From: Lichina pygmaea
Lineage: Eukaryota > Ascomycota > Lichinomycetes > Lichinales > Lichinaceae
Direction of reading: 5' to 3'
DNA: 64,000 nucleotides
Assembly (NCBI GenBank): GCA_963422465.1
Contig: OY730171.1
Location: 496,001-560,000 of the forward strand
Shown: positions 1 through 64,000 of the stretch, piece by piece
How the letters are laid out: the number at the start of each line of letters is the position of its first letter
Numbering within the stretch: position 1 is the stretch's first letter
Program-made: the position numbers and the translations under genes
The notes under the pieces: generated by a model
Seen by the model: the letters and a program-made list of their open reading frames with translations, nothing else
Databases searched by the model: none
What the model was told of the DNA's origin: nothing

Positions 1-598
1 GATCCTTGGCATGAGCCAATCTCGCCCTTTTCGTCGGCGAAGGGGAAATGGACCGGCAGTCTCTTCCATCCCGGGCTCGTTTTCGTCCCGACGGCGAGCT
101 GAGGAGAGCTTCAAAGGGCGAGCGTGGAGGCCATTGGGTTGTCATGATCGACTCCTCGGAGGTGCCGGACAGAAGGGCACCCTGGACTGGCCGCGCCGCA
201 GTACACCTGCCTCTCTATCCTTCGACAGCTATGGTACGGTACGGTACCGTACTGTAAGGGAAGCTGGTCAGCACATAAAAAGACATGTAGAGCCGCTCAC
301 GCATACGGATTCTATAACAAGACTTACCTGTTCTGTGTGTACTGTACGTACTTCCGTACCGACATCTAGCGTGGGCTGGGGGGGGGGGGGGAAGGAGGGG
401 GTTCGCTGAGACGCGTGACGCGAATGGAGACGGGTATCAACGCGCAAAACGCGTCTCCAAACGACGAGCTCTAAAATCACGTGACTCGGTGTACTGGCAC
501 TCATGCCAAAGGGGGTATCACCTCAGCACAGGTAATTGCTTCCCATCGCTCTGTCCATATCAGTCGCAGCGGACCTGTGCCGGGCCTAGAGGAGGAGA
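1..598. other. 5' intergenic region and promoter of RNase H2B gene
   Basis: No gene is recognised. The stretch holds a GTAC-rich palindromic patch near 232-256, a run of 13 G around 378-390, two ACGCGT boxes (411-416 and 449-454) and a palindromic TCACGTGA (477-484) close to the start codon at 599. The boxes match MluI cell-cycle and E-box/CBF1-type motifs; their use here is inference. Confidence 0.5.
411..454. promoter_or_regulatory. Paired ACGCGT (MCB-like) boxes upstream of RNase H2B
   Basis: Two exact ACGCGT hexamers lie at 411-416 and 449-454, about 145-190 bp before the RNase H2B start. MBF-type factors bind this hexamer at G1/S genes in yeasts. Regulation here is inferred from spacing and gene function only. 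Confidence 0.35.
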
Positions 599-2119
599 AT
601 GGAGAACACTACAGAGACCCCGAAGCTCTTCATACTGCCCCAGGACACCTCTGCAGAAACGCGTATCGTCACGCTCAGTCATCCTCGGACAGCTTCTCCA
701 TGCCGCTACCTGTTCTGCCCAGAGAAAGGGATATATGAGTTTACCAAGATTGCAGCTCCCAAGGCGGCGACGAGGAGCCTGCTGCTTGCTCGAACTGTCC
801 GCGGTCTCAGTGGGTCGGGGAAACACAAAGGCAGCGCCAGCGCAACCAATGCATCCCCGCCGTCGTGCGGACTGGACCATGAAGGGCCGGATGACCATCA
901 TACAGCCACCTCCAACGCACATCTGGACGGCAAAGGAGCCCGCATCGACTTGTCGAAAGGCTACATTACCGAATCCAACGATCTATACGTCGCGACGCCG
1001 ATGGACCCGCTCTTCTTAGTCCTGCCCGCACTACGACCGTCTACGACAAAGGCATCGCCGTCCTCATCTAAGGGAGAAGAGAAGAAGAGGCTCTTTCTCT
1101 CAGCCGACGACTATCTGGACAGCCTGGCAGCGTCGTCCAAACATTTCGCGCATGTTACGCGAACCAGCGCTTTTCGAAGGCTGGTGGAGCGCCGGCTCGC
1201 CGCAGTATGCGACTCTGTCGAGGCCGGAGACGAGAAGATGCATCGATTCAGCCTGGAGAAGTTTTGCCAAGAGATGCTGCGCAAGGCCGGGTGCATGGTG
1301 CTGAATGGCTTGCCGGCAAGTCTGGAAGAGAGGTTCGTGACGAGGGCGCTCGAGGTGCCCTTCACGGCGCTGAAGCGCGAGGAGAGCGCTTTCTCTGTGA
1401 CGGCTGCTAGCCAGGTGGATGACGGTCATCAAGCCGACTCGTCGATCACCACAGACAGCGACACAATCATTCCAACCTCGACTCCACATGCAGAGCCAAG
1501 CCTATCAAGAACAATCTCGACCGTGTCTTCAGACGCTTCACAGACAACGTCGATGACGACGATCACCGCAGCTACCTCGGCCCCGTCTGAAAGCACTCCA
1601 GCAGCGTCATGCCCGTCTGCCACAGACGAAATCATCCAGCTCCTACGACTCCGAACCGCACTGACGTACCTGTGCACAAACTATCTGCCAGCGCACCTAT
1701 CCGACGACCTGACAGACCTCCTCTCGACCAGCATGGAGCCATCATCTTGCACGAGCTCATCGACCCAGCCCTCATTCTCCAAGCCCATAGACTTCCGTCC
1801 TCTGTACAAGCACCTAGACGAACTGCGTTCTCTGCGCGAAGAAGCCCTGAGCGCACAATCCCTGTCTCATCTGGCATCACGCAAACGTCCCTTCCGGGAC
1901 GACGACTACGACGACCTCGGCGCGGGTAGCGACAACGAGACGCGCAGAAAACGCCTCAAAGCCGTCGAAGACGAGAACAAGAAGAAGGCCAAGGCTGGCA
2001 CAAGCAGGGCCGTGCGCGACCTCAAGAAGACCGACGTCAGCGGCATGAAGAAGCTGAGCTCTTTCTTCGGTGGCGGCGGCGGTGGTGCTGGTGCCGGTGC
2101 GAGGAAACCAAAGACGTGA
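599..2119 (+). CDS. rnh202: Ribonuclease H2 subunit B (Rnh202-like)
   Basis: Non-catalytic subunit of the trimeric RNase H2, which removes ribonucleotides from DNA and RNA from RNA/DNA hybrids in the nucleus. One uninterrupted 506-aa frame with an ATG start. The N-terminal part (residues 8-60, PKLFILP, RYLFCPE, IYEFTKIAAPKA) and the segment DPLFLVLPALR followed by LFLSADDYLDSL are the hallmark blocks of the Ydr279/RNase H2B family as I know it. A long Ser/Thr-rich linker (about 255-345) separates the folded core from a basic C-terminus. Near the end, MKKLSSFF resembles a PCNA-interacting box with the first Gln replaced; it is followed by a Gly-rich tail. The gene converges on HMT1. Family assignment is firm; the PIP-like motif is inference. 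Confidence 0.88.
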   Translation: MENTTETPKLFILPQDTSAETRIVTLSHPRTASPCRYLFCPEKGIYEFTKIAAPKAATRSLLLARTVRGLSGSGKHKGSASATNASPPSCGLDHEGPDDHHTATSNAHLDGKGARIDLSKGYITESNDLYVATPMDPLFLVLPALRPSTTKASPSSSKGEEKKRLFLSADDYLDSLAASSKHFAHVTRTSAFRRLVERRLAAVCDSVEAGDEKMHRFSLEKFCQEMLRKAGCMVLNGLPASLEERFVTRALEVPFTALKREESAFSVTAASQVDDGHQADSSITTDSDTIIPTSTPHAEPSLSRTISTVSSDASQTTSMTTITAATSAPSESTPAASCPSATDEIIQLLRLRTALTYLCTNYLPAHLSDDLTDLLSTSMEPSSCTSSSTQPSFSKPIDFRPLYKHLDELRSLREEALSAQSLSHLASRKRPFRDDDYDDLGAGSDNETRRKRLKAVEDENKKKAKAGTSRAVRDLKKTDVSGMKKLSSFFGGGGGGAGAGARKPKT

Positions 2120-3104
2120 GATGTATGGGCCAGGCAGATCCAGACCCAGAGCCCGACCCAGAGGGATCTTCCCTTCCTCTTCCCCCTTCCCTTCTACATT
2201 TCACTCCTCCAATCCTTTGGATCTCCATACCCCCCCAAATCCCCCTATACTTTTTCCCCATCTCTTCACCATGGTTGGCCGGAGAAAGCTGCAAGCAAGA
2301 AGAAGAAGAAGAAGAAGAAGAAGAAGAAGCAGACAGTTACTCAGCATAGCGCATACATCGCAGGTCCTTGGGTTACTATATCAATTCTATCTTATTTTCT
2401 ACAGTACGGAGTACCGTACGTCTGATGTACTGTACGAGGCTACCTCGTACTATGTGTATCTGTTTCTGGACATGGGGCTTGTTGTCGAAGGGTGGAAGGG
2501 GGAAGGTCAAGGGTGAAGGGTGGAGGGTGGAGAGTGGAGAGTGGAGAGCGGAGCGTGAAGGATGAAGGATGAAGTGTGGAGCAGTATATTCAACTTGAGA
2601 CTGCCCCGAGCTCAATCTCGATTCACCGTCCTTTAATCCCAATCTGCTGTAACATAGCTGGCGCACCTGGCACGCCTGGGCCACTGGAGTACATACTGAA
2701 CGTACAACTGCGTACTGGACAATGTAGACCCTGGGGCCAGACAGACGGCTACATGTATCATCTCGCCCTAGTTTTCTTGCTCGCGAGGAGGACGACTTGA
2801 TATTCGTGTTTGTATTGGAATATGATGTACAGACTCTCCCTACGACGGACAGACTCCCCCTACAATGTACCGTATTACCCTGATACCACCGACTTCCAGA
2901 ATATTACCCATCACCATCGTGAATCGCTATACTCGCACTCGTCGTAAGAAGCTCTGCAGAAATGTCGTCACGCGACGCTCAAAGTCTAGTCCGTGTGTCG
3001 CGGAGTTGTTGTTTCGAGATCCTCCGCGGTGCATGACGGGTAGTGGTGTACGATGAGAACGCCAGGGGCTGGAACGACTCGTCGTGAGATGCAGGTGCAT
3101 GCTA
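2120..3104. other. Convergent intergenic region (RNase H2B / HMT1)
   Basis: No gene is seen. It contains an AAG-type purine microsatellite (about 2296-2330), a GTAC-palindrome cluster (about 2402-2449) and a GGGTGGAGAGTGGA-like purine-rich degenerate repeat (2495-2570). Both flanking genes end into it, so it should hold their 3' ends. Confidence 0.6.
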
Positions 3105-6100
3105 TCAAAATGTGTTGTCGGATCCGTTCGCTGGCGCCCGGCCCGAGGCCACAGGGTTGTCCGACCCTCCGCGCTTGTGTCCGCCGTGCTTCCGAAATCG
3201 CCATCGCCGCGTCCGAAAGCGGGTGATGGGCGTGTGCCGAGCGCCGTTGGTGCTGGGGGCCTTGTCAGCGGCGGAGGCGGATTGCGCGTGGTCGTCGGCC
3301 TTGGGCGAGGGCGGTCTGAAGAAGATCTTCGGCGTTGGAACCTCGTAGGAGCCGCCGGCTTCTTCGGCATCTGCGCTGCCGTCATGCTCATCGCCATGGA
3401 AGCGGACCTTCTTGCCCTTTGGGTTTCCGGACGCGTTGTCGCCATCGTGGGTAACTTCCACAGCCTCCTCTCCCGCGTGAGACTGTGAGGTTGGTCCAAA
3501 TCAGCATTTGGCCAGTAATTCAAGCTCTCAAGGTCTACCTACCACGCGCGGCTCATGATTGTCAGCGAGCGACGCCCCTTTATGCTGAACAAGATCGGGC
3601 ACGTTGGGGCTTGAAGTAGACTCTCCCGAACTCTTCTGTATGGGCTGTGCTTTGGTCCCCCGCTGACGGTGGCGTTGCTTCTTCTTCCTCGCCGCCTTCT
3701 TTTTGGAGGGTCCTCTGTTACCCCTATCGCTGCTGGAGGAGAGTGGGTTCGGAGTCTCGTTCCCAGTTTCTGGAGCGCGCGTAGCAGCAGTCGTTTGCAT
3801 GTTTGGCGTCATTGACGAAGAAACTTCATCTTGTTTATTGGTAAGTGTGGCAGCGCCAAGGTCCGTCTGATGTGGGTGCGCCTCCACCTCGGAGGGCTGC
3901 GTGAAAGTTGCATACCCGTAGTTCTCGTCCGACATGCTATTCCTTTGCACGTCATGGACAGTAGCTTGGTACGGTGTCGATCCAGGCCATGCCTGGTTCT
4001 TCGGCACAAAGGTAGGAGCCCCGGGGTTCCATGCCACGTCCTGGCTATTGCGCTTGCTCTCGATCTTTCGGGACCTGCTATCAGCCTTCATCTCTCGCTT
4101 TGCAGGTGCTTCGGCAGCTGTGTCGGGGTTTGATGTCTTGGGTTCAGCATTAGCAATGCCTTCGTCTCGCTCCTCACGGGTAGATTCCACATGGTGCCCA
4201 TTCGTCGCCACTGTATCAGGTTGAACATCCGTGCGCGGCATCGCCTTATCATCTTTCTCAACCACAACGTCGGCACCACTAGATCGTCTCGAATTCGTAG
4301 GCGGTCCGTCATTGGCTGTTGACTCATAATGGGGGTCCGTGCTCTGCACCGCTTTTTCAACCTTCTCAATCAAGGGGTGAGTGCCACTAGAAGATTCCTG
4401 CTCTGTGGTGGGTTCGCTTGACTTCTCAGACTCGTGACGGGTGTACATGCTCTGCACCTCTCTATCGACTTCGTCAATCGAGGGACGAGCGCCACCAGAT
4501 GATTCTCGCTCCGTAGTGGATTGATTGAACGTCTTCGTCTCCTCGAGGGTGTCTGTGCTTTGCAGCGCTCTGTCGACTTTCTCATTCAAGGGACGAGCGC
4601 CATCAGATGGTTCCCGCTCTGTAATGGATTCGTTCGACGTCTTCGCCTCATCGTGAGTGTCCATACTCTGCACAGCTCTGTCGACCTTATCAATCAAGGG
4701 ACGAACGGCACCAGATGATTCCCGCTCGGTAGTGGCCTTGTTCGACGCCTGCACCTCGTCATGGGTGTCCACACACTGCACCGCTCTATCGACCTTCTCA
4801 ACCAAGGAGCCAACGGCACCAGATGGATCTCGGTCGGTAGTGGCTTTGGTCGACGCTTGTGCCTCGTCATGGACGTCCACGCTCTGCACAGCCCTGTCGA
4901 CTTTCTCAATCAAGGGGCCAACGGAACCAGATGATTCTCGCTCTGTAGTGGATACGTTCGGCGCTTGTGCCTCGTAATGGGTGTCCAGGGTTTGCACCGC
5001 CCTATCGACCGTCACAATATGGACGCTAGGGCTGTCGGAGGTCAGTATTTCCGTAGTGGATTCGCTCGACGCCAGTGTCTCATACTGGATGTCCAGGCTC
5101 TGCACCGCCTTGTCAACCCTTTCGACCACGGCGCAGTCGCCATCGGATTTCTTCGATTCAGCCAAGCTACCGGACCTCGAGCTGACAGACTGTGTTGACC
5201 AGAACTTATGGTATTGCCCCTGGTTGTCAACGAGCTCTTCGTGTCGTCCCTGCTCGACGATCTCACCCTTTTCAACCACCAGTATCATGTCGGCATTCGC
5301 GATGGTCGAAAGTCGATGCCTAATAGCCGGTTAGCCTGAGCTATGGAAAATGTGATAGTACATACGCCACGAGAAAGCAAGTGCGGCCCTTGGAAAGTTC
5401 ATCCAGAGATTCTTGCATCCGACGTTCGGTCAGAGAGTCAACCATACTTGTAGCTTCGTCAAGCACGAGAATCTTCGGATCCTTCAGGATTGCTCGGGCA
5501 ATTGAGAGCTTTACAAGTTAGATCATGTCGCCATAGTTTGGGAAAGGCCGATTTACCCTCTGAAGCTCCCCGCCAGATAGCTTGGCAGCCAACTCGCCGA
5601 CTTTGGTATTGTATCCATCTGGAAAGGAGAGAACCTTCTCGTGGATGGCGGCGGCCTTGCAAGCATCAAAGACGTCTAGGAGATAACGTCAGTCGAGGTC
5701 TTGGGTGCAAATGCCACCGTGAGGTCCTACCGTCATCCGTAGCATCAAGCCTTCCGTAGCGGACGTTGTACATGATCGACTCGTTGAACAGCGTCGGATT
5801 CTATGGGCCGTTAGAATGGGCACGAGATTTGGCGTCCAGGTACCTACCTGTGGTACGACCGCGACATGGTCTCTCAAGCTCTGAATTGTGACATCACGAA
5901 TGTCTTGTCCGTCGATCTTGATGCTGCCCTGCCCAACGTCCCGGACTCGGAGTAGAAGTTTCAGGACCGTTGACTTGCCTGCGCCGGTGCTTCCCACGAT
6001 AGCAACCTTCGAACCAGGTTTCGCCTCAAAGCTCATGTGCTTGATGACCGGCTGGCGGGAGTTATAAGCAAAACAGACATCTTCGAAGTGGACCCCTCCA

Positions 6101-8452
6101 TCACGCAGCTGAAGCTGCTTCGCGTCTTCCTTCTCCCACACAGTTGGTTCTGTTTCGAGCAGGTTCAGTAGCTGCTCGATGTCGATGATGTTGTCCATGA
6201 TGGATCGAATGCGAGAGCCTACTGCCTCGAAAGACGCTGTTGAGGGTTAGCATCCGATCATCGCAATCCTGCATTGGTATTGATACCCTGGTGATACATA
6301 CCAGATGCGCGTGACCAATAGCTCAGCAGGATGACAAAGTTTCCTAGTGGCTGACTGCCTTGCAGCACTTGATACACTGCAAGGTAGCAGGCCGCACAAA
6401 GTCCTCCGGTGAGAGCAAGGCTTTGCACGGCCCCAATCCATCGTACCGACCATCGATGCTCCAAACTCGCCTCTCTCTGCGCCTCGAGAGCTGGACCCAG
6501 GTTAGGGCCACCATCCAGCTTCGGTAGATACGTACATACCTTCGCGATAGCGCTGCGTCTCATGATCGGCACGGTTGAAAATCTTGACAGCAGAATTAGC
6601 ACGAACACAAGTTCAAGTGCAGAGGATCTACTCACCGAAACCGTATACCAGTGGGCGACAGCTCCATATACCGTACTCCACGTCGTCTCACAGCGATCGA
6701 GATACTTTTTCCACTTGTCGTCGAGTGCCGAACTCAAGCGTGAGGACGTCAGAAAGTACGTCACTGCCATAGCCACAGCAATAAGACCCATATAAGGGCC
6801 AAAGAGGATATAGAGATATCCAACAGCAATGACAATATCGAGGAGAAGAGGACCAAGGCCAAAAAGGCCGAACTCGAGGAGAGTTGTCACGTTGTAGCCC
6901 CGATCGACTGCCCTGAAAAGTTGACCGGTCCGTTTGCCTTCATGGAAGTCCGCCGATAAGTGTAAGGCATGATCCAGGGCTGCAACGTTGACGCTTTCTC
7001 TGGTACCCATAGCAATAGGGTCCCAACAAGCTTGCCGGATATTCTCGATAATCGAGCTGGACTCGAGAAATCGATACAGTAGGTACAAGCTAATCCCTAG
7101 CCACGCGGCTGGATCTGAACAATGTCAGCCTCTTGCCATCTAGTAAGACACCATCGACTTACCATTTCCAGAGACCAGAGCGTCGGTCACGATCCCCAGC
7201 TGCCGTGGTACGAGAACAGAGAGAATCCGACCCGCCAGGACGCACGCGCCGACGCCAAAGAGGCTGGGCCAGGACTGCATAGAGAACTTGAGATGTGGTA
7301 GAACGAGCTAAACAACATCGTCAGCAACACCGTCAGCAAATTCATAGACGTTGAGACAAAAGCCTAGCAATTAGAGACGCGTCTCAGACTCTTACACACC
7401 CTGAAGCGTTTTGAAAACCCCAACCAATTTCCGGGCCATTCCGATGTGCCCCTTTCCGAGGTCTCGTCTTGCGCTTTCGTTCCCCCTTCAGCATCCTCGC
7501 TCGTTGCCGAGCCTTGTGCCGAGCCAGCATGTCCATTCTGGGTCTTCTGTCGTTCAATGGTTCCGTATGTCACAGGTTGGGAAGCATCATGTTCGATATT
7601 TCGATCAGAGAAGTCGGTGTCTTGGCTGACATTGTTGCCTCCGAGCAAAGGACTTGATTCTTCATCAAGCACCCTTGGCTGCCTCTGCCGTCTCCACGCA
7701 AGCAAAGGCAACGATATCACGGACCCTAAGGCTATAATACGGACTGCTTGCAATGAAAAGCGAGCATAAGCCGTCGGATTGGTGGAAGGGTGGTCAACCA
7801 GAGCTAGGATAGCCAGCGCCGACTCCGTCACAAAGGCAACAGCCCAGGTTGCAAGGAAAGGATGTCGAATGTTGAGTTCGTAACCTCGAAGGACCAAGAT
7901 CTGGAGACCCCAGAAGAGGATCAAAAAGAAGAGGTACGTCTGCATCCGTGATCAGCCGTCATGCGCAGACTTGATCGACCCCTCCGTGAAGGCTACAGCG
8001 CAACAGCCATCAAGTGATCACCGAGGTTGTAAAAGACCAGGGAAGCGCCGTGGGAGCACGTACGTTCTGATCCCATGGGGTGTTTGCCTTTGACGATCTG
8101 AGATCCTGAACGAACCCGGCGATGGCTTCACCGGCCTACGGTAGAGTTAGAAGACGATATGCAGGAGCGTAGCTGCTCCAAAGGTAGAGCATCAAAGACA
8201 CAGCTGGTTCGCGACGGCAGCTTGCAGCCTCCAAGATAGGTCACTCACATAGCTGAGAAGGATCAAGCCCAAAAGGGCACGGATGAGTGTCGACTGGTTC
8301 CTCTTGGGCCCATCAACTTCATCCGCCCTCTGTAATCTGGACACGCCGATGCCGTAGCCGACGAGGAAATAGAGGAGCAGGTAGAGAGGATATGCTATAT
8401 GAAGGACAACGATGGCTTCACCAGCCGGACTTTTAACGCCCGAGGTCTCCAT
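3105..8452 (-). CDS. hmt1: HMT1-type vacuolar ABC transporter with a C-terminal 36-aa repeat extension
   Basis: ABCB half-transporter of the heavy-metal-tolerance class, expected at the vacuolar membrane and linked in other fungi to cadmium/thiol-peptide tolerance. My model has 13 exons: 8452-8249, 8135-8064, 7939-7400, 7307-7163, 7108-6636, 6582-6540, 6490-6302, 6236-5848, 5800-5731, 5675-5557, 5508-5366, 5319-3543, 3482-3105; 1513 aa, all phases consistent. Order: an N-terminal hydrophobic TMD0-like region (residues 1-170), a six-helix transmembrane domain, then the nucleotide-binding domain with Walker [10 protein letters not shown], signature LSGGELQR, Walker [10 protein letters not shown] and H-loop AHRLST, all intact. 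After the NBD come eight and a half units of exactly 36 residues (from about residue 864), then the usual fungal HMT1 tail ([33 protein letters not shown]). As I recall, homologues are about 1000-1100 aa; the repeats explain most of the excess. Tandem with seipin upstream. Confidence 0.9.
4210..5117 (-). repeat. Tandem 108-bp (36-aa) coding repeats in HMT1
   Basis: Eight full units and one decayed unit, each exactly 36 residues, share the pattern VDRAVQS-D-H-EA...STTERESSG...PLIEK. Unit length never varies although residues differ, so in-frame length seems to be kept. Spacing is 36 = 5x7+1, compatible with short amphipathic helices separated by polar linkers. Confidence 0.9.
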
Positions 8453-8836
8453 GATAGGTTGCTTCGGTTCAACCCTAGATCGTTGCAGAGACTCGTCCTA
8501 GCAGAAGAGCTTCAACGCTGAGATCGGGAAGTGGTTGTGTGACGTGTTTGCAGCTGTAAATGACAACAGTGGCTGGGAAAGTTGAGGGAAATTCCAGTCA
8601 CCGTCCTTGCCTAAACTGGCAGGAAAACATTGCCTGTTTTAGAAGCAAATTCGGGGATAATCATTCGCGTCATATGATAAAAGACGACTTCAGGCTCGAC
8701 AGCGCCGAGAGCAGTGTGATTTGAGCGAAAGCCAATCCGGAAGTAGCATTTCTACAGCTGCCCTGGCAGTCCTTCCTGGGGAGAAACGGAAAACTCAAAG
8801 TATTACAGATGAGTACTTCTAGAAACAGACAGCAGT
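8453..8836. other. Intergenic region between seipin and HMT1
   Basis: A 384-bp gap between the seipin stop codon and the HMT1 start codon, both on the minus strand. It should hold the HMT1 promoter and the seipin 3' end. No clear motif is seen. Confidence 0.5.
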
Positions 8837-10190
8837 CTACCGTGAGTTGGAAGTGCCATTCCTCCAATTCCGCCTTCGTTGTATTGCGTGCGCCGGCTCG
8901 TCTTCCATGCTGGTCCCAATCCCCGAGTCCAGTCTCCTTCCTCCATGGATATCTCCGGTGGTTTCGCCCTCGTCATCCGCCTCTACAGGCGCTTGACTCT
9001 CGGTTGACCTGATCACCTCGCCTTCCTCCAGGTCTGGCGTGGCCCTAGGAGTGGGCAGGTATTGCAGTCGTCGAGCTCCAGAGAGAGTCGGGAACACTCT
9101 CGGGGTATCGGAAAAGGCAGGCGACTCGGGGTCGCTCTCCCGCCTCCAAGGCGAGTCTGCGGAGACGATCTCGTTGTCCGTCTCTGCAGAGGGAGCTCTA
9201 ACATCCCCGCCCGTCTGACGACTAGGGAAGTAGTTCCAGAACAACGTCCAAGCGCCCACGGCGGAGACCAGCGACGTGAGATAGAACATGGCACTGAAAA
9301 CAACGAGGGAGACGATACGATGATTGTACATCATCCCGCTGAAAGGGAAAGGTCAGCGGCCGGGTTGCACAAGATCGTCCAAGGACCACCGTGAGACACG
9401 GTCGAGGAGACCCGTACCGTAATCCACTGAACCGGGCAACAAATTCCACGTGCGCCTTGTAGACCATCAACCTCTGGGAGGCCTCAAGCTCCAGACGCAA
9501 GGCTTTGGGCATCGTACGCGAGCCACGGGACAGCGTGAGATCCTCCAGCACAGGGACATGCAGCTGCTCATCCTCCCGTCTCCAGCCCAGCAAGATCCAA
9601 GGCACACTTGCTGTAACCAGCACCCAGTTCACAAACGGGGAGCTGTAAGTTAACATGGTGGGCCTTCGAGAGCGCATCAACACGTCTGAATCATCCAGGG
9701 GCCCGTTGGCGGCCGGAGGAAGCCTGCCCAGTAGCTTGAAGTCGATCATGAAGTTTCCCGCCGCAATGTTCGGGGGAGATCGTGGGAGATCCAGATGGAC
9801 GATGACATCGTAGGCTTGCTTGCTGACCAATCTCTCGTCCAAGGATGCCACGCCGTGGGGATGTCCTTGACTTGTTCAAGGCCGTAAGCTAGCCGTTGCA
9901 GCTCAGCAAAGGATTGCGGCGGCAGCATACCCAAACTGCAAGTGGACCACGCGCTGGACGTTCACTTGAGGGACGTAGCTGGTGTAGAAGACGCCGTACG
10001 ATAAGAATGCTACTGCCAACAGAACCACACTGGTCAGGACGAATAGGACGGCACTTAGATATGCCCGCCATGCCGACTTGGACGCCGCAACGTTCAGCGG
10101 GCGCAACAGCAGATGCTTTCGGTCGTCAGCAAGCGCGCGGTTTCAAGGTCCGTATGGGGTTTGGCTTACAGTGACATTCGCATCAGCCAT
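8837..10190 (-). CDS. SEI1: Seipin (lipid droplet assembly protein)
   Basis: ER membrane protein that forms oligomeric rings at ER-lipid droplet contacts. Exons 10190-10170, 10115-9931, 9870-9418 and 9338-8837 give 386 aa. The first exon encodes only MADANVT; it was chosen because the next exon has no in-frame ATG and a GTAAGC donor lies directly after. Residues about 27-50 form the first membrane helix (AVLFVLTSVVLLAVAFLSYG). The lumenal domain carries the family blocks VHLQFG, QAYDVIVHLDLPRSPPN and GNFMIDFKLL. The second helix lies at about 228-252 (LVVFSAMFYLTSLVSAVGAW). A long acidic, disordered cytosolic tail follows. The layout (short N-terminus, two helices, lumenal beta-domain) is complete. 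The intron after VHLQF uses acceptor AACAAG, which restores the conserved reading. Confidence 0.88.
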
Positions 10191-10773
10191 GCTGCTTCTA
10201 TGCCCCAGGACGCTTACAGAGGAAGCTCGTCGTCGAGCATGCGCGATGGAAGGTGCCTTCGCTTTGGGACATGGCCTGTCTTATTAAATATGTTGTTTTC
10301 CAAATTCAATGAGTAGGACCAACTGCAACGTAGTCGAAATGTCATAAATCCAAGGGTGACGCATTACGACTTATGATAGCGGTCGCAAGCTCGAGACGAA
10401 AGTGGTGATGGCCAAACCTACCTCATCGACGGTGTGAAAAGATTCATGATTCCAGAGACACACAATGGCTGTATCTCACACGATGACCTGTGCGCCTCAA
10501 GCATGAATTCCAATGAAGCGTCCCAAGACAGCTATATACTGAATACCCAACGAAAAGGCCTCTGCGTAAAATGAGGCAGAAAAACATGAGCCATTTCCCC
10601 TCCATCCATCGGCAAGCACAGCAGTAGCGAGTGCTGGCATGCTTGCACGGCACTGCAAGACTAAACTCATGGGTCTTCCAACACGCTTGCATCTTTCCTG
10701 AATATTCGTTGTTCATCTCCAATCTCGTGATCGAACAGATAGAGGCTATCGGAGAGCCAGTCATGGGGAAAAC
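10191..10773. other. Intergenic region between F-BAR gene and seipin
   Basis: A 583-bp gap between tandem minus-strand genes. No open frame with family features is seen. It should carry the seipin promoter (10191 upward) and the F-BAR gene 3' end. Confidence 0.5.
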
Positions 10774-13700
10774 TCAACAGTCTTTCAGGTAGTTGCTTGG
10801 AACGAGACCAGGTCGACCGTTCTTGCCCACCACTTCTGCTTCCCACCATCCGTCGTCTTGGTGCCGGAGGATGACGAGGATGTCGCCCTTGGCGAAGCTG
10901 AGCTCCTCGGGGATGGCTGCCGAGTACGCGTACACAGCTCGTGCTAAACAGAGAAAGAAGAACACTTGTCAGCTCCAGAGGAAGATACGCAAACTTCTGC
11001 AGGGCGAAGATAAGAGACAGGAGCACTCCACTCACAATGATGCAGGATGAGCCTTCCGTCAGCCGTGAACTGCTGTCCGCTGTTGATGCTACGGCTGCGT
11101 ACTCGAGTGTCGGTCGAGGCCGGTACGACCTGTCGTTGCGCGCTGTGGTTGTCCCTGCTGCTGGTCCTCCCGTAGTAGCTGACTGGCCTCGCGTTGTTGC
11201 CTTGCGGGGCCGGCGCGTAGTGCTGCAGGTCGTACGACTGGTCAGGAGCTCGAGACAACTGTAACTGGTTGTTGGCCGGTACATCGGCGCTGCCGCCCCG
11301 ACGGACATTCTCCGCTTGAGGGTTGTACTTCCCAAAGTAGCCATGGTCGGAATCGCGCTTCTGGGGCGAGAGGGATTGCGACTGTCCCCTGCCCGCCCGC
11401 GGATGCGGGTTTGGCGATAGGGAGCGGTATCCCTGACGCCGATCATCGTACGCCGCTGGTCGTGGCGACACGCTGCGCTGCGGATGAGGCGACGTGGCGC
11501 GCGGTAGGTCGTGTGCCTCGCCACTGCCACCACGCGTCCTTGGCCGTGGTTGAGACCGAGCTTGGACGGGCGCTTGTCGCGTCGAGGCCGCAGAGGGTGT
11601 CGGCTCCCCGAACATGCTCTGGCGTTGGTCTAGATATTTTTGGCGCGTCTTCTGCATCTGAGCCGACGTGAACGCCGGGGCCGGCAGGTCCAGCTTCTTT
11701 GCTGGCTGATCGTACGATGGTGGCGGGGTAGCTCGCCGAGGCATCGGGGAAGGTGGAGCGGCCTTGGACAACGCCGTCGGCGTAGCCTGAGCCGACGATG
11801 GTGCTGGAGTCTGCAGGCCGTGGTAGTGATCTGCTGACATGCGCTTCGACGAGGGCTTTCCGACGCCCTTCAGCTCGGCCAGCGCCTGAGCGATAGGGTC
11901 GAGCTCCTGTTGGGGCTGGCCCTTCTGCGCCCGGGCCGTGGCGCTCGACCATTCATCGGGTGACGCCACGTCGAAGACGTTGTTCCCGACGTTGAGCTGG
12001 AAGTTCGCACGTGGATCTGCTGGCTCAGGGCTGTGGCTCTGGCGGTCGTTGCCCAGCAACATGGATTGCCTCTCGCCGCCACGAATGGTTGACGGCCGCA
12101 TCGGACCATCGCGCCCGGCCTGACCCGTACGGGTCACGGAAGTAGAGAACCCGGCTCCCCGGCTTGCGGACGGGGCGGTGACGGCCGCATGCTCGATGGC
12201 CCGGTTCTCCTTTTCGTGCTTGCTCTTTCGCCTGAAGGGGCTGTGATTCTGGAAGAAGCCACTCTTCTTCTTTTGAAGCTGATTGTCGAGCGGCGTTGCC
12301 GGTGCTACCGCGACCGGGACCTGCTTGGTCGGGGACTGCTTCCCGCTCACCACCTCGTAGCTCGAGAAGGACGTCGGATTGGAGCAGTCGCTCTGGGAGT
12401 CCCTGCTCATCGGCCGCGCCGGACTCGCCGCCGAGCTGCGGTCCGACGGCGGCGCGGTCCGGCAATACATGGTCATGCCGTCCATGGGGTACTCGTTGTG
12501 CGGAACCTTGGGCAGCTGATCTTGCTGTATCGTGACCTGTCCAGTTGGCGCGTTCTGGTACCCTGCCGGTAGCTGTTGCGCCTTGGCCGGTAGCGCCTTC
12601 TGAGGCGTCATCGTTCTCTCTCGGCTTGGCGGCGTGTACGGGTCATGTTGGGGACCTTCGCGCCCAAAGGCCGGTTGTGGATCATGGTGGGACTCGAACG
12701 CCGACGATTGTGGTGACGAGGTCCGGAAGGCAGGATTGATCGTCCGCGGAAACTGGGCGACCGAGTAGGCCTCGTCGTCCGACGTGTCGGATTGCGAGTC
12801 GTTGACGTCGCCTCGGCAGAAGTTGATGTACTTGGGCGCATCCGGGATCTCTTGCCCCGTACCCCGGTCCCGAATGAAGCCCGCGATGTCTTTTTCGACC
12901 TCGCAGTTCTCGAGGGAGAGACGGATCTTTTCGCACGACTGGCGCCAGGTTAGCATCCTTCGCCGCGGAGTAGAAGAATGACCAAACCTACAGCATCGTC
13001 GCTGACGCACACGGTAGACGCGATATTGGCAAAGCTCCACAGACTGTTCTTCATGAAGTCTAGCCTCTCCTCTTCCAGGTCTTGGAATTTCTGTAAGGGA
13101 AAGAACAAATCAGCTGGGATCACCTTCAAGTCTGTTTCGAAGTACGCTCACATCGCAAGCAGCCTTCCACTCGCGGTTCCATCGAACCGTGGTCTCTTCC
13201 AAAGCCTTGATTGCGTTCTCATAGTCGTAGTTCGATGTAGCAAGATGGATCTGAGTCTTCTCCAATTTGGCTTTGTTCTTTCTCTCCTCCTGGCCCATGA
13301 CCATGTGGCCCTGGGCCAGGTAGCCCTTGATGCGGAGACAGTCTTGTTCGTACCGGTCTCGTGTCTAAGAGCATATCAGAGCAGCTTCGACGAAGAGGTC
13401 GGTCTCGATCGCGCTGACCTTGTTGACAGCTTGGGCTTGTTGAACCTTGACCTTCAGGAGTTTCTCGATTCCGTTCTGCACGATCTTTCGACGCTCTTTC
13501 ATGCCTCCCCCGTGGGCCGCCAGCGGCTCCTCGAGCTCGCTCTTCATCTGATGCGCAATGTTTTGATGAGCCTTGGCCATGGACTCCAACTCCCCTCGGA
13601 CCGTGTCCAGCGAGGAGCGGAGAGAGCCCGATTCGGACGAGCCGAGTGGCTTGCGACACAGGGAGAACAGTTTGCGGGCATATTCATCTTCGATAGCCGC

Positions 13701-13965
13701 TCGTGCTGAGATCATTCTCGTTAGCCCACCAACTTTTTGCTCGAGCCTGACAAGCTTCGTCACTTACAGCCGTAAAATGCCTTCACCTCATCCGAAGTCA
13801 CTTTGGCATTGTGCATTCGCTCGAGCAGCGGTGAAACCCCGGCATCCTCCTTTCCCCAGAAGTTGTTTGCAACTGACTCTGTTAGCAGACGAGCGCCTCG
13901 ATCCGATTCGGAAGGGACTAACATGATAACGACACTGCTGGGGCATCCTGAGCTGCTGCGAGCAT
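10774..13965 (-). CDS. F-BAR/SH3 cytokinesis protein of the Cdc15/Imp2 family
   Basis: Membrane-bending scaffold that organises the actomyosin ring and septum in fungi. Exons 13965-13923, 13872-13768, 13705-13419, 13364-13152, 13090-12992, 12938-11036 and 10943-10774 give 939 aa. The N-terminus reads ...SLSFANNFWGKEDAG, then LLERMHNAK and AAIEDEYARKL, the F-BAR signature; the F-BAR domain runs to about residue 270. A 600-residue Ser/Pro/Gln-rich disordered middle follows, rich in potential phosphosites. The last 60 residues are an SH3 domain (ARAVYAYSAAIPEELSFAKGD, DGWWEAEV, GLVPSNYL). The intron ending in exon 6 has a perfect GCTAAC branch site. Length and layout fit Cdc15 orthologues; whether it is the Cdc15- or Imp2-type paralogue cannot be told. 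It is divergent from NOT1. Confidence 0.88.
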
Positions 13966-14644
13966 GATGCCTAGACGACAGGGTTCGCCTGTCACGACTT
14001 GACCGTCTTGGCAGAATTTGACAGCTCCTTCCCCAATCTTCTTCGGAGGAATGAAGAACGGCTATTTGCCACCGATAGATACAGTGAGTACGAGGTAGAG
14101 AATGTATTACTTTGGCGGTGTTGATCGTGACTGCGTCCCATGTTCAATAAGAGGAGGCGTTGCCCCTGACAATGTTTGTTGATAAGTCACCACGGCAACC
14201 ATCACGTGCTTCCGATCGCTGAGCCGAGGGGCAAGCGGGAATTACTCCAGAGCACATAACAACAATCTCAGACCGAGTCTGGTGACCAATCAACGCAAAA
14301 AAGTCTTTACACTTTTGATGCACGTAGAATTCACATCACAACACGTGATGGTGTCATTAGTAAGCCATGTCCATGCTTATATAATCTATAAGCACGCGCA
14401 TCGAAAGAGCCTCATCGGCTATTCGAAATTTGGCCCAAGGTGATCTAGAGCGAGACGGCAAGAGCAATCACACGGGACTCAATTCACCAGAACATTGTCA
14501 TCGTCGTCAAGAAGATGCATCTCCATTCGCCCACAGGCATCTTCTTCAGTCAGATCCTATCTGTTTACCAATGTTCTGCCGTTTCCGCGGAAGGATGAGC
14601 TGGTGTCCACATACTTGCTCAGTTTGATCTTTGTCCGTCACCGG
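13966..14644. promoter_or_regulatory. Divergent promoter region between Cdc15-like gene and NOT1
   Basis: About 680 bp separates the two start codons. It contains a CCAAT-type box (near 14286), a CACGTG E-box (about 14343-14348) and a TATATAA sequence near 14378. No coding frame with family features is seen. Confidence 0.45.
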
Positions 14645-17600
14645 ATGTTTGCGGTGAGGGTGACAACCGGAGGCCGCACCTGCCCTTGCCCCCTCCAGGC
14701 GCGATTTCCAAGAGCGCAAGTCGACATCTTTTCTTGGAAGTGATCACTGAGGCTTCCTTGCCCACAGACGGACTGGGTGTAAATATCAGGGTGGCCAGCG
14801 TGGCTGTCCGGCTCGGAGCCACGCCTCTACCTGTTCCCCACTGTCCGCCCAGACCTCTCGTACCTCATCGGGGGCGCTGAGCCTCGCTCAGAGCCCTCAC
14901 GCTGGATCGCAGCAGCTTCAAAGTACTGGGCTGCTGTGTACCGCGCATATAATCCACCACGCCCGCCTCACAGCCCTTCCCGTTGTTCTCCGCCGCAGCT
15001 TCGACCACCGCATCTCAAGGAGGAGGAGGTGGGAGTGGTGGCGGCGGAGGGACGACTCGTGCAACTCCCTTTACTCCTTCCCCGTCGATTACGAATACCA
15101 GCACACAGCTGAGCCCAACTTCCAACTCCCTCTCGAACAGCACCCTGTCAAGCGGCAACAATCAGGCCGGACAGCTTTCAAAGATAGTTATTGCTCAGGT
15201 GTTCCTGCTCTTGAGTACGATCAAGGAAGACAAAGACCGATCCAGGTGGGACTCTCAAGTAGAGCAGATCCGCAAGGTGCGTTTTGTGAAATGAACATCC
15301 CGAGCTGAGTGCGACGTGGGTACTTTGGCGTTTGAGTCAGACCTCAATTCACTCCCACGTGCTGAAATTGTTTTTGCCCCTTTCTTGAACATCGCTGATC
15401 AATTAACAGCTCATTGAATCCCACGGCATGGAAGTGTTCTCCAAGTATTTCCGCCGGTTGGTCGTAGGCAACGCGCCTCAAATTTTCCCTGGCATCAACA
15501 AGCCGGTCGAGAACCCCGGAAACTATCCCTTGCTCGTGAGCGAGATTCGAAAAGTAACGCAGGATCCCGATCAGGCTCGTCGAATCGCCGAATCCATCGA
15601 TACCTCGGATGGTGATCTTTTCAAAGACTTTGACCTGTCCACTTTCATAGACCATTTCAAACTAGGCCCCGTCGACAAGACCCTTCTGGCCTTGGCGTTC
15701 AAGAGCACATCAAGGCCAGATCTACGCAGCAAAGGTTGGTACCACCCCGGTCCGATCGGCTCGCCCGTTTCCGTTGACTGACGTTGATCTCGCCGTAGCG
15801 GATGCCATCTTGTCGGACAACTTCCGCCGCCTGGTCGAGGCCCTGGCTTCGTCGCCGAGGGACGGCGAAGCTTCCGATGTTCCGTCGCCTCTCGTGATAA
15901 GGGTCCTGGATGCTCTCGCGCAGAACCCACCACCGGCTTTGGACGACGATACCCAGGCGCGACTGGCTCACGCGATACGATTCCGCTATCAGAACGCACC
16001 AGGTGGGATACCGATAGAGGTATCGATGGCCCTACAACTCCTGGACGTACTCGTGGGGAGGCGAGGGCTCGCGTGGGCCTTGCGACGTGCCGGTCCATCC
16101 GCCACTCACGGCATTCAGACGTGCAAGGAGCTGCTGCAATCTGCCAGCGGCGGCCGACCCGACGACGAAGATGTTGCGCGGGCGTTACTGTTCACAATTA
16201 CATCGCCGAGCTGGAGCTTATACAACCCCACCGTCCTCGTCACGGCACTTCGCGAGTCCGCACTCACACAGAATGTCGATTGGCAAGGCGTCGTGAAGGG
16301 CCTGGACCGCGACGGTCTCCACGTCGACGAAGACCGATTTCTGTCGTTGTACAACGCCCTGCTACCCGTTGCCATTGATGATGGCAGGTTCGATCTTCAG
16401 TCGCTCTGGGGCGGCGAATGGCGAAACTCGGACACCCATCTTTCATTCTTGGCCGCCTTCGTTCGCTCACATCCGGACAAACTAGCCCTCGCGACCGTCC
16501 CCCGCCTGCGTTATGCCTTCACCGTCGCAGACTTCGAAGACGCCCCCGACGACGGCCAGGAACTCGCCGCAAAGGTGATTAACCGGCCCTTGGTCTCGCT
16601 GGATGCCGTCGCGGCGCTCTTCGACCTGGTCTTGCGTACGTCGGATACGTGGGCGAACCCGGCCGGTCAACGGCTCCTCCAAGAGATCGGACAGACGAAC
16701 GGGGACGTCTTTGTGTGCGCCGCCATGAGCGTTCCGAAGCCCTGGACCGAGATGCAGCAGGAAATCGTAACGGGCATGTTCTACCCGTTCCTGCTCAAGC
16801 AACATGCCACCTACGATCTCGTTCTTCACTGCGCATGGAAGCGTGACAAGCAATGGGTGGCGACGAGGCTGGTGGAGGCTCACGCTCAGGATCCGATGCA
16901 GCTGCCGATGCTCCTCGACCATGCACAGAAACATCGGTGGCTCAAGGAACTCGTGACGTTGCTCAACGGGCTCGGGCTTGACCTGGCCGCGCTCGCCCAT
17001 CGTCGCGGAATCCTGGACATCGGGCAATGGGCGTACGCGAACGCGGAGAGGGACCGCGAAGAGTTTGCGAAGGCCATATCGCGATTCATTCAAATCAAAG
17101 CGGAGGACGAGCTGAAGACGATGAGGAAAGAGCAGACTACACCGAGGACAATCAGCCTAGCGGTCAGGACCGTTCGAGCCTTGTCGCAGATCTTGGAAGA
17201 GTTGCTGCTGGAGGAACGGGTCGACGAATTGGCGGTCGTTGCACGACTGACCATCCAGGTCTACCCGCGGCTTATCAACTACGGTCAAGGCTTCGACGAC
17301 ATCATCGACGCGAACGACGAGCAATCCAAGACCTTTCCTGACAACGTGGACGAGATGATGCGCGAGCACTACAAGGCCATGTACGGAAACGAGCGCCACG
17401 TGTCGGATATCGTCGAGGCATTACGAACGTACAAGTACTCCCAGGACCCGACGAGCCAGGATCTCTTTGCGTGCATGATCCATGGCCTATACGACGAGTA
17501 CAGCTGCTATCAGGATTATCCCCTCGATGCGCTGGCGACCACGGCTGTTCTCTTCGGTGGGATCATCAAGTGCGGCTTGGTAAGCGGTGTCCCCCTTCGG

Positions 17601-20600
17601 GTCGCCCTCGGCATGGTGCTTGAGGCGCTGCGGAACTTCGAGCCTGGATCGTCCATGTTTAAGTTCGGCCTTCAGGCGCTGTTGCATTTCTGCAACCGCT
17701 TGCACGAGTGGCCACCGTATGCCAGTTGCTTGCTGCAGATCCCCGGGCTCGAGGGCACTGATGCATACCGCATCGCCGAGGAAGCCGCGTCTAAGGCGGC
17801 CGAGCAGTCGGGCACCGATGATATGGTCGATGGCGCCTTCGATCAGAATGGTCTGTCGGATGGCATACCAACGACGAATGGCCACATCTCCGACCAACTT
17901 ACTCAAGGCTCCAGCATGCCGCCGTTCAACTCGATCTACGTCGACCCACCAGCGTCTACCGATTACTTCGAGGATCCCTCCGAAGAAATACAGGATGGGG
18001 TTCTTTTCGCGCTGAATAACATCTCGGAGCAAAACCTCTCGCTGAAGATGCAGGATCTGACGGAGAACCTGCACGGGAAACATTTCGAGTGGTTCGCTGG
18101 ATATCTCGTCGAGGAGCGTGCCAAAGTACAGCCAAACTTCCACAAGCTGTACCTGGATATGCTCAACCTCTTTTCGAGCAGGGGTCTGTGGGACGAGGTC
18201 CTCCGGCACACGTACGTCAGCGTCATACGAATGCTGAACGCTCAGTCGACGCTGGAGTCCTCTGTTGAACGTTCATACCTGAAGAACCTTGCGGGCTGGT
18301 TGGGTTCACTAACGCTCGCGAGAGACAAGCCGGTCAGGTTCAAGAACATATCCTTCAAGGATCTGTTGGTGGAAGCTTACGACACCCAGCGTTTGATCAT
18401 CGTCATTCCCTTCACGTGCAAAGTTCTGGCTCAGGCGAGTAAGTCGATCGTCTTCAAGCCACCAAACCCTTGGTTGATGGAGATCGTTGGGCTCCTTATC
18501 GAGCTCTATCATTTCGCAGAGCTCAGGTTGCAGCTCAAGTTCGAGATCGAGGTCGTGTGCAAGGATTTGGGGCTGGACCATCGGACGGTGGAACCATCTT
18601 TCTCTCTTCGCGATCGGCCCCGTCCCGATGAGGAGCTGTCCGGTCCGACCCTCCCAGATGGACTTGACGCCTTCGAGGACCTATCGTTCCCGGGAATCGG
18701 ACGCGGTAGCGCTCGGAGCCAAAGGTTTTCGCCCAACGCAATGACCGCGGCATTGCCTGATATCAGCGGCATGCTCGTGTATCCGCCCACTTCCAACACC
18801 AGTATCAACCGAGAGACTCTCAGGTACATTGTCGAAAACGCGGTGCGGAAGGCCATCCAGGAGATCATCTCCCCGGTCGTGGAACGTTCTGTCGGCATTG
18901 CGGCCATCGCAACAGCCCAGCTCATTCACAAGGACTTTGCCATGGAGTCGAACGAGGACCGAGTTAGGCAGTCTGCGTACACGATGGTCAAGGCCCTCGC
19001 GGGGAGCCTGGCTCTTGTCACCTGCAAAGAGCCGCTCAGGATGAGCATGACCAACAACATCAGAGTCCTGTCCGCCGAAGTCGACGAGCAAGCTCTTCCG
19101 GAAGGTGCGATCTTGATGTGCGTGAACGACAACCTGGACATGGCGTGCGGTATGGTGGAAAGCGCGGCGGAGCAGCGAGCGATGCCGGAGATCGAGGAAA
19201 ACATCGAGCAACAGCTTGTGGCCCGGCGTCAGCACCGTGCAGACAGGGGCTCGGAACCCTTCGTGGACCCCATCGTCAACCGCTGGGCCTTCTACATCCC
19301 GGAACCCTACAAACAGTCTCCGAATGGCTTGAACAAGGATCAATTGGCAATTTACGAGGCCTTTGCTCGACAAACCCATATCGCCCCATCACACGAGAAG
19401 ACATCCTCGACGGACAGCGGGCGCCAGACGGCCAGCGACGTACTTCAAGACCAGTTTCCTGCGATTCCGCTCCTGCCTACGCCAGCAGAACCACCTGCTC
19501 TTCCATACGACGCACCTCAGCAGCAGCAGCAGCAGCAGCAGCAGCTCCAGCGGGCTCAGCCACCACACCTTCTGCCTTCACAGCTCAACGGGTTCGCCCA
19601 ACCCAAGACGATTGGCGACCAGATACAGGATTATCTGTTTGACCTGCAGCGTGCGACGAAGGAGGCCGTCGCTCATCATCTGAGCGAGCTCCCGCCGACG
19701 AACGCGGTGTTCGAGATTTACCAGAGGCTGCTCCGTTTCATTGTCATGTCGCCACATCGGGATGAACTAGCCTTGGCAACGGCGAAACAGACCTACGATT
19801 CACTCTTTGCCCACACTGAGCGGACCGTGGAGGTTGAGATCCTCGTCCAACTGCTGAAGGAGCTTTGCGATTTGGTTGCCCTCACGGCCAGAGAATTGAC
19901 GATCTGGTTCAGCAAGCTGGAGGAAGAGCCTGCGTTCAACGTTCAGGCCACCGTCGGCCTGCTCGGCGCCGGCCTGTTGGACCTCAAGCGCGTTGACGTC
20001 ATGACGAGCAAAGCGCTTCAGCAGCACAACCCCGGCGCTCTCGAGTTCCTGGTCGGACTGATGAGTGAGACTGTCTTCACCGACCGGCCAACGGCCCTGA
20101 GAGCCGACTTCGCCAGTAGCCTCGAGGTGGTAGAGCAATGGCTAGTTCAAGATCCGAGTATATCGCCTGCAGCACAGCTCGTTCAGAAGCTGCGAGAAAG
20201 CGGCATCCCCGAAGTGGTCGACAGGGGCCCCGACCAGCAGTCGCTGCTACGACGTCGGCAGATCGAATATACGTTCTCTGAATGGACCCGACTGTATCAT
20301 CGCACGGGCACAACGGAGAAGGCCAACGCGTCTTTCATCGCGCAGATCCATGATCAGGGGCTCATGAGCAACCAAGAGGAATCATGCCTGTTCTTCCGCA
20401 TCTGCCTCGAGGTGGCGGTTGACGCGTACGAAGAGACCAGGGACGAGACGCAGACTCCGTTTGGAGAATCGTACATCTACCTTGACTCTTTGGCAAAACT
20501 GATCGTCTACCTGGTGAGGTTCAAGGAGCAGACGTCCGAGAGCCAGCACAGCAGCAAAGCAGCCTATCTCGACTCTATCCTGTCCTTCATGGTGCTCCTC

Positions 20601-21908
20601 CTGAACCATCACCACGTCATGCGCGGCGAGGCTTTCAACCAACGGGCCTTCTTCAGGCTATTCTCCAGCTTCCTGTGCGAGCTCGAGATGCTTCACAGGC
20701 ACTTCGCCGATCACGAGGAGATTATGCTGATCGTCGGCAAGACCTTCATGGCCCTACAACCGACACACTTCCCAGGCTTTGCCTACGGATGGCTCTCGCT
20801 CGTCGCACATCGATACTTCTTGCCCTTCATGCTGCTCTTGTCTGACCAAGCGGTAAGTCGAGCAATTCTTGTCTGTGGGTGACATCTTGCTGATCAGTTT
20901 TAGGGCTGGGACTCGTACGCCACGATCGTCGAGACAATGTTGACATACGTCGGCGATATGTTGAAGTCGGTCACGATCTCACGAACGACGAAGGATCTGT
21001 ATCGAGGCGTTCTGCGGATACTGCTCATGCTCCATCACGACTTTCCCGAGTTTCTGGCCGAAAATCACTACAGGCTCTGCGGGGCAATCCCAGCACATTG
21101 CACGCAACTGCGCAATCTGATCCTCAGCGCCTATCCCTCCTCGTTCCCCGAACTGCCCGATCCCTTCACGGCGGGTCTCAAGGTCGACCGCATCAACGAG
21201 ATCAGAACGTCGCCGACCGTCGCTGGTAACTTTGAGGATGCGATCCGAGAATCGGGGGTCAAGCATTTCATCGACATGGCGTCCGAGGGAAGGCAATCAG
21301 AGGAGCACGTGGCCAAATTTGCGGACAGAATCTCAACCCCAACCAAACAAGAGACCGGAGTTGCTTTTATTCCCGTCAACGTCAACGTCGGTCTTGTCAA
21401 CGCGCTGGTGCTCTACATCGGCACCCGTGCGATCGCGTCGGCGACCCAGAAGGGCGGTCCCACCTTCGTGCAGGAGTCCCCCGAGGTCACTTTCCTCGTT
21501 CAACTCACGCACAAGCTCCGGGCCGAGGCGCGATACTATCTCATCAGCGCGATCGCCAACCAGCTGCGGTATCCCAACAGCCACACTCACTACTTCAGCT
21601 ACGCGCTGCTGTTCCTCTTCGACAGCGAACGGAACGATCAGCCCGAGACCTACATCCGGCAGCAGATCACTCGTGTCTTGCTGGAGCGACTGATTGTGCA
21701 TCGTCCCCATCCGTGGGGCCTCATCATCACCCTTCTCGAGCTCTTGAAGAATCCTCGTTACGCCTTCTGGGATTTGCCATTCATCAAATCCGCTCCTGAG
21801 GTATGGCTCGTGCGTGCTGCATCGGTGCCGGGCTTTGCTGACGCTTACTCCTAGATCGAACGTCTCTTCGGTGCTTTGTTCCAGCACATCAACCAATCAC
21901 CCCGCTAG
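14645..21908 (+). CDS. NOT1: CCR4-NOT complex scaffold subunit NOT1
   Basis: Central scaffold of the cytoplasmic deadenylase complex that binds CAF1/CCR4, CAF40/CNOT9 and NOT2-NOT3/5. Exons 14974-15276, 15410-15734, 15799-20852, 20904-21800 and 21855-21908 are well supported. A proposed first exon 14645-14653 (ATG TTT GCG) gives 2213 aa. The 14974 exon has no in-frame ATG and a stop just upstream, so an upstream coding exon is required, but its identity is uncertain. Visible parts: N-terminal KIVIAQVFLLLSTIKEDKD and HGMEVFSKYFRRL; MIF4G-like CAF1-binding region from about residue 950 (KHFEWFAGYLVEERAK, PNFHKLYLDML); CNOT9-binding DUF3819 region (about 1215-1370, LRYIVENAVRKAIQEI); a poly-Gln run near 1452; and the C-terminal NOT1 superhelical domain ending in IERLFGALFQHINQSPR. 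Confidence 0.92.
19518..19544 (+). repeat. (CAG)9 poly-glutamine run in NOT1
   Basis: Nine in-frame CAG codons encode Gln in a Pro/Gln-rich linker between the CNOT9-binding region and the C-terminal domain of NOT1. Likely length-variable and structurally tolerated. Confidence 0.85.
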
Positions 21909-23510
21909 CCATATCGACCTCCCGTCGAATCTCCTCGTTCATCTTCCATCATCTGTCGGATCACCGACTTGCTGGGACTGCTCTTACATGTGTCATCCTA
22001 TAGGGTGTCATTCCTCTTCGTGCTCGCCCCTCGACCTTCCCCTGCTCTGCCCGAATTCTGTCACTCCTTCTACGTCTTCAACTCCCCCCTTTCTTGCCCG
22101 CTCCAGCGAACGAGGGCGAGGTCTTACGTGGCATATCGTTCTTCTTTTACATAAAGTCATGTTGTGCATGGCACAGGAGGTTGAAGGACGGCCACGGCCG
22201 AGTCTTGCCATCTATTTCTTTCTCATACTTCTCCCCCGTGTCTTTTACCACTGCATCTTCCACTTTAGCCTAGCTCAGCGGTGAAACGTGAAGAATGGGG
22301 TTGTGACTGTGACTGTGATCCGGACGTGATTCCTTAGCCTATGGGTCTCATCTTCCCAGGGAAAACAGCACGACAAGAGAAGGAGTGCCGGGAAGGAGGA
22401 CCAAGGTGCATCGGCGTGTTTCTCTTCACAATACCTTCTTGCGCGCCTCTCACGGTCCAGAGGACAGAAAAATCGTCCCCACAATCTCTCTTGAACTGTG
22501 CTGTATTTGACTGTATCATATCGATGCTTATCGGGGTTCTCTTTCTACTCCTGAATCTCAAGTACTGCCAGGTCGTCTGCGCGGACGCGCTGGTACACCT
22601 CGATGGCAGTCTCCCGGGGCATCTTCTGCCGCAACAACAACCGGCTCCGTCATTTCGCTCCGGTGCTCGTCGACTCCTCAGGCAGTGAGTCGTCAGCAAC
22701 ATCGCGAGGCCCACGACCAACGACTTCCGCAGCAATGGTCTACGCACAGGTCTTTCCGTGACGATGCCGTGAGCACTGTTCATGTTTCTCCATCCCCGTT
22801 CCTCTGGCCTACATAGCCCAAGTACCCACAACAAACTGTCTGAAACAGAAGCACAAGTGTCCAGGAGGATTGTGTGCCCCGCACGATGCTACGTTGTTCG
22901 AGCGACAGTGCGCTGACGAAGACAAGTCGTATGCCGTTCACGTTCCGCATATCCTTAAGAGAACCTACGGTATCAGGGGTGGATGATGGCTGTGACTATT
23001 TTCCTCAACTGTCCAGCGCCACAGATCCGGAAACTGAACTGTCTAGGATGTGACAGATTCATCCCTTCTCGCTGCACGATCAAGGCAGCTGTGGTGGAGC
23101 GCTTGAGACGAGCAAAGACCTGAAAAAGGGATGATCGTGAAAGTACTTGATGGCATCTAAAACAGCTTGCGGGACAACGGGTATCTTCACTTTCTTTCGT
23201 AGCTTCTCATGTCGTAAAACACTCCCCTCCTCGGGGCACGGAGCTGTTCAGACAACGATACGTTATCTCTGGTACTCCTTTCCTGTCTCTCCGCGCCGTT
23301 GCGTATCTCTGCGTATCCAATAACCCGCCGATCCAAACCCCGTGTTGTTCATGCCCCTCCGAAACTCTCCCAACGCCAGCATACGACAAGAAAGAAAGAA
23401 AGGAGGAATCATAGGGGGTTTTCGAGAAATGAAACAGGGAAAATGAAACAGGAAAAACAACACAGGCGACGATAACGGAGGGAGAGGAAGGGAAGGGAGA
23501 GACATGCTAA
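21909..23510. other. Convergent intergenic region (NOT1 / NDC80)
   Basis: About 1.6 kb between two gene ends. It is pyrimidine-rich just after NOT1 and purine-rich before the NDC80 stop, as expected for 3' UTRs. Frames here are short and show no family features. Nothing else is recognised. Confidence 0.55.
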
Positions 23511-26266
23511 TCAAGTCTCGTCGTCCCCTCCTTCGCCGTGACCGGCACTGTCACCGTGCGACGACGGTGATCCGAGCTCCTGCTCGACCTCGTCCACGAC
23601 AAAGGCTTCGTAGTCCTCCAGCGACTTCTGCACGTGCACCTTGAACTTGATGACGTCGTTCAGGATGCGCTCGACCTCGGTGTGCAGCTCTTCGCGCAGG
23701 GTGTTGGCGCGAAGGTGGAGTTGTTCGTACCTACGCGAATGGTTTTAGTACGTGAATTGCGTCTTGGGGGGATGGGCCATCAGGTTGCGGGGAGGGCGCT
23801 TGGGGCCGGTGAATGGGTCGGAGAAGGTCGACGAAAGGAAAAAAGGAAGCTGCAAGGAATCAGCTCAAGAAAGACATACTCAATGTTCGTGTTCATCTCG
23901 CGTTGTTCCATCAGCTGCACGGATTCGGAGAGGCTGGCCCGCATCTTGGCGAGTTCCTTCTCCATCTTCTCGATCTGGGCGTCCGACGCGACCTTCTGCG
24001 TCGTCGTGACCTGGAAAAGATGGAGATGTCAGTGCGCCGTCGGCCCAACTCGGACGTTTGACTTGGCACTGGGGTGTGTACAGCGCTCATGGATTTTGCG
24101 CGGTGGGTGGCAAGCCGTTGAGGATCAGACGAGCAAGAAGAGGAAGAAGAAGAAGAAGAGGAGGAGGAGGAAGAAGAAGAAGAAGAACAAGAAGGGAAAG
24201 AGCTGGTTTAGATAGATTTGAAACACCAAAATATCCCCCCAAATAATAGACCACTCACCTCCTTCGTCTTCTCAAACTCCTCCTCGGCCGCGCGCACTCT
24301 ATGTTCCAGCGCCTCGACCTCGTTCCGTTTGTCGTCGATGGCCTCCTTGATGTGGTCGAGCAGCTGATGGTTCTTCTCGTCGGCCTCGAGCGCGAGCCCA
24401 CGGCGCTCGTTGATGTCCTTGCGCAGCCCGACGAGGCTGTTCTTGACGGTGCCGCGCATGTCCAGGTTCAGCACGTGCTGCGGCTGATAGCCCGAGCCCG
24501 CGTCGGCCAGCAGCCGCTCGCTCTCCGCTGGCGCCGTCGTCGTGCCGGTGCCGGTGCCGGTGCCGCTGTTGCGTAGACTGCAGCGCGCCATCGACGACGT
24601 GAAGTTCGGCCCGTCTTCGCTCGCGAGCACCACGAGCTCGTAGTCCGTGCCCTTGGCGTTGGGCGCCGTCGACGGGATCAGCCCCGCGCGGTACCCCATC
24701 GAGTTGTACTTCTCGGTGGCCCGCTCGAGCTCGTCGAGTCGGTTGCTCGCCTCCATCTCCCTCTCGGCCACTTTCCTTTTGGCCTCCTCGAGCCGCGCCG
24801 ATGTCGTCTCGAGACCCTTGGCCAGCCGTTCCCGCTCCGAGTTCATGCGATCGATATCCTGCACGCTGATGCCCTGCCGGTCGACGGCTTCCTGGAGGCT
24901 CGCCTTTTCCTGCTCGGCCTCGCGCAGCTCGACCTCGACCTTCTCGTACTCGTCCGCGAGGAACTTGACGCGTGCCTCGTACTTCTCCGCCTTGGCCTCG
25001 ACGCTCGCGTTGTACTGCTCGAATTTGCCCTTGTCGGTCTCGAGGATCTTGAAGTGCGTGTCCAGCTTCGCGATATTCGCGTTGGACTTGTCCAGCTCCT
25101 CCATCTGTTCCCGCAGGCACTTATTCTCGGCCTCGAGCACCTTCAGCTCCTCGTGGTATCGTACGTTCGCTGCCTCGAAGTTTGCCGCCATCCTTTCCAC
25201 GTGAGGCGCCAACACTTTCTCGGCGTCATCCTCCTCGCCATCGTCGTCCACCTGGAGCCAGTCGCGGTAGGCGTTGCTCAGGAAGTCGAAGATGATGCGG
25301 TCCCCACTGATGTCGACTCCAACCTCGGCGCATGCGTCGTCGTACACGCCGTCGCCGTAACGATCGAGCATCGTTGCGAGCTGCATTATCCAATGCAGAA
25401 GTCCCAGGAATGTGCTCCAGTTCTGTCCACCGACGGCGGCGATCTGGGATTTCGTAATGTTCTTCTCGTACGGATATCGTAGCTGTTTGAGTATCGGAGG
25501 GACTTCCTGGTCGATATTCTTCATGAACCGGTAGTTGGGATCAATCCGTCGGTACAGCCATTGGAACATGTAGTTGAAATCTTTCTGGGTCGGCGACTTC
25601 ATCGTGTTCGACGTCAACGAATGCTTCATCTCCATTTCGAAGCCGTGCTGCGCCAGATACTCGAGCAGTTGCTGGCCCATCATTGCCTGGTAATTCCGGT
25701 CCCTCAAGGGCCTCGGGTCCCGCGGGACCCCTGCTGGAACAGGTGGCTGCTGGAAGAAGCTCTGGTGGCCTGCCGGCCCCATCGACGAAGGTCTCGAGTA
25801 GATGCTGCTGCGCCGTTGCGCCGCTTGCGATACTGCCAGCTGCGCGGCGCTTCCGGGTACGAAGCTCTTTCTTGCATTGGAAGTGTGCAGATTGTGCGAG
25901 GATGAGCTACGCTTGACCGTTGACGCGCCGAGATCGGCCAAGTTGCCTCCCGAAGAAGTCCTCTGGAACACTGGCTGCGCCGGTCGAGGTGGCGCCAGCG
26001 ACGCTCGAGAGCCTGACATCGATCGGGCATGGCTGGCCGTGTACGGAGCAACCTGGTTGATGCCCGAAATCGAGTTTGAGCGCTTCAGCGCCGATGCAGG
26101 TTGTGGGATGCCAGTGTTGTTGTAGTTGATTGCTCCAAGCGTCTGGATCGGTGTTAGTCGTTGGAAGTGAAAGTCAAGTTATCGAGGAGCGCAAATCTGG
26201 TCCGATCCAGAGACGTACCTCTCGCGGCCTTCGAACGCTGAAGAGTGCTGAGTCGTGCGACATCAT
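23511..26266 (-). CDS. NDC80: Kinetochore protein NDC80
   Basis: Microtubule-binding subunit of the NDC80 complex at the outer kinetochore. Exons 26266-26219, 26142-24259, 24010-23880 and 23730-23511 give 760 aa. A basic, Ser/Pro-rich N-terminal tail (residues 1-160) is typical of the Aurora-regulated segment. The calponin-homology domain (about 160-290) carries [38 protein letters not shown] and [13 protein letters not shown]. The rest is long coiled coil, broken by a Gly/Thr-rich insert (GTGTGTG), a possible elaboration near the family's loop. The C-terminus holds the conserved [19 protein letters not shown] and a tail ending in GGDDET. The last large intron (24258-24011, 248 nt) is longer than its neighbours and holds a purine microsatellite. 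The gene is divergent from PEX14. Confidence 0.93.
24126..24195. repeat. Purine (AAG/AGG)n tract inside an NDC80 intron
   Basis: On the plus strand this is an almost pure AGAAGAGG-type tract; in the transcript it is a long pyrimidine stretch well upstream of the acceptor at 24011. It makes the intron several times longer than the others in the gene. Confidence 0.8.
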
Positions 26267-26800
26267 GGTATCTGCTGCGGTGCGAGTTGGCTGAAAGCTA
26301 TGCGACAGTCATATCATGTCGGAGGTGCCGTCGGCCGAAGCTTCGCGATTGCGATATTGTTGCGCAATGTTGGTAAACAAAGCTCGATCTCTCTCATTGG
26401 TCGGTCAATAGCAACAGAAAGACATGCAAGAAAACCCACAAAACCAAACGATGACTATTTTACATGCCACGGAACATACTTGTACACATTGACTTTTACA
26501 GCATATATATTCCAGCGACTTCCAACTATACTCCGTACATCGACAGCCCTTTACTCGTACAGTACGTTACGTACGTCCTCATCACGACTCGCGCGGCCGC
26601 CTCGGGACCTGCAGGCGTTACGGGGACCTTGTTGACTACGGTAGTCTGAACAGACCAACTGCGCAACCACTGACGCTCCCAGCATTCACATGCTCGGCGT
26701 AGTACGATACGTACATACCTACTGTACATACCTACGTATTATAGCGTCACGCAGCTCGGAGAGACAGCCGTCAGTACAGCTCCGTCTTTGACCTCCAGTG
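26267..26800. promoter_or_regulatory. Divergent promoter region between NDC80 and PEX14
   Basis: A 534-bp region shared by two start codons. It includes GTAC-rich palindromic patches near 26552-26578 and 26700-26745. No gene is seen. Confidence 0.45.
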
Positions 26801-28179
26801 ATGATCCGAGAGGATATTGTCACGTCGGCAGTAAGCAGTCTTCGTGTGCTTGGAAGCGATCTCAGCTAATTCGGTCTTAGGTTTCATGTACGTCTTGGCA
26901 CTATCGATGCGCCTGGATCTTACAACGGAGCATTGCTAACGCCTCCTTGATACGACAGTTCTTCGAGATCCGGGAGTTGCAAACTCGCCGCTGAGCAGGC
27001 GCCTAGCCTTTCTCAGGTCAAAACGTCTCACCCAAGAAGAAATCGACGCTGCGCTTGCACGTGCAGGCCAGCAGCCATCTCCGCCTTCCCAGATCAGTGG
27101 CTTAACCCCGTTTGGCACTAGCTTTCCCTACAATAATGCAGGAGCTCTGCAGCAGGCAAGGCCATATAGCTCTGTCGAAGATGGCAACAGGCAGGCACAG
27201 CAGTATGCTCAAGCTCTACTTGCTCATTCTCTGATGTCGTAGGGCATGTGCCTTGTGGTATGGACACCTGCTGACGCCAAGATGATGACTGCTGAAGGTC
27301 ACCACACCCCGATTGGAGAGACTGGTTCATCATGGCCACCGTGACAGGGGGACTTACGTATGGATTTTACATGCTTGCAAAGGTAGATCAACGGAGCTTT
27401 CAAGCCAACGAAAGCGGATGGCTGACTGTTTCGGCAAGCGCTATATATACCCTCTCATAGCACCACCAACCCCACCACAGCTTGAACAAGACAAGGCAGC
27501 AGTCGATGAATCGTTTGCCAGAGCTTTTGCCTTGCTTGACCAACTGACAGCCGACACCGAAGCGCTCAAGATCTCTGAGCAAGCACGGACTCATCGCATC
27601 GATACTGCCTTGAGCGAAGTCGAGACAGTGCTGGGCGAGCTCAAGGATGGGAAGGCGCGGCGGGAAGAAGAGGCGCGGCGGATCAATGAGGATCTGCGGG
27701 GCCTCAAGGAGTTGATCCAGAAGTCCCTAAGCACACAGAAGGAGAGCACCGACGGCCGGTTACAGGACCTGAACAAGGAGCTGAAAGGCTTGAAGACCTT
27801 GGTGAGCAACCGAGTAGCCAGCAGTGCGGGACCGGCCTCGAGATCTAGGACCACGGCAGAAGATCAGTCGCAGCCGGGGCCGTCAACAGACAGCAAGAGG
27901 CATGGCTTTGCTTCGAGCGTGGACGACCAGACTGCCAGCAGTACCCCTTCAACCCCATCGGCAGCAGCACCGCAGGAATCAACAGGGGCCTCACAAACAG
28001 AGAGGTCAACATCCGGAAGCTCCTCGACGACGGCATCTGGAGACACCAATCAGGACCTATCGCGGTTCCTCAGAGCGGGAATCCCTGTCAATCGTGCTGC
28101 GATACCGGCCTGGCAGTTGGCGGCCGCGAATCAAGATGCGAAGAGTGGCTCCGAAGCGGGCAATGCGGGGCGGAGTTAG
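26801..28179 (+). CDS. PEX14: Peroxin 14 (peroxisomal docking protein)
   Basis: Docking-pore component of the peroxisomal matrix protein importer; it binds the PEX5 receptor. Exons 26801-26830, 26881-26887 (7 nt), 26959-27202, 27298-27382 and 27439-28179 give 368 aa. The conserved N-terminal domain reads MIREDIVTSAVSFLRDPGVA, SPLSRRLAFLRSK and LTQEEIDAAL; the codons for V-S-F depend on the 7-nt exon. DWRDWFIMATVTGGLTYGFY (about residues 99-118) is the membrane-associated hydrophobic segment, followed by RYIYPLIAPPTPPQLEQDK, a family hallmark. A coiled coil (about 145-215) and a Ser/Thr-rich tail follow. Frame closes exactly, and each flanking intron has a branch-like CTAAT or CTAAC site. Confidence 0.92.
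26881..26887 (+). other. 7-nt micro-exon of PEX14
   Basis: GTTTCAT sits between a TTAG acceptor and a GTACGT donor. Skipping it breaks the frame; including it restores the family-conserved A-V-S-F-L. The introns are 50 and 71 nt. Confidence 0.8.
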
Positions 28180-28575
28180 CTGTGAAGGATGTCGGAGACT
28201 ATAAGAAGCAGCCTTCCTCTAGCATTCGACATCAAACTGGTGGATACCTGTGCTCGGCGAGTTGTCGTGAGCGTAATCCTGACCAACAATATGACGGTCG
28301 TTGACAGCTGTGACAGCCGCCCTGGGTTGCTCGATATGTACAATCTGAACCGCATAGACCCGGTTTTTATTCTGCTCGAAGTAAGATTTCTCCTTTTGGT
28401 TGTCGGAGCAGCGGATGCTGCAACCAGCAACTTTTACTGAGTCTATTCGCATTACTTGTGCAAATTTCCGGTATTTTCATTAGTAATGGTACAACTATCC
28501 GCCTGTCACGAGGTGAATAGTTGGTTGCCTTCAGCTTCTCCCCACGGCGCATGCGGGACAACCCTCACAGCGCAA
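28180..28575. other. Intergenic region PEX14 to RS-rich protein gene
   Basis: About 396 bp between tandem plus-strand genes. No gene is recognised. It should hold the PEX14 3' end and the next promoter. Confidence 0.5.
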
Positions 28576-29945
28576 ATGTCCGGTCAACACTCAGATCGCA
28601 GGAGTCGCTCGCCGCGAAGGCCTTTCGACCGGCGAAGGGCAACCCGGGATGAATCGCCGGATGAGCGGTCTCATCGCGAGCCTCGATCACGTTCACCAGG
28701 GCGACGGCATCGCGATGCTCGAGGCCGGCGGCGAGACGCTCTGGACGATGAACCGGTCATGCTCCCGTTCGGCGCATCCAGGATCTCCAAATACGACGTT
28801 CAAGCGCTTGGATCCCTATTTGAGCTCTATCTGGACGTGCAGAAGCAGCTTGTCATGTCGGAATTGCCCGAGAGGGAGGTGAAAGGACGATGGAAGAGCT
28901 TCGTTGCGAGATGGTAACCATGGGCTGGCTCCTGATGCTTGCACCGCGTCAGCGTGACTGACCCGGGAGCATTTTGTACGTGACTAACGTTGATGAGGAA
29001 TCGTGGAGAACTGGCCGAAGGCTGGTATGATCCTGCTACCAAAACCCGAGCCGACCAGCCAAGAGAGTCTCCACAGGCCGACTACGATGATCATGGGCCT
29101 CGAGAATCACCCGGCTACACCCCCGATCCGAAAGATCCCGAGCGTAAGGATGAGGACAGCGACGATGCGTCGATCGGCCCAACCTTGCCCGGAACGCGAG
29201 GCACCGGAAAGAGTGTAGGCCCTACGATACCAACCTTTGACGACCTTGCACTGCACCGAGGTATGTGGTGTCGTTTCTGCCTTCGACAGTCTCGACACTG
29301 ACACTCCCTTGCAGACGCGATGCGCGAGCAAGAAGAATCCTCCCGCGACGAGCTCCGGCACGCACGAAAGCTCGATCGAAAAGAGCAGAAGGAACAACTT
29401 GACGAACTCGTGCCGCGGGCCGCTGCCGGCACGCGAGAACGACAAGTCGAGAAGAAACGCGAGGTCAACGACAAGATGCGCGCCTTCCGTAAGAAATCGC
29501 CGGGGGCCATGGAGGACGTCAACGAGCGCGAATTGATGGGCGGAGGCGACGAGGGCGGCATCGGCGCGCACCGGGCCAAGGTCAAGGCGCACGAGCGCAA
29601 GAAGAACGAACGGGAGCTGAGGAAGGAGGAGATGCTGAGGGTATGTTCTGGAGGTTTATTTTGCTCTATTCGTTTGTTTTCAGGGGGTTTGCACCTGCCT
29701 ATCTGTGACTGTCTGTCTACGTCTCTTTGTCTGTATCTGTCTGCCTGCGTCTGTCTGTCTGTGCGAAGGACCAGGGAACGATTCCGAGGTTCGGGCCTCT
29801 GGAAATCAACGCTAACCGCAACATGTCTTCCTCTCCTTTCTAGACGAGAGCTGCCGAACGAGAGGTTCGCCTCCGCGAACACCGCGCCAAGGAAGAGAAG
29901 ACGATGACCATGTTCAAAGCATTGGCCAAGCAAAACTTTGGCTAA
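28576..29945 (+). CDS. RS-rich charged nuclear protein (conserved fungal, function unknown)
   Basis: Exons 28576-28913, 28998-29260, 29315-29640 and 29844-29945 give 342 aa with consistent phases. The N-terminus (1-60) is Arg/Ser-rich (RRSRSPRRPFDRRR). A conserved middle follows (LPFGASRISKYDVQALGSLFELYLD, then WKSFVARWNRGELAEGWYDP), then short GPTLPG / GPTIPTFDDL motifs and a long Arg/Lys/Glu helix ending in MTMFKALAKQNFG. The GPTLP motifs recall GPALPP1-type proteins, and similar fungal proteins are, as I recall, often labelled RNA helicase HEL117, although no helicase motifs are visible here. A nuclear RNA-processing role is inference. Intron 3 (203 nt) contains a CTGT-rich microsatellite. 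Confidence 0.7.
29696..29764. repeat. Degenerate CTGT/TCTG microsatellite in an intron
   Basis: Runs of TGTCTGTC-type units fill much of intron 3 of the RS-rich protein gene. A shorter perfect CTGT run recurs just after the stop codon (about 29970-29990). Confidence 0.75.
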
Positions 29946-31324
29946 GGCAGCCCCGTGTTTGAGGGCGTTGCTGTCTGTCTGTCTGTCTGTCACGTAGCAG
30001 GACGATGGCCGGGGACATGTGACTCTGAAGACTCGTTTCAGAAGAGAGAAAAGGAGGTCCGAGGAGAAGGAGAGACGAGGGGCCGACGAGGATGTGCTCT
30101 TCTGAACACGGTGTACCCCCTCCCCCCCCCCCGGCACCCTGCACAACACTTGGTCACATGATATCTATGCCAGCTCCTGGCAACACTTTGATCTCTTAGT
30201 TGTGATCTAGTAGCTAGCGTATATCATGTTCTTTCAGAACAGGGGAAGAATAGAGAAAAATCATCATCATTCTCATCTTGAACACTCTGTACGGTCAGTC
30301 TCGGACCTTAATGATTGGGTCGTGATACACGCACACCCATTACTTTGTACTGAATGTGGGAGTACCGGTAGGTCTCATACTCAATGCAAAACAGTTGGGG
30401 CTGTCCCTGAGTGCTGTCCGTGGGTGCTCTCTCGGTGTTGTGTCCCTGTGCCCCAGTGTCCGGGTGTATTTACAGTAGACATATATCCTACGCTCAGTCA
30501 CTGTGATGAGAAACTGTGATGAGAAACTGTGACGAGAAACAGGAAGGGAGAAGTGTACTGTATCCTGAGTGATACTACACTAGGCATGTATGTATGAACT
30601 CCAAGGGTCAGTGTAGAGTTGGATTGAGAAGTGGACATGATAATGATAGTCATCGTAGTACTAGTCATGATAACAGTGCCAGAAGCGGCGGCGGTGGCAG
30701 TTGTGGCAGTGGTGGTGCGTACGTGCTAGAGACATCAGGGTGTGAATAACCGTCCTGCGACAACTGCGACGCTTTTCAAGAGCATATTTCTACGGGTCTG
30801 GGACCGGCGTGACTGAACATAAAAGCACACAGATACACAAGTCCAAGACTTGATATAAAGCTACATGGATACACGCATCCAAGACCTGACACGAGAAGAC
30901 AAGCCTATACAAGTCTCAGAATGGGACAAGGAAAGAAGACGCATGAAAATCTGTTCCAGACAAGACATGAGCATACCGCACAGTACACACAAGGCTACGT
31001 AAGCATGTGAACATCAACGTGACATGTATACCTACATTGATCCAAGCGAGGCTTGCTGAAGAGCGGTATGGTACCACGGAAAAGGGCAAGGTTGCGGTCA
31101 TGTGAGAGAACACAAGTGTGCAAGGACAAGGGGTGATTGTTGGTGACGGCTCTCGACTGAACGGATAGTGTCCATCACTTCCCCCCTTCCCTTTTTGAAC
31201 AAGTTTCATCAGAAAGATAAGGGATGAGATATTGAGGGGAATGCGAGGCATGCGAGTAGACATAGATCGTAAAAGCGCTTGTCACAGCGCCGACGACTTG
31301 GCCGATCGTGCCGAGAATGTTGCC
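29946..31324. other. Convergent intergenic region
   Basis: About 1.4 kb between the RS-rich protein gene and the secreted protein gene. It holds a CTGT microsatellite (29970-29990), a C-run (about 30118-30132) and a short direct repeat of GTGATGAGAAACT near 30502-30541. No gene is recognised. Confidence 0.55.
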
Positions 31325-32749
31325 TTAAGTGTATGTGTCGTCGCCTTCGCTGTTGGCATCGACCTCGACGCCGGCATCGACCTCGACGCCGGCACCAACC
31401 TCGCCGTCGGCAGCGACCTCGCCGTCGGCATCAACCTCGCCGCCGGCACCAACCTCGCCGTCGGCAGCGACCTCGCCGTCGGCATCAACCTCGCCGCCGG
31501 CACCAACCTCGCCGTCGGCATCGACCTCGCCGCTGGCATCAGCCGCGCTACTGGCATCAACCTCACCGCTAGTATCCACCTCGCCGCTGGCATCAGCCCC
31601 GCTACCGGCATCAACCTCACCGCCAGTATCCATCTCACTATCGGCATCAACCACGTCGCTGGCATCAACCTCGCCATTGGCACCAGCTTCGCTGTCGTTG
31701 GCACCGCTATTCTCCACCACCTCCTCGGTCTCCTCGGCCGCAGCGGCGGGGTCATCCGACGGACCAGGAACGTCGACGCCGTCCGTGCTGTTCGTGACGC
31801 AGCCGGCTTTGTTGAGGTTGGTGCCGTTCTGGGCGGCGATGACGGTATCGTTGAGGCCTGCTGTGGCATTGGAGGCCAAGGGAGCATTCAGGCCACCCGT
31901 AGCGTTGGCAGCCAAGGGGTCATCGATGGCGTCGACATCAGCAGCTTCAGTATCTTCAACTGGTGCATCTTCGCCGTCGTCTTGGACAGCATCACTGGCA
32001 CTAGCATCCTCAGCGTCCCCCTGGACAGCACCACTGGAGTTGGCCGCGTCGGTAGTGCTGTTGGCCTCCACCGCAGTCTCCTGCGCCGGAGCAGCATCTT
32101 GAGCTTCCTCTTCAGCCGCAGCGTCTTCCACGGCCGTTTCTGCAGCTTCTTCCGTGGTCTGAACTTGCTCTCCCAACGCATTGTTGAAAGCATCAGCTGC
32201 TAGAGGTATTAATATAGGACGTCGTCTGATGAAAGAAACGGAGTAGATCTCCGTCTTGCTTACCAGCTGCTTGGCCGTTCTGCAGACCAGCTGCCTGCTG
32301 GCCCTGGGCGCAAGCCGCAACGGCGTTCCGATCAGGTTCGCATTCGCTGGTCAACTGGCTGCAGACGAACTCGGTGATCGTGTTGACGTCTGGAGACCTC
32401 AGTCAGCGGACAATCGGAGCCGAAGGAAGATATAAAGACGTACCACTGGAAGGCTCTATGGTAAAGGTTCTGCCATGGGAAGGGTCTCAGCACAATCAGA
32501 TTGACTATGATAGGACGCTGCAACGTACTGTTGGTCGACAGGCGCAAAAGTGCCCTCTGCGAAGCAAGTCAGAACAGATTTGCTATATCCAACCCGGCAA
32601 GACTGACCTTGGCCGTCATCACCTTCGATGAATTCAATCTTCGGATTGCAACTGCCCAAGTTGACCCTCTTTCCCAGCAGAAAGGGTTGGGCGGAAACAG
32701 ATGTCGAGGCCGTCAAGAACGCCGCCGCCAATGCGAAAGTGGACTTCAT
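31325..32749 (-). CDS. Secreted acidic protein with hexapeptide repeat tail
   Basis: Function unknown. Exons 32749-32608, 32556-32529 (28 nt), 32455-32444 (12 nt), 32397-32264 and 32196-31325 give 395 aa; the last acceptor could shift by one codon. Residues 1-20 form a signal peptide (MKSTFALAAAFLTASTSVSA). The next 80 residues (LGSCNPKIEFIEGDDGQ, then TFAPVDQQAF, DVNTITEFVCSQL, CEPDRNAVAACAQ) match, from memory, a family of small secreted fungal proteins with conserved cysteines. The small exons were placed by that match. Then comes an Ala/Glu/Asp-rich stretch with several N-x-T/S sites. The end is about 19 hexapeptides of the form A-x-G-E-V-D. No GPI signal is visible. The protein is very acidic, so wall, calcium or host-surface binding is only speculation. 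Confidence 0.72.
31340..31681 (-). repeat. 18-bp (A-x-G-E-V-D) coding repeats
   Basis: About 19 uninterrupted six-residue units. Toward the C-terminus a 54-bp higher-order unit (ADGEVG AGGEVD ADGEVA) is duplicated nearly exactly, which suggests recent expansion by slippage or unequal exchange. Confidence 0.88.
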
Positions 32750-34314
32750 GATGGTAGATGGATTCTGAGGAAAGACCGATGGGGAGAGACACTGGATTTA
32801 AGAGGACGAGCAGGATCTGAAAGAGAGAATCAAAGCAACGAGGACCAGAAAGGGAGACCCGCTGGAGAGAGCATAACGTCTGTCAGCTTGGTACTCTGAA
32901 TGGAGAGAGGACTGGCTACCCACCTCCGTTGGAATGAACGTAGGCAGCGACGGCAATTCTATCGAGGTGAGGACAAGGGGAAGAAGAAAGCTCAGAGAAT
33001 CTAAAGTGACTTGATGACAGAGAGATGCCTCGAGTCGAGCAGGCTCCGCAATTATATATCAACTCGGGTCTATACTACACAATCTGTCGTGACGAAACAA
33101 CGTCGTACGTCTACCTACGTACAAGCGTCCAGGAGCACGGGCGGAGTGGCGCAGATGTCGCAGCCAGCACCGGTGAGACGAGTGATGCCCCCTCGCCGGC
33201 GAGAAAACGAGCGCCCTACTGGCTGGAATAAAGAAAGGGTCTCCGCCGGAGACCGTCCTCGGCACGTCAGACACTGCTCCAACCCACGCCACCGCCGGAA
33301 CGGGCACGTTCCGAGAGGCATGCGCAGCCCGTCTGGCAACAAGACCATGCAGACATCAAACAAGCGAGATCAACGACATTGAAGACATCAGCTTCAATCC
33401 AGGTCACTGAGTTCGGCTCTCACTGTCCGAATCTGGCCTGTAGGGGTCGTTGTCGCGGAAGGCGCTGAAGCATGTGCCCAGGCACGCCACATGTTTCGGT
33501 ATGTTTCCGCCAGCGTCGCAGCCTTGTCGCAGACCCAACAGCGCCTCCGACGCGTTACTGCCCGACACAGTCGCGGCAGTGCTCGTACAGAGTCTCCGAT
33601 AGGACATCCTTCAGGCCTGGGAGATCGAAGCCGAGTCAATGGGGCACTCGGCGAGCAGCAGCTTCCAACGTCAGAGACACGGTCAGAGGCTCCCGATATC
33701 TCGACGTACGTATGTACAATACGTACCCCGTACGGGACGTACAATACGTACCGTACCATACCATACCGTACCGTAGGCTTAGTCATCCGACGACAAGCCT
33801 ACAGTACTTTGCTGACTCAAGAATTGTTGGATGAAATTACATTCAGTTTAAAGCTTCATGATTGATTGATCTCTGAAAGAAGGCTCGCAAAGAATTTGTG
33901 ATTGGTGGACTTTAGCGAATTTCCTCAGTACCGTATCGCATGATAGTGTAGCTCTGCGGTTGCTGATGACGCCACCAGGCAGAATGCACATGTCTGTGGC
34001 TCATGTTTGGCCTCCGTCCACAGAGCCTCGGCCATCGTCGGCTGGTCAGCAATGGGCCTCTACGTACGCTCCGTAACAGTTGAATCAGCAGCAAACACGT
34101 ACGGTACCGGTAGAAGATAGACCGGCAATCAATCCCGTTGACCATATCCGATGAAGGGCTGTTTTCGAACACTTGAGATGGTCTTGATATACCGGTAGCG
34201 CTTTCGATAATACGTAGCCGGTCTTGAAACGCGGCTTCAGATGATTCATGCCCTCCAGTTGACGCAGGGCGACACTGGCGGCAATCGCCAGACGTCCGTA
34301 AAGACCCCATCGCG
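32750..34314. other. Divergent intergenic region (secreted protein / ETF-QO)
   Basis: About 1.56 kb with no recognised gene. It contains a dense GTAC array at about 33703-33777, with TACGTA, CCGTACGG and ACCATACC units, and a smaller one at 33105-33122. It should hold both promoters. Confidence 0.55.
33703..33777. repeat. GTAC-palindrome array
   Basis: About 75 bp made almost wholly of overlapping TACGTA, GTACGG and CCATACC units with local palindromes. It is the densest of several such patches in the window, all of them outside coding sequence. Confidence 0.7.
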
Positions 34315-36412
34315 ATGACCTTCCAGCCCACATCAATCTTGACCTCGGTGGGTCGAGGTGCCTTCGAGTCTGCCAGGAAATCGCTGCCTGGCTGGCGGAG
34401 CACCCTGAGAACATGCCGTCCCGACGGACGTACATACCCTTCAGCTTCATCGAGACCTGCCCGAAACCTGACGCAGCCGCGCCGCGCATTCTCCATTGTG
34501 TCACCCAGGCGTTTCGCCGCAGTCGACTCGGGACCTGACCCTCGACGGCAGGATCGGGAGAGGGATGAAGTGGACGTGTGCATTGTCGGCGGCGGTATGT
34601 CGTGTCACATGGCGCCTGGACAGGAACAGCACTCCTCCGCCGTTTGTCGGCTTCATCTCGCATCTCGTGCGCGCTGCTGATGGGAGTCCGTGGTAGGCCC
34701 TGCCGGTTTAAGCGCCGGCATCAGGCTCAAGCAGCTGGCCAACGATGCCGGCAACGAGGACTTTCGGGTGCTGCTGCTCGAGAAGGCCGGCGAGGTCGGC
34801 GCGCACATCGTCTCGGGCGCGGTCATCGAGCCGTCGGCCGTCGACGAGCTGCTCCCGGACTGGCTGTCGAAGGAAAACCCTGACCGTTTCGAGCATGTTA
34901 CCGAGGCCAAGGATGACAAGATGCGGTTCCTGACGAGGACCGCGGCCATCCCTCTCCCGGCGCCGCCGCAGATGCACAACCGGGGTAACTACATCGTCAG
35001 CCTCAACCGCTTCACGCGATGGCTGGGCGAACGCGCCGAGGAGGTGGGAGTTGAGGTCTATCCGGGCTTCGCGGCGTCGGAGGTGCTCTACGGTCCCGAC
35101 GGCGCCGTCGCCGGCGTCGCGACCAACGACCTCGGCGTGTCTAGGCAAGGTCAGCCTAAGCCGACCTTCCAGCGGGGCATGGAGTTCCACGCCCGGGTGA
35201 CGCTCTTCGCCGAGGGATGCCACGGCAGCCTCACGAAGCAGGTCATCAAGAGGTACGACCTACGATCGAAGAGCCAGCCGCAGACGTACGGGCTCGGCAT
35301 CAAAGAGGTGTGGGAGGTCCGGCCGGAGAAGTTCCAGCGGGGCCAGGTCGTGCACTCGCTGGGCTACCCTCTGTCGAAGGACACGTACGGAGGCGGCTGG
35401 ATGTACCACTTCGCCGACAACCTGGTCAGCGTCGGGCTCGTCGTCGGACTGGACTTTCCGAACCCGTGGCTGTCGCCCTACGGCGAGTTCCAGAAGATGA
35501 AGCATCACCCGCTCTACCGGTCCGTGCTCGAGGGTGGGAGATGCATCTCGTACGGGGCCCGGGCGCTGAACGAGGGCGGCTTCCAGTCGATCCCGAGGGT
35601 GGCCTTTCCCGGCGGAGCCCTGATCGGGGACACGGCCGGCTTCCTCAACGTGCCCAAGATCAAGGGCACGCACACGGCGATGCGGTCCGGCATGCTGGCG
35701 GCCGAGGCCACGTACGCGGCCATCACGAGCGGCGGCGACGACGACGGCACCGTTTTCCTCTTCGACTACGAAGACAAGCTGCGGGCCTCGTCCGTCTGGA
35801 AGGAGCTCAAGCAGGTCCGGAACATGCGGCCGTCGTTCCACACCCGGCTCGGCGTCTACGGCGGCATCCTCTACTCGGGGCTCGAGGCCTTTGTCCTCCG
35901 CGGACGCGCGCCCTGGACCCTGAAGCATCCGGGGCCGGACCACGCCGCGACCAGGCTCGCGCACGAGTCGGAACCGATCGCCTACCCGAAGCCGGACGGC
36001 GAGATCAGCTTCGACGTGCTGACGAGCGTCAGCCGGACCGGCACCAACCACGAGGAAGATCAGCCGGTGCATCTGCAGGTCGCCGATCGCGACGGGCACG
36101 CCGAGTCGGCCTGGCCTCGCTACAGGGGCATCGAGAACCGCTTCTGCCCGGCGGGGGTCTACGAGTACGTCGAGGATGCGACCAAGCCCGTCGGCGTTCG
36201 ATTCCAGATCAACGCACAGAAGTACGTTCTCCCAGCCATCGTCAAGCCAACAGCCCGGCTCAGGTCTCACTTTTTTGAATGCATCAGGCCGACGCTGACG
36301 ACCGTCTCGCAGCTGCATACACTGCAAGACGTGCGATATAAAGGATCCCTTGCAGGAAATCAACTGGGCTACGCCACAGGGCGGAGAGGGTCCGCAGTAT
36401 TCGATTACCTGA
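34315..36412 (+). CDS. ETFDH: Electron transfer flavoprotein-ubiquinone oxidoreductase
   Basis: Mitochondrial inner-membrane enzyme that passes electrons from ETF (fatty acid and amino acid oxidation) to ubiquinone through FAD and a [4Fe-4S] cluster. Exons 34315-34594, 34697-36221 and 36313-36412 give 634 aa. Residues 1-75 are Arg/Ser-rich with no acids near the start, as for a mitochondrial presequence. The FAD-binding motif [14 protein letters not shown] (about 87-100) spans intron 1. Family blocks include [44 protein letters not shown] and [19 protein letters not shown]. The cluster cysteines are visible as [11 protein letters not shown] (C577) and NCIHCKTC (C603, C606, C609), the latter created by splicing of the last intron. 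Ends in [10 protein letters not shown] as expected. Complete, about normal length. Confidence 0.95.
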
Positions 36413-38108
36413 GCAGTACTTATTGCTAGTGAGTGGTCGAAGAGGATGGATGGATAGAGGGAGAGATGGAGGGAGACGGCGCCGCTGTGGAAAATCCTGT
36501 TGCTTGAATGTGCCGAGGATCTACTTGGAAGCAAGTAGTTCCTGGGCGCAGAGGAAGAGGAAGGGACATATGCTTTAGACCTCTAGAGACGGGCGTATCA
36601 CTGCTGATGCTGCCGATGCTGCCGACAAGATGAAGGAAAAAGAAGCTGCCCGTCAGGTCGCGATGGTCATGTCCGGTAAGACTCAATGTATCCAATCGAC
36701 CCAAACACCTCTCGGCTTCGCCCCGTCCCAACTTGTTACACTTTATACATTTGCACGGGCCCTTTGTCAATTTGCAGGGCGCGCTTATGAGGCAGGCAAA
36801 CGTCTGGATCGGCGATGATCCCGTCAGTAAAAGAGGTGCTCGTGAACACATCTTGATTGTGCGCTGACACATCCAATGAGAGAGGGGAGGGATATCTGTA
36901 TCCAACATACAGACGGTTTGTCGCGTACTTCGAGGTGCCTGTCTTGAGGCCAACAAGGTGTACAGTTTTCTTTACAATTCAGCCCACAGTATCTTGTGAC
37001 CTTTGGCTTTGGTTGCAGCATGCCCTTCTGGAGACGGCCTGGAGGCGTATCCTTGTTGCTGGCGAGTCTCTGGCTCTGTATCGAATAAGTCAGAACGGGG
37101 GAGTTGCGGTATCAGGGCCGGTCCATTGTTTCTTGGGAGGTGGGAAGGGGAGGATTGATAGTGACATGATACAGGAATCAAAGTGTTGAAACTTCCGCAT
37201 AGCCAAATGGAATATATTGCCTAGTTCTAACTCACCAACTACTGAGCGCTGAGACGAGAGCTCTGATCAAACGTGCTGACGTCGAAAATCCCCTTCGGCT
37301 GTGGCACAGCGATGACAGCCACCACAGACAAAGCACCAAGACAGCACTTAAGAGTTGCATGATGATCAACTCCTTCTAGCCAAGTCTTGAGATGACACAG
37401 AAGCAAAATAGCAAATAGCAGACGTTCTCTCCTTTCTTGAGCTGAATGGATCGTGTCGTCTGGAGCGATTGACAGAGGGGTGATAAGGCGTCTTATATCT
37501 GCGAGCCGAAGAGCTGCTAGAGTCCGTACCCAAGCAGTGGCAAGGTCAAGACCCCGTGAACTTGCGACTCACACTTCACTCCTCACCTCTGGGCGCGTAT
37601 AGAGGCGCAAGTGGAAGGGATATCAATGGCTTGTATCGGCACGCTTGGGTCATCACAGGAGAAAGCTATCGTATCGACCCTTCATTTGGCAGCCTTTGAC
37701 ACTGCGCTTCGAGACATGCTACACGCGCAGTGACGCGATACTCACGCCGTCGTCGTACTCGTACAGGTCTTGTCGTGAAAGCTTGGTGCAAGCTCTCCCT
37801 TTGGTACGGAAGTACGTATGTACATACGTGTCAGCAATACCCAAACTGAGAGCGACTACTCCTTCCTTCGCGAACGCACTGCTGAACGAACAAGATCATG
37901 TACACCGGTGACTTTGTCGACTTCGAAGGTGAAGACGATGTGGAAGACCATGCCGAACCTGTTGGGCGGTATGACCAGGGTTTATACTATCCGGTCTGCA
38001 TCGGAGAAACGCTCGATTGCAAATACTTCATAAGCTCGGTCATGGCGGCTTCTCAACCGTCTGGTTGGCCCACAAGATGGAAAAGAATAAGGATGTTGCT
38101 CTTAAACA
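36413..38108. other. Gene-free region after ETF-QO
   Basis: About 1.7 kb, less GC-rich than the flanks. A GTAC patch lies at 37804-37830. Short frames show no family features. Nothing else is recognised. Confidence 0.5.
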
Positions 38109-38230
38109 GGTGTTGTTATCACGACACCCACTTCTTTTAGCACGACACCCAAGATTTTGTTAGCACAACGCCCATCGTTAGCTTTGTTAACATGACACCG
38201 ATCTAGTGTTGTTAACACAACACCACATCT
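38109..38230 (+). repeat. Left inverted repeat of the foldback-like element
   Basis: 122 bp, built from repeated TTAGCACRACACC-like units; it pairs with 38921-38800. Confidence 0.8.
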
Positions 38231-38439
38231 TAGCGTTGTTAGCATGACACCTCTCCTAGATCCTTGGTATGGTCGCTGGCTAAGATACGTACTCTATAGA
38301 TTCTATCCAGTCAATGAGAAGGCACAGCACAGAAGACTACAGCACCGGTAACACCAAGTCGAATTCAACCTCATGATATCTCTGGCTCCGACAAATTCTC
38401 TGGCCTGACGATGCCTGAAGCTATGATGTTCCTGCCCCT

Positions 38440-38630
38440 GGCCATGATGACAGCTGGAGCTGCGATGCCCCTTCTTTCTCTGATGTCCCCCCCAATGATG
38501 GCTGGAGCTGTGATGCTCCTCCTTCCCCTGATGTCCCCCCCGACAATGGCCGGAGCTACAATGCCCCTCCTTCCCCTGATGTCCCCCCCGACGATGGCTG
38601 GAGCTGTGATGCTCCTGCCTGGCCACGACC
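38440..38630. repeat. Four 48-bp tandem repeats in the element core
   Basis: The anchor ATGRYGGCYGGAGCT recurs near 38447, 38495, 38543 and 38591, spaced exactly 48 bp. Frames are open across it on both strands, but the periodicity alone explains that; a protein is not proposed. Confidence 0.8.
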
Positions 38631-38799
38631 ATGACCATGACCACAAGTCTTGCCTGGTCCTCCCTGTCCCTGTCCTTGTTGATGTCTCTGTCACCCTCCT
38701 CCTCCCCTTCCCTGTCTCTCGACAGTCTCAAAGAATGATGGATTACGGTGTGTTGACTGCAAAGGAATATTCTAGCTAGCAACTATACTATAGAGCTAA

Positions 38800-38921
38800 A
38801 ATGTGGCGTTGTGTTAACAACGCCAGATGGGTGTTGTTTTAACAAAGCTAACGATGGGTGTTGTGCTAACAAAATCTTGGGGTGTCGTTGTAAAAGAAGT
38901 GGGTGTCGTGATAACAGCACC
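38800..38921 (-). repeat. Right inverted repeat of the foldback-like element
   Basis: Reverse complement of the left arm with scattered substitutions and one or two indels. The subunit order is the same, so the arms arose as one unit. Confidence 0.8.
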
Positions 38922-39525
38922 CCAAACGAAATTCAAGACTTGCTCCAAGTATCTCCGAGAGCCAGACTGCTTACTTAGCAGTGCTTAGATCGGCCTTGAC
39001 GTCGTAGGCTTAGGCCCCGTGACTAAGGTTCCGTGGCTCGAGTCCCGTGATCAGGGTACGAGTACTGTCTGTGGGGCGAAGCTTCCTCATTCTCGATCCA
39101 TCGACCTGCTTTTCTCCTCCCGGCTCAAACAAGGCGAGCAAGGCGCAGCAGTTGCGATTTCCGGTTGGGCCTCCGTCGTCCATCTCCCCACGAGAGGCAT
39201 CGGCACCGGCGACGCACCGGGGACTGTCAACCATCGTTCCGCCCGAGTCTGCGGTACTTTCAGCAGCCGCAGTCGCACCACTTACAATACTTACCTAAGG
39301 CGCACAAAGAGGGACAGCACGCATAAGAACTAGCCTCTGCCGCCTTGTCCTCGAAATCTTTCTGATCGCCTCGATATCGTCGTCGTCGTCCGTCGTAATC
39401 GTCGCGACCAGCGACGTAGAGAAGCACCCGCACCGATCGTCGGCGTTCCGCCCGCTTTCGTGCGCCCGTCGACCGCGCACCAATCAACACGATAGCCCCG
39501 ATTTGCGGCAGCCAGAGGAGAGAAC
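38922..39525. other. Region upstream of the SR factor gene
   Basis: About 600 bp; becomes sharply CpG-rich after 39330, probably the promoter and 5' UTR of the SR gene. No gene is recognised. Confidence 0.45.
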
Positions 39526-40889
39526 ATGGCGACCGAAGTCTCGAACACGCGGCTCTACTTGGGCAACCTCGCTCGGAATGGTATGAGGGATCTCCAGGCT
39601 TCGCCCGTCGTCCTTTTCGGTCGCTCGGAAGGAGGGCCCGTATCGGCCGGCGGCGGGCGCGAAGCCTGCCGCGACCCTCCGCCGAGTCTTGACTGATTTC
39701 GTCGTCCGGCACAGTCACAAAGGCCGACATCGAGAGTCATTTCGCGTCCCACGGCACCGGCCACATCGTCGAGATCAAGCTCATGAACGGCTTCGGCTTC
39801 ATCGAGTACGAGGATGAGGCCGATGCCAAGGACGTCGTTCCAGGTTCGTCCGCTGCCGGCCTCGCACGCGCCTCCACCTGGGATGTCGAATGCTGACGTT
39901 CGGTCGCGGCGCCCCTAGCCTTTCGTGCGTCACCTCGTCGCTGTCCGCTGACGGTTCCGTCGAGAGGCGCTCTGGCCGGCTAACCCGTCCGATCCTGCAC
40001 CCGCAGACGGTTCCGAGCTCTTGGGGGAACGATTGACCGTCCAGTTCGCCCGTGGTTCCCGTCCGAAAGACCCCTACGCCGGCCCCGAACGCACGATGCC
40101 CCGCCCGAGGCGAAGCGCGTACCGCATGCAGATATCTGGCCTTCCGGTCGAGACGAGCTGGCAGGTTTGACTCTCCATCCCACTTGTTCTGGATCCTCGG
40201 ACCCTCTATCGTTTGTGGTTCTCCCCGCGCCCTGCTCGAGGAGGAGGACGGCGGTGACGGAGGACCCACGGCCACGACCGAGCTCTCCCCTCCTCTTCCC
40301 AGCCGTGTCGGGGTCGATTCCTTTCGGCGTCTTGGGACCTCGTCCTGGGGTCCCGGAAGGTCTCGACCCCGGATGCCCTCCCGTTCCACTTCGCCCTGCC
40401 CGTCGCTGGCCCTTTTGGCGCCATGTCTTGCCCTGTGTGCGCTCTTGTCCGGGTTGGCCGGTCTTCTGGCCATGGAACGCGTCCCTGCCCAGTCTCTCTC
40501 CGACGCCTCTTCCGCTGTTGGTCTAGTCCGGTCCGGTCTGGTCCTCCTCCCGTCTACGTGAGGCTACAAGGAGAATCTGGCCTGCTGCTTTCCTTGGAGC
40601 TGGCCACGCCGTGCCCTGAGATGCGGCGCTGGACGATGTTGGATTGGCCTCCGTCCGCTTGGTTCCTTTTTCCCTGCTGGCGCTTGGGACTTGCTCGCCC
40701 TTTGGATCCGTGCCCCGTGTCTCTCTGGCGCTCCCCGGACTTGGACTTACGCCGATGTTCCGTCACTAGGATCTCAAGGACTTTGCTCGTCAATCCGGTC
40801 TCGACGTGGTCTATTCCGAAACCGGCCGCGAACGCGACGGTCGTGGGTACGTCTTGCCCGTCTCGTCGAGGGACGTTTGTGCTCGGCCA

Positions 40890-40924
<35 letters not shown>

Positions 40925-41573
40925 GTCTTGGGCCGCCTAACTCCATCGGGCGCGCGCGCTGACGGCTGCCGCGTCGCTCTCCACTTAGCTTCGTCGAGTA
41001 CGAGACCAGCGCCGATCTGCGGTCGGCCGTCGAGAAGCTGGACGGCCGCGAGTTCAAGGGTGCTCGGGTCACGTGCCTCGCCGACGTAAGGAAGACGTCT
41101 CTCCCCTCCGTTCCTGACCGGTCTCGGCGGTCCGGCCGATCCCCTTTCGGGCCCGAGCTGACCGACACGTTCGCGCTCGACCCCAGACCCAAGACGAGCG
41201 GCCGCGCGAGCGGTACCGCTCCCGATCGCCCTACAACCGGCGTTCCTACATGCCGGAGGAGTACGACCACCGCCCTCCTCGGGCCTACAGCCCTCCGCGT
41301 CACGGCTACCGGGACCGCAATACTCCGCCGCGCGGCTACTACGAACGCGAGCGATACCGGTCGCCGCCGCCTCGACGTGATCCGCTGGACGACTATCCGC
41401 CCCGTCGGCCCTACCCGGCCGATCCTTACGAAGGCCGTGACCCGCGCCGCGGCTACGAGGCCGACCCGTACCTCAACGGCCACGCTCGCTCGTACGGACG
41501 GCCGCCGTCGCCGCGCGGACGACCTCGGTCGCCGCGAGGTTACCACGAGTACCAGCGTCGCGCATACTGGTAG
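39526..41573 (+). CDS. srp2: Srp2-like SR splicing factor (RRM, pseudo-RRM, RS tail)
   Basis: Nuclear SR protein that binds exonic enhancers and recruits splicing factors. My model has seven exons: 39526-39580, 39715-39843, 39919-39924 (6 nt), 40007-40164, 40770-40846, 40989-41085, 41187-41573; 302 aa. RRM1 shows RNP2 LYLGNL and RNP1 NGFGFIEYED, then VVPAFHGSELLGERLTVQFARG, in which A-F-H comes from the micro-exon. The second domain has SWQDLKDFAR, the pseudo-RRM signature of SR proteins. The tail is rich in Arg, Tyr, Ser and Pro (YRSRSPYNRR, PPSPRGRPRSPRG). Intron 40165-40769 is 605 nt, far longer than others in the window, as for SR genes that regulate themselves by splicing (known in the family, inferred here). 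Confidence 0.9.
39919..39924 (+). other. 6-nt micro-exon of the SR factor gene
   Basis: CCTTTC lies between acceptor CCCCTAG and donor GTGCGT. With it the protein reads V-V-P-A-F-H-G-S, the family consensus I remember; without it the frame is kept but the three residues A-F-H reduce to a single D. The flanking introns are 75 and 82 nt, each with a CTGAC or CTAAC site. Confidence 0.7.
40894..40923 (+). repeat. T30 homopolymer in an SR-gene intron
   Basis: Thirty T residues lie in intron 40847-40988, about 65 nt before the acceptor at 40988. Unusually long for a GC-rich locus. Confidence 0.9.
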
Positions 41574-42327
41574 AACTTCTTCTCCTTCCACTCTTCTCCT
41601 CTGCTCCGGTCTCTCCTGCATCCTCGATCGGTCCTGTCCCGGTCGCTCGTGCTCCAACCCCAGCTGTGGCCGGGGGGTCTGAGCTAATCGAGCCCGCGCG
41701 TCGGTGCAGACGGTCGAGGGTCTTGGCGCTGCGGCGAGTTGGCGAAGCGACCTTCGCCGGCGTCGCCCGAATCAACGTCGCCGGTCTCGCCCTGTATGTT
41801 CAGATCAGGTCTTGCAACTGCGTACATCCGCATCTCCATCTCCAACATCCGTCTCAATGTCGTCCGGGGGGCGCCTGAGCGGTCCAAAACGGGCCTTCTT
41901 CCTCGTTCGAGTATCACGTCAAAAGCGGTCGAGATCTGTTCCCCTATTACAGTAGCAAGGGACGCACGTCCTGCCTCCGCGTCGTAACCCCCTTCCTTTC
42001 TCCGTCTCTCTTCTCCCCGTCAGCGCGCGCCATCACGAGCGCTCGTCTGCGGAAAGGGGTCGCCGCGGGGCTACGCAGGCACAGTAGAACAACCGTCTAC
42101 CACCGCTCCGGACGTCTACATTCGCTCCGCTCCTCGTCCCGGTGCTACAAGACGAATCGAAAAAGCGTCGTCTATCATACCGCGTCTCTCGTCTCTGCTA
42201 CCACGTCTCGTCGTAGAGGGTCCGTCCCTGATAGGGGGGGGAGAACAAGCAACATCTGCGGAGCAGGGTCGGTGTCTATCCACGCCACTTCTTTCGACGC
42301 AAGACATGGTCAGATGACACCGTCTAT

Positions 42328-42388
42328 CCCCCCCCCCCCCCCCCCCCCCCCGACGCAGCGCCGTACCGTGCATCAGGGGGGGGGGGGA
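42328..42388. repeat. C24 and G13 runs forming a potential hairpin
   Basis: A run of 24 C (42328-42351) is followed after 24 nt by a run of 13 G (42376-42388). The runs can pair as a GC stem or form G-quadruplex / i-motif structures. Confidence 0.85.
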
Positions 42389-43280
42389 ATTGTCTACGAG
42401 TACGCAGGGCAGCGGTCGCTGGAGGGTGTTGCACAACTCCACCATCTCATCACCGCTCTGTGTGGCCAAAACCAAAGGACTCGGAGATGCTCTACCGTCG
42501 ACCCAGCAATGGTCAGTTAGTTTGGATTTCTACTACTGTACCGGTAACTAGAACGGGGGTCGGGAATACCGATACGAAATAGTGTACCCAAGAAGGTCTA
42601 ATACACGTTACTGTAGCTTCCACTCCTAACGTGACCCGGCAATGACTATTTTAGATTTCTAGTAAGTAGAATTGGGGGGGGAATACTGATACGAATACCA
42701 AGACTCAGATTATCTAGTAAGGTCTGTACACGTAAGCTTCTGTTCCTGACGTACGAGTACGTGAGATAGGTACGGTTCGAGTACTCGACGGTAGAGCTGG
42801 CTCGAGGGGTTGCACGGCCTGGGACGATGAGTTTGGTGGAGAAGGTGACGGCTTCGTAGAGTGGTAGCTTCCGGGGGGGAACATCCAGGACGTCCGGAAA
42901 TGAATGGAGGATGGGCAATCTACAGTACATCGTGCGGTGGTGTGTACGGTAAGGCTGAGGAGGGATGCCCAGCTCTGCTGGGGAGTAGCGGGATCGCAGG
43001 GCTAGGTAGGTGATTTAGTCTTCCTGTGTTGATTACTCTGCGGTCTGATCTTTCGAGCAATTTCAACTTCCTGGCTGTGTTTGCTTGTTCCAACACCGAA
43101 CGAGGAGTGGAGATTGGTTCTGATGTGGTCCGATGTGTTCTGATGGTCGACCGTGCCGACCAAGGGCATCAGGTGAGAGGAGGGAACGAGTGAGGGGAAC
43201 AAGAGAGGGGGAAAAGGAGGAGTCGACGAGAGAGAGAGCCTGCAGGGATGGATGTCCAGAATCTACTTCATCGAACATCC

Positions 43281-43327
43281 CAGAATAGCAAAGATCCCAG
43301 AATAGCAAAGATCCCAGAATAGCAAAG
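43281..43327. repeat. Short tandem repeat, about three 17-bp copies
   Basis: CCCAGAATAGCAAAGAT occurs about three times head to tail, the last copy partial. Confidence 0.85.
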
Positions 43328-43475
43328 AAACGTTGAGGAGGGAAGGGAAGCCTGCCTATGCAAGGCACACATCGCCGTCCACACAGATCACGGAATTGGA
43401 TGAGTACATGCAAGATTGCCATGTGCACTTGTTGCGGGGTGGGGTGGTGCGAAAGGGCAGGGGAGAGGAAGGAGA

Positions 43476-43500
43476 GGGGGGGGGGGGGGGGGGGGGGGGG
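43476..43500 (+). repeat. G25 homopolymer
   Basis: Twenty-five consecutive G follow a purine-rich lead (GGGGAGAGGAAGGAGAG). Length in the assembly may be unreliable. Confidence 0.85.
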
Positions 43501-46500
43501 CCGCCCTTGGCATGGGTGCACGAAAACCGGGTTTAGACGTCCAGGGCTGAGATCGGTATCCGTTCAGCATACCAGCGATCATCACGGCCGCTGGACTCCC
43601 CACCACTCTGCGCTTGGCGTTCACAAAAAGTCCCCCGTCGCACCAGCAGTCCGACTTGGTGCCCCCACGGCGCGCTTGGAACAGCACAGCAAAGCACAGC
43701 ACAGCTGACGTTCTGTACGTGCGGTGAAACGGCGCAGGTACTCTTGCCGGATGAATGCTTGCTGCCGCCTCGCCACACCACGACGCACGGTAGGGCTGCG
43801 ATCCGATGACGCTGAGCTTGCCTGCTCAGGACATCGAGCGTGCAAGAGGTGCCGCGTTAGAGCTTGTGTTGCCCGAGGCTCAGCCCTGGGAAGTCGATGC
43901 GCTTGCTCTTGTGAATCCACACCGTCGACGGTCTTCGGGCGGAAAGGAGGGGGATTTCCAAGCGGGCCGACCACGATGGACTGAGCGCACTTTAATTACT
44001 TGTCCGTGAGACGTTCTAGACCGGGTCGTCTCGCTTGGCCAAGTTGGCGGCCAAGACCTCGGTCTTTCCCTGCATCGGCCGAGGACGACGCCTTGACGTG
44101 GACGTGGACGAGCGCGGAATGCCTTGCGGCCTTGGTCCCGGGACAGGAGACGATCTCTCCCCCTCGTTCGTCGACTGGCTTCTTCCGTGCTGACGTCCGG
44201 CAAGGAGCAAGGGTCGAGGTATCCACCAAGCCGGCTAGCGAGCGAGACGACTCGCATGCTGACAGGACAGGGCAGATATGACCAGCCGGTACATACGTAC
44301 GTATGTACCGCATCGTCCGAGATAGACTCGGTAGCCGATTCCAGGACATCGAGACAGGAGCCACGTTCCAGGGAATCTGGGAGAGACGCAGGAGATAAAA
44401 GTCCGAAGATGCTGTGCTACAGCATCGCCAGCGAACAAGCCGAGCAACCTCCGTACCAGCGGAGAGCCAGAGGAGCTCTTCGCGCTCCAGCCGATGCTGA
44501 CGGGCACCTAGCATCTTCTGCTACTGCCGCCACTCCTGCTGGCGATGGTGGTAGCGATGATGAAGATACAGCGCTGTCAAGTATGTCGACGACTAGAACT
44601 GCAGAAGTCTGTCAAAGGGGGCAGTAGTCCGCCGCTGCCCAACCAAGCATGGAACAAGTCATGCAGGGGAACGATTCAAGGCCACCTTTAGCCACTTCCA
44701 TCGTCTGTCCTCGCGAACCTGACGTCTACTCGTAGATGCAGTACGACCAAGTGGTTGGCCTCTAATCCGCACCGAAGTACTCCGTACGTACGTATGTCTC
44801 TCGGATCTTGTGTCGTCTGTAAGGTACCCGTAGCTCTACCGTACGGTCCATGCGGCAGGAGGATATATAGCCGTCGGTGGTTGGTGGCGGAGGAAAAGGA
44901 AAGAATCGACCGGGATCTGGGTCGTGGTGTTACAGTAAGCGGCGAAGCCCAACGATAGGGAAGGGACGTGAAGGGGCCGATGTGGCCAAACACGGCGGCT
45001 CTAGGGTGATGTGAGCCCCCGAGGCTCACTAGACTTAGCGCAGCTGCAATGCCGGAGTTGGGGGCATCACACCCTATTCAGTGAGCCGGAGCACAAGCTA
45101 GCCTACTGTACCGAACGTACTGTACGAGTACGTAGAACAGGCTTCTACAGGACTCAAGGCAGCGGTCGTGCCTCTGCCTACGGTATACGGTATGCTGTAT
45201 TATCGTCGACATGTGTACGGAGGAATTTACGTGCCTGAGATAGGCTTCGCCACGACCGATCATCGCGCTGCTGCGGTGGGCATCCAAGCACTTCCGTTCG
45301 ATGCCGTAGATACAGCACGAGGTACGTATACGTAGAGTGACGAGCTCTGCCGCAGAGACGTAAACTCCCCCCCCGACAGCTCTAAATAAAGGTGGGGCAA
45401 ACGACCTGCTTCGGGCCTTGGCACCGGCTTGGTAATCACAGCTTGTTCCAGAAGTTCTGGAGAAAGGCACTACTCGCAACGCCGGCGGCGGGGCTTATCA
45501 GCGATAAGAGGTGGCGTAGCTAGGCACACCTGGCCCCGATGAGACAGCTATCGCGAGCCTACGAGACGATAGCATGACTTTTGGATCAACGACGCCCGCT
45601 CGAGCTACACCGTCCGAGTACCCGTCCGCCTTCACACCCTCATACATCGATGTCGTCAACGGGTTCGTCTGACGAGACTCGGCGTGGAAGTTCCACGCGC
45701 CTGCAAGTCGCGAATCGGAGGGCTTCCGACTTCGTTCTGATATTGCTTTTGGCCGGGTCTCGTCTCGCAAAGAGCATCGACCGTCGTCGAAGATGCTACC
45801 GTACGGAGTATTCTACTGGAGATACGGCACGGCTTACGGAGCTCGTTGACCGACCTCGACCGCGGACGTCAACCAAAAGTCAAAGCTGAGTGCTCGGCCG
45901 GGACCTCGAGCGTTCGCGCCCACACCGTCGCCAGTTCACTTTTCTTACCCGACGGTGCAGAGAGGACGAGTGTGGAGGCTGGATGATCTCCGACGCGAGA
46001 TGCCGTCTCTCCCCGGTCTCGCGATCCACCAATAGCGCCGCCCTCGAGGCAGTGCACGTTGCGCGTGGTCTGCAGTCAGGTCGGACTTGCCCCCTTTGTT
46101 GTCTTCATCTGTTTCTCGGATGCTGACACCTGCACTCGCTTGGGGTGCCTCCCACCTCCGTACATCGGGTGTATGCATACGCACGAAGTACCGAAGATAC
46201 CTCGTACGTGTCGAGGTTCGCGGGGAACGGCCCGGCTCCGGAGAAGCCACCGCCGTCGGGCCCGAGTCGGTCAGCAGCATCGCGCCGCCGTGTCGTTCTC
46301 GCGATGGTCACTGCTCGAGCCCGACGTGGCGGCCTCCTCGGGCACCGTCCAGACGGTACCCTCTACGAACGGCCATCTCACGGTAGGGCCAGCGTCGTTT
46401 CTGCCAAGGGGCGGCGCTCGCGCTATTTTTGCGACCGATCGACCGTACCTTCGTACGGAGTACCCCGTACGGTATCAGGTCCCGGTCGGCCTCCCCATCA

Positions 46501-47466
46501 TCGCCGTCGCCACACCGGCCTCTCGACAGTCGAAGCCGGTCGGTCATCAGGGGACAAGGTCGTAGGGACGCTAACCGTTCTCTCTCGGGCTGACCGCTTA
46601 CAGTACTTGGTCGAGACATGGGTTTCTATTAATGGGCCGGTGCGCCTCTCACACCTCGGTCGCCCATTGGCCCGGGCTCGATGTCTCGAAGGCTTCCTCG
46701 CCGAGAGCGGGTCGAGCCGAGCACGAATCGGCCAGGACTTTGAAGCTTCGAGGGGGGCGATCACGTCGTGTTGACGGGGCCCTTCAGAGCTGAAAGGCGT
46801 CACCAAGGATCTCCGGCCACGGTTGCATGGGGATTGCATGGGGGACGACCGAAGCGCCGGTCGCACAAACGTGCTTTCGACGACTGCAGCCCGGCACCTT
46901 GGCGCTCGATGGTACGTGCAAACCACATACGTTTTATACCGGTAATGAACGTACGCACGTACAGAAGAATGACCCCTCGGTCGAGGGAAAGGCCGACTCG
47001 ACGAAGCGGCTCTAGCGATCAACTACCGGGCGATGGCGTACTGCCTCCGGTGCTGTGCCTGCTGCATCCCAGGGTGCGGCTGAACGATGACATAGGTATC
47101 AGCACGGCACCTGCTGCGCCAGATCTTATGCGCGGACCAGACCCTTCCGACATCGTGTCACGTCGAGTCGAGATTCGGGCACGCACCTCCATACCGATGC
47201 GCCCCGGCCCAGGGCCCAGGACCACGAGGCCGACCCGCCATCTCCGACCTCGTGCTGCCTTCTGGAGAGCCCTCTTCATCCGCGCCTCCCGCACCTCTTT
47301 CGCAGTCGCACCTCAGGCCTTGGGCGGATGTCGAACGAGAGAGCTGCTCGAGTGAGCTGCCTGGATGACGACTCGCGATAGGGCAATTGCGGGAAGACCA
47401 CGGACGTGTCGACCAAGAGGCCTGCCCGGGTCCCGATCCCCCGCCGTCCACTAGGTCGCATTCTCT

Positions 47467-47468
<2 letters not shown>

Positions 47469-47519
<51 letters not shown>
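47469..47519 (+). repeat. (GTC)17 microsatellite upstream of the DUF3433 gene
   Basis: Seventeen GTC triplets lie 90 bp before the start codon at 47610, probably in the 5' UTR or core promoter. Confidence 0.85.
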
Positions 47520-47609
47520 CATCTCCTCCCTCATCCGCTTCGTCCCCCGGCGGTGCACTCCCGCGTCTTCTTGGACGCAGAGGCGCCATCGCCGTCGCCG
47601 TCGCCGACG

Positions 47610-50600
47610 ATGGCGCTCACGCCCGGCTCGCCGTCGTACGCCCCCGTGGGACGAAACGCGCGGCGACGGCAGTCCAAGGCTCCGTCGATCATGCCCGGTG
47701 AGTGTTGTTGACGCCCGCCACGTCGACGCAGATGCCGTTCACGGCGATCACACCTCCCTCGCGCCCTCTTGTCGCGTCGGTCGTGCGAGAGGACTTTGGG
47801 AAAAGGGATCCGGCTTGCTGACGGACGTTGTTGTCGTCTCGTGGCAGGATGGTTTCGTCAGTCGACCGGGTCGTTCTTTTCCACCGGCCCGCGCTACTAT
47901 CGGCCCGCGGTGCTCTCGACGCCCGTCTTCGTCGTCGTGCTCGCCGTGATAGTGGTCTTCTTCGTCCTCACCGAATACGCCATCAGAGCACTGCCGCCGC
48001 ACAACGCCCCCACCGTCGCGACCGCCGTACCGACAACGGCCGCCAAGGCCCGTCGCGCCGCATCGCCGCTCTCCGACGACACTCCGGCCGCGGCCGGCCC
48101 GACGCCGATGATGCGGCTCGAACGGCGCAATCGCATAACGGCGCCGAGAGACGAGTACCTGCCTCCCTCGATCACCAGCGCTGGACCCGAGACCGTCGCC
48201 GAAGACGAGGACCCGTCTTCCTCCACCAGCACCGGCGCCGATGATCGCCTGCCCTCGTCCGTCCAGACCGTCGCGGAGAGCTCGGCGTCGGGGTCCGCGC
48301 CGACGGCGGACCTTCCGGGACAGTCCGCCGATGAGCATCTGCCGTCCGACATCGTGACCTCGACAGGCGCCACCGACGATGATCTGCCCTCGTCCGTCGA
48401 GACCGCCGCCGAGAGCTCGCGACCGTCGACGGCGGCGTCGGCGCCGCCCCCGGCCGCCGAGGGACCGTCGGTCGACGAGTATCTGTCGTCCGAAACCGTG
48501 ACGCGCCCCACCGATGACTATCTGCCCTCGTCCATCGAGACCCTCGCCGAGAGCTCACGACCATCCAAAACTGTGACGCGCCTCACTGATGATTACCTGG
48601 CCTCGTCCATCGACACTGCCGATGATCATCTATCTTTGTCCATCGAGACTGTCGCGGAGAGCTCGCGACGGTCCGCAACCACGTTCTCTGCGCCCGCCGC
48701 CGACGATTATCTGCCCTCCTTCATTGAGACTGTCGCCGAGAACTCGCGACCGTCCGACACCACGCTCTTGACGCCCGCCACCGATGATTATCTGCCGTCG
48801 TCCGTCAAGACTGTCGACGAGAGCTCACGACCGTCCGAAACCGTGACACGCCCCACCGATGACTATCTGCCCTCGTCCATCGAGACCGTCGCCGAGAGCT
48901 CACGACCGTCCGAACCCGTGACGCGTCACAAAATGTACGTCGATGAGTACCTGCCGTCCAGCATCGTGAGCTCGACAGGTGCCACCGATGATGATCTGCC
49001 CTTGTCCGTTGAGACTGTCACTGAAGACAAGTATCCGCCTTCCTCGCGCATCAGCTCTTCGTCCAGACGCGCCCTCAAAGGCAATTACCTGCCTTCCTCG
49101 GTCGCCACCTTGTCACCCGACGTCGTGGCTGCGTCGGGCACTGTCGATGATTACCTGCCCCCGTCCATCAAGACCGTCGCCGATGGCTCGCGACTGTCCG
49201 ACACCACGCTCTTGACACCCGCCACCGATGATTATCTGCCATCGTCCATCGAGACTGTCGACGAGAGCTCACGACTGACCGAAACTGTGACACGCCCCAC
49301 CGATGATTACCTGCCCTCGGCCATCGAGACCGTTGCTGAGAGCTCACGACCGTCCGCAACCAAGTCCTTGACGCCCGCCACCGATGATTACCTGCCCTCA
49401 TCCATCGAGACTGTTGTGGAGAGCTTGCGACGGCCCGACACCACGCTCTTGGCGCCCGACGCCCCCGCCGACAAGTATCTGCCATCGTCCGTCGAGACTG
49501 TCGCGCAGAGCTCGCGACCGTCCAAGACCGTGGTCTCGACGCGCCCCGCCGATGATTATGTGCGCTCGTCCGTCGAGAGCGCCGCCGAAGATGACTATCT
49601 GCCTTCGACTGTCGAGACCGCCGCCAAAGGCTCACAAGCAGCCAAGAGCGCCGCCGAAGATGACTATCTGCCCTCGTCCGTCGAGACCGCCGCCGAAGGC
49701 TCACGAGCGGTCAAAGCCACGGGCTCTATACGCATCACCGACGATTACCTGCCCTCGGCCATCGAGACCGTCGACGAGAGCTCACGACCGTCCGGAACCG
49801 TGACGCGCCCCACCGATGATTACCTGCCCTCGGCCATCGAGACCGCCGAAGGCTCCCAACCTAGGGACACCACGTCATCGACGCCCGCCCCCGACAGTTA
49901 TCTACCCTCGGCCATCGACACCGCCGCCGAAGGCTCCCAACCTGGGGACATCACGTCATCGACGCCCGCCCCCGACAGTTATCTACCCTCGGCCATCACC
50001 ACGTACTTCACGCGCATGTCCGATGAGTATCTGCCGTCCAACGTCATAACCATGACACGCGCCACCGATGACTATCTGCCCTCGTCCGTCGAGACCGTCT
50101 CTCCGCTCCCTTTGGACTCGGACCGGCCGGGCGCAGCAGCAGATGCCGCCGAGCCCGCATCGTATTTGGCCAGCAGCGTCGACGTGGGTGTGCTGACCGT
50201 GACCATGAGGGAAGGGGCCACAGGGAGAGAATTGTACCTCACTCACTCGGCCACGTCGGAAGACTGGGACCAGACCCTAGCGGTCACGTTCACTTCTGCC
50301 TACGTCGATCCAAGGATCGGGACGATCAAGGCCGGGCCTACGGACGTTTACACGGACGCACCGATGGAATCGTACCTCATTCCCTCGCCCACATCGAAAG
50401 GATGGTACTCGATCGAACCGGCTGCGCCAAGTTCTCTCTACGTCGATCCAGTCGCGACACAAGCCCCGGTGGCACCGGCGCCACCGCCGAGCGACTACAT
50501 CGACCCTACCCCCGTTCGTGGAGCACCACCGGAAGGCAGCTTTGTCGATCCGGACGTCCAAAGGCCGAACGGCAAAGCACCTGCGCCTGGAGCTTCCGAC

Positions 50601-51375
50601 ACGGCCGGCCAGAGCGGAGAGAGCGGAGTGGCTGCGGAGGCCATGCGCGCCCGTCAGAGCTCTTACATGCCTGGTACGATCGTTTGGGTTCCGCTGGCCG
50701 AATCCGACTCGGCCTACGTGCAGCCCACCGTCGGTGCGGAGCCGCCCCCGAGGGATTCTTTGCCGGACCAGGGACGGTATGTACAGCCCGAGAGGCGTTA
50801 TTCGCTGGGCCAGGGACGGTATGTACAGCCCAAAGCGACGCAGCAACCCGCCGTCATCGGGGACATCCAACGTGGACGCCCGACGCCGCCTCCGCCTCCG
50901 CCTCCTCCAGAGGGCTCCGATAGGACTCTGCCCGATCCCGATGGGTGGGAGGCCTACGGGAAAGCGCCGGTGAGATACTACGTCCAGTCTACCGTCGAGG
51001 CGCCGACACCGGTCCTCGGTGCGGTCCGAGGGAACGCGCCCGTCGAGGCCTCGAAGCCTGGAGAGCAGCCGAAACCCGCGCCGGGCGCGAACGCCGGCGA
51101 CGGCTCGAGGTCGGCCGAGGGCTCGGCGTCCGGAGAGGATCCGAGGCCCGGACGAGACTCCGAGCCCGGAGAGAAGCCGAAACCGGGCCAGGAGGTGAAG
51201 CCCGAGGCTGGTTCGAGGCCCGGGGAGGACCCCCCGGTCGTGGTCTACTACAAGCCGCACGAGAACGAATTCCAGCCTTCGCGGGTCTACACCGTCGTCG
51301 CAGGAGGCGGAGCGTCGTCCGCGACGCATTCTCCCCCCCAGGGCTCGGTCGACAAAGGAACGTCCCCCGGTGGCA

Positions 51376-51427
<52 letters not shown>

Positions 51428-54410
51428 GCCGGAAAACGTCGTGGCTGCGGCCGTTGGAGTCGTTACCGGCATCGCCAAGCCCATCGCCAAGGTGTTCGGC
51501 GGTGGATCCGACTCGAACTCGAACTCGGACTCGGGCTCGGACTCGGGCTCGGACTCGGACTCTGGGAGACCAGGTGTCGAACGGAACGGGGCTGGGCCCG
51601 ACGAGGCGGCCGGTGTCTCCATGATCACCCTCTCCGACGCCACGACGCCATTGACGATGTACGTCCCAGGTCAGCTGGCCGTCTTGTCCGCTCCCGGATC
51701 GCTTGTCGTGACGTCCGTCGACGGCAAGCGCGTCGCGACCTCCGTCCCCGGCTCCTTGGTGACGACCTACCTGCCCGGCCACTACACCGTCGCGGCCGCC
51801 TCCGGTCCGATGCTGGTCTCGTCCGTGTCGGGATATCTTCTGACGACCACCGTTCCCCCGTACGCCGTCGTCGGCTCCGTCCCGGGCTCCGTGCTGACGA
51901 CCTTCGTCTCGGGCATGCTCGTCACGACCTCTCTGCCGGGCAGCGTCGTCACGACGTCCCTTCCCGGCTCCGGGGTGCTGACGACGCTGCCGGGCTCCCT
52001 CGTCACGACGATGGCGTCGGGAACGCTGGTGACGACGTCGATTCCAGGCTCGGTCGTCAAGACGACGCTCCCGGGCTCGGAGGTTGTCACGACCGTGCCT
52101 GGTTCGTCGGTCACCACCTTCGTCTCGGGCATGCTCGTCACGACCTCTCTGCCGGGGAGCGTCGTCACGACATCCCTTCCCGGCTCCGAGGTGCTCACGA
52201 CGCTGCCGGGCTCCCTCGTCACGACGATGGTGTCGGGAACGCTGGTGACGACGTCGTTGCCGGGGTCGGTCGTCAAGACGACGCTCCCGGGCTCGGAGGT
52301 CGTCACGACCGTGCCCGGTTCGTTGGTCACCACCTCCGTCTCCGGCACGCTGATCACGACATCGCTCCCCGGCAGGGTCGTCACGACGCGGCTGCCTGGC
52401 TCGGAGGCGGTCACGACCCTCTCCGGCTCTCTGCTCACGACCATGATCTCGGGGAGCCTCGTGACGACCTCGGTCCCCCCCACCGTCGTCACGACCTCGG
52501 TCCCGGCTTCCGACGTCGTCACGACCCTGCCGGGCTCTCTGGTCACGACCTCGATATCCGGCACTCTGGTGACGACGTCCGTGCCGGGACGTCTGACGAC
52601 GAGGCGCTACTCCGGCTCCGTCGTGACCGCGTCGGTGTCCGACTTCCAGGTGACCATGGCGCCAGGCGCCCAGGCCTCCTCGACGGCGCCGAGCCCGGCC
52701 GCCGCGGCCACCGAGACCAGCTTCGGCAGCGGACCTCAGCGGCTGGACAGGCCGCTGATCGAACTCACCCAGGCACGCTACTTCCTGGGCGCCTACTTCC
52801 CCGTCGTCGCCGCCATCCTGCTGCGCATCACCGTCGGCATGATGTACGCCGCCGTCAAGATGATGGAGCCCTTCTACACCCTGAACGGCCCCGCCGGGGC
52901 CGAAGCCAAGAAGTGCCTCGGCGTCTTCTACCTGTCGACCAACCACTCGCTGGATCCGTTCGTCGCCATGTTCCGCGGCCACTGGCTCGTCCTATTCGTC
53001 TCGGTGCTCTACCTCGGCGTCGGCCTCCTGACGCCGTTCGCGTCCGAGTTCCTCACCTTCGACGAGTTCCAGAACTCCAAATTCGTCAGGGGGCCGGAGA
53101 TGCGCGTGAGCGTCGGCGTCGGCCGCGCCATCCAGGGTCTGCTGGCCTTTGCTCTCGTCATGCTCGTCGGCATGTGGCTCCTGCAACGTCGACACAGCAG
53201 CGGCGTCTTTGCCGATCCGAGTAGCATCTGCACCATCGCCTCGCTGCTGCATCACCCGGACGTCATCGACGACTTTCGGCAGATCCCCGCCGAGGCGACG
53301 AGCCGCGAGATGGAGGCCATCTTGGCCGACAGACGGTACTCGCTGGCGTCGTATCCGTGCCACGACGGCCGCGAGCGATACGGTCTGGTGCCTCTGCAGT
53401 CGTCGCCGTCGCCGCCGTTGTCGTCGAGCCGGCCGTTCTCGCTGCGTCGCGGCGCGTACGTGCCTGTGCGCGACCGGGACGACGATCGCGACGCCACGGC
53501 AGCAGCGGCAGCGGCAGAAGAGAAGCCGCGACGCAAGCCGCGCCGGCCGCGAAAGCCCGGTCGGTACATCCTGCTCGCGCGCGTCTCTCGAGACGCCGGC
53601 TTCGTCTTCGTGTGCTCCGCCATGATTGCCATCGTGCAGGTGTACTACCAGCGTCCGGACGAGGAACTGGGGGGCTTTGGCAGGTTCATGTCGTCCGACA
53701 GCTTCGGCCCGCGCTTCCTGTTCGCCCTGGCCGGCATGCTGATCCACTCGCAGTGGAAGCGGGTCGAGAGAGGTACGTCGGTCGGGTTCCACGTCGATGA
53801 TGACATCTCGACGAGAGAAGCGTCTGCGATACTTTGAAGAAGAGGAAGCGTCCGCTAATGCGTCCGGCCAATCGCAGAGTTCTGCGTCAGCGAACCCTTC
53901 CGCGCTCTCGCGCGGGGCAACGCCCCCGCAAAGACCAGCATCGTCGTCGAACGCACGCTGAACCCGGTGACGACGCTGTTCGCGTCGCTGTGGCGACGAC
54001 ACTTCTTCGTGGCGCTCGCGGCCCTGATGGCGCTGCTCGCCGAGGTGCTGATCGTGGCGCTCCCCGGCGTGCCCTTCGACTCGGGCCAGCTGCATCAAGG
54101 CTTGGTCGTGAGCGCCAATCTGAGCACGTCGATCATGAGCGTCATGCTCGTCGCCCTCTTCGTCATGTACCTGCGTCCGAGCGGGTCCAGCCTGCCGCGC
54201 AACCCGGACACGATCGCCTCCCTAGCCACCTACCTCTGCCACTCGTCCCTGCTCGCCGACTTTGCCGACTTTGCCAAGATGGACCGCAAGACGCGCAACG
54301 CCGAGGTCGCGCGCATGCGCCGCACCTACTGCCTGACCAGGACCACGGTCGAGGACGAAGATGGCGCCGTCAGGTACCAGATTGACTACGACTCGGTCGC
54401 CACGCCGTGA
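47610..54410 (+). CDS. Giant DUF3433 multi-pass membrane protein with three repeat regions
   Basis: Function unknown. Exons 47610-47697, 47848-53772 and 53878-54410 give 2181 aa. The start was chosen as the ATG whose short exon splices in frame to WFRQSTGSFF. Residues about 50-75 form a first membrane helix (VFVVVLAVIVVFFVLTEYAI). Residues 130-810 hold about 30 copies of a D-D-Y-L-P-S-S-I-E-T unit, followed by looser Y-[VIL]-x-P units, a poly-Asp run (about 14) and an SD-rich run. Residues 1300-1640 are 37 exact nonapeptides. The C-terminal part matches DUF3433 as I know it (MMYAAVKMMEPFYTLNG, VFYLSTNHSLDPFVAMFRGHW, LLTPFASEF) with six further hydrophobic segments. The core is a known fungal family; the repeat load is unusual. 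Location is inferred to be plasma membrane with the repeats outside. Confidence 0.85.
48149..50190 (+). repeat. About 30 coding repeats of the DDYLPSSIETVAESSRPS type
   Basis: Units of roughly 20-30 residues keep the core [TD]-D-[DE]-Y-L-P-S-[SA]-[IV]-E-T and a variable Ser/Thr/Pro spacer. Neighbouring copies are often nearly identical in DNA, which points to recent tandem duplication. Confidence 0.9.
51384..51425 (+). repeat. (GAC)14 poly-aspartate run
   Basis: In-frame GAC triplets encode about 14 Asp after a Gly-rich segment of the DUF3433 protein. Confidence 0.85.
51660..52680 (+). repeat. 37 nonapeptide repeats with a 216-bp higher-order unit
   Basis: Every unit is nine residues, [PS]-G-[ST]-x-V-T-T-[ST]-x. 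A block of eight units is repeated at a distance of exactly 216 bp (GGCATGCTC at 51912 and 52128). The alternation of PG turns and VTT strands suggests a beta-solenoid or beta-roll; that is inference. Confidence 0.9.
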
Positions 54411-56707
54411 TAATGACGACGATGATGATGATGATGATCAACCTTCTTCTCCCATCTCTAATCCACTTGATTACCTTGCCTCCCTCCTCTCATCTCTGTT
54501 TTCTTCTTCCTCCCAAAGCCTTCGACTCACTGCATCCTTCTTCGTCGCACATGCAGACATGTACAGTAACGTCAACTCTACTTGCCACCCTGTCCACTCT
54601 TTCTTTCTTCCTTCCTCCTCCTGTTCCTCCCCCATTCTTGCTATCCTTAATCTCTTCCCAAGAGAAGAAAAAGACAAGCAGATAGGCACAGCTATTTTGA
54701 AGATCACCCGCCCAGCATCCTTCCATCTTACGTCTTTGTCTTCTATCTAATGCTAAAAAGCGACGACTCATGCATTTCTACACGGTGTTTTTGGTGTTCT
54801 TTGTTTCTGGTTTCTGCATTCTACCTTCCTGATTTCTAATCTCTGATCTCTAGCTCCTGCTCTCTAATCCTCAGTTTCTTCATTTCTTTTGCGCTCTTCT
54901 TCGTTCATCAAACGGCTCGGCCTCGGTTACTTGGTGTTGTGATCAAACAGGTGGGGGGGTGCGGGAGTACGCTATTTCTACTAACTTTGTAATCTCCGTC
55001 TATTCAAGCTGTGGGCAGTTCTACAGCAAGTAACAATCTCGAGTCAATTGTGTGCAGAGGAATAGTCTGGCATCGTATGGAGAGATGGTTTGGGATTGTG
55101 GGGATAAAATATGGGGATTGGCTGTTTTGGAACTGTGGCCACTATGCCGATGGATCGAAGGAGATGAGGGGGGAGGGAAAGGGGAGGAGAAAGTTGCTTG
55201 GAGATGTACACGGATTCCGAGATGTGAAATGCTATTTGAGCCACTGAGCACTGAGACCAGAGTAGCGAGTGGAGTCCGACCCATCTCCAGTACTACTGAT
55301 ACTTGATACATAGGTTAGTTCTAGACCACAGCCCTCACCTAGTGTCTGAGATGATGAAGTAACAAAGATGGATCAACTGGCAAAAAATACTTTTGAGAGG
55401 TCTTTTACACCTTTTACATATCTACTTACTTTCTTTCGTCACTGGCTACCTGTTATAGACCCAGACCAGAACTCTTCTTTTTCTTTCTTCTTTATACATG
55501 TACAGAGAACAAGCACGACAAGGTCCAGTACTACACATATAAGTATGCAGTACAGTACTCAAGTGAGCATAGCATGTTGTGAACTAGATGTATTCTAGTT
55601 GTGTGTGTGTTGTGCAGCTATACAGAGTAGGCTAGAGTGGAACTTGTTCGACTGTGAACGCTACAGCAAGCAGTGGGAGAAGAAGATGAGTGTCACAACT
55701 GATGGATTGATTAGAGGGAACTAGCTAATCATCTATATGCAGACACGAAGCTGATGTTTGCCTTAGAGCTTATAGAAGACTCTAGAAGGCACGATGCGGA
55801 TCCATGCAGGATCGACAGGAGACAACGTCGACAGGAGACAGCAGAGATGGCACTGGGCGACTCCATGCGGGATTGACAGCATCGGCAGCGCTATGTGGCA
55901 GCAGCAGGATCAATGTCAAACAGAACTGAGCTAGAAAAAACTACTATATTGAAGCTGAGCACCTGACATCTTTATTTGTACTTGTGATAAAATGAGTGTG
56001 ATACACCCACCTGCCTGAGTGCCTGGTCAGAATCTAACTGACCAAGTGCCCAGTCAGTGAGGCAACTCCAAGTAGTCTCTGACAGTGTGTCGGTATGTAG
56101 AGCATGGCTTGCATTCCTTAGTACATTGCCCTCTCACTTCTTCAAGTGAGAGTAGAGTTGTTGTCAAAGGTAGAACACTTATCTGTTTTTCTAGTCTCTG
56201 ACTTGCTGTCCATGCACTTTGCAGGATGATAACAACAACAAACAATGATTGTGGTAGCAGGTCTAGGAAAAGCTTGTAGGTGGGTGTAGCCACACTGAAA
56301 CCAACCTAGTTGTACTGTAATCAACACAGATGGAAGGTGGGTTTGATTCATCTAGCTATAATATAGAGAGACTCTCTATGTACTTGAGAGACTGCCAAGG
56401 TCCTGCCTGACTAGGCAGCTGCCCTGGTCTCATCTCAGCTCGGCTGAACAATGACCCCACTCCAGCTGATCCTGCCCCGGCACCCGGGTCCTCAGGCTGT
56501 GGCTGTAGATGAAAATTCTCTAATCATCAGCATTTTGAATCAACCCCAATATGGAACTAGCACAGCTGTAGGCAGCAGGCAGCAGGCAGTAGAGCTCTTT
56601 CTGACAGAAGCCCAGAGAAGCAGGAATAGTCGAGACTTAGTCACCAGAGCTCGATGCTGTAGTTAAGTTGGGTAGCTAGTCAATTAAATCAGCCTTTTCT
56701 CTCCCTT
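54411..56707. other. Convergent intergenic region, AT-richer than its flanks
   Basis: About 2.3 kb between the DUF3433 gene and the pseudokinase gene. Composition shifts to AT-rich. A TGATGATGATGATG run follows the DUF3433 stop. A duplicated AGTGCCYRGTCAG motif lies near 56018-56057 and several CGACAGGAGACA-like direct repeats near 55806-55845. No gene is recognised; decayed mobile DNA is possible but not shown. Confidence 0.45.
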
Positions 56708-59433
56708 TCAATGTCGCCCCTGTGTAGGCTTGGCAGAGCTGCCAGAAACCCTCCTGCTCTTCAGTTCCTCCTCCTCCTCCTCCTCCTCCTCCTCCTTCTC
56801 TTTTTTTCTTTTTCTTCCTTCTTCTGATTTCTCCTGTATTTCTTCTCCTCCTCCGTCTTCTTCTTCGTCCCAGTTAGATACAGTCCACAGTGGGAGCGTC
56901 CACAGTGGGAGCTTTGAATTAATCCCGATGGGGTAATGTAAGCCCTCTTCGACGAACGTGAAGCCCGGTGGGTGTAGGAAGCTTGTCCACTCGCCGAAGA
57001 CATCGTGGGGCGCTCTCCGCCGCTGGGCTGTCTCGTACAGGCTGGCCGACTTGGTAGACCCTTCACCACCCATCCTTTTGGCCCAATCTGCCGTGACAGG
57101 TGCGGTGGTGGGTTTGAACGGTGGTGCCACCGCCCTGCGCTTCGTCTGCTCCCAGTCGACGTTCTCAAAGAAAGGATGGTCGATGAGCTCGCCATACTCG
57201 TGGAGTGCCCCAAGCCTGTGCTTCGGGCTTCGATTGAGAAGTCCCTTGATAAGGTTCTTCCCGTGCGGATTGAGCACATCTTTTGGAGCTCGGATCCCTT
57301 GCGACTTGGTGTTCGTGTACGACGTTACAGTATCTTTGGCGTGCAACGGACCTCGGCCGCACGCCATCTCGAAGGCGATCGCGCCGAGACTCCAAAAGTC
57401 GGCCATACCGAGGTCGGACCTGTCGTCGAGCAGCATCTCCGGGGCTGTGTACTCGCTGACCATGGGATCTCCACTCAGGAAAGTCGCTTGCGGAAAGCCG
57501 AAGTAGCTCAGCACGGCGTGGCCGTGGGCGTCCAGCAGGACCCTTTCCGGTTTGAGGCCGTAGTATCTGATGCCGCTCTGGCGAAGGAATTGCAGCCCAA
57601 GAATGATCTCGGCAAGATAGAACTGGACCCACGAAATCGTAAACCTGCCTTCCCGCCGCAGAAGCCTGACCATGTCGCTACCTATTGGGTAGTGCTGGAA
57701 GAGGTAGATGTGTGATGGCTTTTGGAAGGCGAATGCCAGGCTGGTGATGAACGGGGAGCGCAAGATCTTTGCCTCCTCGAGGATGTTCCTTTCAAAAGCC
57801 TCTTGACCAACATTCGAATTCCCGAAGACGGTGCTCTTGGCAAAGACCTTCATGGCGTAGATGCAGCCCGTGTTCTTCTTCCGCACCGTGTAAGTTTGAC
57901 TGGAAGAGCCTACGGCCGCGGGTCAACATTTCACGGCCCACTGAAGCGTGGTTCTGACAGGAATCACCTCTTTCAACCACCTTCATAATCTCAAAATCTG
58001 CAGGGCCAACGTCCATGTCATCTACCCCCAAGAAATAGATGGTTGCGCGGAGCTCTCCGGAGACCTGATCTTCCTTTGTATCTCGGGCTTCCAACGGGAA
58101 CCAGCCGTTCAGGGAATGGAATTTGCCGCCCGGCTGGAGAATCAGACGAAGGGTGACCTGGCCAAGAAACTCATCCTGATCCACTCCATCCCAAACTGAT
58201 ATCTGAGCTTCTGGTGCCATTCGAAGCACGTCGCTGAGTGATCATTAGCCCCTTTCGCAGCGTGCCTAGATCTCAAACTTACAACATAGCTTTCTCATAA
58301 CAACGTGCGAATGTCGGATAGCCAGCAGCTACTTTCAATGTGAATGTGCTCAGGCCAACAGATACTACGAAAGAAGGTTCACGAGCCCGTAATCCTCTAG
58401 CGTCGTGTACCTTGACCCACAACTTCCCACTCGGCAGCCGTTCAGGTGGCAGGGTTTGACCTTGATGAGCGGACGCTCCCTCAACGTCTGCAGGTTGATG
58501 ATCACTCGGATTAGGATGATCTGAGGATTCAGATTCGGCATGGAAGCTTCGGCCCTCGTCACAGCCTAACGAGCCGGAACTCCAAGGGGCATCTGAGCCG
58601 CCAAAGAGCGGGAGGCTTCCTATCGCGCTCTCATCTATTTCGTGATTAGTGCGATGAGATTTACGACCGTTGTAGGTCTAACCTTTGCTTGTGTACTCGG
58701 CGGAATAGCCCCCATCCGACTCATCATGCGAGTCGAACTGCAGATATCCTGGGTCCTCAGAAAAGCGGTCAGGGAAACAGTAATCCTCGCCATCCGGGTG
58801 GTCCGCCATTAAGCCAGATCCCTGTAATCTCCTGCGCATGGTGGCCCCGGCCGCTGACGGTGGGCCAAAGGGTAACAAGGCGATACTCCCGCAGTAGTCA
58901 GAGGCGTCACCGTAGCCCATGCTCCTGGCGCTCGAACTTCGTGAAGCACGCTCCGCTCCTACCAGAGGCTGCGGCGTAGAGTCTGTCGTCTTGATAGCAA
59001 TTCCCGGGTGAAGCACGCCACTCTTTTTGATGATGGCCTTTGCCCGCTTGCGTACAGGCTGGCTTCTGCAACCTAGAATGATAGTGGGGACGGCATGGGC
59101 CGGATCTCGTCCCAACATCCATATGCCATACGAGAACGTGGGCGAGATGTCTTCTCCTTTGTCCAGCTCTTCACTCCGAGTCTCAAGTAATCTCTTAATT
59201 TCCGGGCATATAGCTTTGGAAGCCTCGCAAGCAGGACCCACAGCCTCCCACATGAAGCCACCGCTGGTAGTTTGTGGATATTTCCACCCAACTGACTTCT
59301 CGGGTTCAGGCCAACATGGCTTTTTCCTCTTCCATCTCATGCATGCCAATGACATTAGTGAAGCAATCCTGTCCGCCGGGCCGCCATGGGACGACCCCTG
59401 CGGGGAGGTTCCAAGTGGCGGTTGAGTGTTCAT
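56708..59433 (-). CDS. Fungal N-terminal unknown domain + C2 + Sch9-like pseudokinase
   Basis: Exons 59433-58683, 58634-58283, 58233-57968 and 57909-56708 give 856 aa; intron 1 (58682-58635) carries a CTAAT branch site and joins what could look like two genes. Residues 1-170 hold a segment (FSYGIWMLGRDP, PTIILGCRSQPVRKRAK) that I recall from lineage-specific Sordariomycete proteins. A C2-like domain (about 320-440: KLWVKVHDARGL, FDV, ISVWDGVDQDEFLGQV) leads directly into an AGC kinase fold most like Sch9. VAIK Lys is kept (YAMK477), and APE and D-F-W-S-L-G are kept. Lost: Gly-rich loop (RGSSSQTYTV), HRD Asp (YYG574), Asn (R579), DFG Asp (Y592FG) and T-loop Thr (PMV). The hydrophobic motif GFTFVEE remains. 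The C-terminus is a poly-Glu stretch. Catalysis is unlikely; a scaffold or Sch9/TOR-decoy role is inference. Confidence 0.82.
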
Positions 59434-60290
59434 CTTGCGAACAATACACACTGCGAGACCAATGCTGTAAGACGTGAATCTAAGAAACCAGACAGACTGA
59501 ACGCCAGGTGTGGCATGTCTTCACGGCCCTAGGTAGATTGAAACCCTGTTGATGGTTGATGTCCATCTTTTCAGGCATCGATAGTGTCTGACTACCTGCT
59601 GAACATGGAAGAGAAACAGCAGATCAGACGGACGGTCGAGGGAAAACGTAGAGTTGTCTCGAAAAGCACTAGACTGGGCATCTGAGCTAACTTTGATCTG
59701 GAAGTCAGCAAACGGAACAAGCTGAACCTGATTGAGGGATCTTGAAAGGGCGGCGATAAAAGAAGACTTTGCTGTGATGCATCTTACAGTGAAAAACGGA
59801 GACTACAGTCGAAGCTCGTTTGCACGACAGAACGGTCGATAAGGGCCAGCTCTCGGCCCAGCCATGATTGCTGTCACTCGTCGCAGGCTGCTGTCTTGTG
59901 TGGAGGCCAGGCTAGGCCAGGCCAGTCTGTGATACTGAGCAGAGTTTCTTTCTTCCACGACCTGCTAAGCTTCCGTACGGCTCGGACACTGAGCTGTCAC
60001 TCTCTTGCTCGCACGGAAGGCTGAAGGGTCGCCCCCGCCTCGCTGACTGCCTCAGCCGGCGGATGGGGCACAACCGTGCATAGTCGCGTAACCCTGCCTT
60101 GTGGCACCACGAGGTTGAACCGGACTGCAGCCTTGTCCGGCAGTGCCCACCAATGCATTAGCAACGTATGGAGCACTCCGTACGGAGTACGTACGTACAT
60201 GTGTGTGTGTGGAGAGGTCTCGGAGTGGAGGCATCGGTCAGATACAGCTCTCCCCTATGAGTCCGCGGCAGATTTTCCTTGGTGTTCACA
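59434..60290. promoter_or_regulatory. Divergent promoter region of the pseudokinase and tail-anchored protein genes
   Basis: About 860 bp between two start codons. A palindromic CTCCGTACGGAGTACGTACGTAC patch (60177-60199) followed by a TG microsatellite (60200-60211) lies about 80-110 bp before the plus-strand gene. Confidence 0.45.
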
Positions 60291-61436
60291 ATGTCCGCTG
60301 CGATTAAATTAGCAAATTGCCCTGATCCCCTGGATTGCAAGCTATCGATCATTCCCTTGACAGAGGACGTGAGGGGTGCCATCACCAAAAGTCTGTGGGG
60401 CGAGACGTCCGACGGTCAATTCTACACCAGCGCGGTGAAGGACCTAGACACGTATTTCTCTTACTGGGGAGACGAGTGCCGGGTCGCGCGGACGACATCA
60501 AGGTGTCACAGGGACGTATTGAACGTTGTAGAGCGCCTGAAACAGCCGGACGGGACTCGGGATTCGATCAAGGAGGGCATCGATCAGGACGACAGCGATG
60601 CCATCTCGAACTACGAAGAGCTTGTTGATGCATCCGTCGCCCTGGCCGTTCGCTTGTGGTTGATGGTTTACATTGATAGCGTAGGCCTGTCGCAGACGGT
60701 AGGCCACACGCAAGCCCGCTGGGAGCAGGGAACCTTCCAAGACTTTGTCGCCGGCGTCTTCTCGCCCGACCATGGCCTTCATTCGAACGTCAAGCTCGAG
60801 AGACTCTTCAACGCCCGTAATCTGGAGAGGATAGCAGGCGTCCGAGTGACCTGGACGAGCAACCTGGCCGATCATCTCTCGATGAGGGATGACGATACCA
60901 GGGTCCTCGTCTTCCATCATGTCACCTTTCTGGAATGCCATCAGAGCTCGAGCTGGTACGCACAAGCGCACACATACCCCCCCGTACGGCCAGTGGAAGG
61001 TCGCTGACACGGTGGATCCAGTTCTGCCTTCCCCGTTGACTTTCTTGACGAGACGCTCCGCTCCATATCTCTGCTCCTGCCACCGGGAGACGCCAAGCTG
61101 GAGAAGTGGTTCAAAGTCAAGCAGAAGAAAGTCCATCTGGACCCCAAGGTCTTGTCATGCCCGTATCTAAAGCAGGCGGATCGTCAGATTGAAAACTTTC
61201 GGTACTGGCGAGACCGCCTAGTAGTCCTCAAACAGACCTTTGACGAGTCTGAGCCAAAGACCGTCAGGGCTTGGTGGAGTGACGACAGGAAGCGCGTGCA
61301 GTGGTACACCTTCTGGGTGGCGGCATTGGTTTTAGCCTTGACCGTGTTCTTTGGCCTGATTCAGTCTACAACGGCCCTGATACAGGCATGGGCATCGGTG
61401 ACCAGCTTGAACGAGGACCGTAGACACGGAGGCTAA
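60291..61436 (+). CDS. Tail-anchored protein of a Sordariomycete-restricted unknown family
   Basis: Exons 60291-60955 and 61022-61436 give 359 aa. Most of the protein is soluble and helical. Two blocks, ARNLERIAGVRVTWTSNLAD with MRDDDTRVLVFHH, and RQIENFRYWRDRLVVLKQTFDE, recur in many filamentous fungal hypothetical proteins as I remember them. Close to the C-terminus WWSDDRKRVQWYTFWVAALV (about 310-330) leads into one hydrophobic helix (ALVLALTVFFGLIQ) followed by about 25 residues, so it looks tail-anchored. No catalytic motif is recognised. It is divergent from the pseudokinase gene with a shared 0.86-kb promoter. Function unknown. Confidence 0.8.
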
Positions 61437-63119
61437 ACGGCTGGAGAGGAGACACCATCGATCGCACAGGACACCCATGTACAGTTCCGTAGATGGCATG
61501 CCATCATAATGGATCTGTCAACCTAGGGCGGGCGGGGGCCAGGCGTGGTGATCTCGTCAAGGGTGAACTGAATACTTACTGATTCCAAATGTGGAAGGCC
61601 GGCTCTAGTGATCTCAAGGGGTGGAATTCAATCTAACCCTGAGAGGGCAAACACCGCATGGCTATCCCTATATTGAATCCCCCCCCCCCTCTCAAAGCAC
61701 ATAGCTAGGATTATGGTAAGAGAGACAATGGAGACATTATCAATCCCGCTCCTGCATCTCGGCTTGACAATGTATAAGTTGAAGAGCTCAAGATCACTCC
61801 TCACGGGTAGCTTGCACGCTCTTGCGAAACGCTACTGTCAAACACATTACGTGTGCGTGTATTTAGAATGACAAAATGACAAGGGAGTTGCGCTCTTGTG
61901 TGAATAACTACTACTTCCAAGCCTTCTTCCTTCGATTCAACCTCGAAAAGAAGGCAAGTTTCTATCGGACTTAAGAGGTGTGGAGGTGACTCACTAAATG
62001 ATGACGGTGCATAGCAAGAGTAGAGAGTTGGTGGACTGGCCAGGATTCTAGAACGGTGGCCCGGGCAAGAAAGACCAGGGGTCCCTGGAGCGGGCAGTCC
62101 CAGGAGCTCCGAGAACGTATCGCAGGTGGCGACGTGCAGTGTAGCTTCTTGTTCAATCCGGAAAATGGTTCGAGATATGTCTATTGTCAGGAGATCCAGG
62201 CTACACCTGAGGGTAGTGACTGTCAATACAGTGACATTGGTTTGTAGTTAGGAAGAACCACCAATGCAGACATTGCACTCACCTTTCCTGTGTCTTGACG
62301 AACAGGCTTGCACACAGTAATAACAGAAACTCTGTTCCTCCTGATCTTGCTCCGAGAAAGATGAAGTGGTGTCAAGGATATTTATTGGTGAAGACTTAAT
62401 CAAGATGTGTAAGGACTGTCTTGGTAGATCATGATGAGTGGAGATGGATGAAAAGAGATGAAGTGGGAATGATGATGATGATGATGGTAAGAGTATATAG
62501 TGCAAAGTATGTAGCTATGTACTTGTGGAAGAGAAAAGTAGCCGTTTCTCCCTTGGCATCTCAACACCAAGAAAGCCAGCCCCCAACAAGGCCCCCTCGA
62601 GAAAAAAGACTTCAACTTTTCCCAGCTGGCTCCAGTCACGGTGAGATATGTATGTCATGTGTGATGGTGCATGTAATCTTTGTCTATGTATAGATAAGAC
62701 ATGAAGCCCAACAGAAAGCTCAGGCGGACGAAGAAGTGCAACGAGTCGAAGAAGCTCAAGAGGCTCAAGAGCATGGTGCTCATAAGACAGCGAGAGGAGA
62801 AGCGAGAAACTGCAGATGTAGATGAAGCCTGACGAGCCAAAGGCTGAGCGGAGGGGCAAGAAGCTCAGACGGCGAAGAGATGAGAGGTAGAAACAAAAGA
62901 CGATGGAGCCGAAGGTGAAGACGAAGAAGAGCAGTGAGAGCAAGACGAGGGATGAAGACCTCACGCTGCAACGCAAGCTTTTGTTGTCGTGTTTCGCCTC
63001 AAGCAAGCCAAGATGGATCTGGGATGAAGATACCCGAGCAAGAAACCGTCCCGAAACGAAAGACAAGAGTCGAAGATGGAAGACGTCACATCTCAAATGT
63101 TCGTGGTCGCAAAAGATTC
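61437..63119. other. Convergent intergenic region
   Basis: About 1.7 kb. It holds a C-run (61680-61691), a GATGATGATGATG run near 62470-62487 and a purine-rich stretch (62700-62960). Short frames lack family features. Nothing else is recognised. Confidence 0.5.
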
Positions 63120-64000
63120 TCAGAAGCCGCCGAGGAGATCTTCCAGCTCCTGCAGCTCGACGTGCTCGGGGCTGCGCATGTCGCCGTCCCAGCCCACGTC
63201 CGACATCGGGCCAAAGGCCGCTCTCGAAGACGACGGCACCGACGACGATGACGATGGCGCGAGGTGCGTGTCGGCATGGGCGCGGTCCGGGCTGTGTGGG
63301 TCCAGGTCCATCAGGGCGAAGCTGTCGGCGTGGTCGAGATGCGGTCCGCTCCGGAGAGCGGTCGGGCCCGTCAGGATGTGCAACCCCGCGGCCGGGCCAC
63401 GGGACCCGGCCAGGGCCGTCGCCGAGGGCGACTTGACGGGGCTCACGCTCGCCGTGGCTGACGCGCCGCTCGTCGGCGCGTCCTGGCCGAAGAGGAACAG
63501 CGCCGCCGCTTCCGAGTGTCGTCCGTCGCCGTCGTCGTCGACGACGCGGGCGTCGGCGACGACGACGACGACGACGTCGGCATCGGCCGGTCGACGGTCT
63601 CGCGACCGGGCGGCCTCGGCCCATGCGGAACCGTCCTCGACGTCGGCGCGGACCGCGGTCGGGTCGGCGTCGCCGAGGGCCATGCGGCGGCGGTCGGCGC
63701 TGCGCGATCGCTTGCTCTGCATGGCCGAGGCCGTCCGGGTGAACTCGCGCTCGTCGCGCTCGAGCGGCGGGCTCGGGGCGCGTTGCGACATGACGTCGGC
63801 GTCCGGGTGGGACCCGTCTCGGCCGAGGCCGGTCCGAACGCCGAACGGGCCGGGCGGCGTCGCGGGCCCACCGACGACGGACGGGGCGTCGAAGTAGACG
63901 TCCTCGGCGGCGGCGACGTCAGGGTCGACCTCGTCCGGGTGCGGCGGCGCGGGCGAGAGGTCGACCTCGGGGCTGGGCGACATGGCCTCGCGCTCGCGCG
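63120..64000 (-). CDS. C-terminal part of an unidentified low-complexity protein (runs off the right edge)
   Basis: A frame open from the window edge to a stop at 63120-63122 encodes at least 290 residues rich in Asp, Ala, Ser and Pro. An internal ATG lies at 63983, but the frame continues upstream without a stop, so the start is outside the window. Features: several Ser-Pro sites (SPSPEVDLSP, APSPPLERD), a poly-Val stretch coded by GTC/GTG repeats, and a short acidic end (SPEHVELQELEDLLGGF) that looks like an amphipathic motif. No domain is recognised. It could be a regulator with a disordered tail; low certainty. Confidence 0.55.
   Translation of the reverse strand, partial: REREAMSPSPEVDLSPAPPHPDEVDPDVAAAEDVYFDAPSVVGGPATPPGPFGVRTGLGRDGSHPDADVMSQRAPSPPLERDEREFTRTASAMQSKRSRSADRRRMALGDADPTAVRADVEDGSAWAEAARSRDRRPADADVVVVVVADARVVDDDGDGRHSEAAALFLFGQDAPTSGASATASVSPVKSPSATALAGSRGPAAGLHILTGPTALRSGPHLDHADSFALMDLDPHSPDRAHADTHLAPSSSSSVPSSSRAAFGPMSDVGWDGDMRSPEHVELQELEDLLGGF

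What the first reader, a model, noticed from the sequence alone, without database searches (positions are those of the whole stretch)
56708..59433. Sch9-derived pseudokinase fused to a lineage-specific fungal domain
The C2-kinase part aligns by eye with Sch9 along its whole length, yet all main catalytic residues are replaced: HRD Asp to Gly574, loop Asn to Arg579, DFG Asp to Tyr592, activation-loop Thr lost and the Gly-rich loop degraded. The fold-keeping residues (Lys477, APE, DFW, hydrophobic-motif core) remain and the frame is intact through four exons, so it is kept as a protein, not decaying. It also carries an N-terminal domain unknown to Sch9. It could bind Sch9/TORC1 partners or lipids as a decoy or scaffold.
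Basis: partly seen in the sequence, partly recalled or inferred. Interest (0 to 1): 0.78.

Follow-up and report, generated by a model that had tools for sequence, protein, structure and literature searches.

The report
Dead Sch9 kinase copy, new N-terminus
A fungal gene made from a spare copy of the nutrient-signalling kinase Sch9 has lost the residues needed for catalysis, kept those needed for folding and gained an unrelated front end, so it probably works by binding other proteins rather than by phosphorylating them.

Summary
A four-exon gene (59433-56708, minus strand) encodes 856 aa: an N-terminal region without Pfam match or second copy in the genome, a C2-like domain, and an AGC kinase domain that groups with this genome's own Sch9 (100/99). 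Two introns lie at the same codon and phase as in Sch9, so it is a DNA-level duplicate, not a retrocopy.

Catalytic residues are gone: HRD Asp and Arg, loop Asn, DFG Asp, two of three Gly-loop glycines, activation-loop TFCGT. Near-invariant catalytic columns are kept no more often than variable ones (4 of 13 versus 86 of 226); fold-keeping ones are kept in 37 of 41. Synonymous sites are saturated, nonsynonymous ones are not. This fits a fold held by selection after catalysis was released; recent onset of decay is not excluded.

The mechanism (partner, decoy or scaffold in the Sch9/TORC1 branch) is inferred. The exon 1 junction rests on splice signals only. No other fungal genome could be searched, so spread, age and orthologue dN/dS are unknown. 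Pseudokinases are common; one derived from Sch9 did not turn up in the searches made.

The parts
58683..59433 (-). Exon 1: start codon and N-terminal region (residues 1-250)
   Evidence: Open frame, best of six frames by codon score; no Pfam match; single copy in the genome
58984..59292 (-). Most ordered-looking part of the N-terminal region (about residues 48-150); fold unknown
   Evidence: Choice by eye; low-confidence helix/strand pattern only (pLDDT 34.7); no second copy at E up to 10
58635..58682 (-). Intron 1 (48 bases), junction between N-terminal region and Sch9-derived part
   Evidence: GT...AG with ACTAAT branch-like site; holds an in-frame TAG; length a multiple of three; no transcript seen
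58283..58634 (-). Exon 2: linker and first half of C2-like domain
   Evidence: Alignment to host Sch9; codon score barely best of six frames
58026..58428 (-). C2-like domain (about residues 320-437, interrupted by intron 2)
   Evidence: PF00168 E 0.0055, 17.3 bits, under the cut-off of 22; collinear with Sch9 C2
58234..58282 (-). Intron 2 (49 bases), same codon and phase as the C2 intron of Sch9
   Evidence: Phe of FDV split after its second base in both genes
57968..58233 (-). Exon 3: second half of C2-like domain and start of kinase domain
   Evidence: its frame scores 0.066 and is second to a frame of the other strand (0.104)
57910..57967 (-). Intron 3 (58 bases), same codon and phase as the Gly-loop intron of Sch9
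   Evidence: Gly codon split after its first base in both genes
56708..57909 (-). Exon 4: pseudokinase domain from the Gly-rich loop on, hydrophobic motif, tail and stop
   Evidence: Pkinase E 1.2e-31 for the whole protein; best codon score of six frames for the kinase part
57557..57559 (-). HRD Asp replaced: Gly574 (HRD Arg is Tyr573 just before)
   Evidence: Alignment with 10 intact AGC kinases, coordinate
57542..57544 (-). Catalytic-loop Asn replaced: Arg579
57503..57505 (-). DFG Asp replaced: Tyr592
57460..57463 (-). Place of the activation-loop deletion (five residues opposite NTFCG), about Met606/Val607
   Evidence: exact place depends on the alignment
56957..56959 (-). Hydrophobic-motif Thr774 kept (PPGFTF)
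56711..56941 (-). C-terminal tail, acidic, with GAG-repeat run
   Evidence: Tandem repeats 56766-56800 and 56883-56912; another frame scores better here

Best explanation
The gene is a duplicate of the host's Sch9 that lost kinase catalysis, kept the kinase fold and carries a different N-terminal region in place of Sch9's own. Shown: origin from the Sch9 lineage, copying as DNA, loss of residues for ATP-Mg binding and phosphate transfer, and selective keeping of fold residues. Inferred: it works by binding. Features by which yeast Sch9 is controlled are gone here: the N-terminal region (PI(3,5)P2 binding), most of the extended C2 loop (SNF1 site), the activation-loop TFCGT. The C2 core, the C-lobe and the hydrophobic-motif Thr (the TORC1 site in yeast) remain. 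The most likely mode is that it competes with Sch9 for, or scaffolds, Sch9 partners (TORC1, substrates, regulators), at a place set by the new N-terminal region. My odds for the steps: catalytically dead 0.92; kept as a working protein 0.75; one fused transcript 0.75; acts on the Sch9/TORC1 branch 0.4.
For: Tree pairs it with Sch9 at 100/99 and Ypk1 next at 97/95. Two introns at identical codon and phase. Only other DNA match in the genome is Sch9, 65% over about 450 bases. Catalytic near-invariant columns kept 4 of 13, others 37 of 41, Fisher p 6.8e-5; with a broader catalytic list 7 of 16 and 34 of 38, p 8e-4. Against Sch9, variable columns are identical in 86 of 226, fold invariants in 37 of 41 (p 2e-10), catalytic ones in 4 of 13 (no different from variable ones, p 0.77). 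pS 0.596 equals random pairing (0.603); pN 0.358 is far from it (0.735). Neutral simulation to the same identity: 6.4 stops on average, 1 of 1000 runs without any. Regulatory sites of yeast Sch9: PMC10455444, passages.
Against: No transcript, no orthologue and no structure: single-sequence AlphaFold2 models are unusable. C2 is under the Pfam cut-off. Outside the kinase exon the coding signal is weak: exon 2 barely best of six, exon 3 second of six, tail better in another frame. Lys477, Glu496 and Lys576 are kept, so some nucleotide binding cannot be ruled out. Nothing shown here ties it physically to TORC1 or Sch9.
Confidence: 0.55

Rival explanations
1. A duplicate that lost selection lately: a pseudogene at an early stage whose frame is still open.
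For: Very long branch, 1.25 against 0.034 for Sch9; relative-rate counts 54 to 9 with Ypk1 as outgroup; weak coding signal in exons 2, 3 and the tail; GAG-repeat tail.
Against: Fold invariants kept 37 of 41 against 86 of 226 variable columns; nonsynonymous sites unsaturated while synonymous sites are saturated; all four exons open. These speak for constraint over most of its life, not for the present.
Confidence: 0.2
2. Two genes or two transcripts: exon 1 ends at the TAG just after 58682 and the C2-kinase part is made separately or starts from an unseen exon.
For: If intron 1 is not spliced, TAG ends the first frame at once. No transcript seen. N-terminal region is unrelated to Sch9.
Against: Exon 2 has no ATG in its frame before the C2 domain; intron 1 has GT, a branch-like ACTAAT and AG; both exons join in frame.
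Confidence: 0.2
3. The copy is older, or came from another fungus, and is not a duplicate made in the host's own line.
For: GC3 of the kinase part 0.713 against 0.929 for the C2-kinase part of Sch9; the N-terminal region has no second copy in the genome.
Against: Sch9's own tip after the split is only 0.034, which favours a split late in Sch9's history; intron positions match the host's Sch9, but no other fungal Sch9 could be compared.
Confidence: 0.2
4. An atypical but active kinase whose catalytic residues have moved.
For: Lys477, Glu496, Lys576 and one Gly of the Gly-rich loop kept; such cases are known among pseudoenzymes (PMC10211241, abstract and passages).
Against: HRD Asp, loop Asn and DFG Asp all lost together, and the activation loop deleted; catalytic columns drift like variable ones.
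Confidence: 0.06

Closest known systems
Sch9 (fungal AGC kinase, TORC1 effector)
   Same: Order C2 then AGC kinase then hydrophobic motif; two intron positions and phases as in the host's Sch9; nearest in tree; Thr of the hydrophobic motif
   Different: No HRD Asp, loop Asn, DFG Asp or TFCGT; first half of C2 56 aa shorter; other N-terminus; no STPLSP turn-motif stretch as in the host's Sch9
Ypk1 (AGC kinase with C2 domain, TORC2 effector)
   Same: Second nearest in the tree, 97/95; layout with C2 (PMC10455444, passage)
   Different: Intact catalytic residues in the host's copy; 36% identity to the new protein against 55% to Sch9
Pseudokinases that act by binding (FAM20A, STRAD, IRAK3, HER3, TRIB1; PMC10211241, passages)
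   Same: Kinase fold without a full catalytic set
   Different: Other kinase groups; partner and mechanism known there, inferred here
RPS6KC1 (S6K-related human protein with lipid-binding and MIT domains; recalled, search listing only)
   Same: S6K-related kinase-like domain joined to another N-terminal module (recalled)
   Different: Animal protein; different N-terminal domains; not compared by sequence here
Ffk kinases of Aspergillus nidulans (PMC3591445, passages)
   Same: Fungal kinases present in some species only; authors ask whether they are pseudokinases
   Different: Not described there as Sch9-derived; not compared by sequence here

Membership tests
Pseudokinase | Kinase domain by sequence | tested here: met
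   PF00069 E 1.2e-31, 110.6 bits against cut-off 31.7
Pseudokinase | At least one of the catalytic motifs (ATP-binding Lys, HRD, DFG) lost | tested here: met
   HRD Asp to Gly574, DFG Asp to Tyr592; Lys477 kept; definition from PMC10211241, passage
Pseudokinase | No phosphotransfer activity | not testable with these tools
   Needs a biochemical assay
Sch9 (working TORC1-effector kinase) | Descent from Sch9 | tested here: met
   Tree 100/99 with the host's Sch9; two shared intron positions
Sch9 (working TORC1-effector kinase) | C2 domain before the kinase | tested here: inconclusive
   17.3 bits against Pfam cut-off 22, E 0.0055; collinear with the C2 of the host's Sch9
Sch9 (working TORC1-effector kinase) | Intact catalytic residues | tested here: not met
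   4 of 13 near-invariant catalytic columns kept
Sch9 (working TORC1-effector kinase) | Activation loop TFCGT | tested here: not met
   Five-residue gap opposite NTFCG; TFCGT as in PMC10455444, table passage
Sch9 (working TORC1-effector kinase) | Hydrophobic motif with Thr (TORC1 site) | tested here: inconclusive
   PPGFTF against FKGFTF: Thr kept, first Phe lost
Sch9 (working TORC1-effector kinase) | Sch9-type N-terminal region (PI(3,5)P2 binding in yeast) | tested here: not met
   No credible alignment before the C2 domain (run without low-complexity masking, so weak matches there mean little); lipid binding itself not testable

The most novel reading that the evidence does not exclude
A gene fusion gave a fungus a dedicated non-catalytic regulator of its TORC1-Sch9 branch: a dead Sch9 that TORC1 can still engage through the hydrophobic-motif Thr, that cannot be switched through the activation loop or the SNF1 loop because both are deleted or cut short, and that is moved to a new site by an N-terminal domain of unknown fold.
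Probability: 0.25. Interest if true: 0.72.

Novelty: new variant of a known kind. Interest (0 to 1): 0.5.

Why it matters
Sch9 is a main TORC1 effector for growth and stress control in yeast. A natural dead version with the fold kept would separate Sch9's binding roles from its kinase activity without artificial mutants, and could be a built-in modulator of nutrient signalling in this fungus. It also shows within one genome how catalysis and fold can be released separately after a duplication.

Tried and rejected
AlphaFold2 on single sequences gave no usable model: mean pLDDT 34.7 for exon 1, 37.4 for the kinase exon. No fold search was run on them.

Scans of viral contigs with the kinase exon and with exon 1 found no homologue. 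The bacterial genome, phage, plasmid and E. coli collections were not searched, since I did not expect a fungal gene there.

Repeat-induced point mutation as the cause of the losses: not supported. TA/AT is 0.59 in the gene and 0.64 in the window; (CA+TG)/(AC+GT) is 1.29 and 1.06; neither points to it by the usual reading (recalled). Asp to Gly at 574 and Asp to Tyr at 592 are not C-to-T type changes.

Assembly error: rejected. 55% of the aligned kinase residues differ from Sch9, and the two genes lie on different contigs.

Host as Drechmeria coniospora, considered for its genome size of 32.5 Mb: not supported. That genome is in three inferred chromosomes of 9.8-12.5 Mb (PMC4792172, passages); here seven contigs of 3.2-5.8 Mb were seen.

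Probes for the N-terminal domain typed from recall: each hit this gene alone. I wrote them after reading the gene, so the 53% and 43% identities are no independent evidence; only the absence of a second hit is used.

Full report
Gene model. The minus-strand gene runs 59433-56708. Three introns of 48, 49 and 58 bases join four exons into one frame of 856 aa. Of the five acceptors tried for intron 3 (27, 58, 68, 90, 93 bases), only the 58-base one restores the kinase frame. Intron 1 is a multiple of three and starts with an in-frame TAG, so exons 1 and 2 are in one frame apart from that stop. Exon 2 has no ATG in frame before the C2 domain. A fused transcript is the simplest model, but it rests on sequence signals alone.

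What the C-terminal part is. Pfam finds Pkinase at E 1.2e-31, and the best-matching solved structures listed are S6K1, Akt, RSK and PKC kinases. Within the genome the kinase exon's best match other than itself is one gene on contig C1, E 1.5e-72 and 43%, also the only other DNA match, 65% over about 450 bases. I read that gene as Sch9 by its layout: 1068 aa, long N-terminus, C2 (PF00168, 34 bits, over the cut-off), kinase with TFCGT, hydrophobic motif FKGFTF. A tree of the new protein, nine host AGC kinases and human S6K1 pairs it with Sch9 at 100/99, with Ypk1 next at 97/95; the other forks are weaker (2 of 8 inner branches starred) and the root is a midpoint. The branch to the new protein is 1.25, to Sch9 0.034. 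Relative-rate counts agree: 54 to 9 with Ypk1, 52 to 19 with S6K1, 45 to 19 with the Psk1-like kinase.

How it was copied. Sch9 has two introns in its C2-kinase part. One splits the Phe codon of FDV after the second base, the other a Gly codon of the Gly-rich loop after the first base. The new gene has introns at both places with the same phase. So it was copied as DNA and not from a spliced message. The N-terminal exon and its intron have no counterpart that I could find in Sch9.

Loss of catalysis. 54 columns are invariant, or have one exception, among ten intact AGC kinases; the new protein keeps 41. I marked 13 of them as touching ATP, Mg, the phosphate or the activation loop (PKA numbering, recalled). 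Four of these are kept: Gly457, Lys477, Glu496, Lys576. Of the other 41, 37 are kept (Fisher p 6.8e-5; with a broader list 7 of 16 and 34 of 38, p 8e-4). The residues that I place in the regulatory spine from recalled PKA numbering (Leu500, Leu514, Tyr572, Phe593, Asp627) are kept. The 11 AGC-type kinases that I recognised among the loci fetched all show the HRD Asp and the DFG Asp as read. That survey covers fetched loci, not the whole kinome of the host.

Selection. Against Sch9, variable columns are identical in 86 of 226, catalytic invariants in 4 of 13 (no different, p 0.77), fold invariants in 37 of 41 (p 2e-10). Five intact kinases set against Sch9 keep both classes: catalytic 9 of 9, 13 of 13, 13 of 13, 12 of 13 and 12 of 13; fold 40, 40, 41, 39 and 34 of 41 (Ypk1, S6K1, PKA, Rim15, PDK1). 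These rows helped to define the columns, so they are no independent control. Synonymous differences are at the level of random pairing (0.596 and 0.603) while nonsynonymous ones are far from it (0.358 and 0.735); differences by codon position are 110, 90 and 141 in 276 codons. Part of this constraint lies on the Sch9 side, but Sch9 has changed little since the split, so most of the path is the new gene's. A neutral simulation to the same identity left 6.4 stops on average, with 1 of 1000 runs free of them. Together this says that the fold was held and catalysis was not, for most of the gene's life. It cannot tell whether selection still acts.

Results that point the other way. C2 is under the Pfam cut-off, and its first half is 56 aa shorter than in Sch9. 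By codon score exon 2 is barely the best of six frames, exon 3 is second to a frame of the other strand (0.066 and 0.104), and the tail scores better in another frame; exon 1 is best of six but below zero. GC3 is 0.713 in the kinase part, 0.493 in exons 2-3 and 0.592 in exon 1, against 0.929 in the C2-kinase part of Sch9. The protein ends in a GAG-repeat tail. All this fits weak constraint outside the kinase domain, and leaves room for the pseudogene rival.

The N-terminal region. Residues 1-250 have no Pfam match (residues 48-256 again) and no second copy in the genome (residues 48-149 at E up to 10). The frame is open where none of 20000 first-order Markov sequences was. I recall uncharacterised domains of this look in other fungi but could not test it; probes typed from recall are not evidence. 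It stands where yeast Sch9 has the region that binds PI(3,5)P2 and brings it to the vacuole (PMC10455444, passages).

Mechanism. By the same passages, yeast Sch9 is controlled through the activation loop TFCGT, the hydrophobic-motif Thr737 (TORC1), Ser288 in the extended C2 loop (SNF1) and the N-terminal region. The new protein lacks the first, has the third cut short, has the fourth replaced, and keeps the Thr of the second. Pseudokinases mostly act without catalysis, as allosteric partners, scaffolds, switches or competitors (PMC10211241, passages). I therefore take a competing or scaffolding role in the Sch9/TORC1 branch as the most likely mechanism, at about 0.4, with binding of something else through the N-terminal region as the main alternative. 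No step of this was tested.

Comparison with print. Searches for Sch9 with pseudokinase (10 papers), for pseudokinase, fungi, AGC and kinome (14), for Sch9, paralog and Hypocreales (1), for AGC pseudokinase (0) and for at least three of Sch9, gene duplication, filamentous fungi and kinase-dead (11) showed no Sch9-derived pseudokinase in titles and starts of abstracts; the texts were not read through, and only open-licence papers are held. In the passages seen, the kinome papers of Aspergillus nidulans and Fusarium graminearum name one Sch9 each. Pseudokinases as such are found in about 98% of eukaryotic proteomes (PMC10211241, passage). So the kind is known; this origin and this chimeric form make it a new variant, as far as these searches reach.

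Noticed in passing
window 4342-5118 (minus-strand ORF 3531-5330): An ABC-transporter-like gene (read by eye) carries about six copies of a 108-base tandem repeat, coding for repeats of about 36 aa, near its C-terminus.
   Followed up: no
window 31347-31682 (minus-strand ORF 31328-32350): 54-base and 18-base tandem repeats code for an acidic GEVDADGEV-type repeat region.
   Followed up: no
window 47712-53834: A 2041-codon open frame with tandem arrays of 81 bases (48619-49997, in several blocks) and 108/216 bases (51900-52588).
   Followed up: no
window 40001-48000: TA/AT index 0.92 in both 4-kb blocks, higher than elsewhere in the window (0.45-0.74), while GC reaches 0.57-0.65.
   Followed up: no
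window 56766-56800 and 56883-56912: A trinucleotide run and a 15-base repeat make up much of the pseudokinase's C-terminal tail; the tail may vary between strains (the variation is a guess).
   Followed up: no
L040 1869-3547 (N-terminus of the host's Sch9): Long runs of Asp and of Ala in the Sch9 N-terminus, and a very high GC3 (0.929 in its C2-kinase part).
   Followed up: no
window 58428-58284 and L040: Right after the first C2 strand the pseudokinase reads HDARGL where the host's Sch9 reads SQARGL; yeast Sch9 has a possible calcium-binding Asp in that loop (PMC10455444, passage), so the dead copy may keep an acid that the live one lost. Not aligned with yeast Sch9.
   Followed up: no
window 60261-61433: A plus-strand gene in two open frames beside the pseudokinase, with a hydrophobic stretch near its end; GC3 about 0.70, no family search made.
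   Followed up: no
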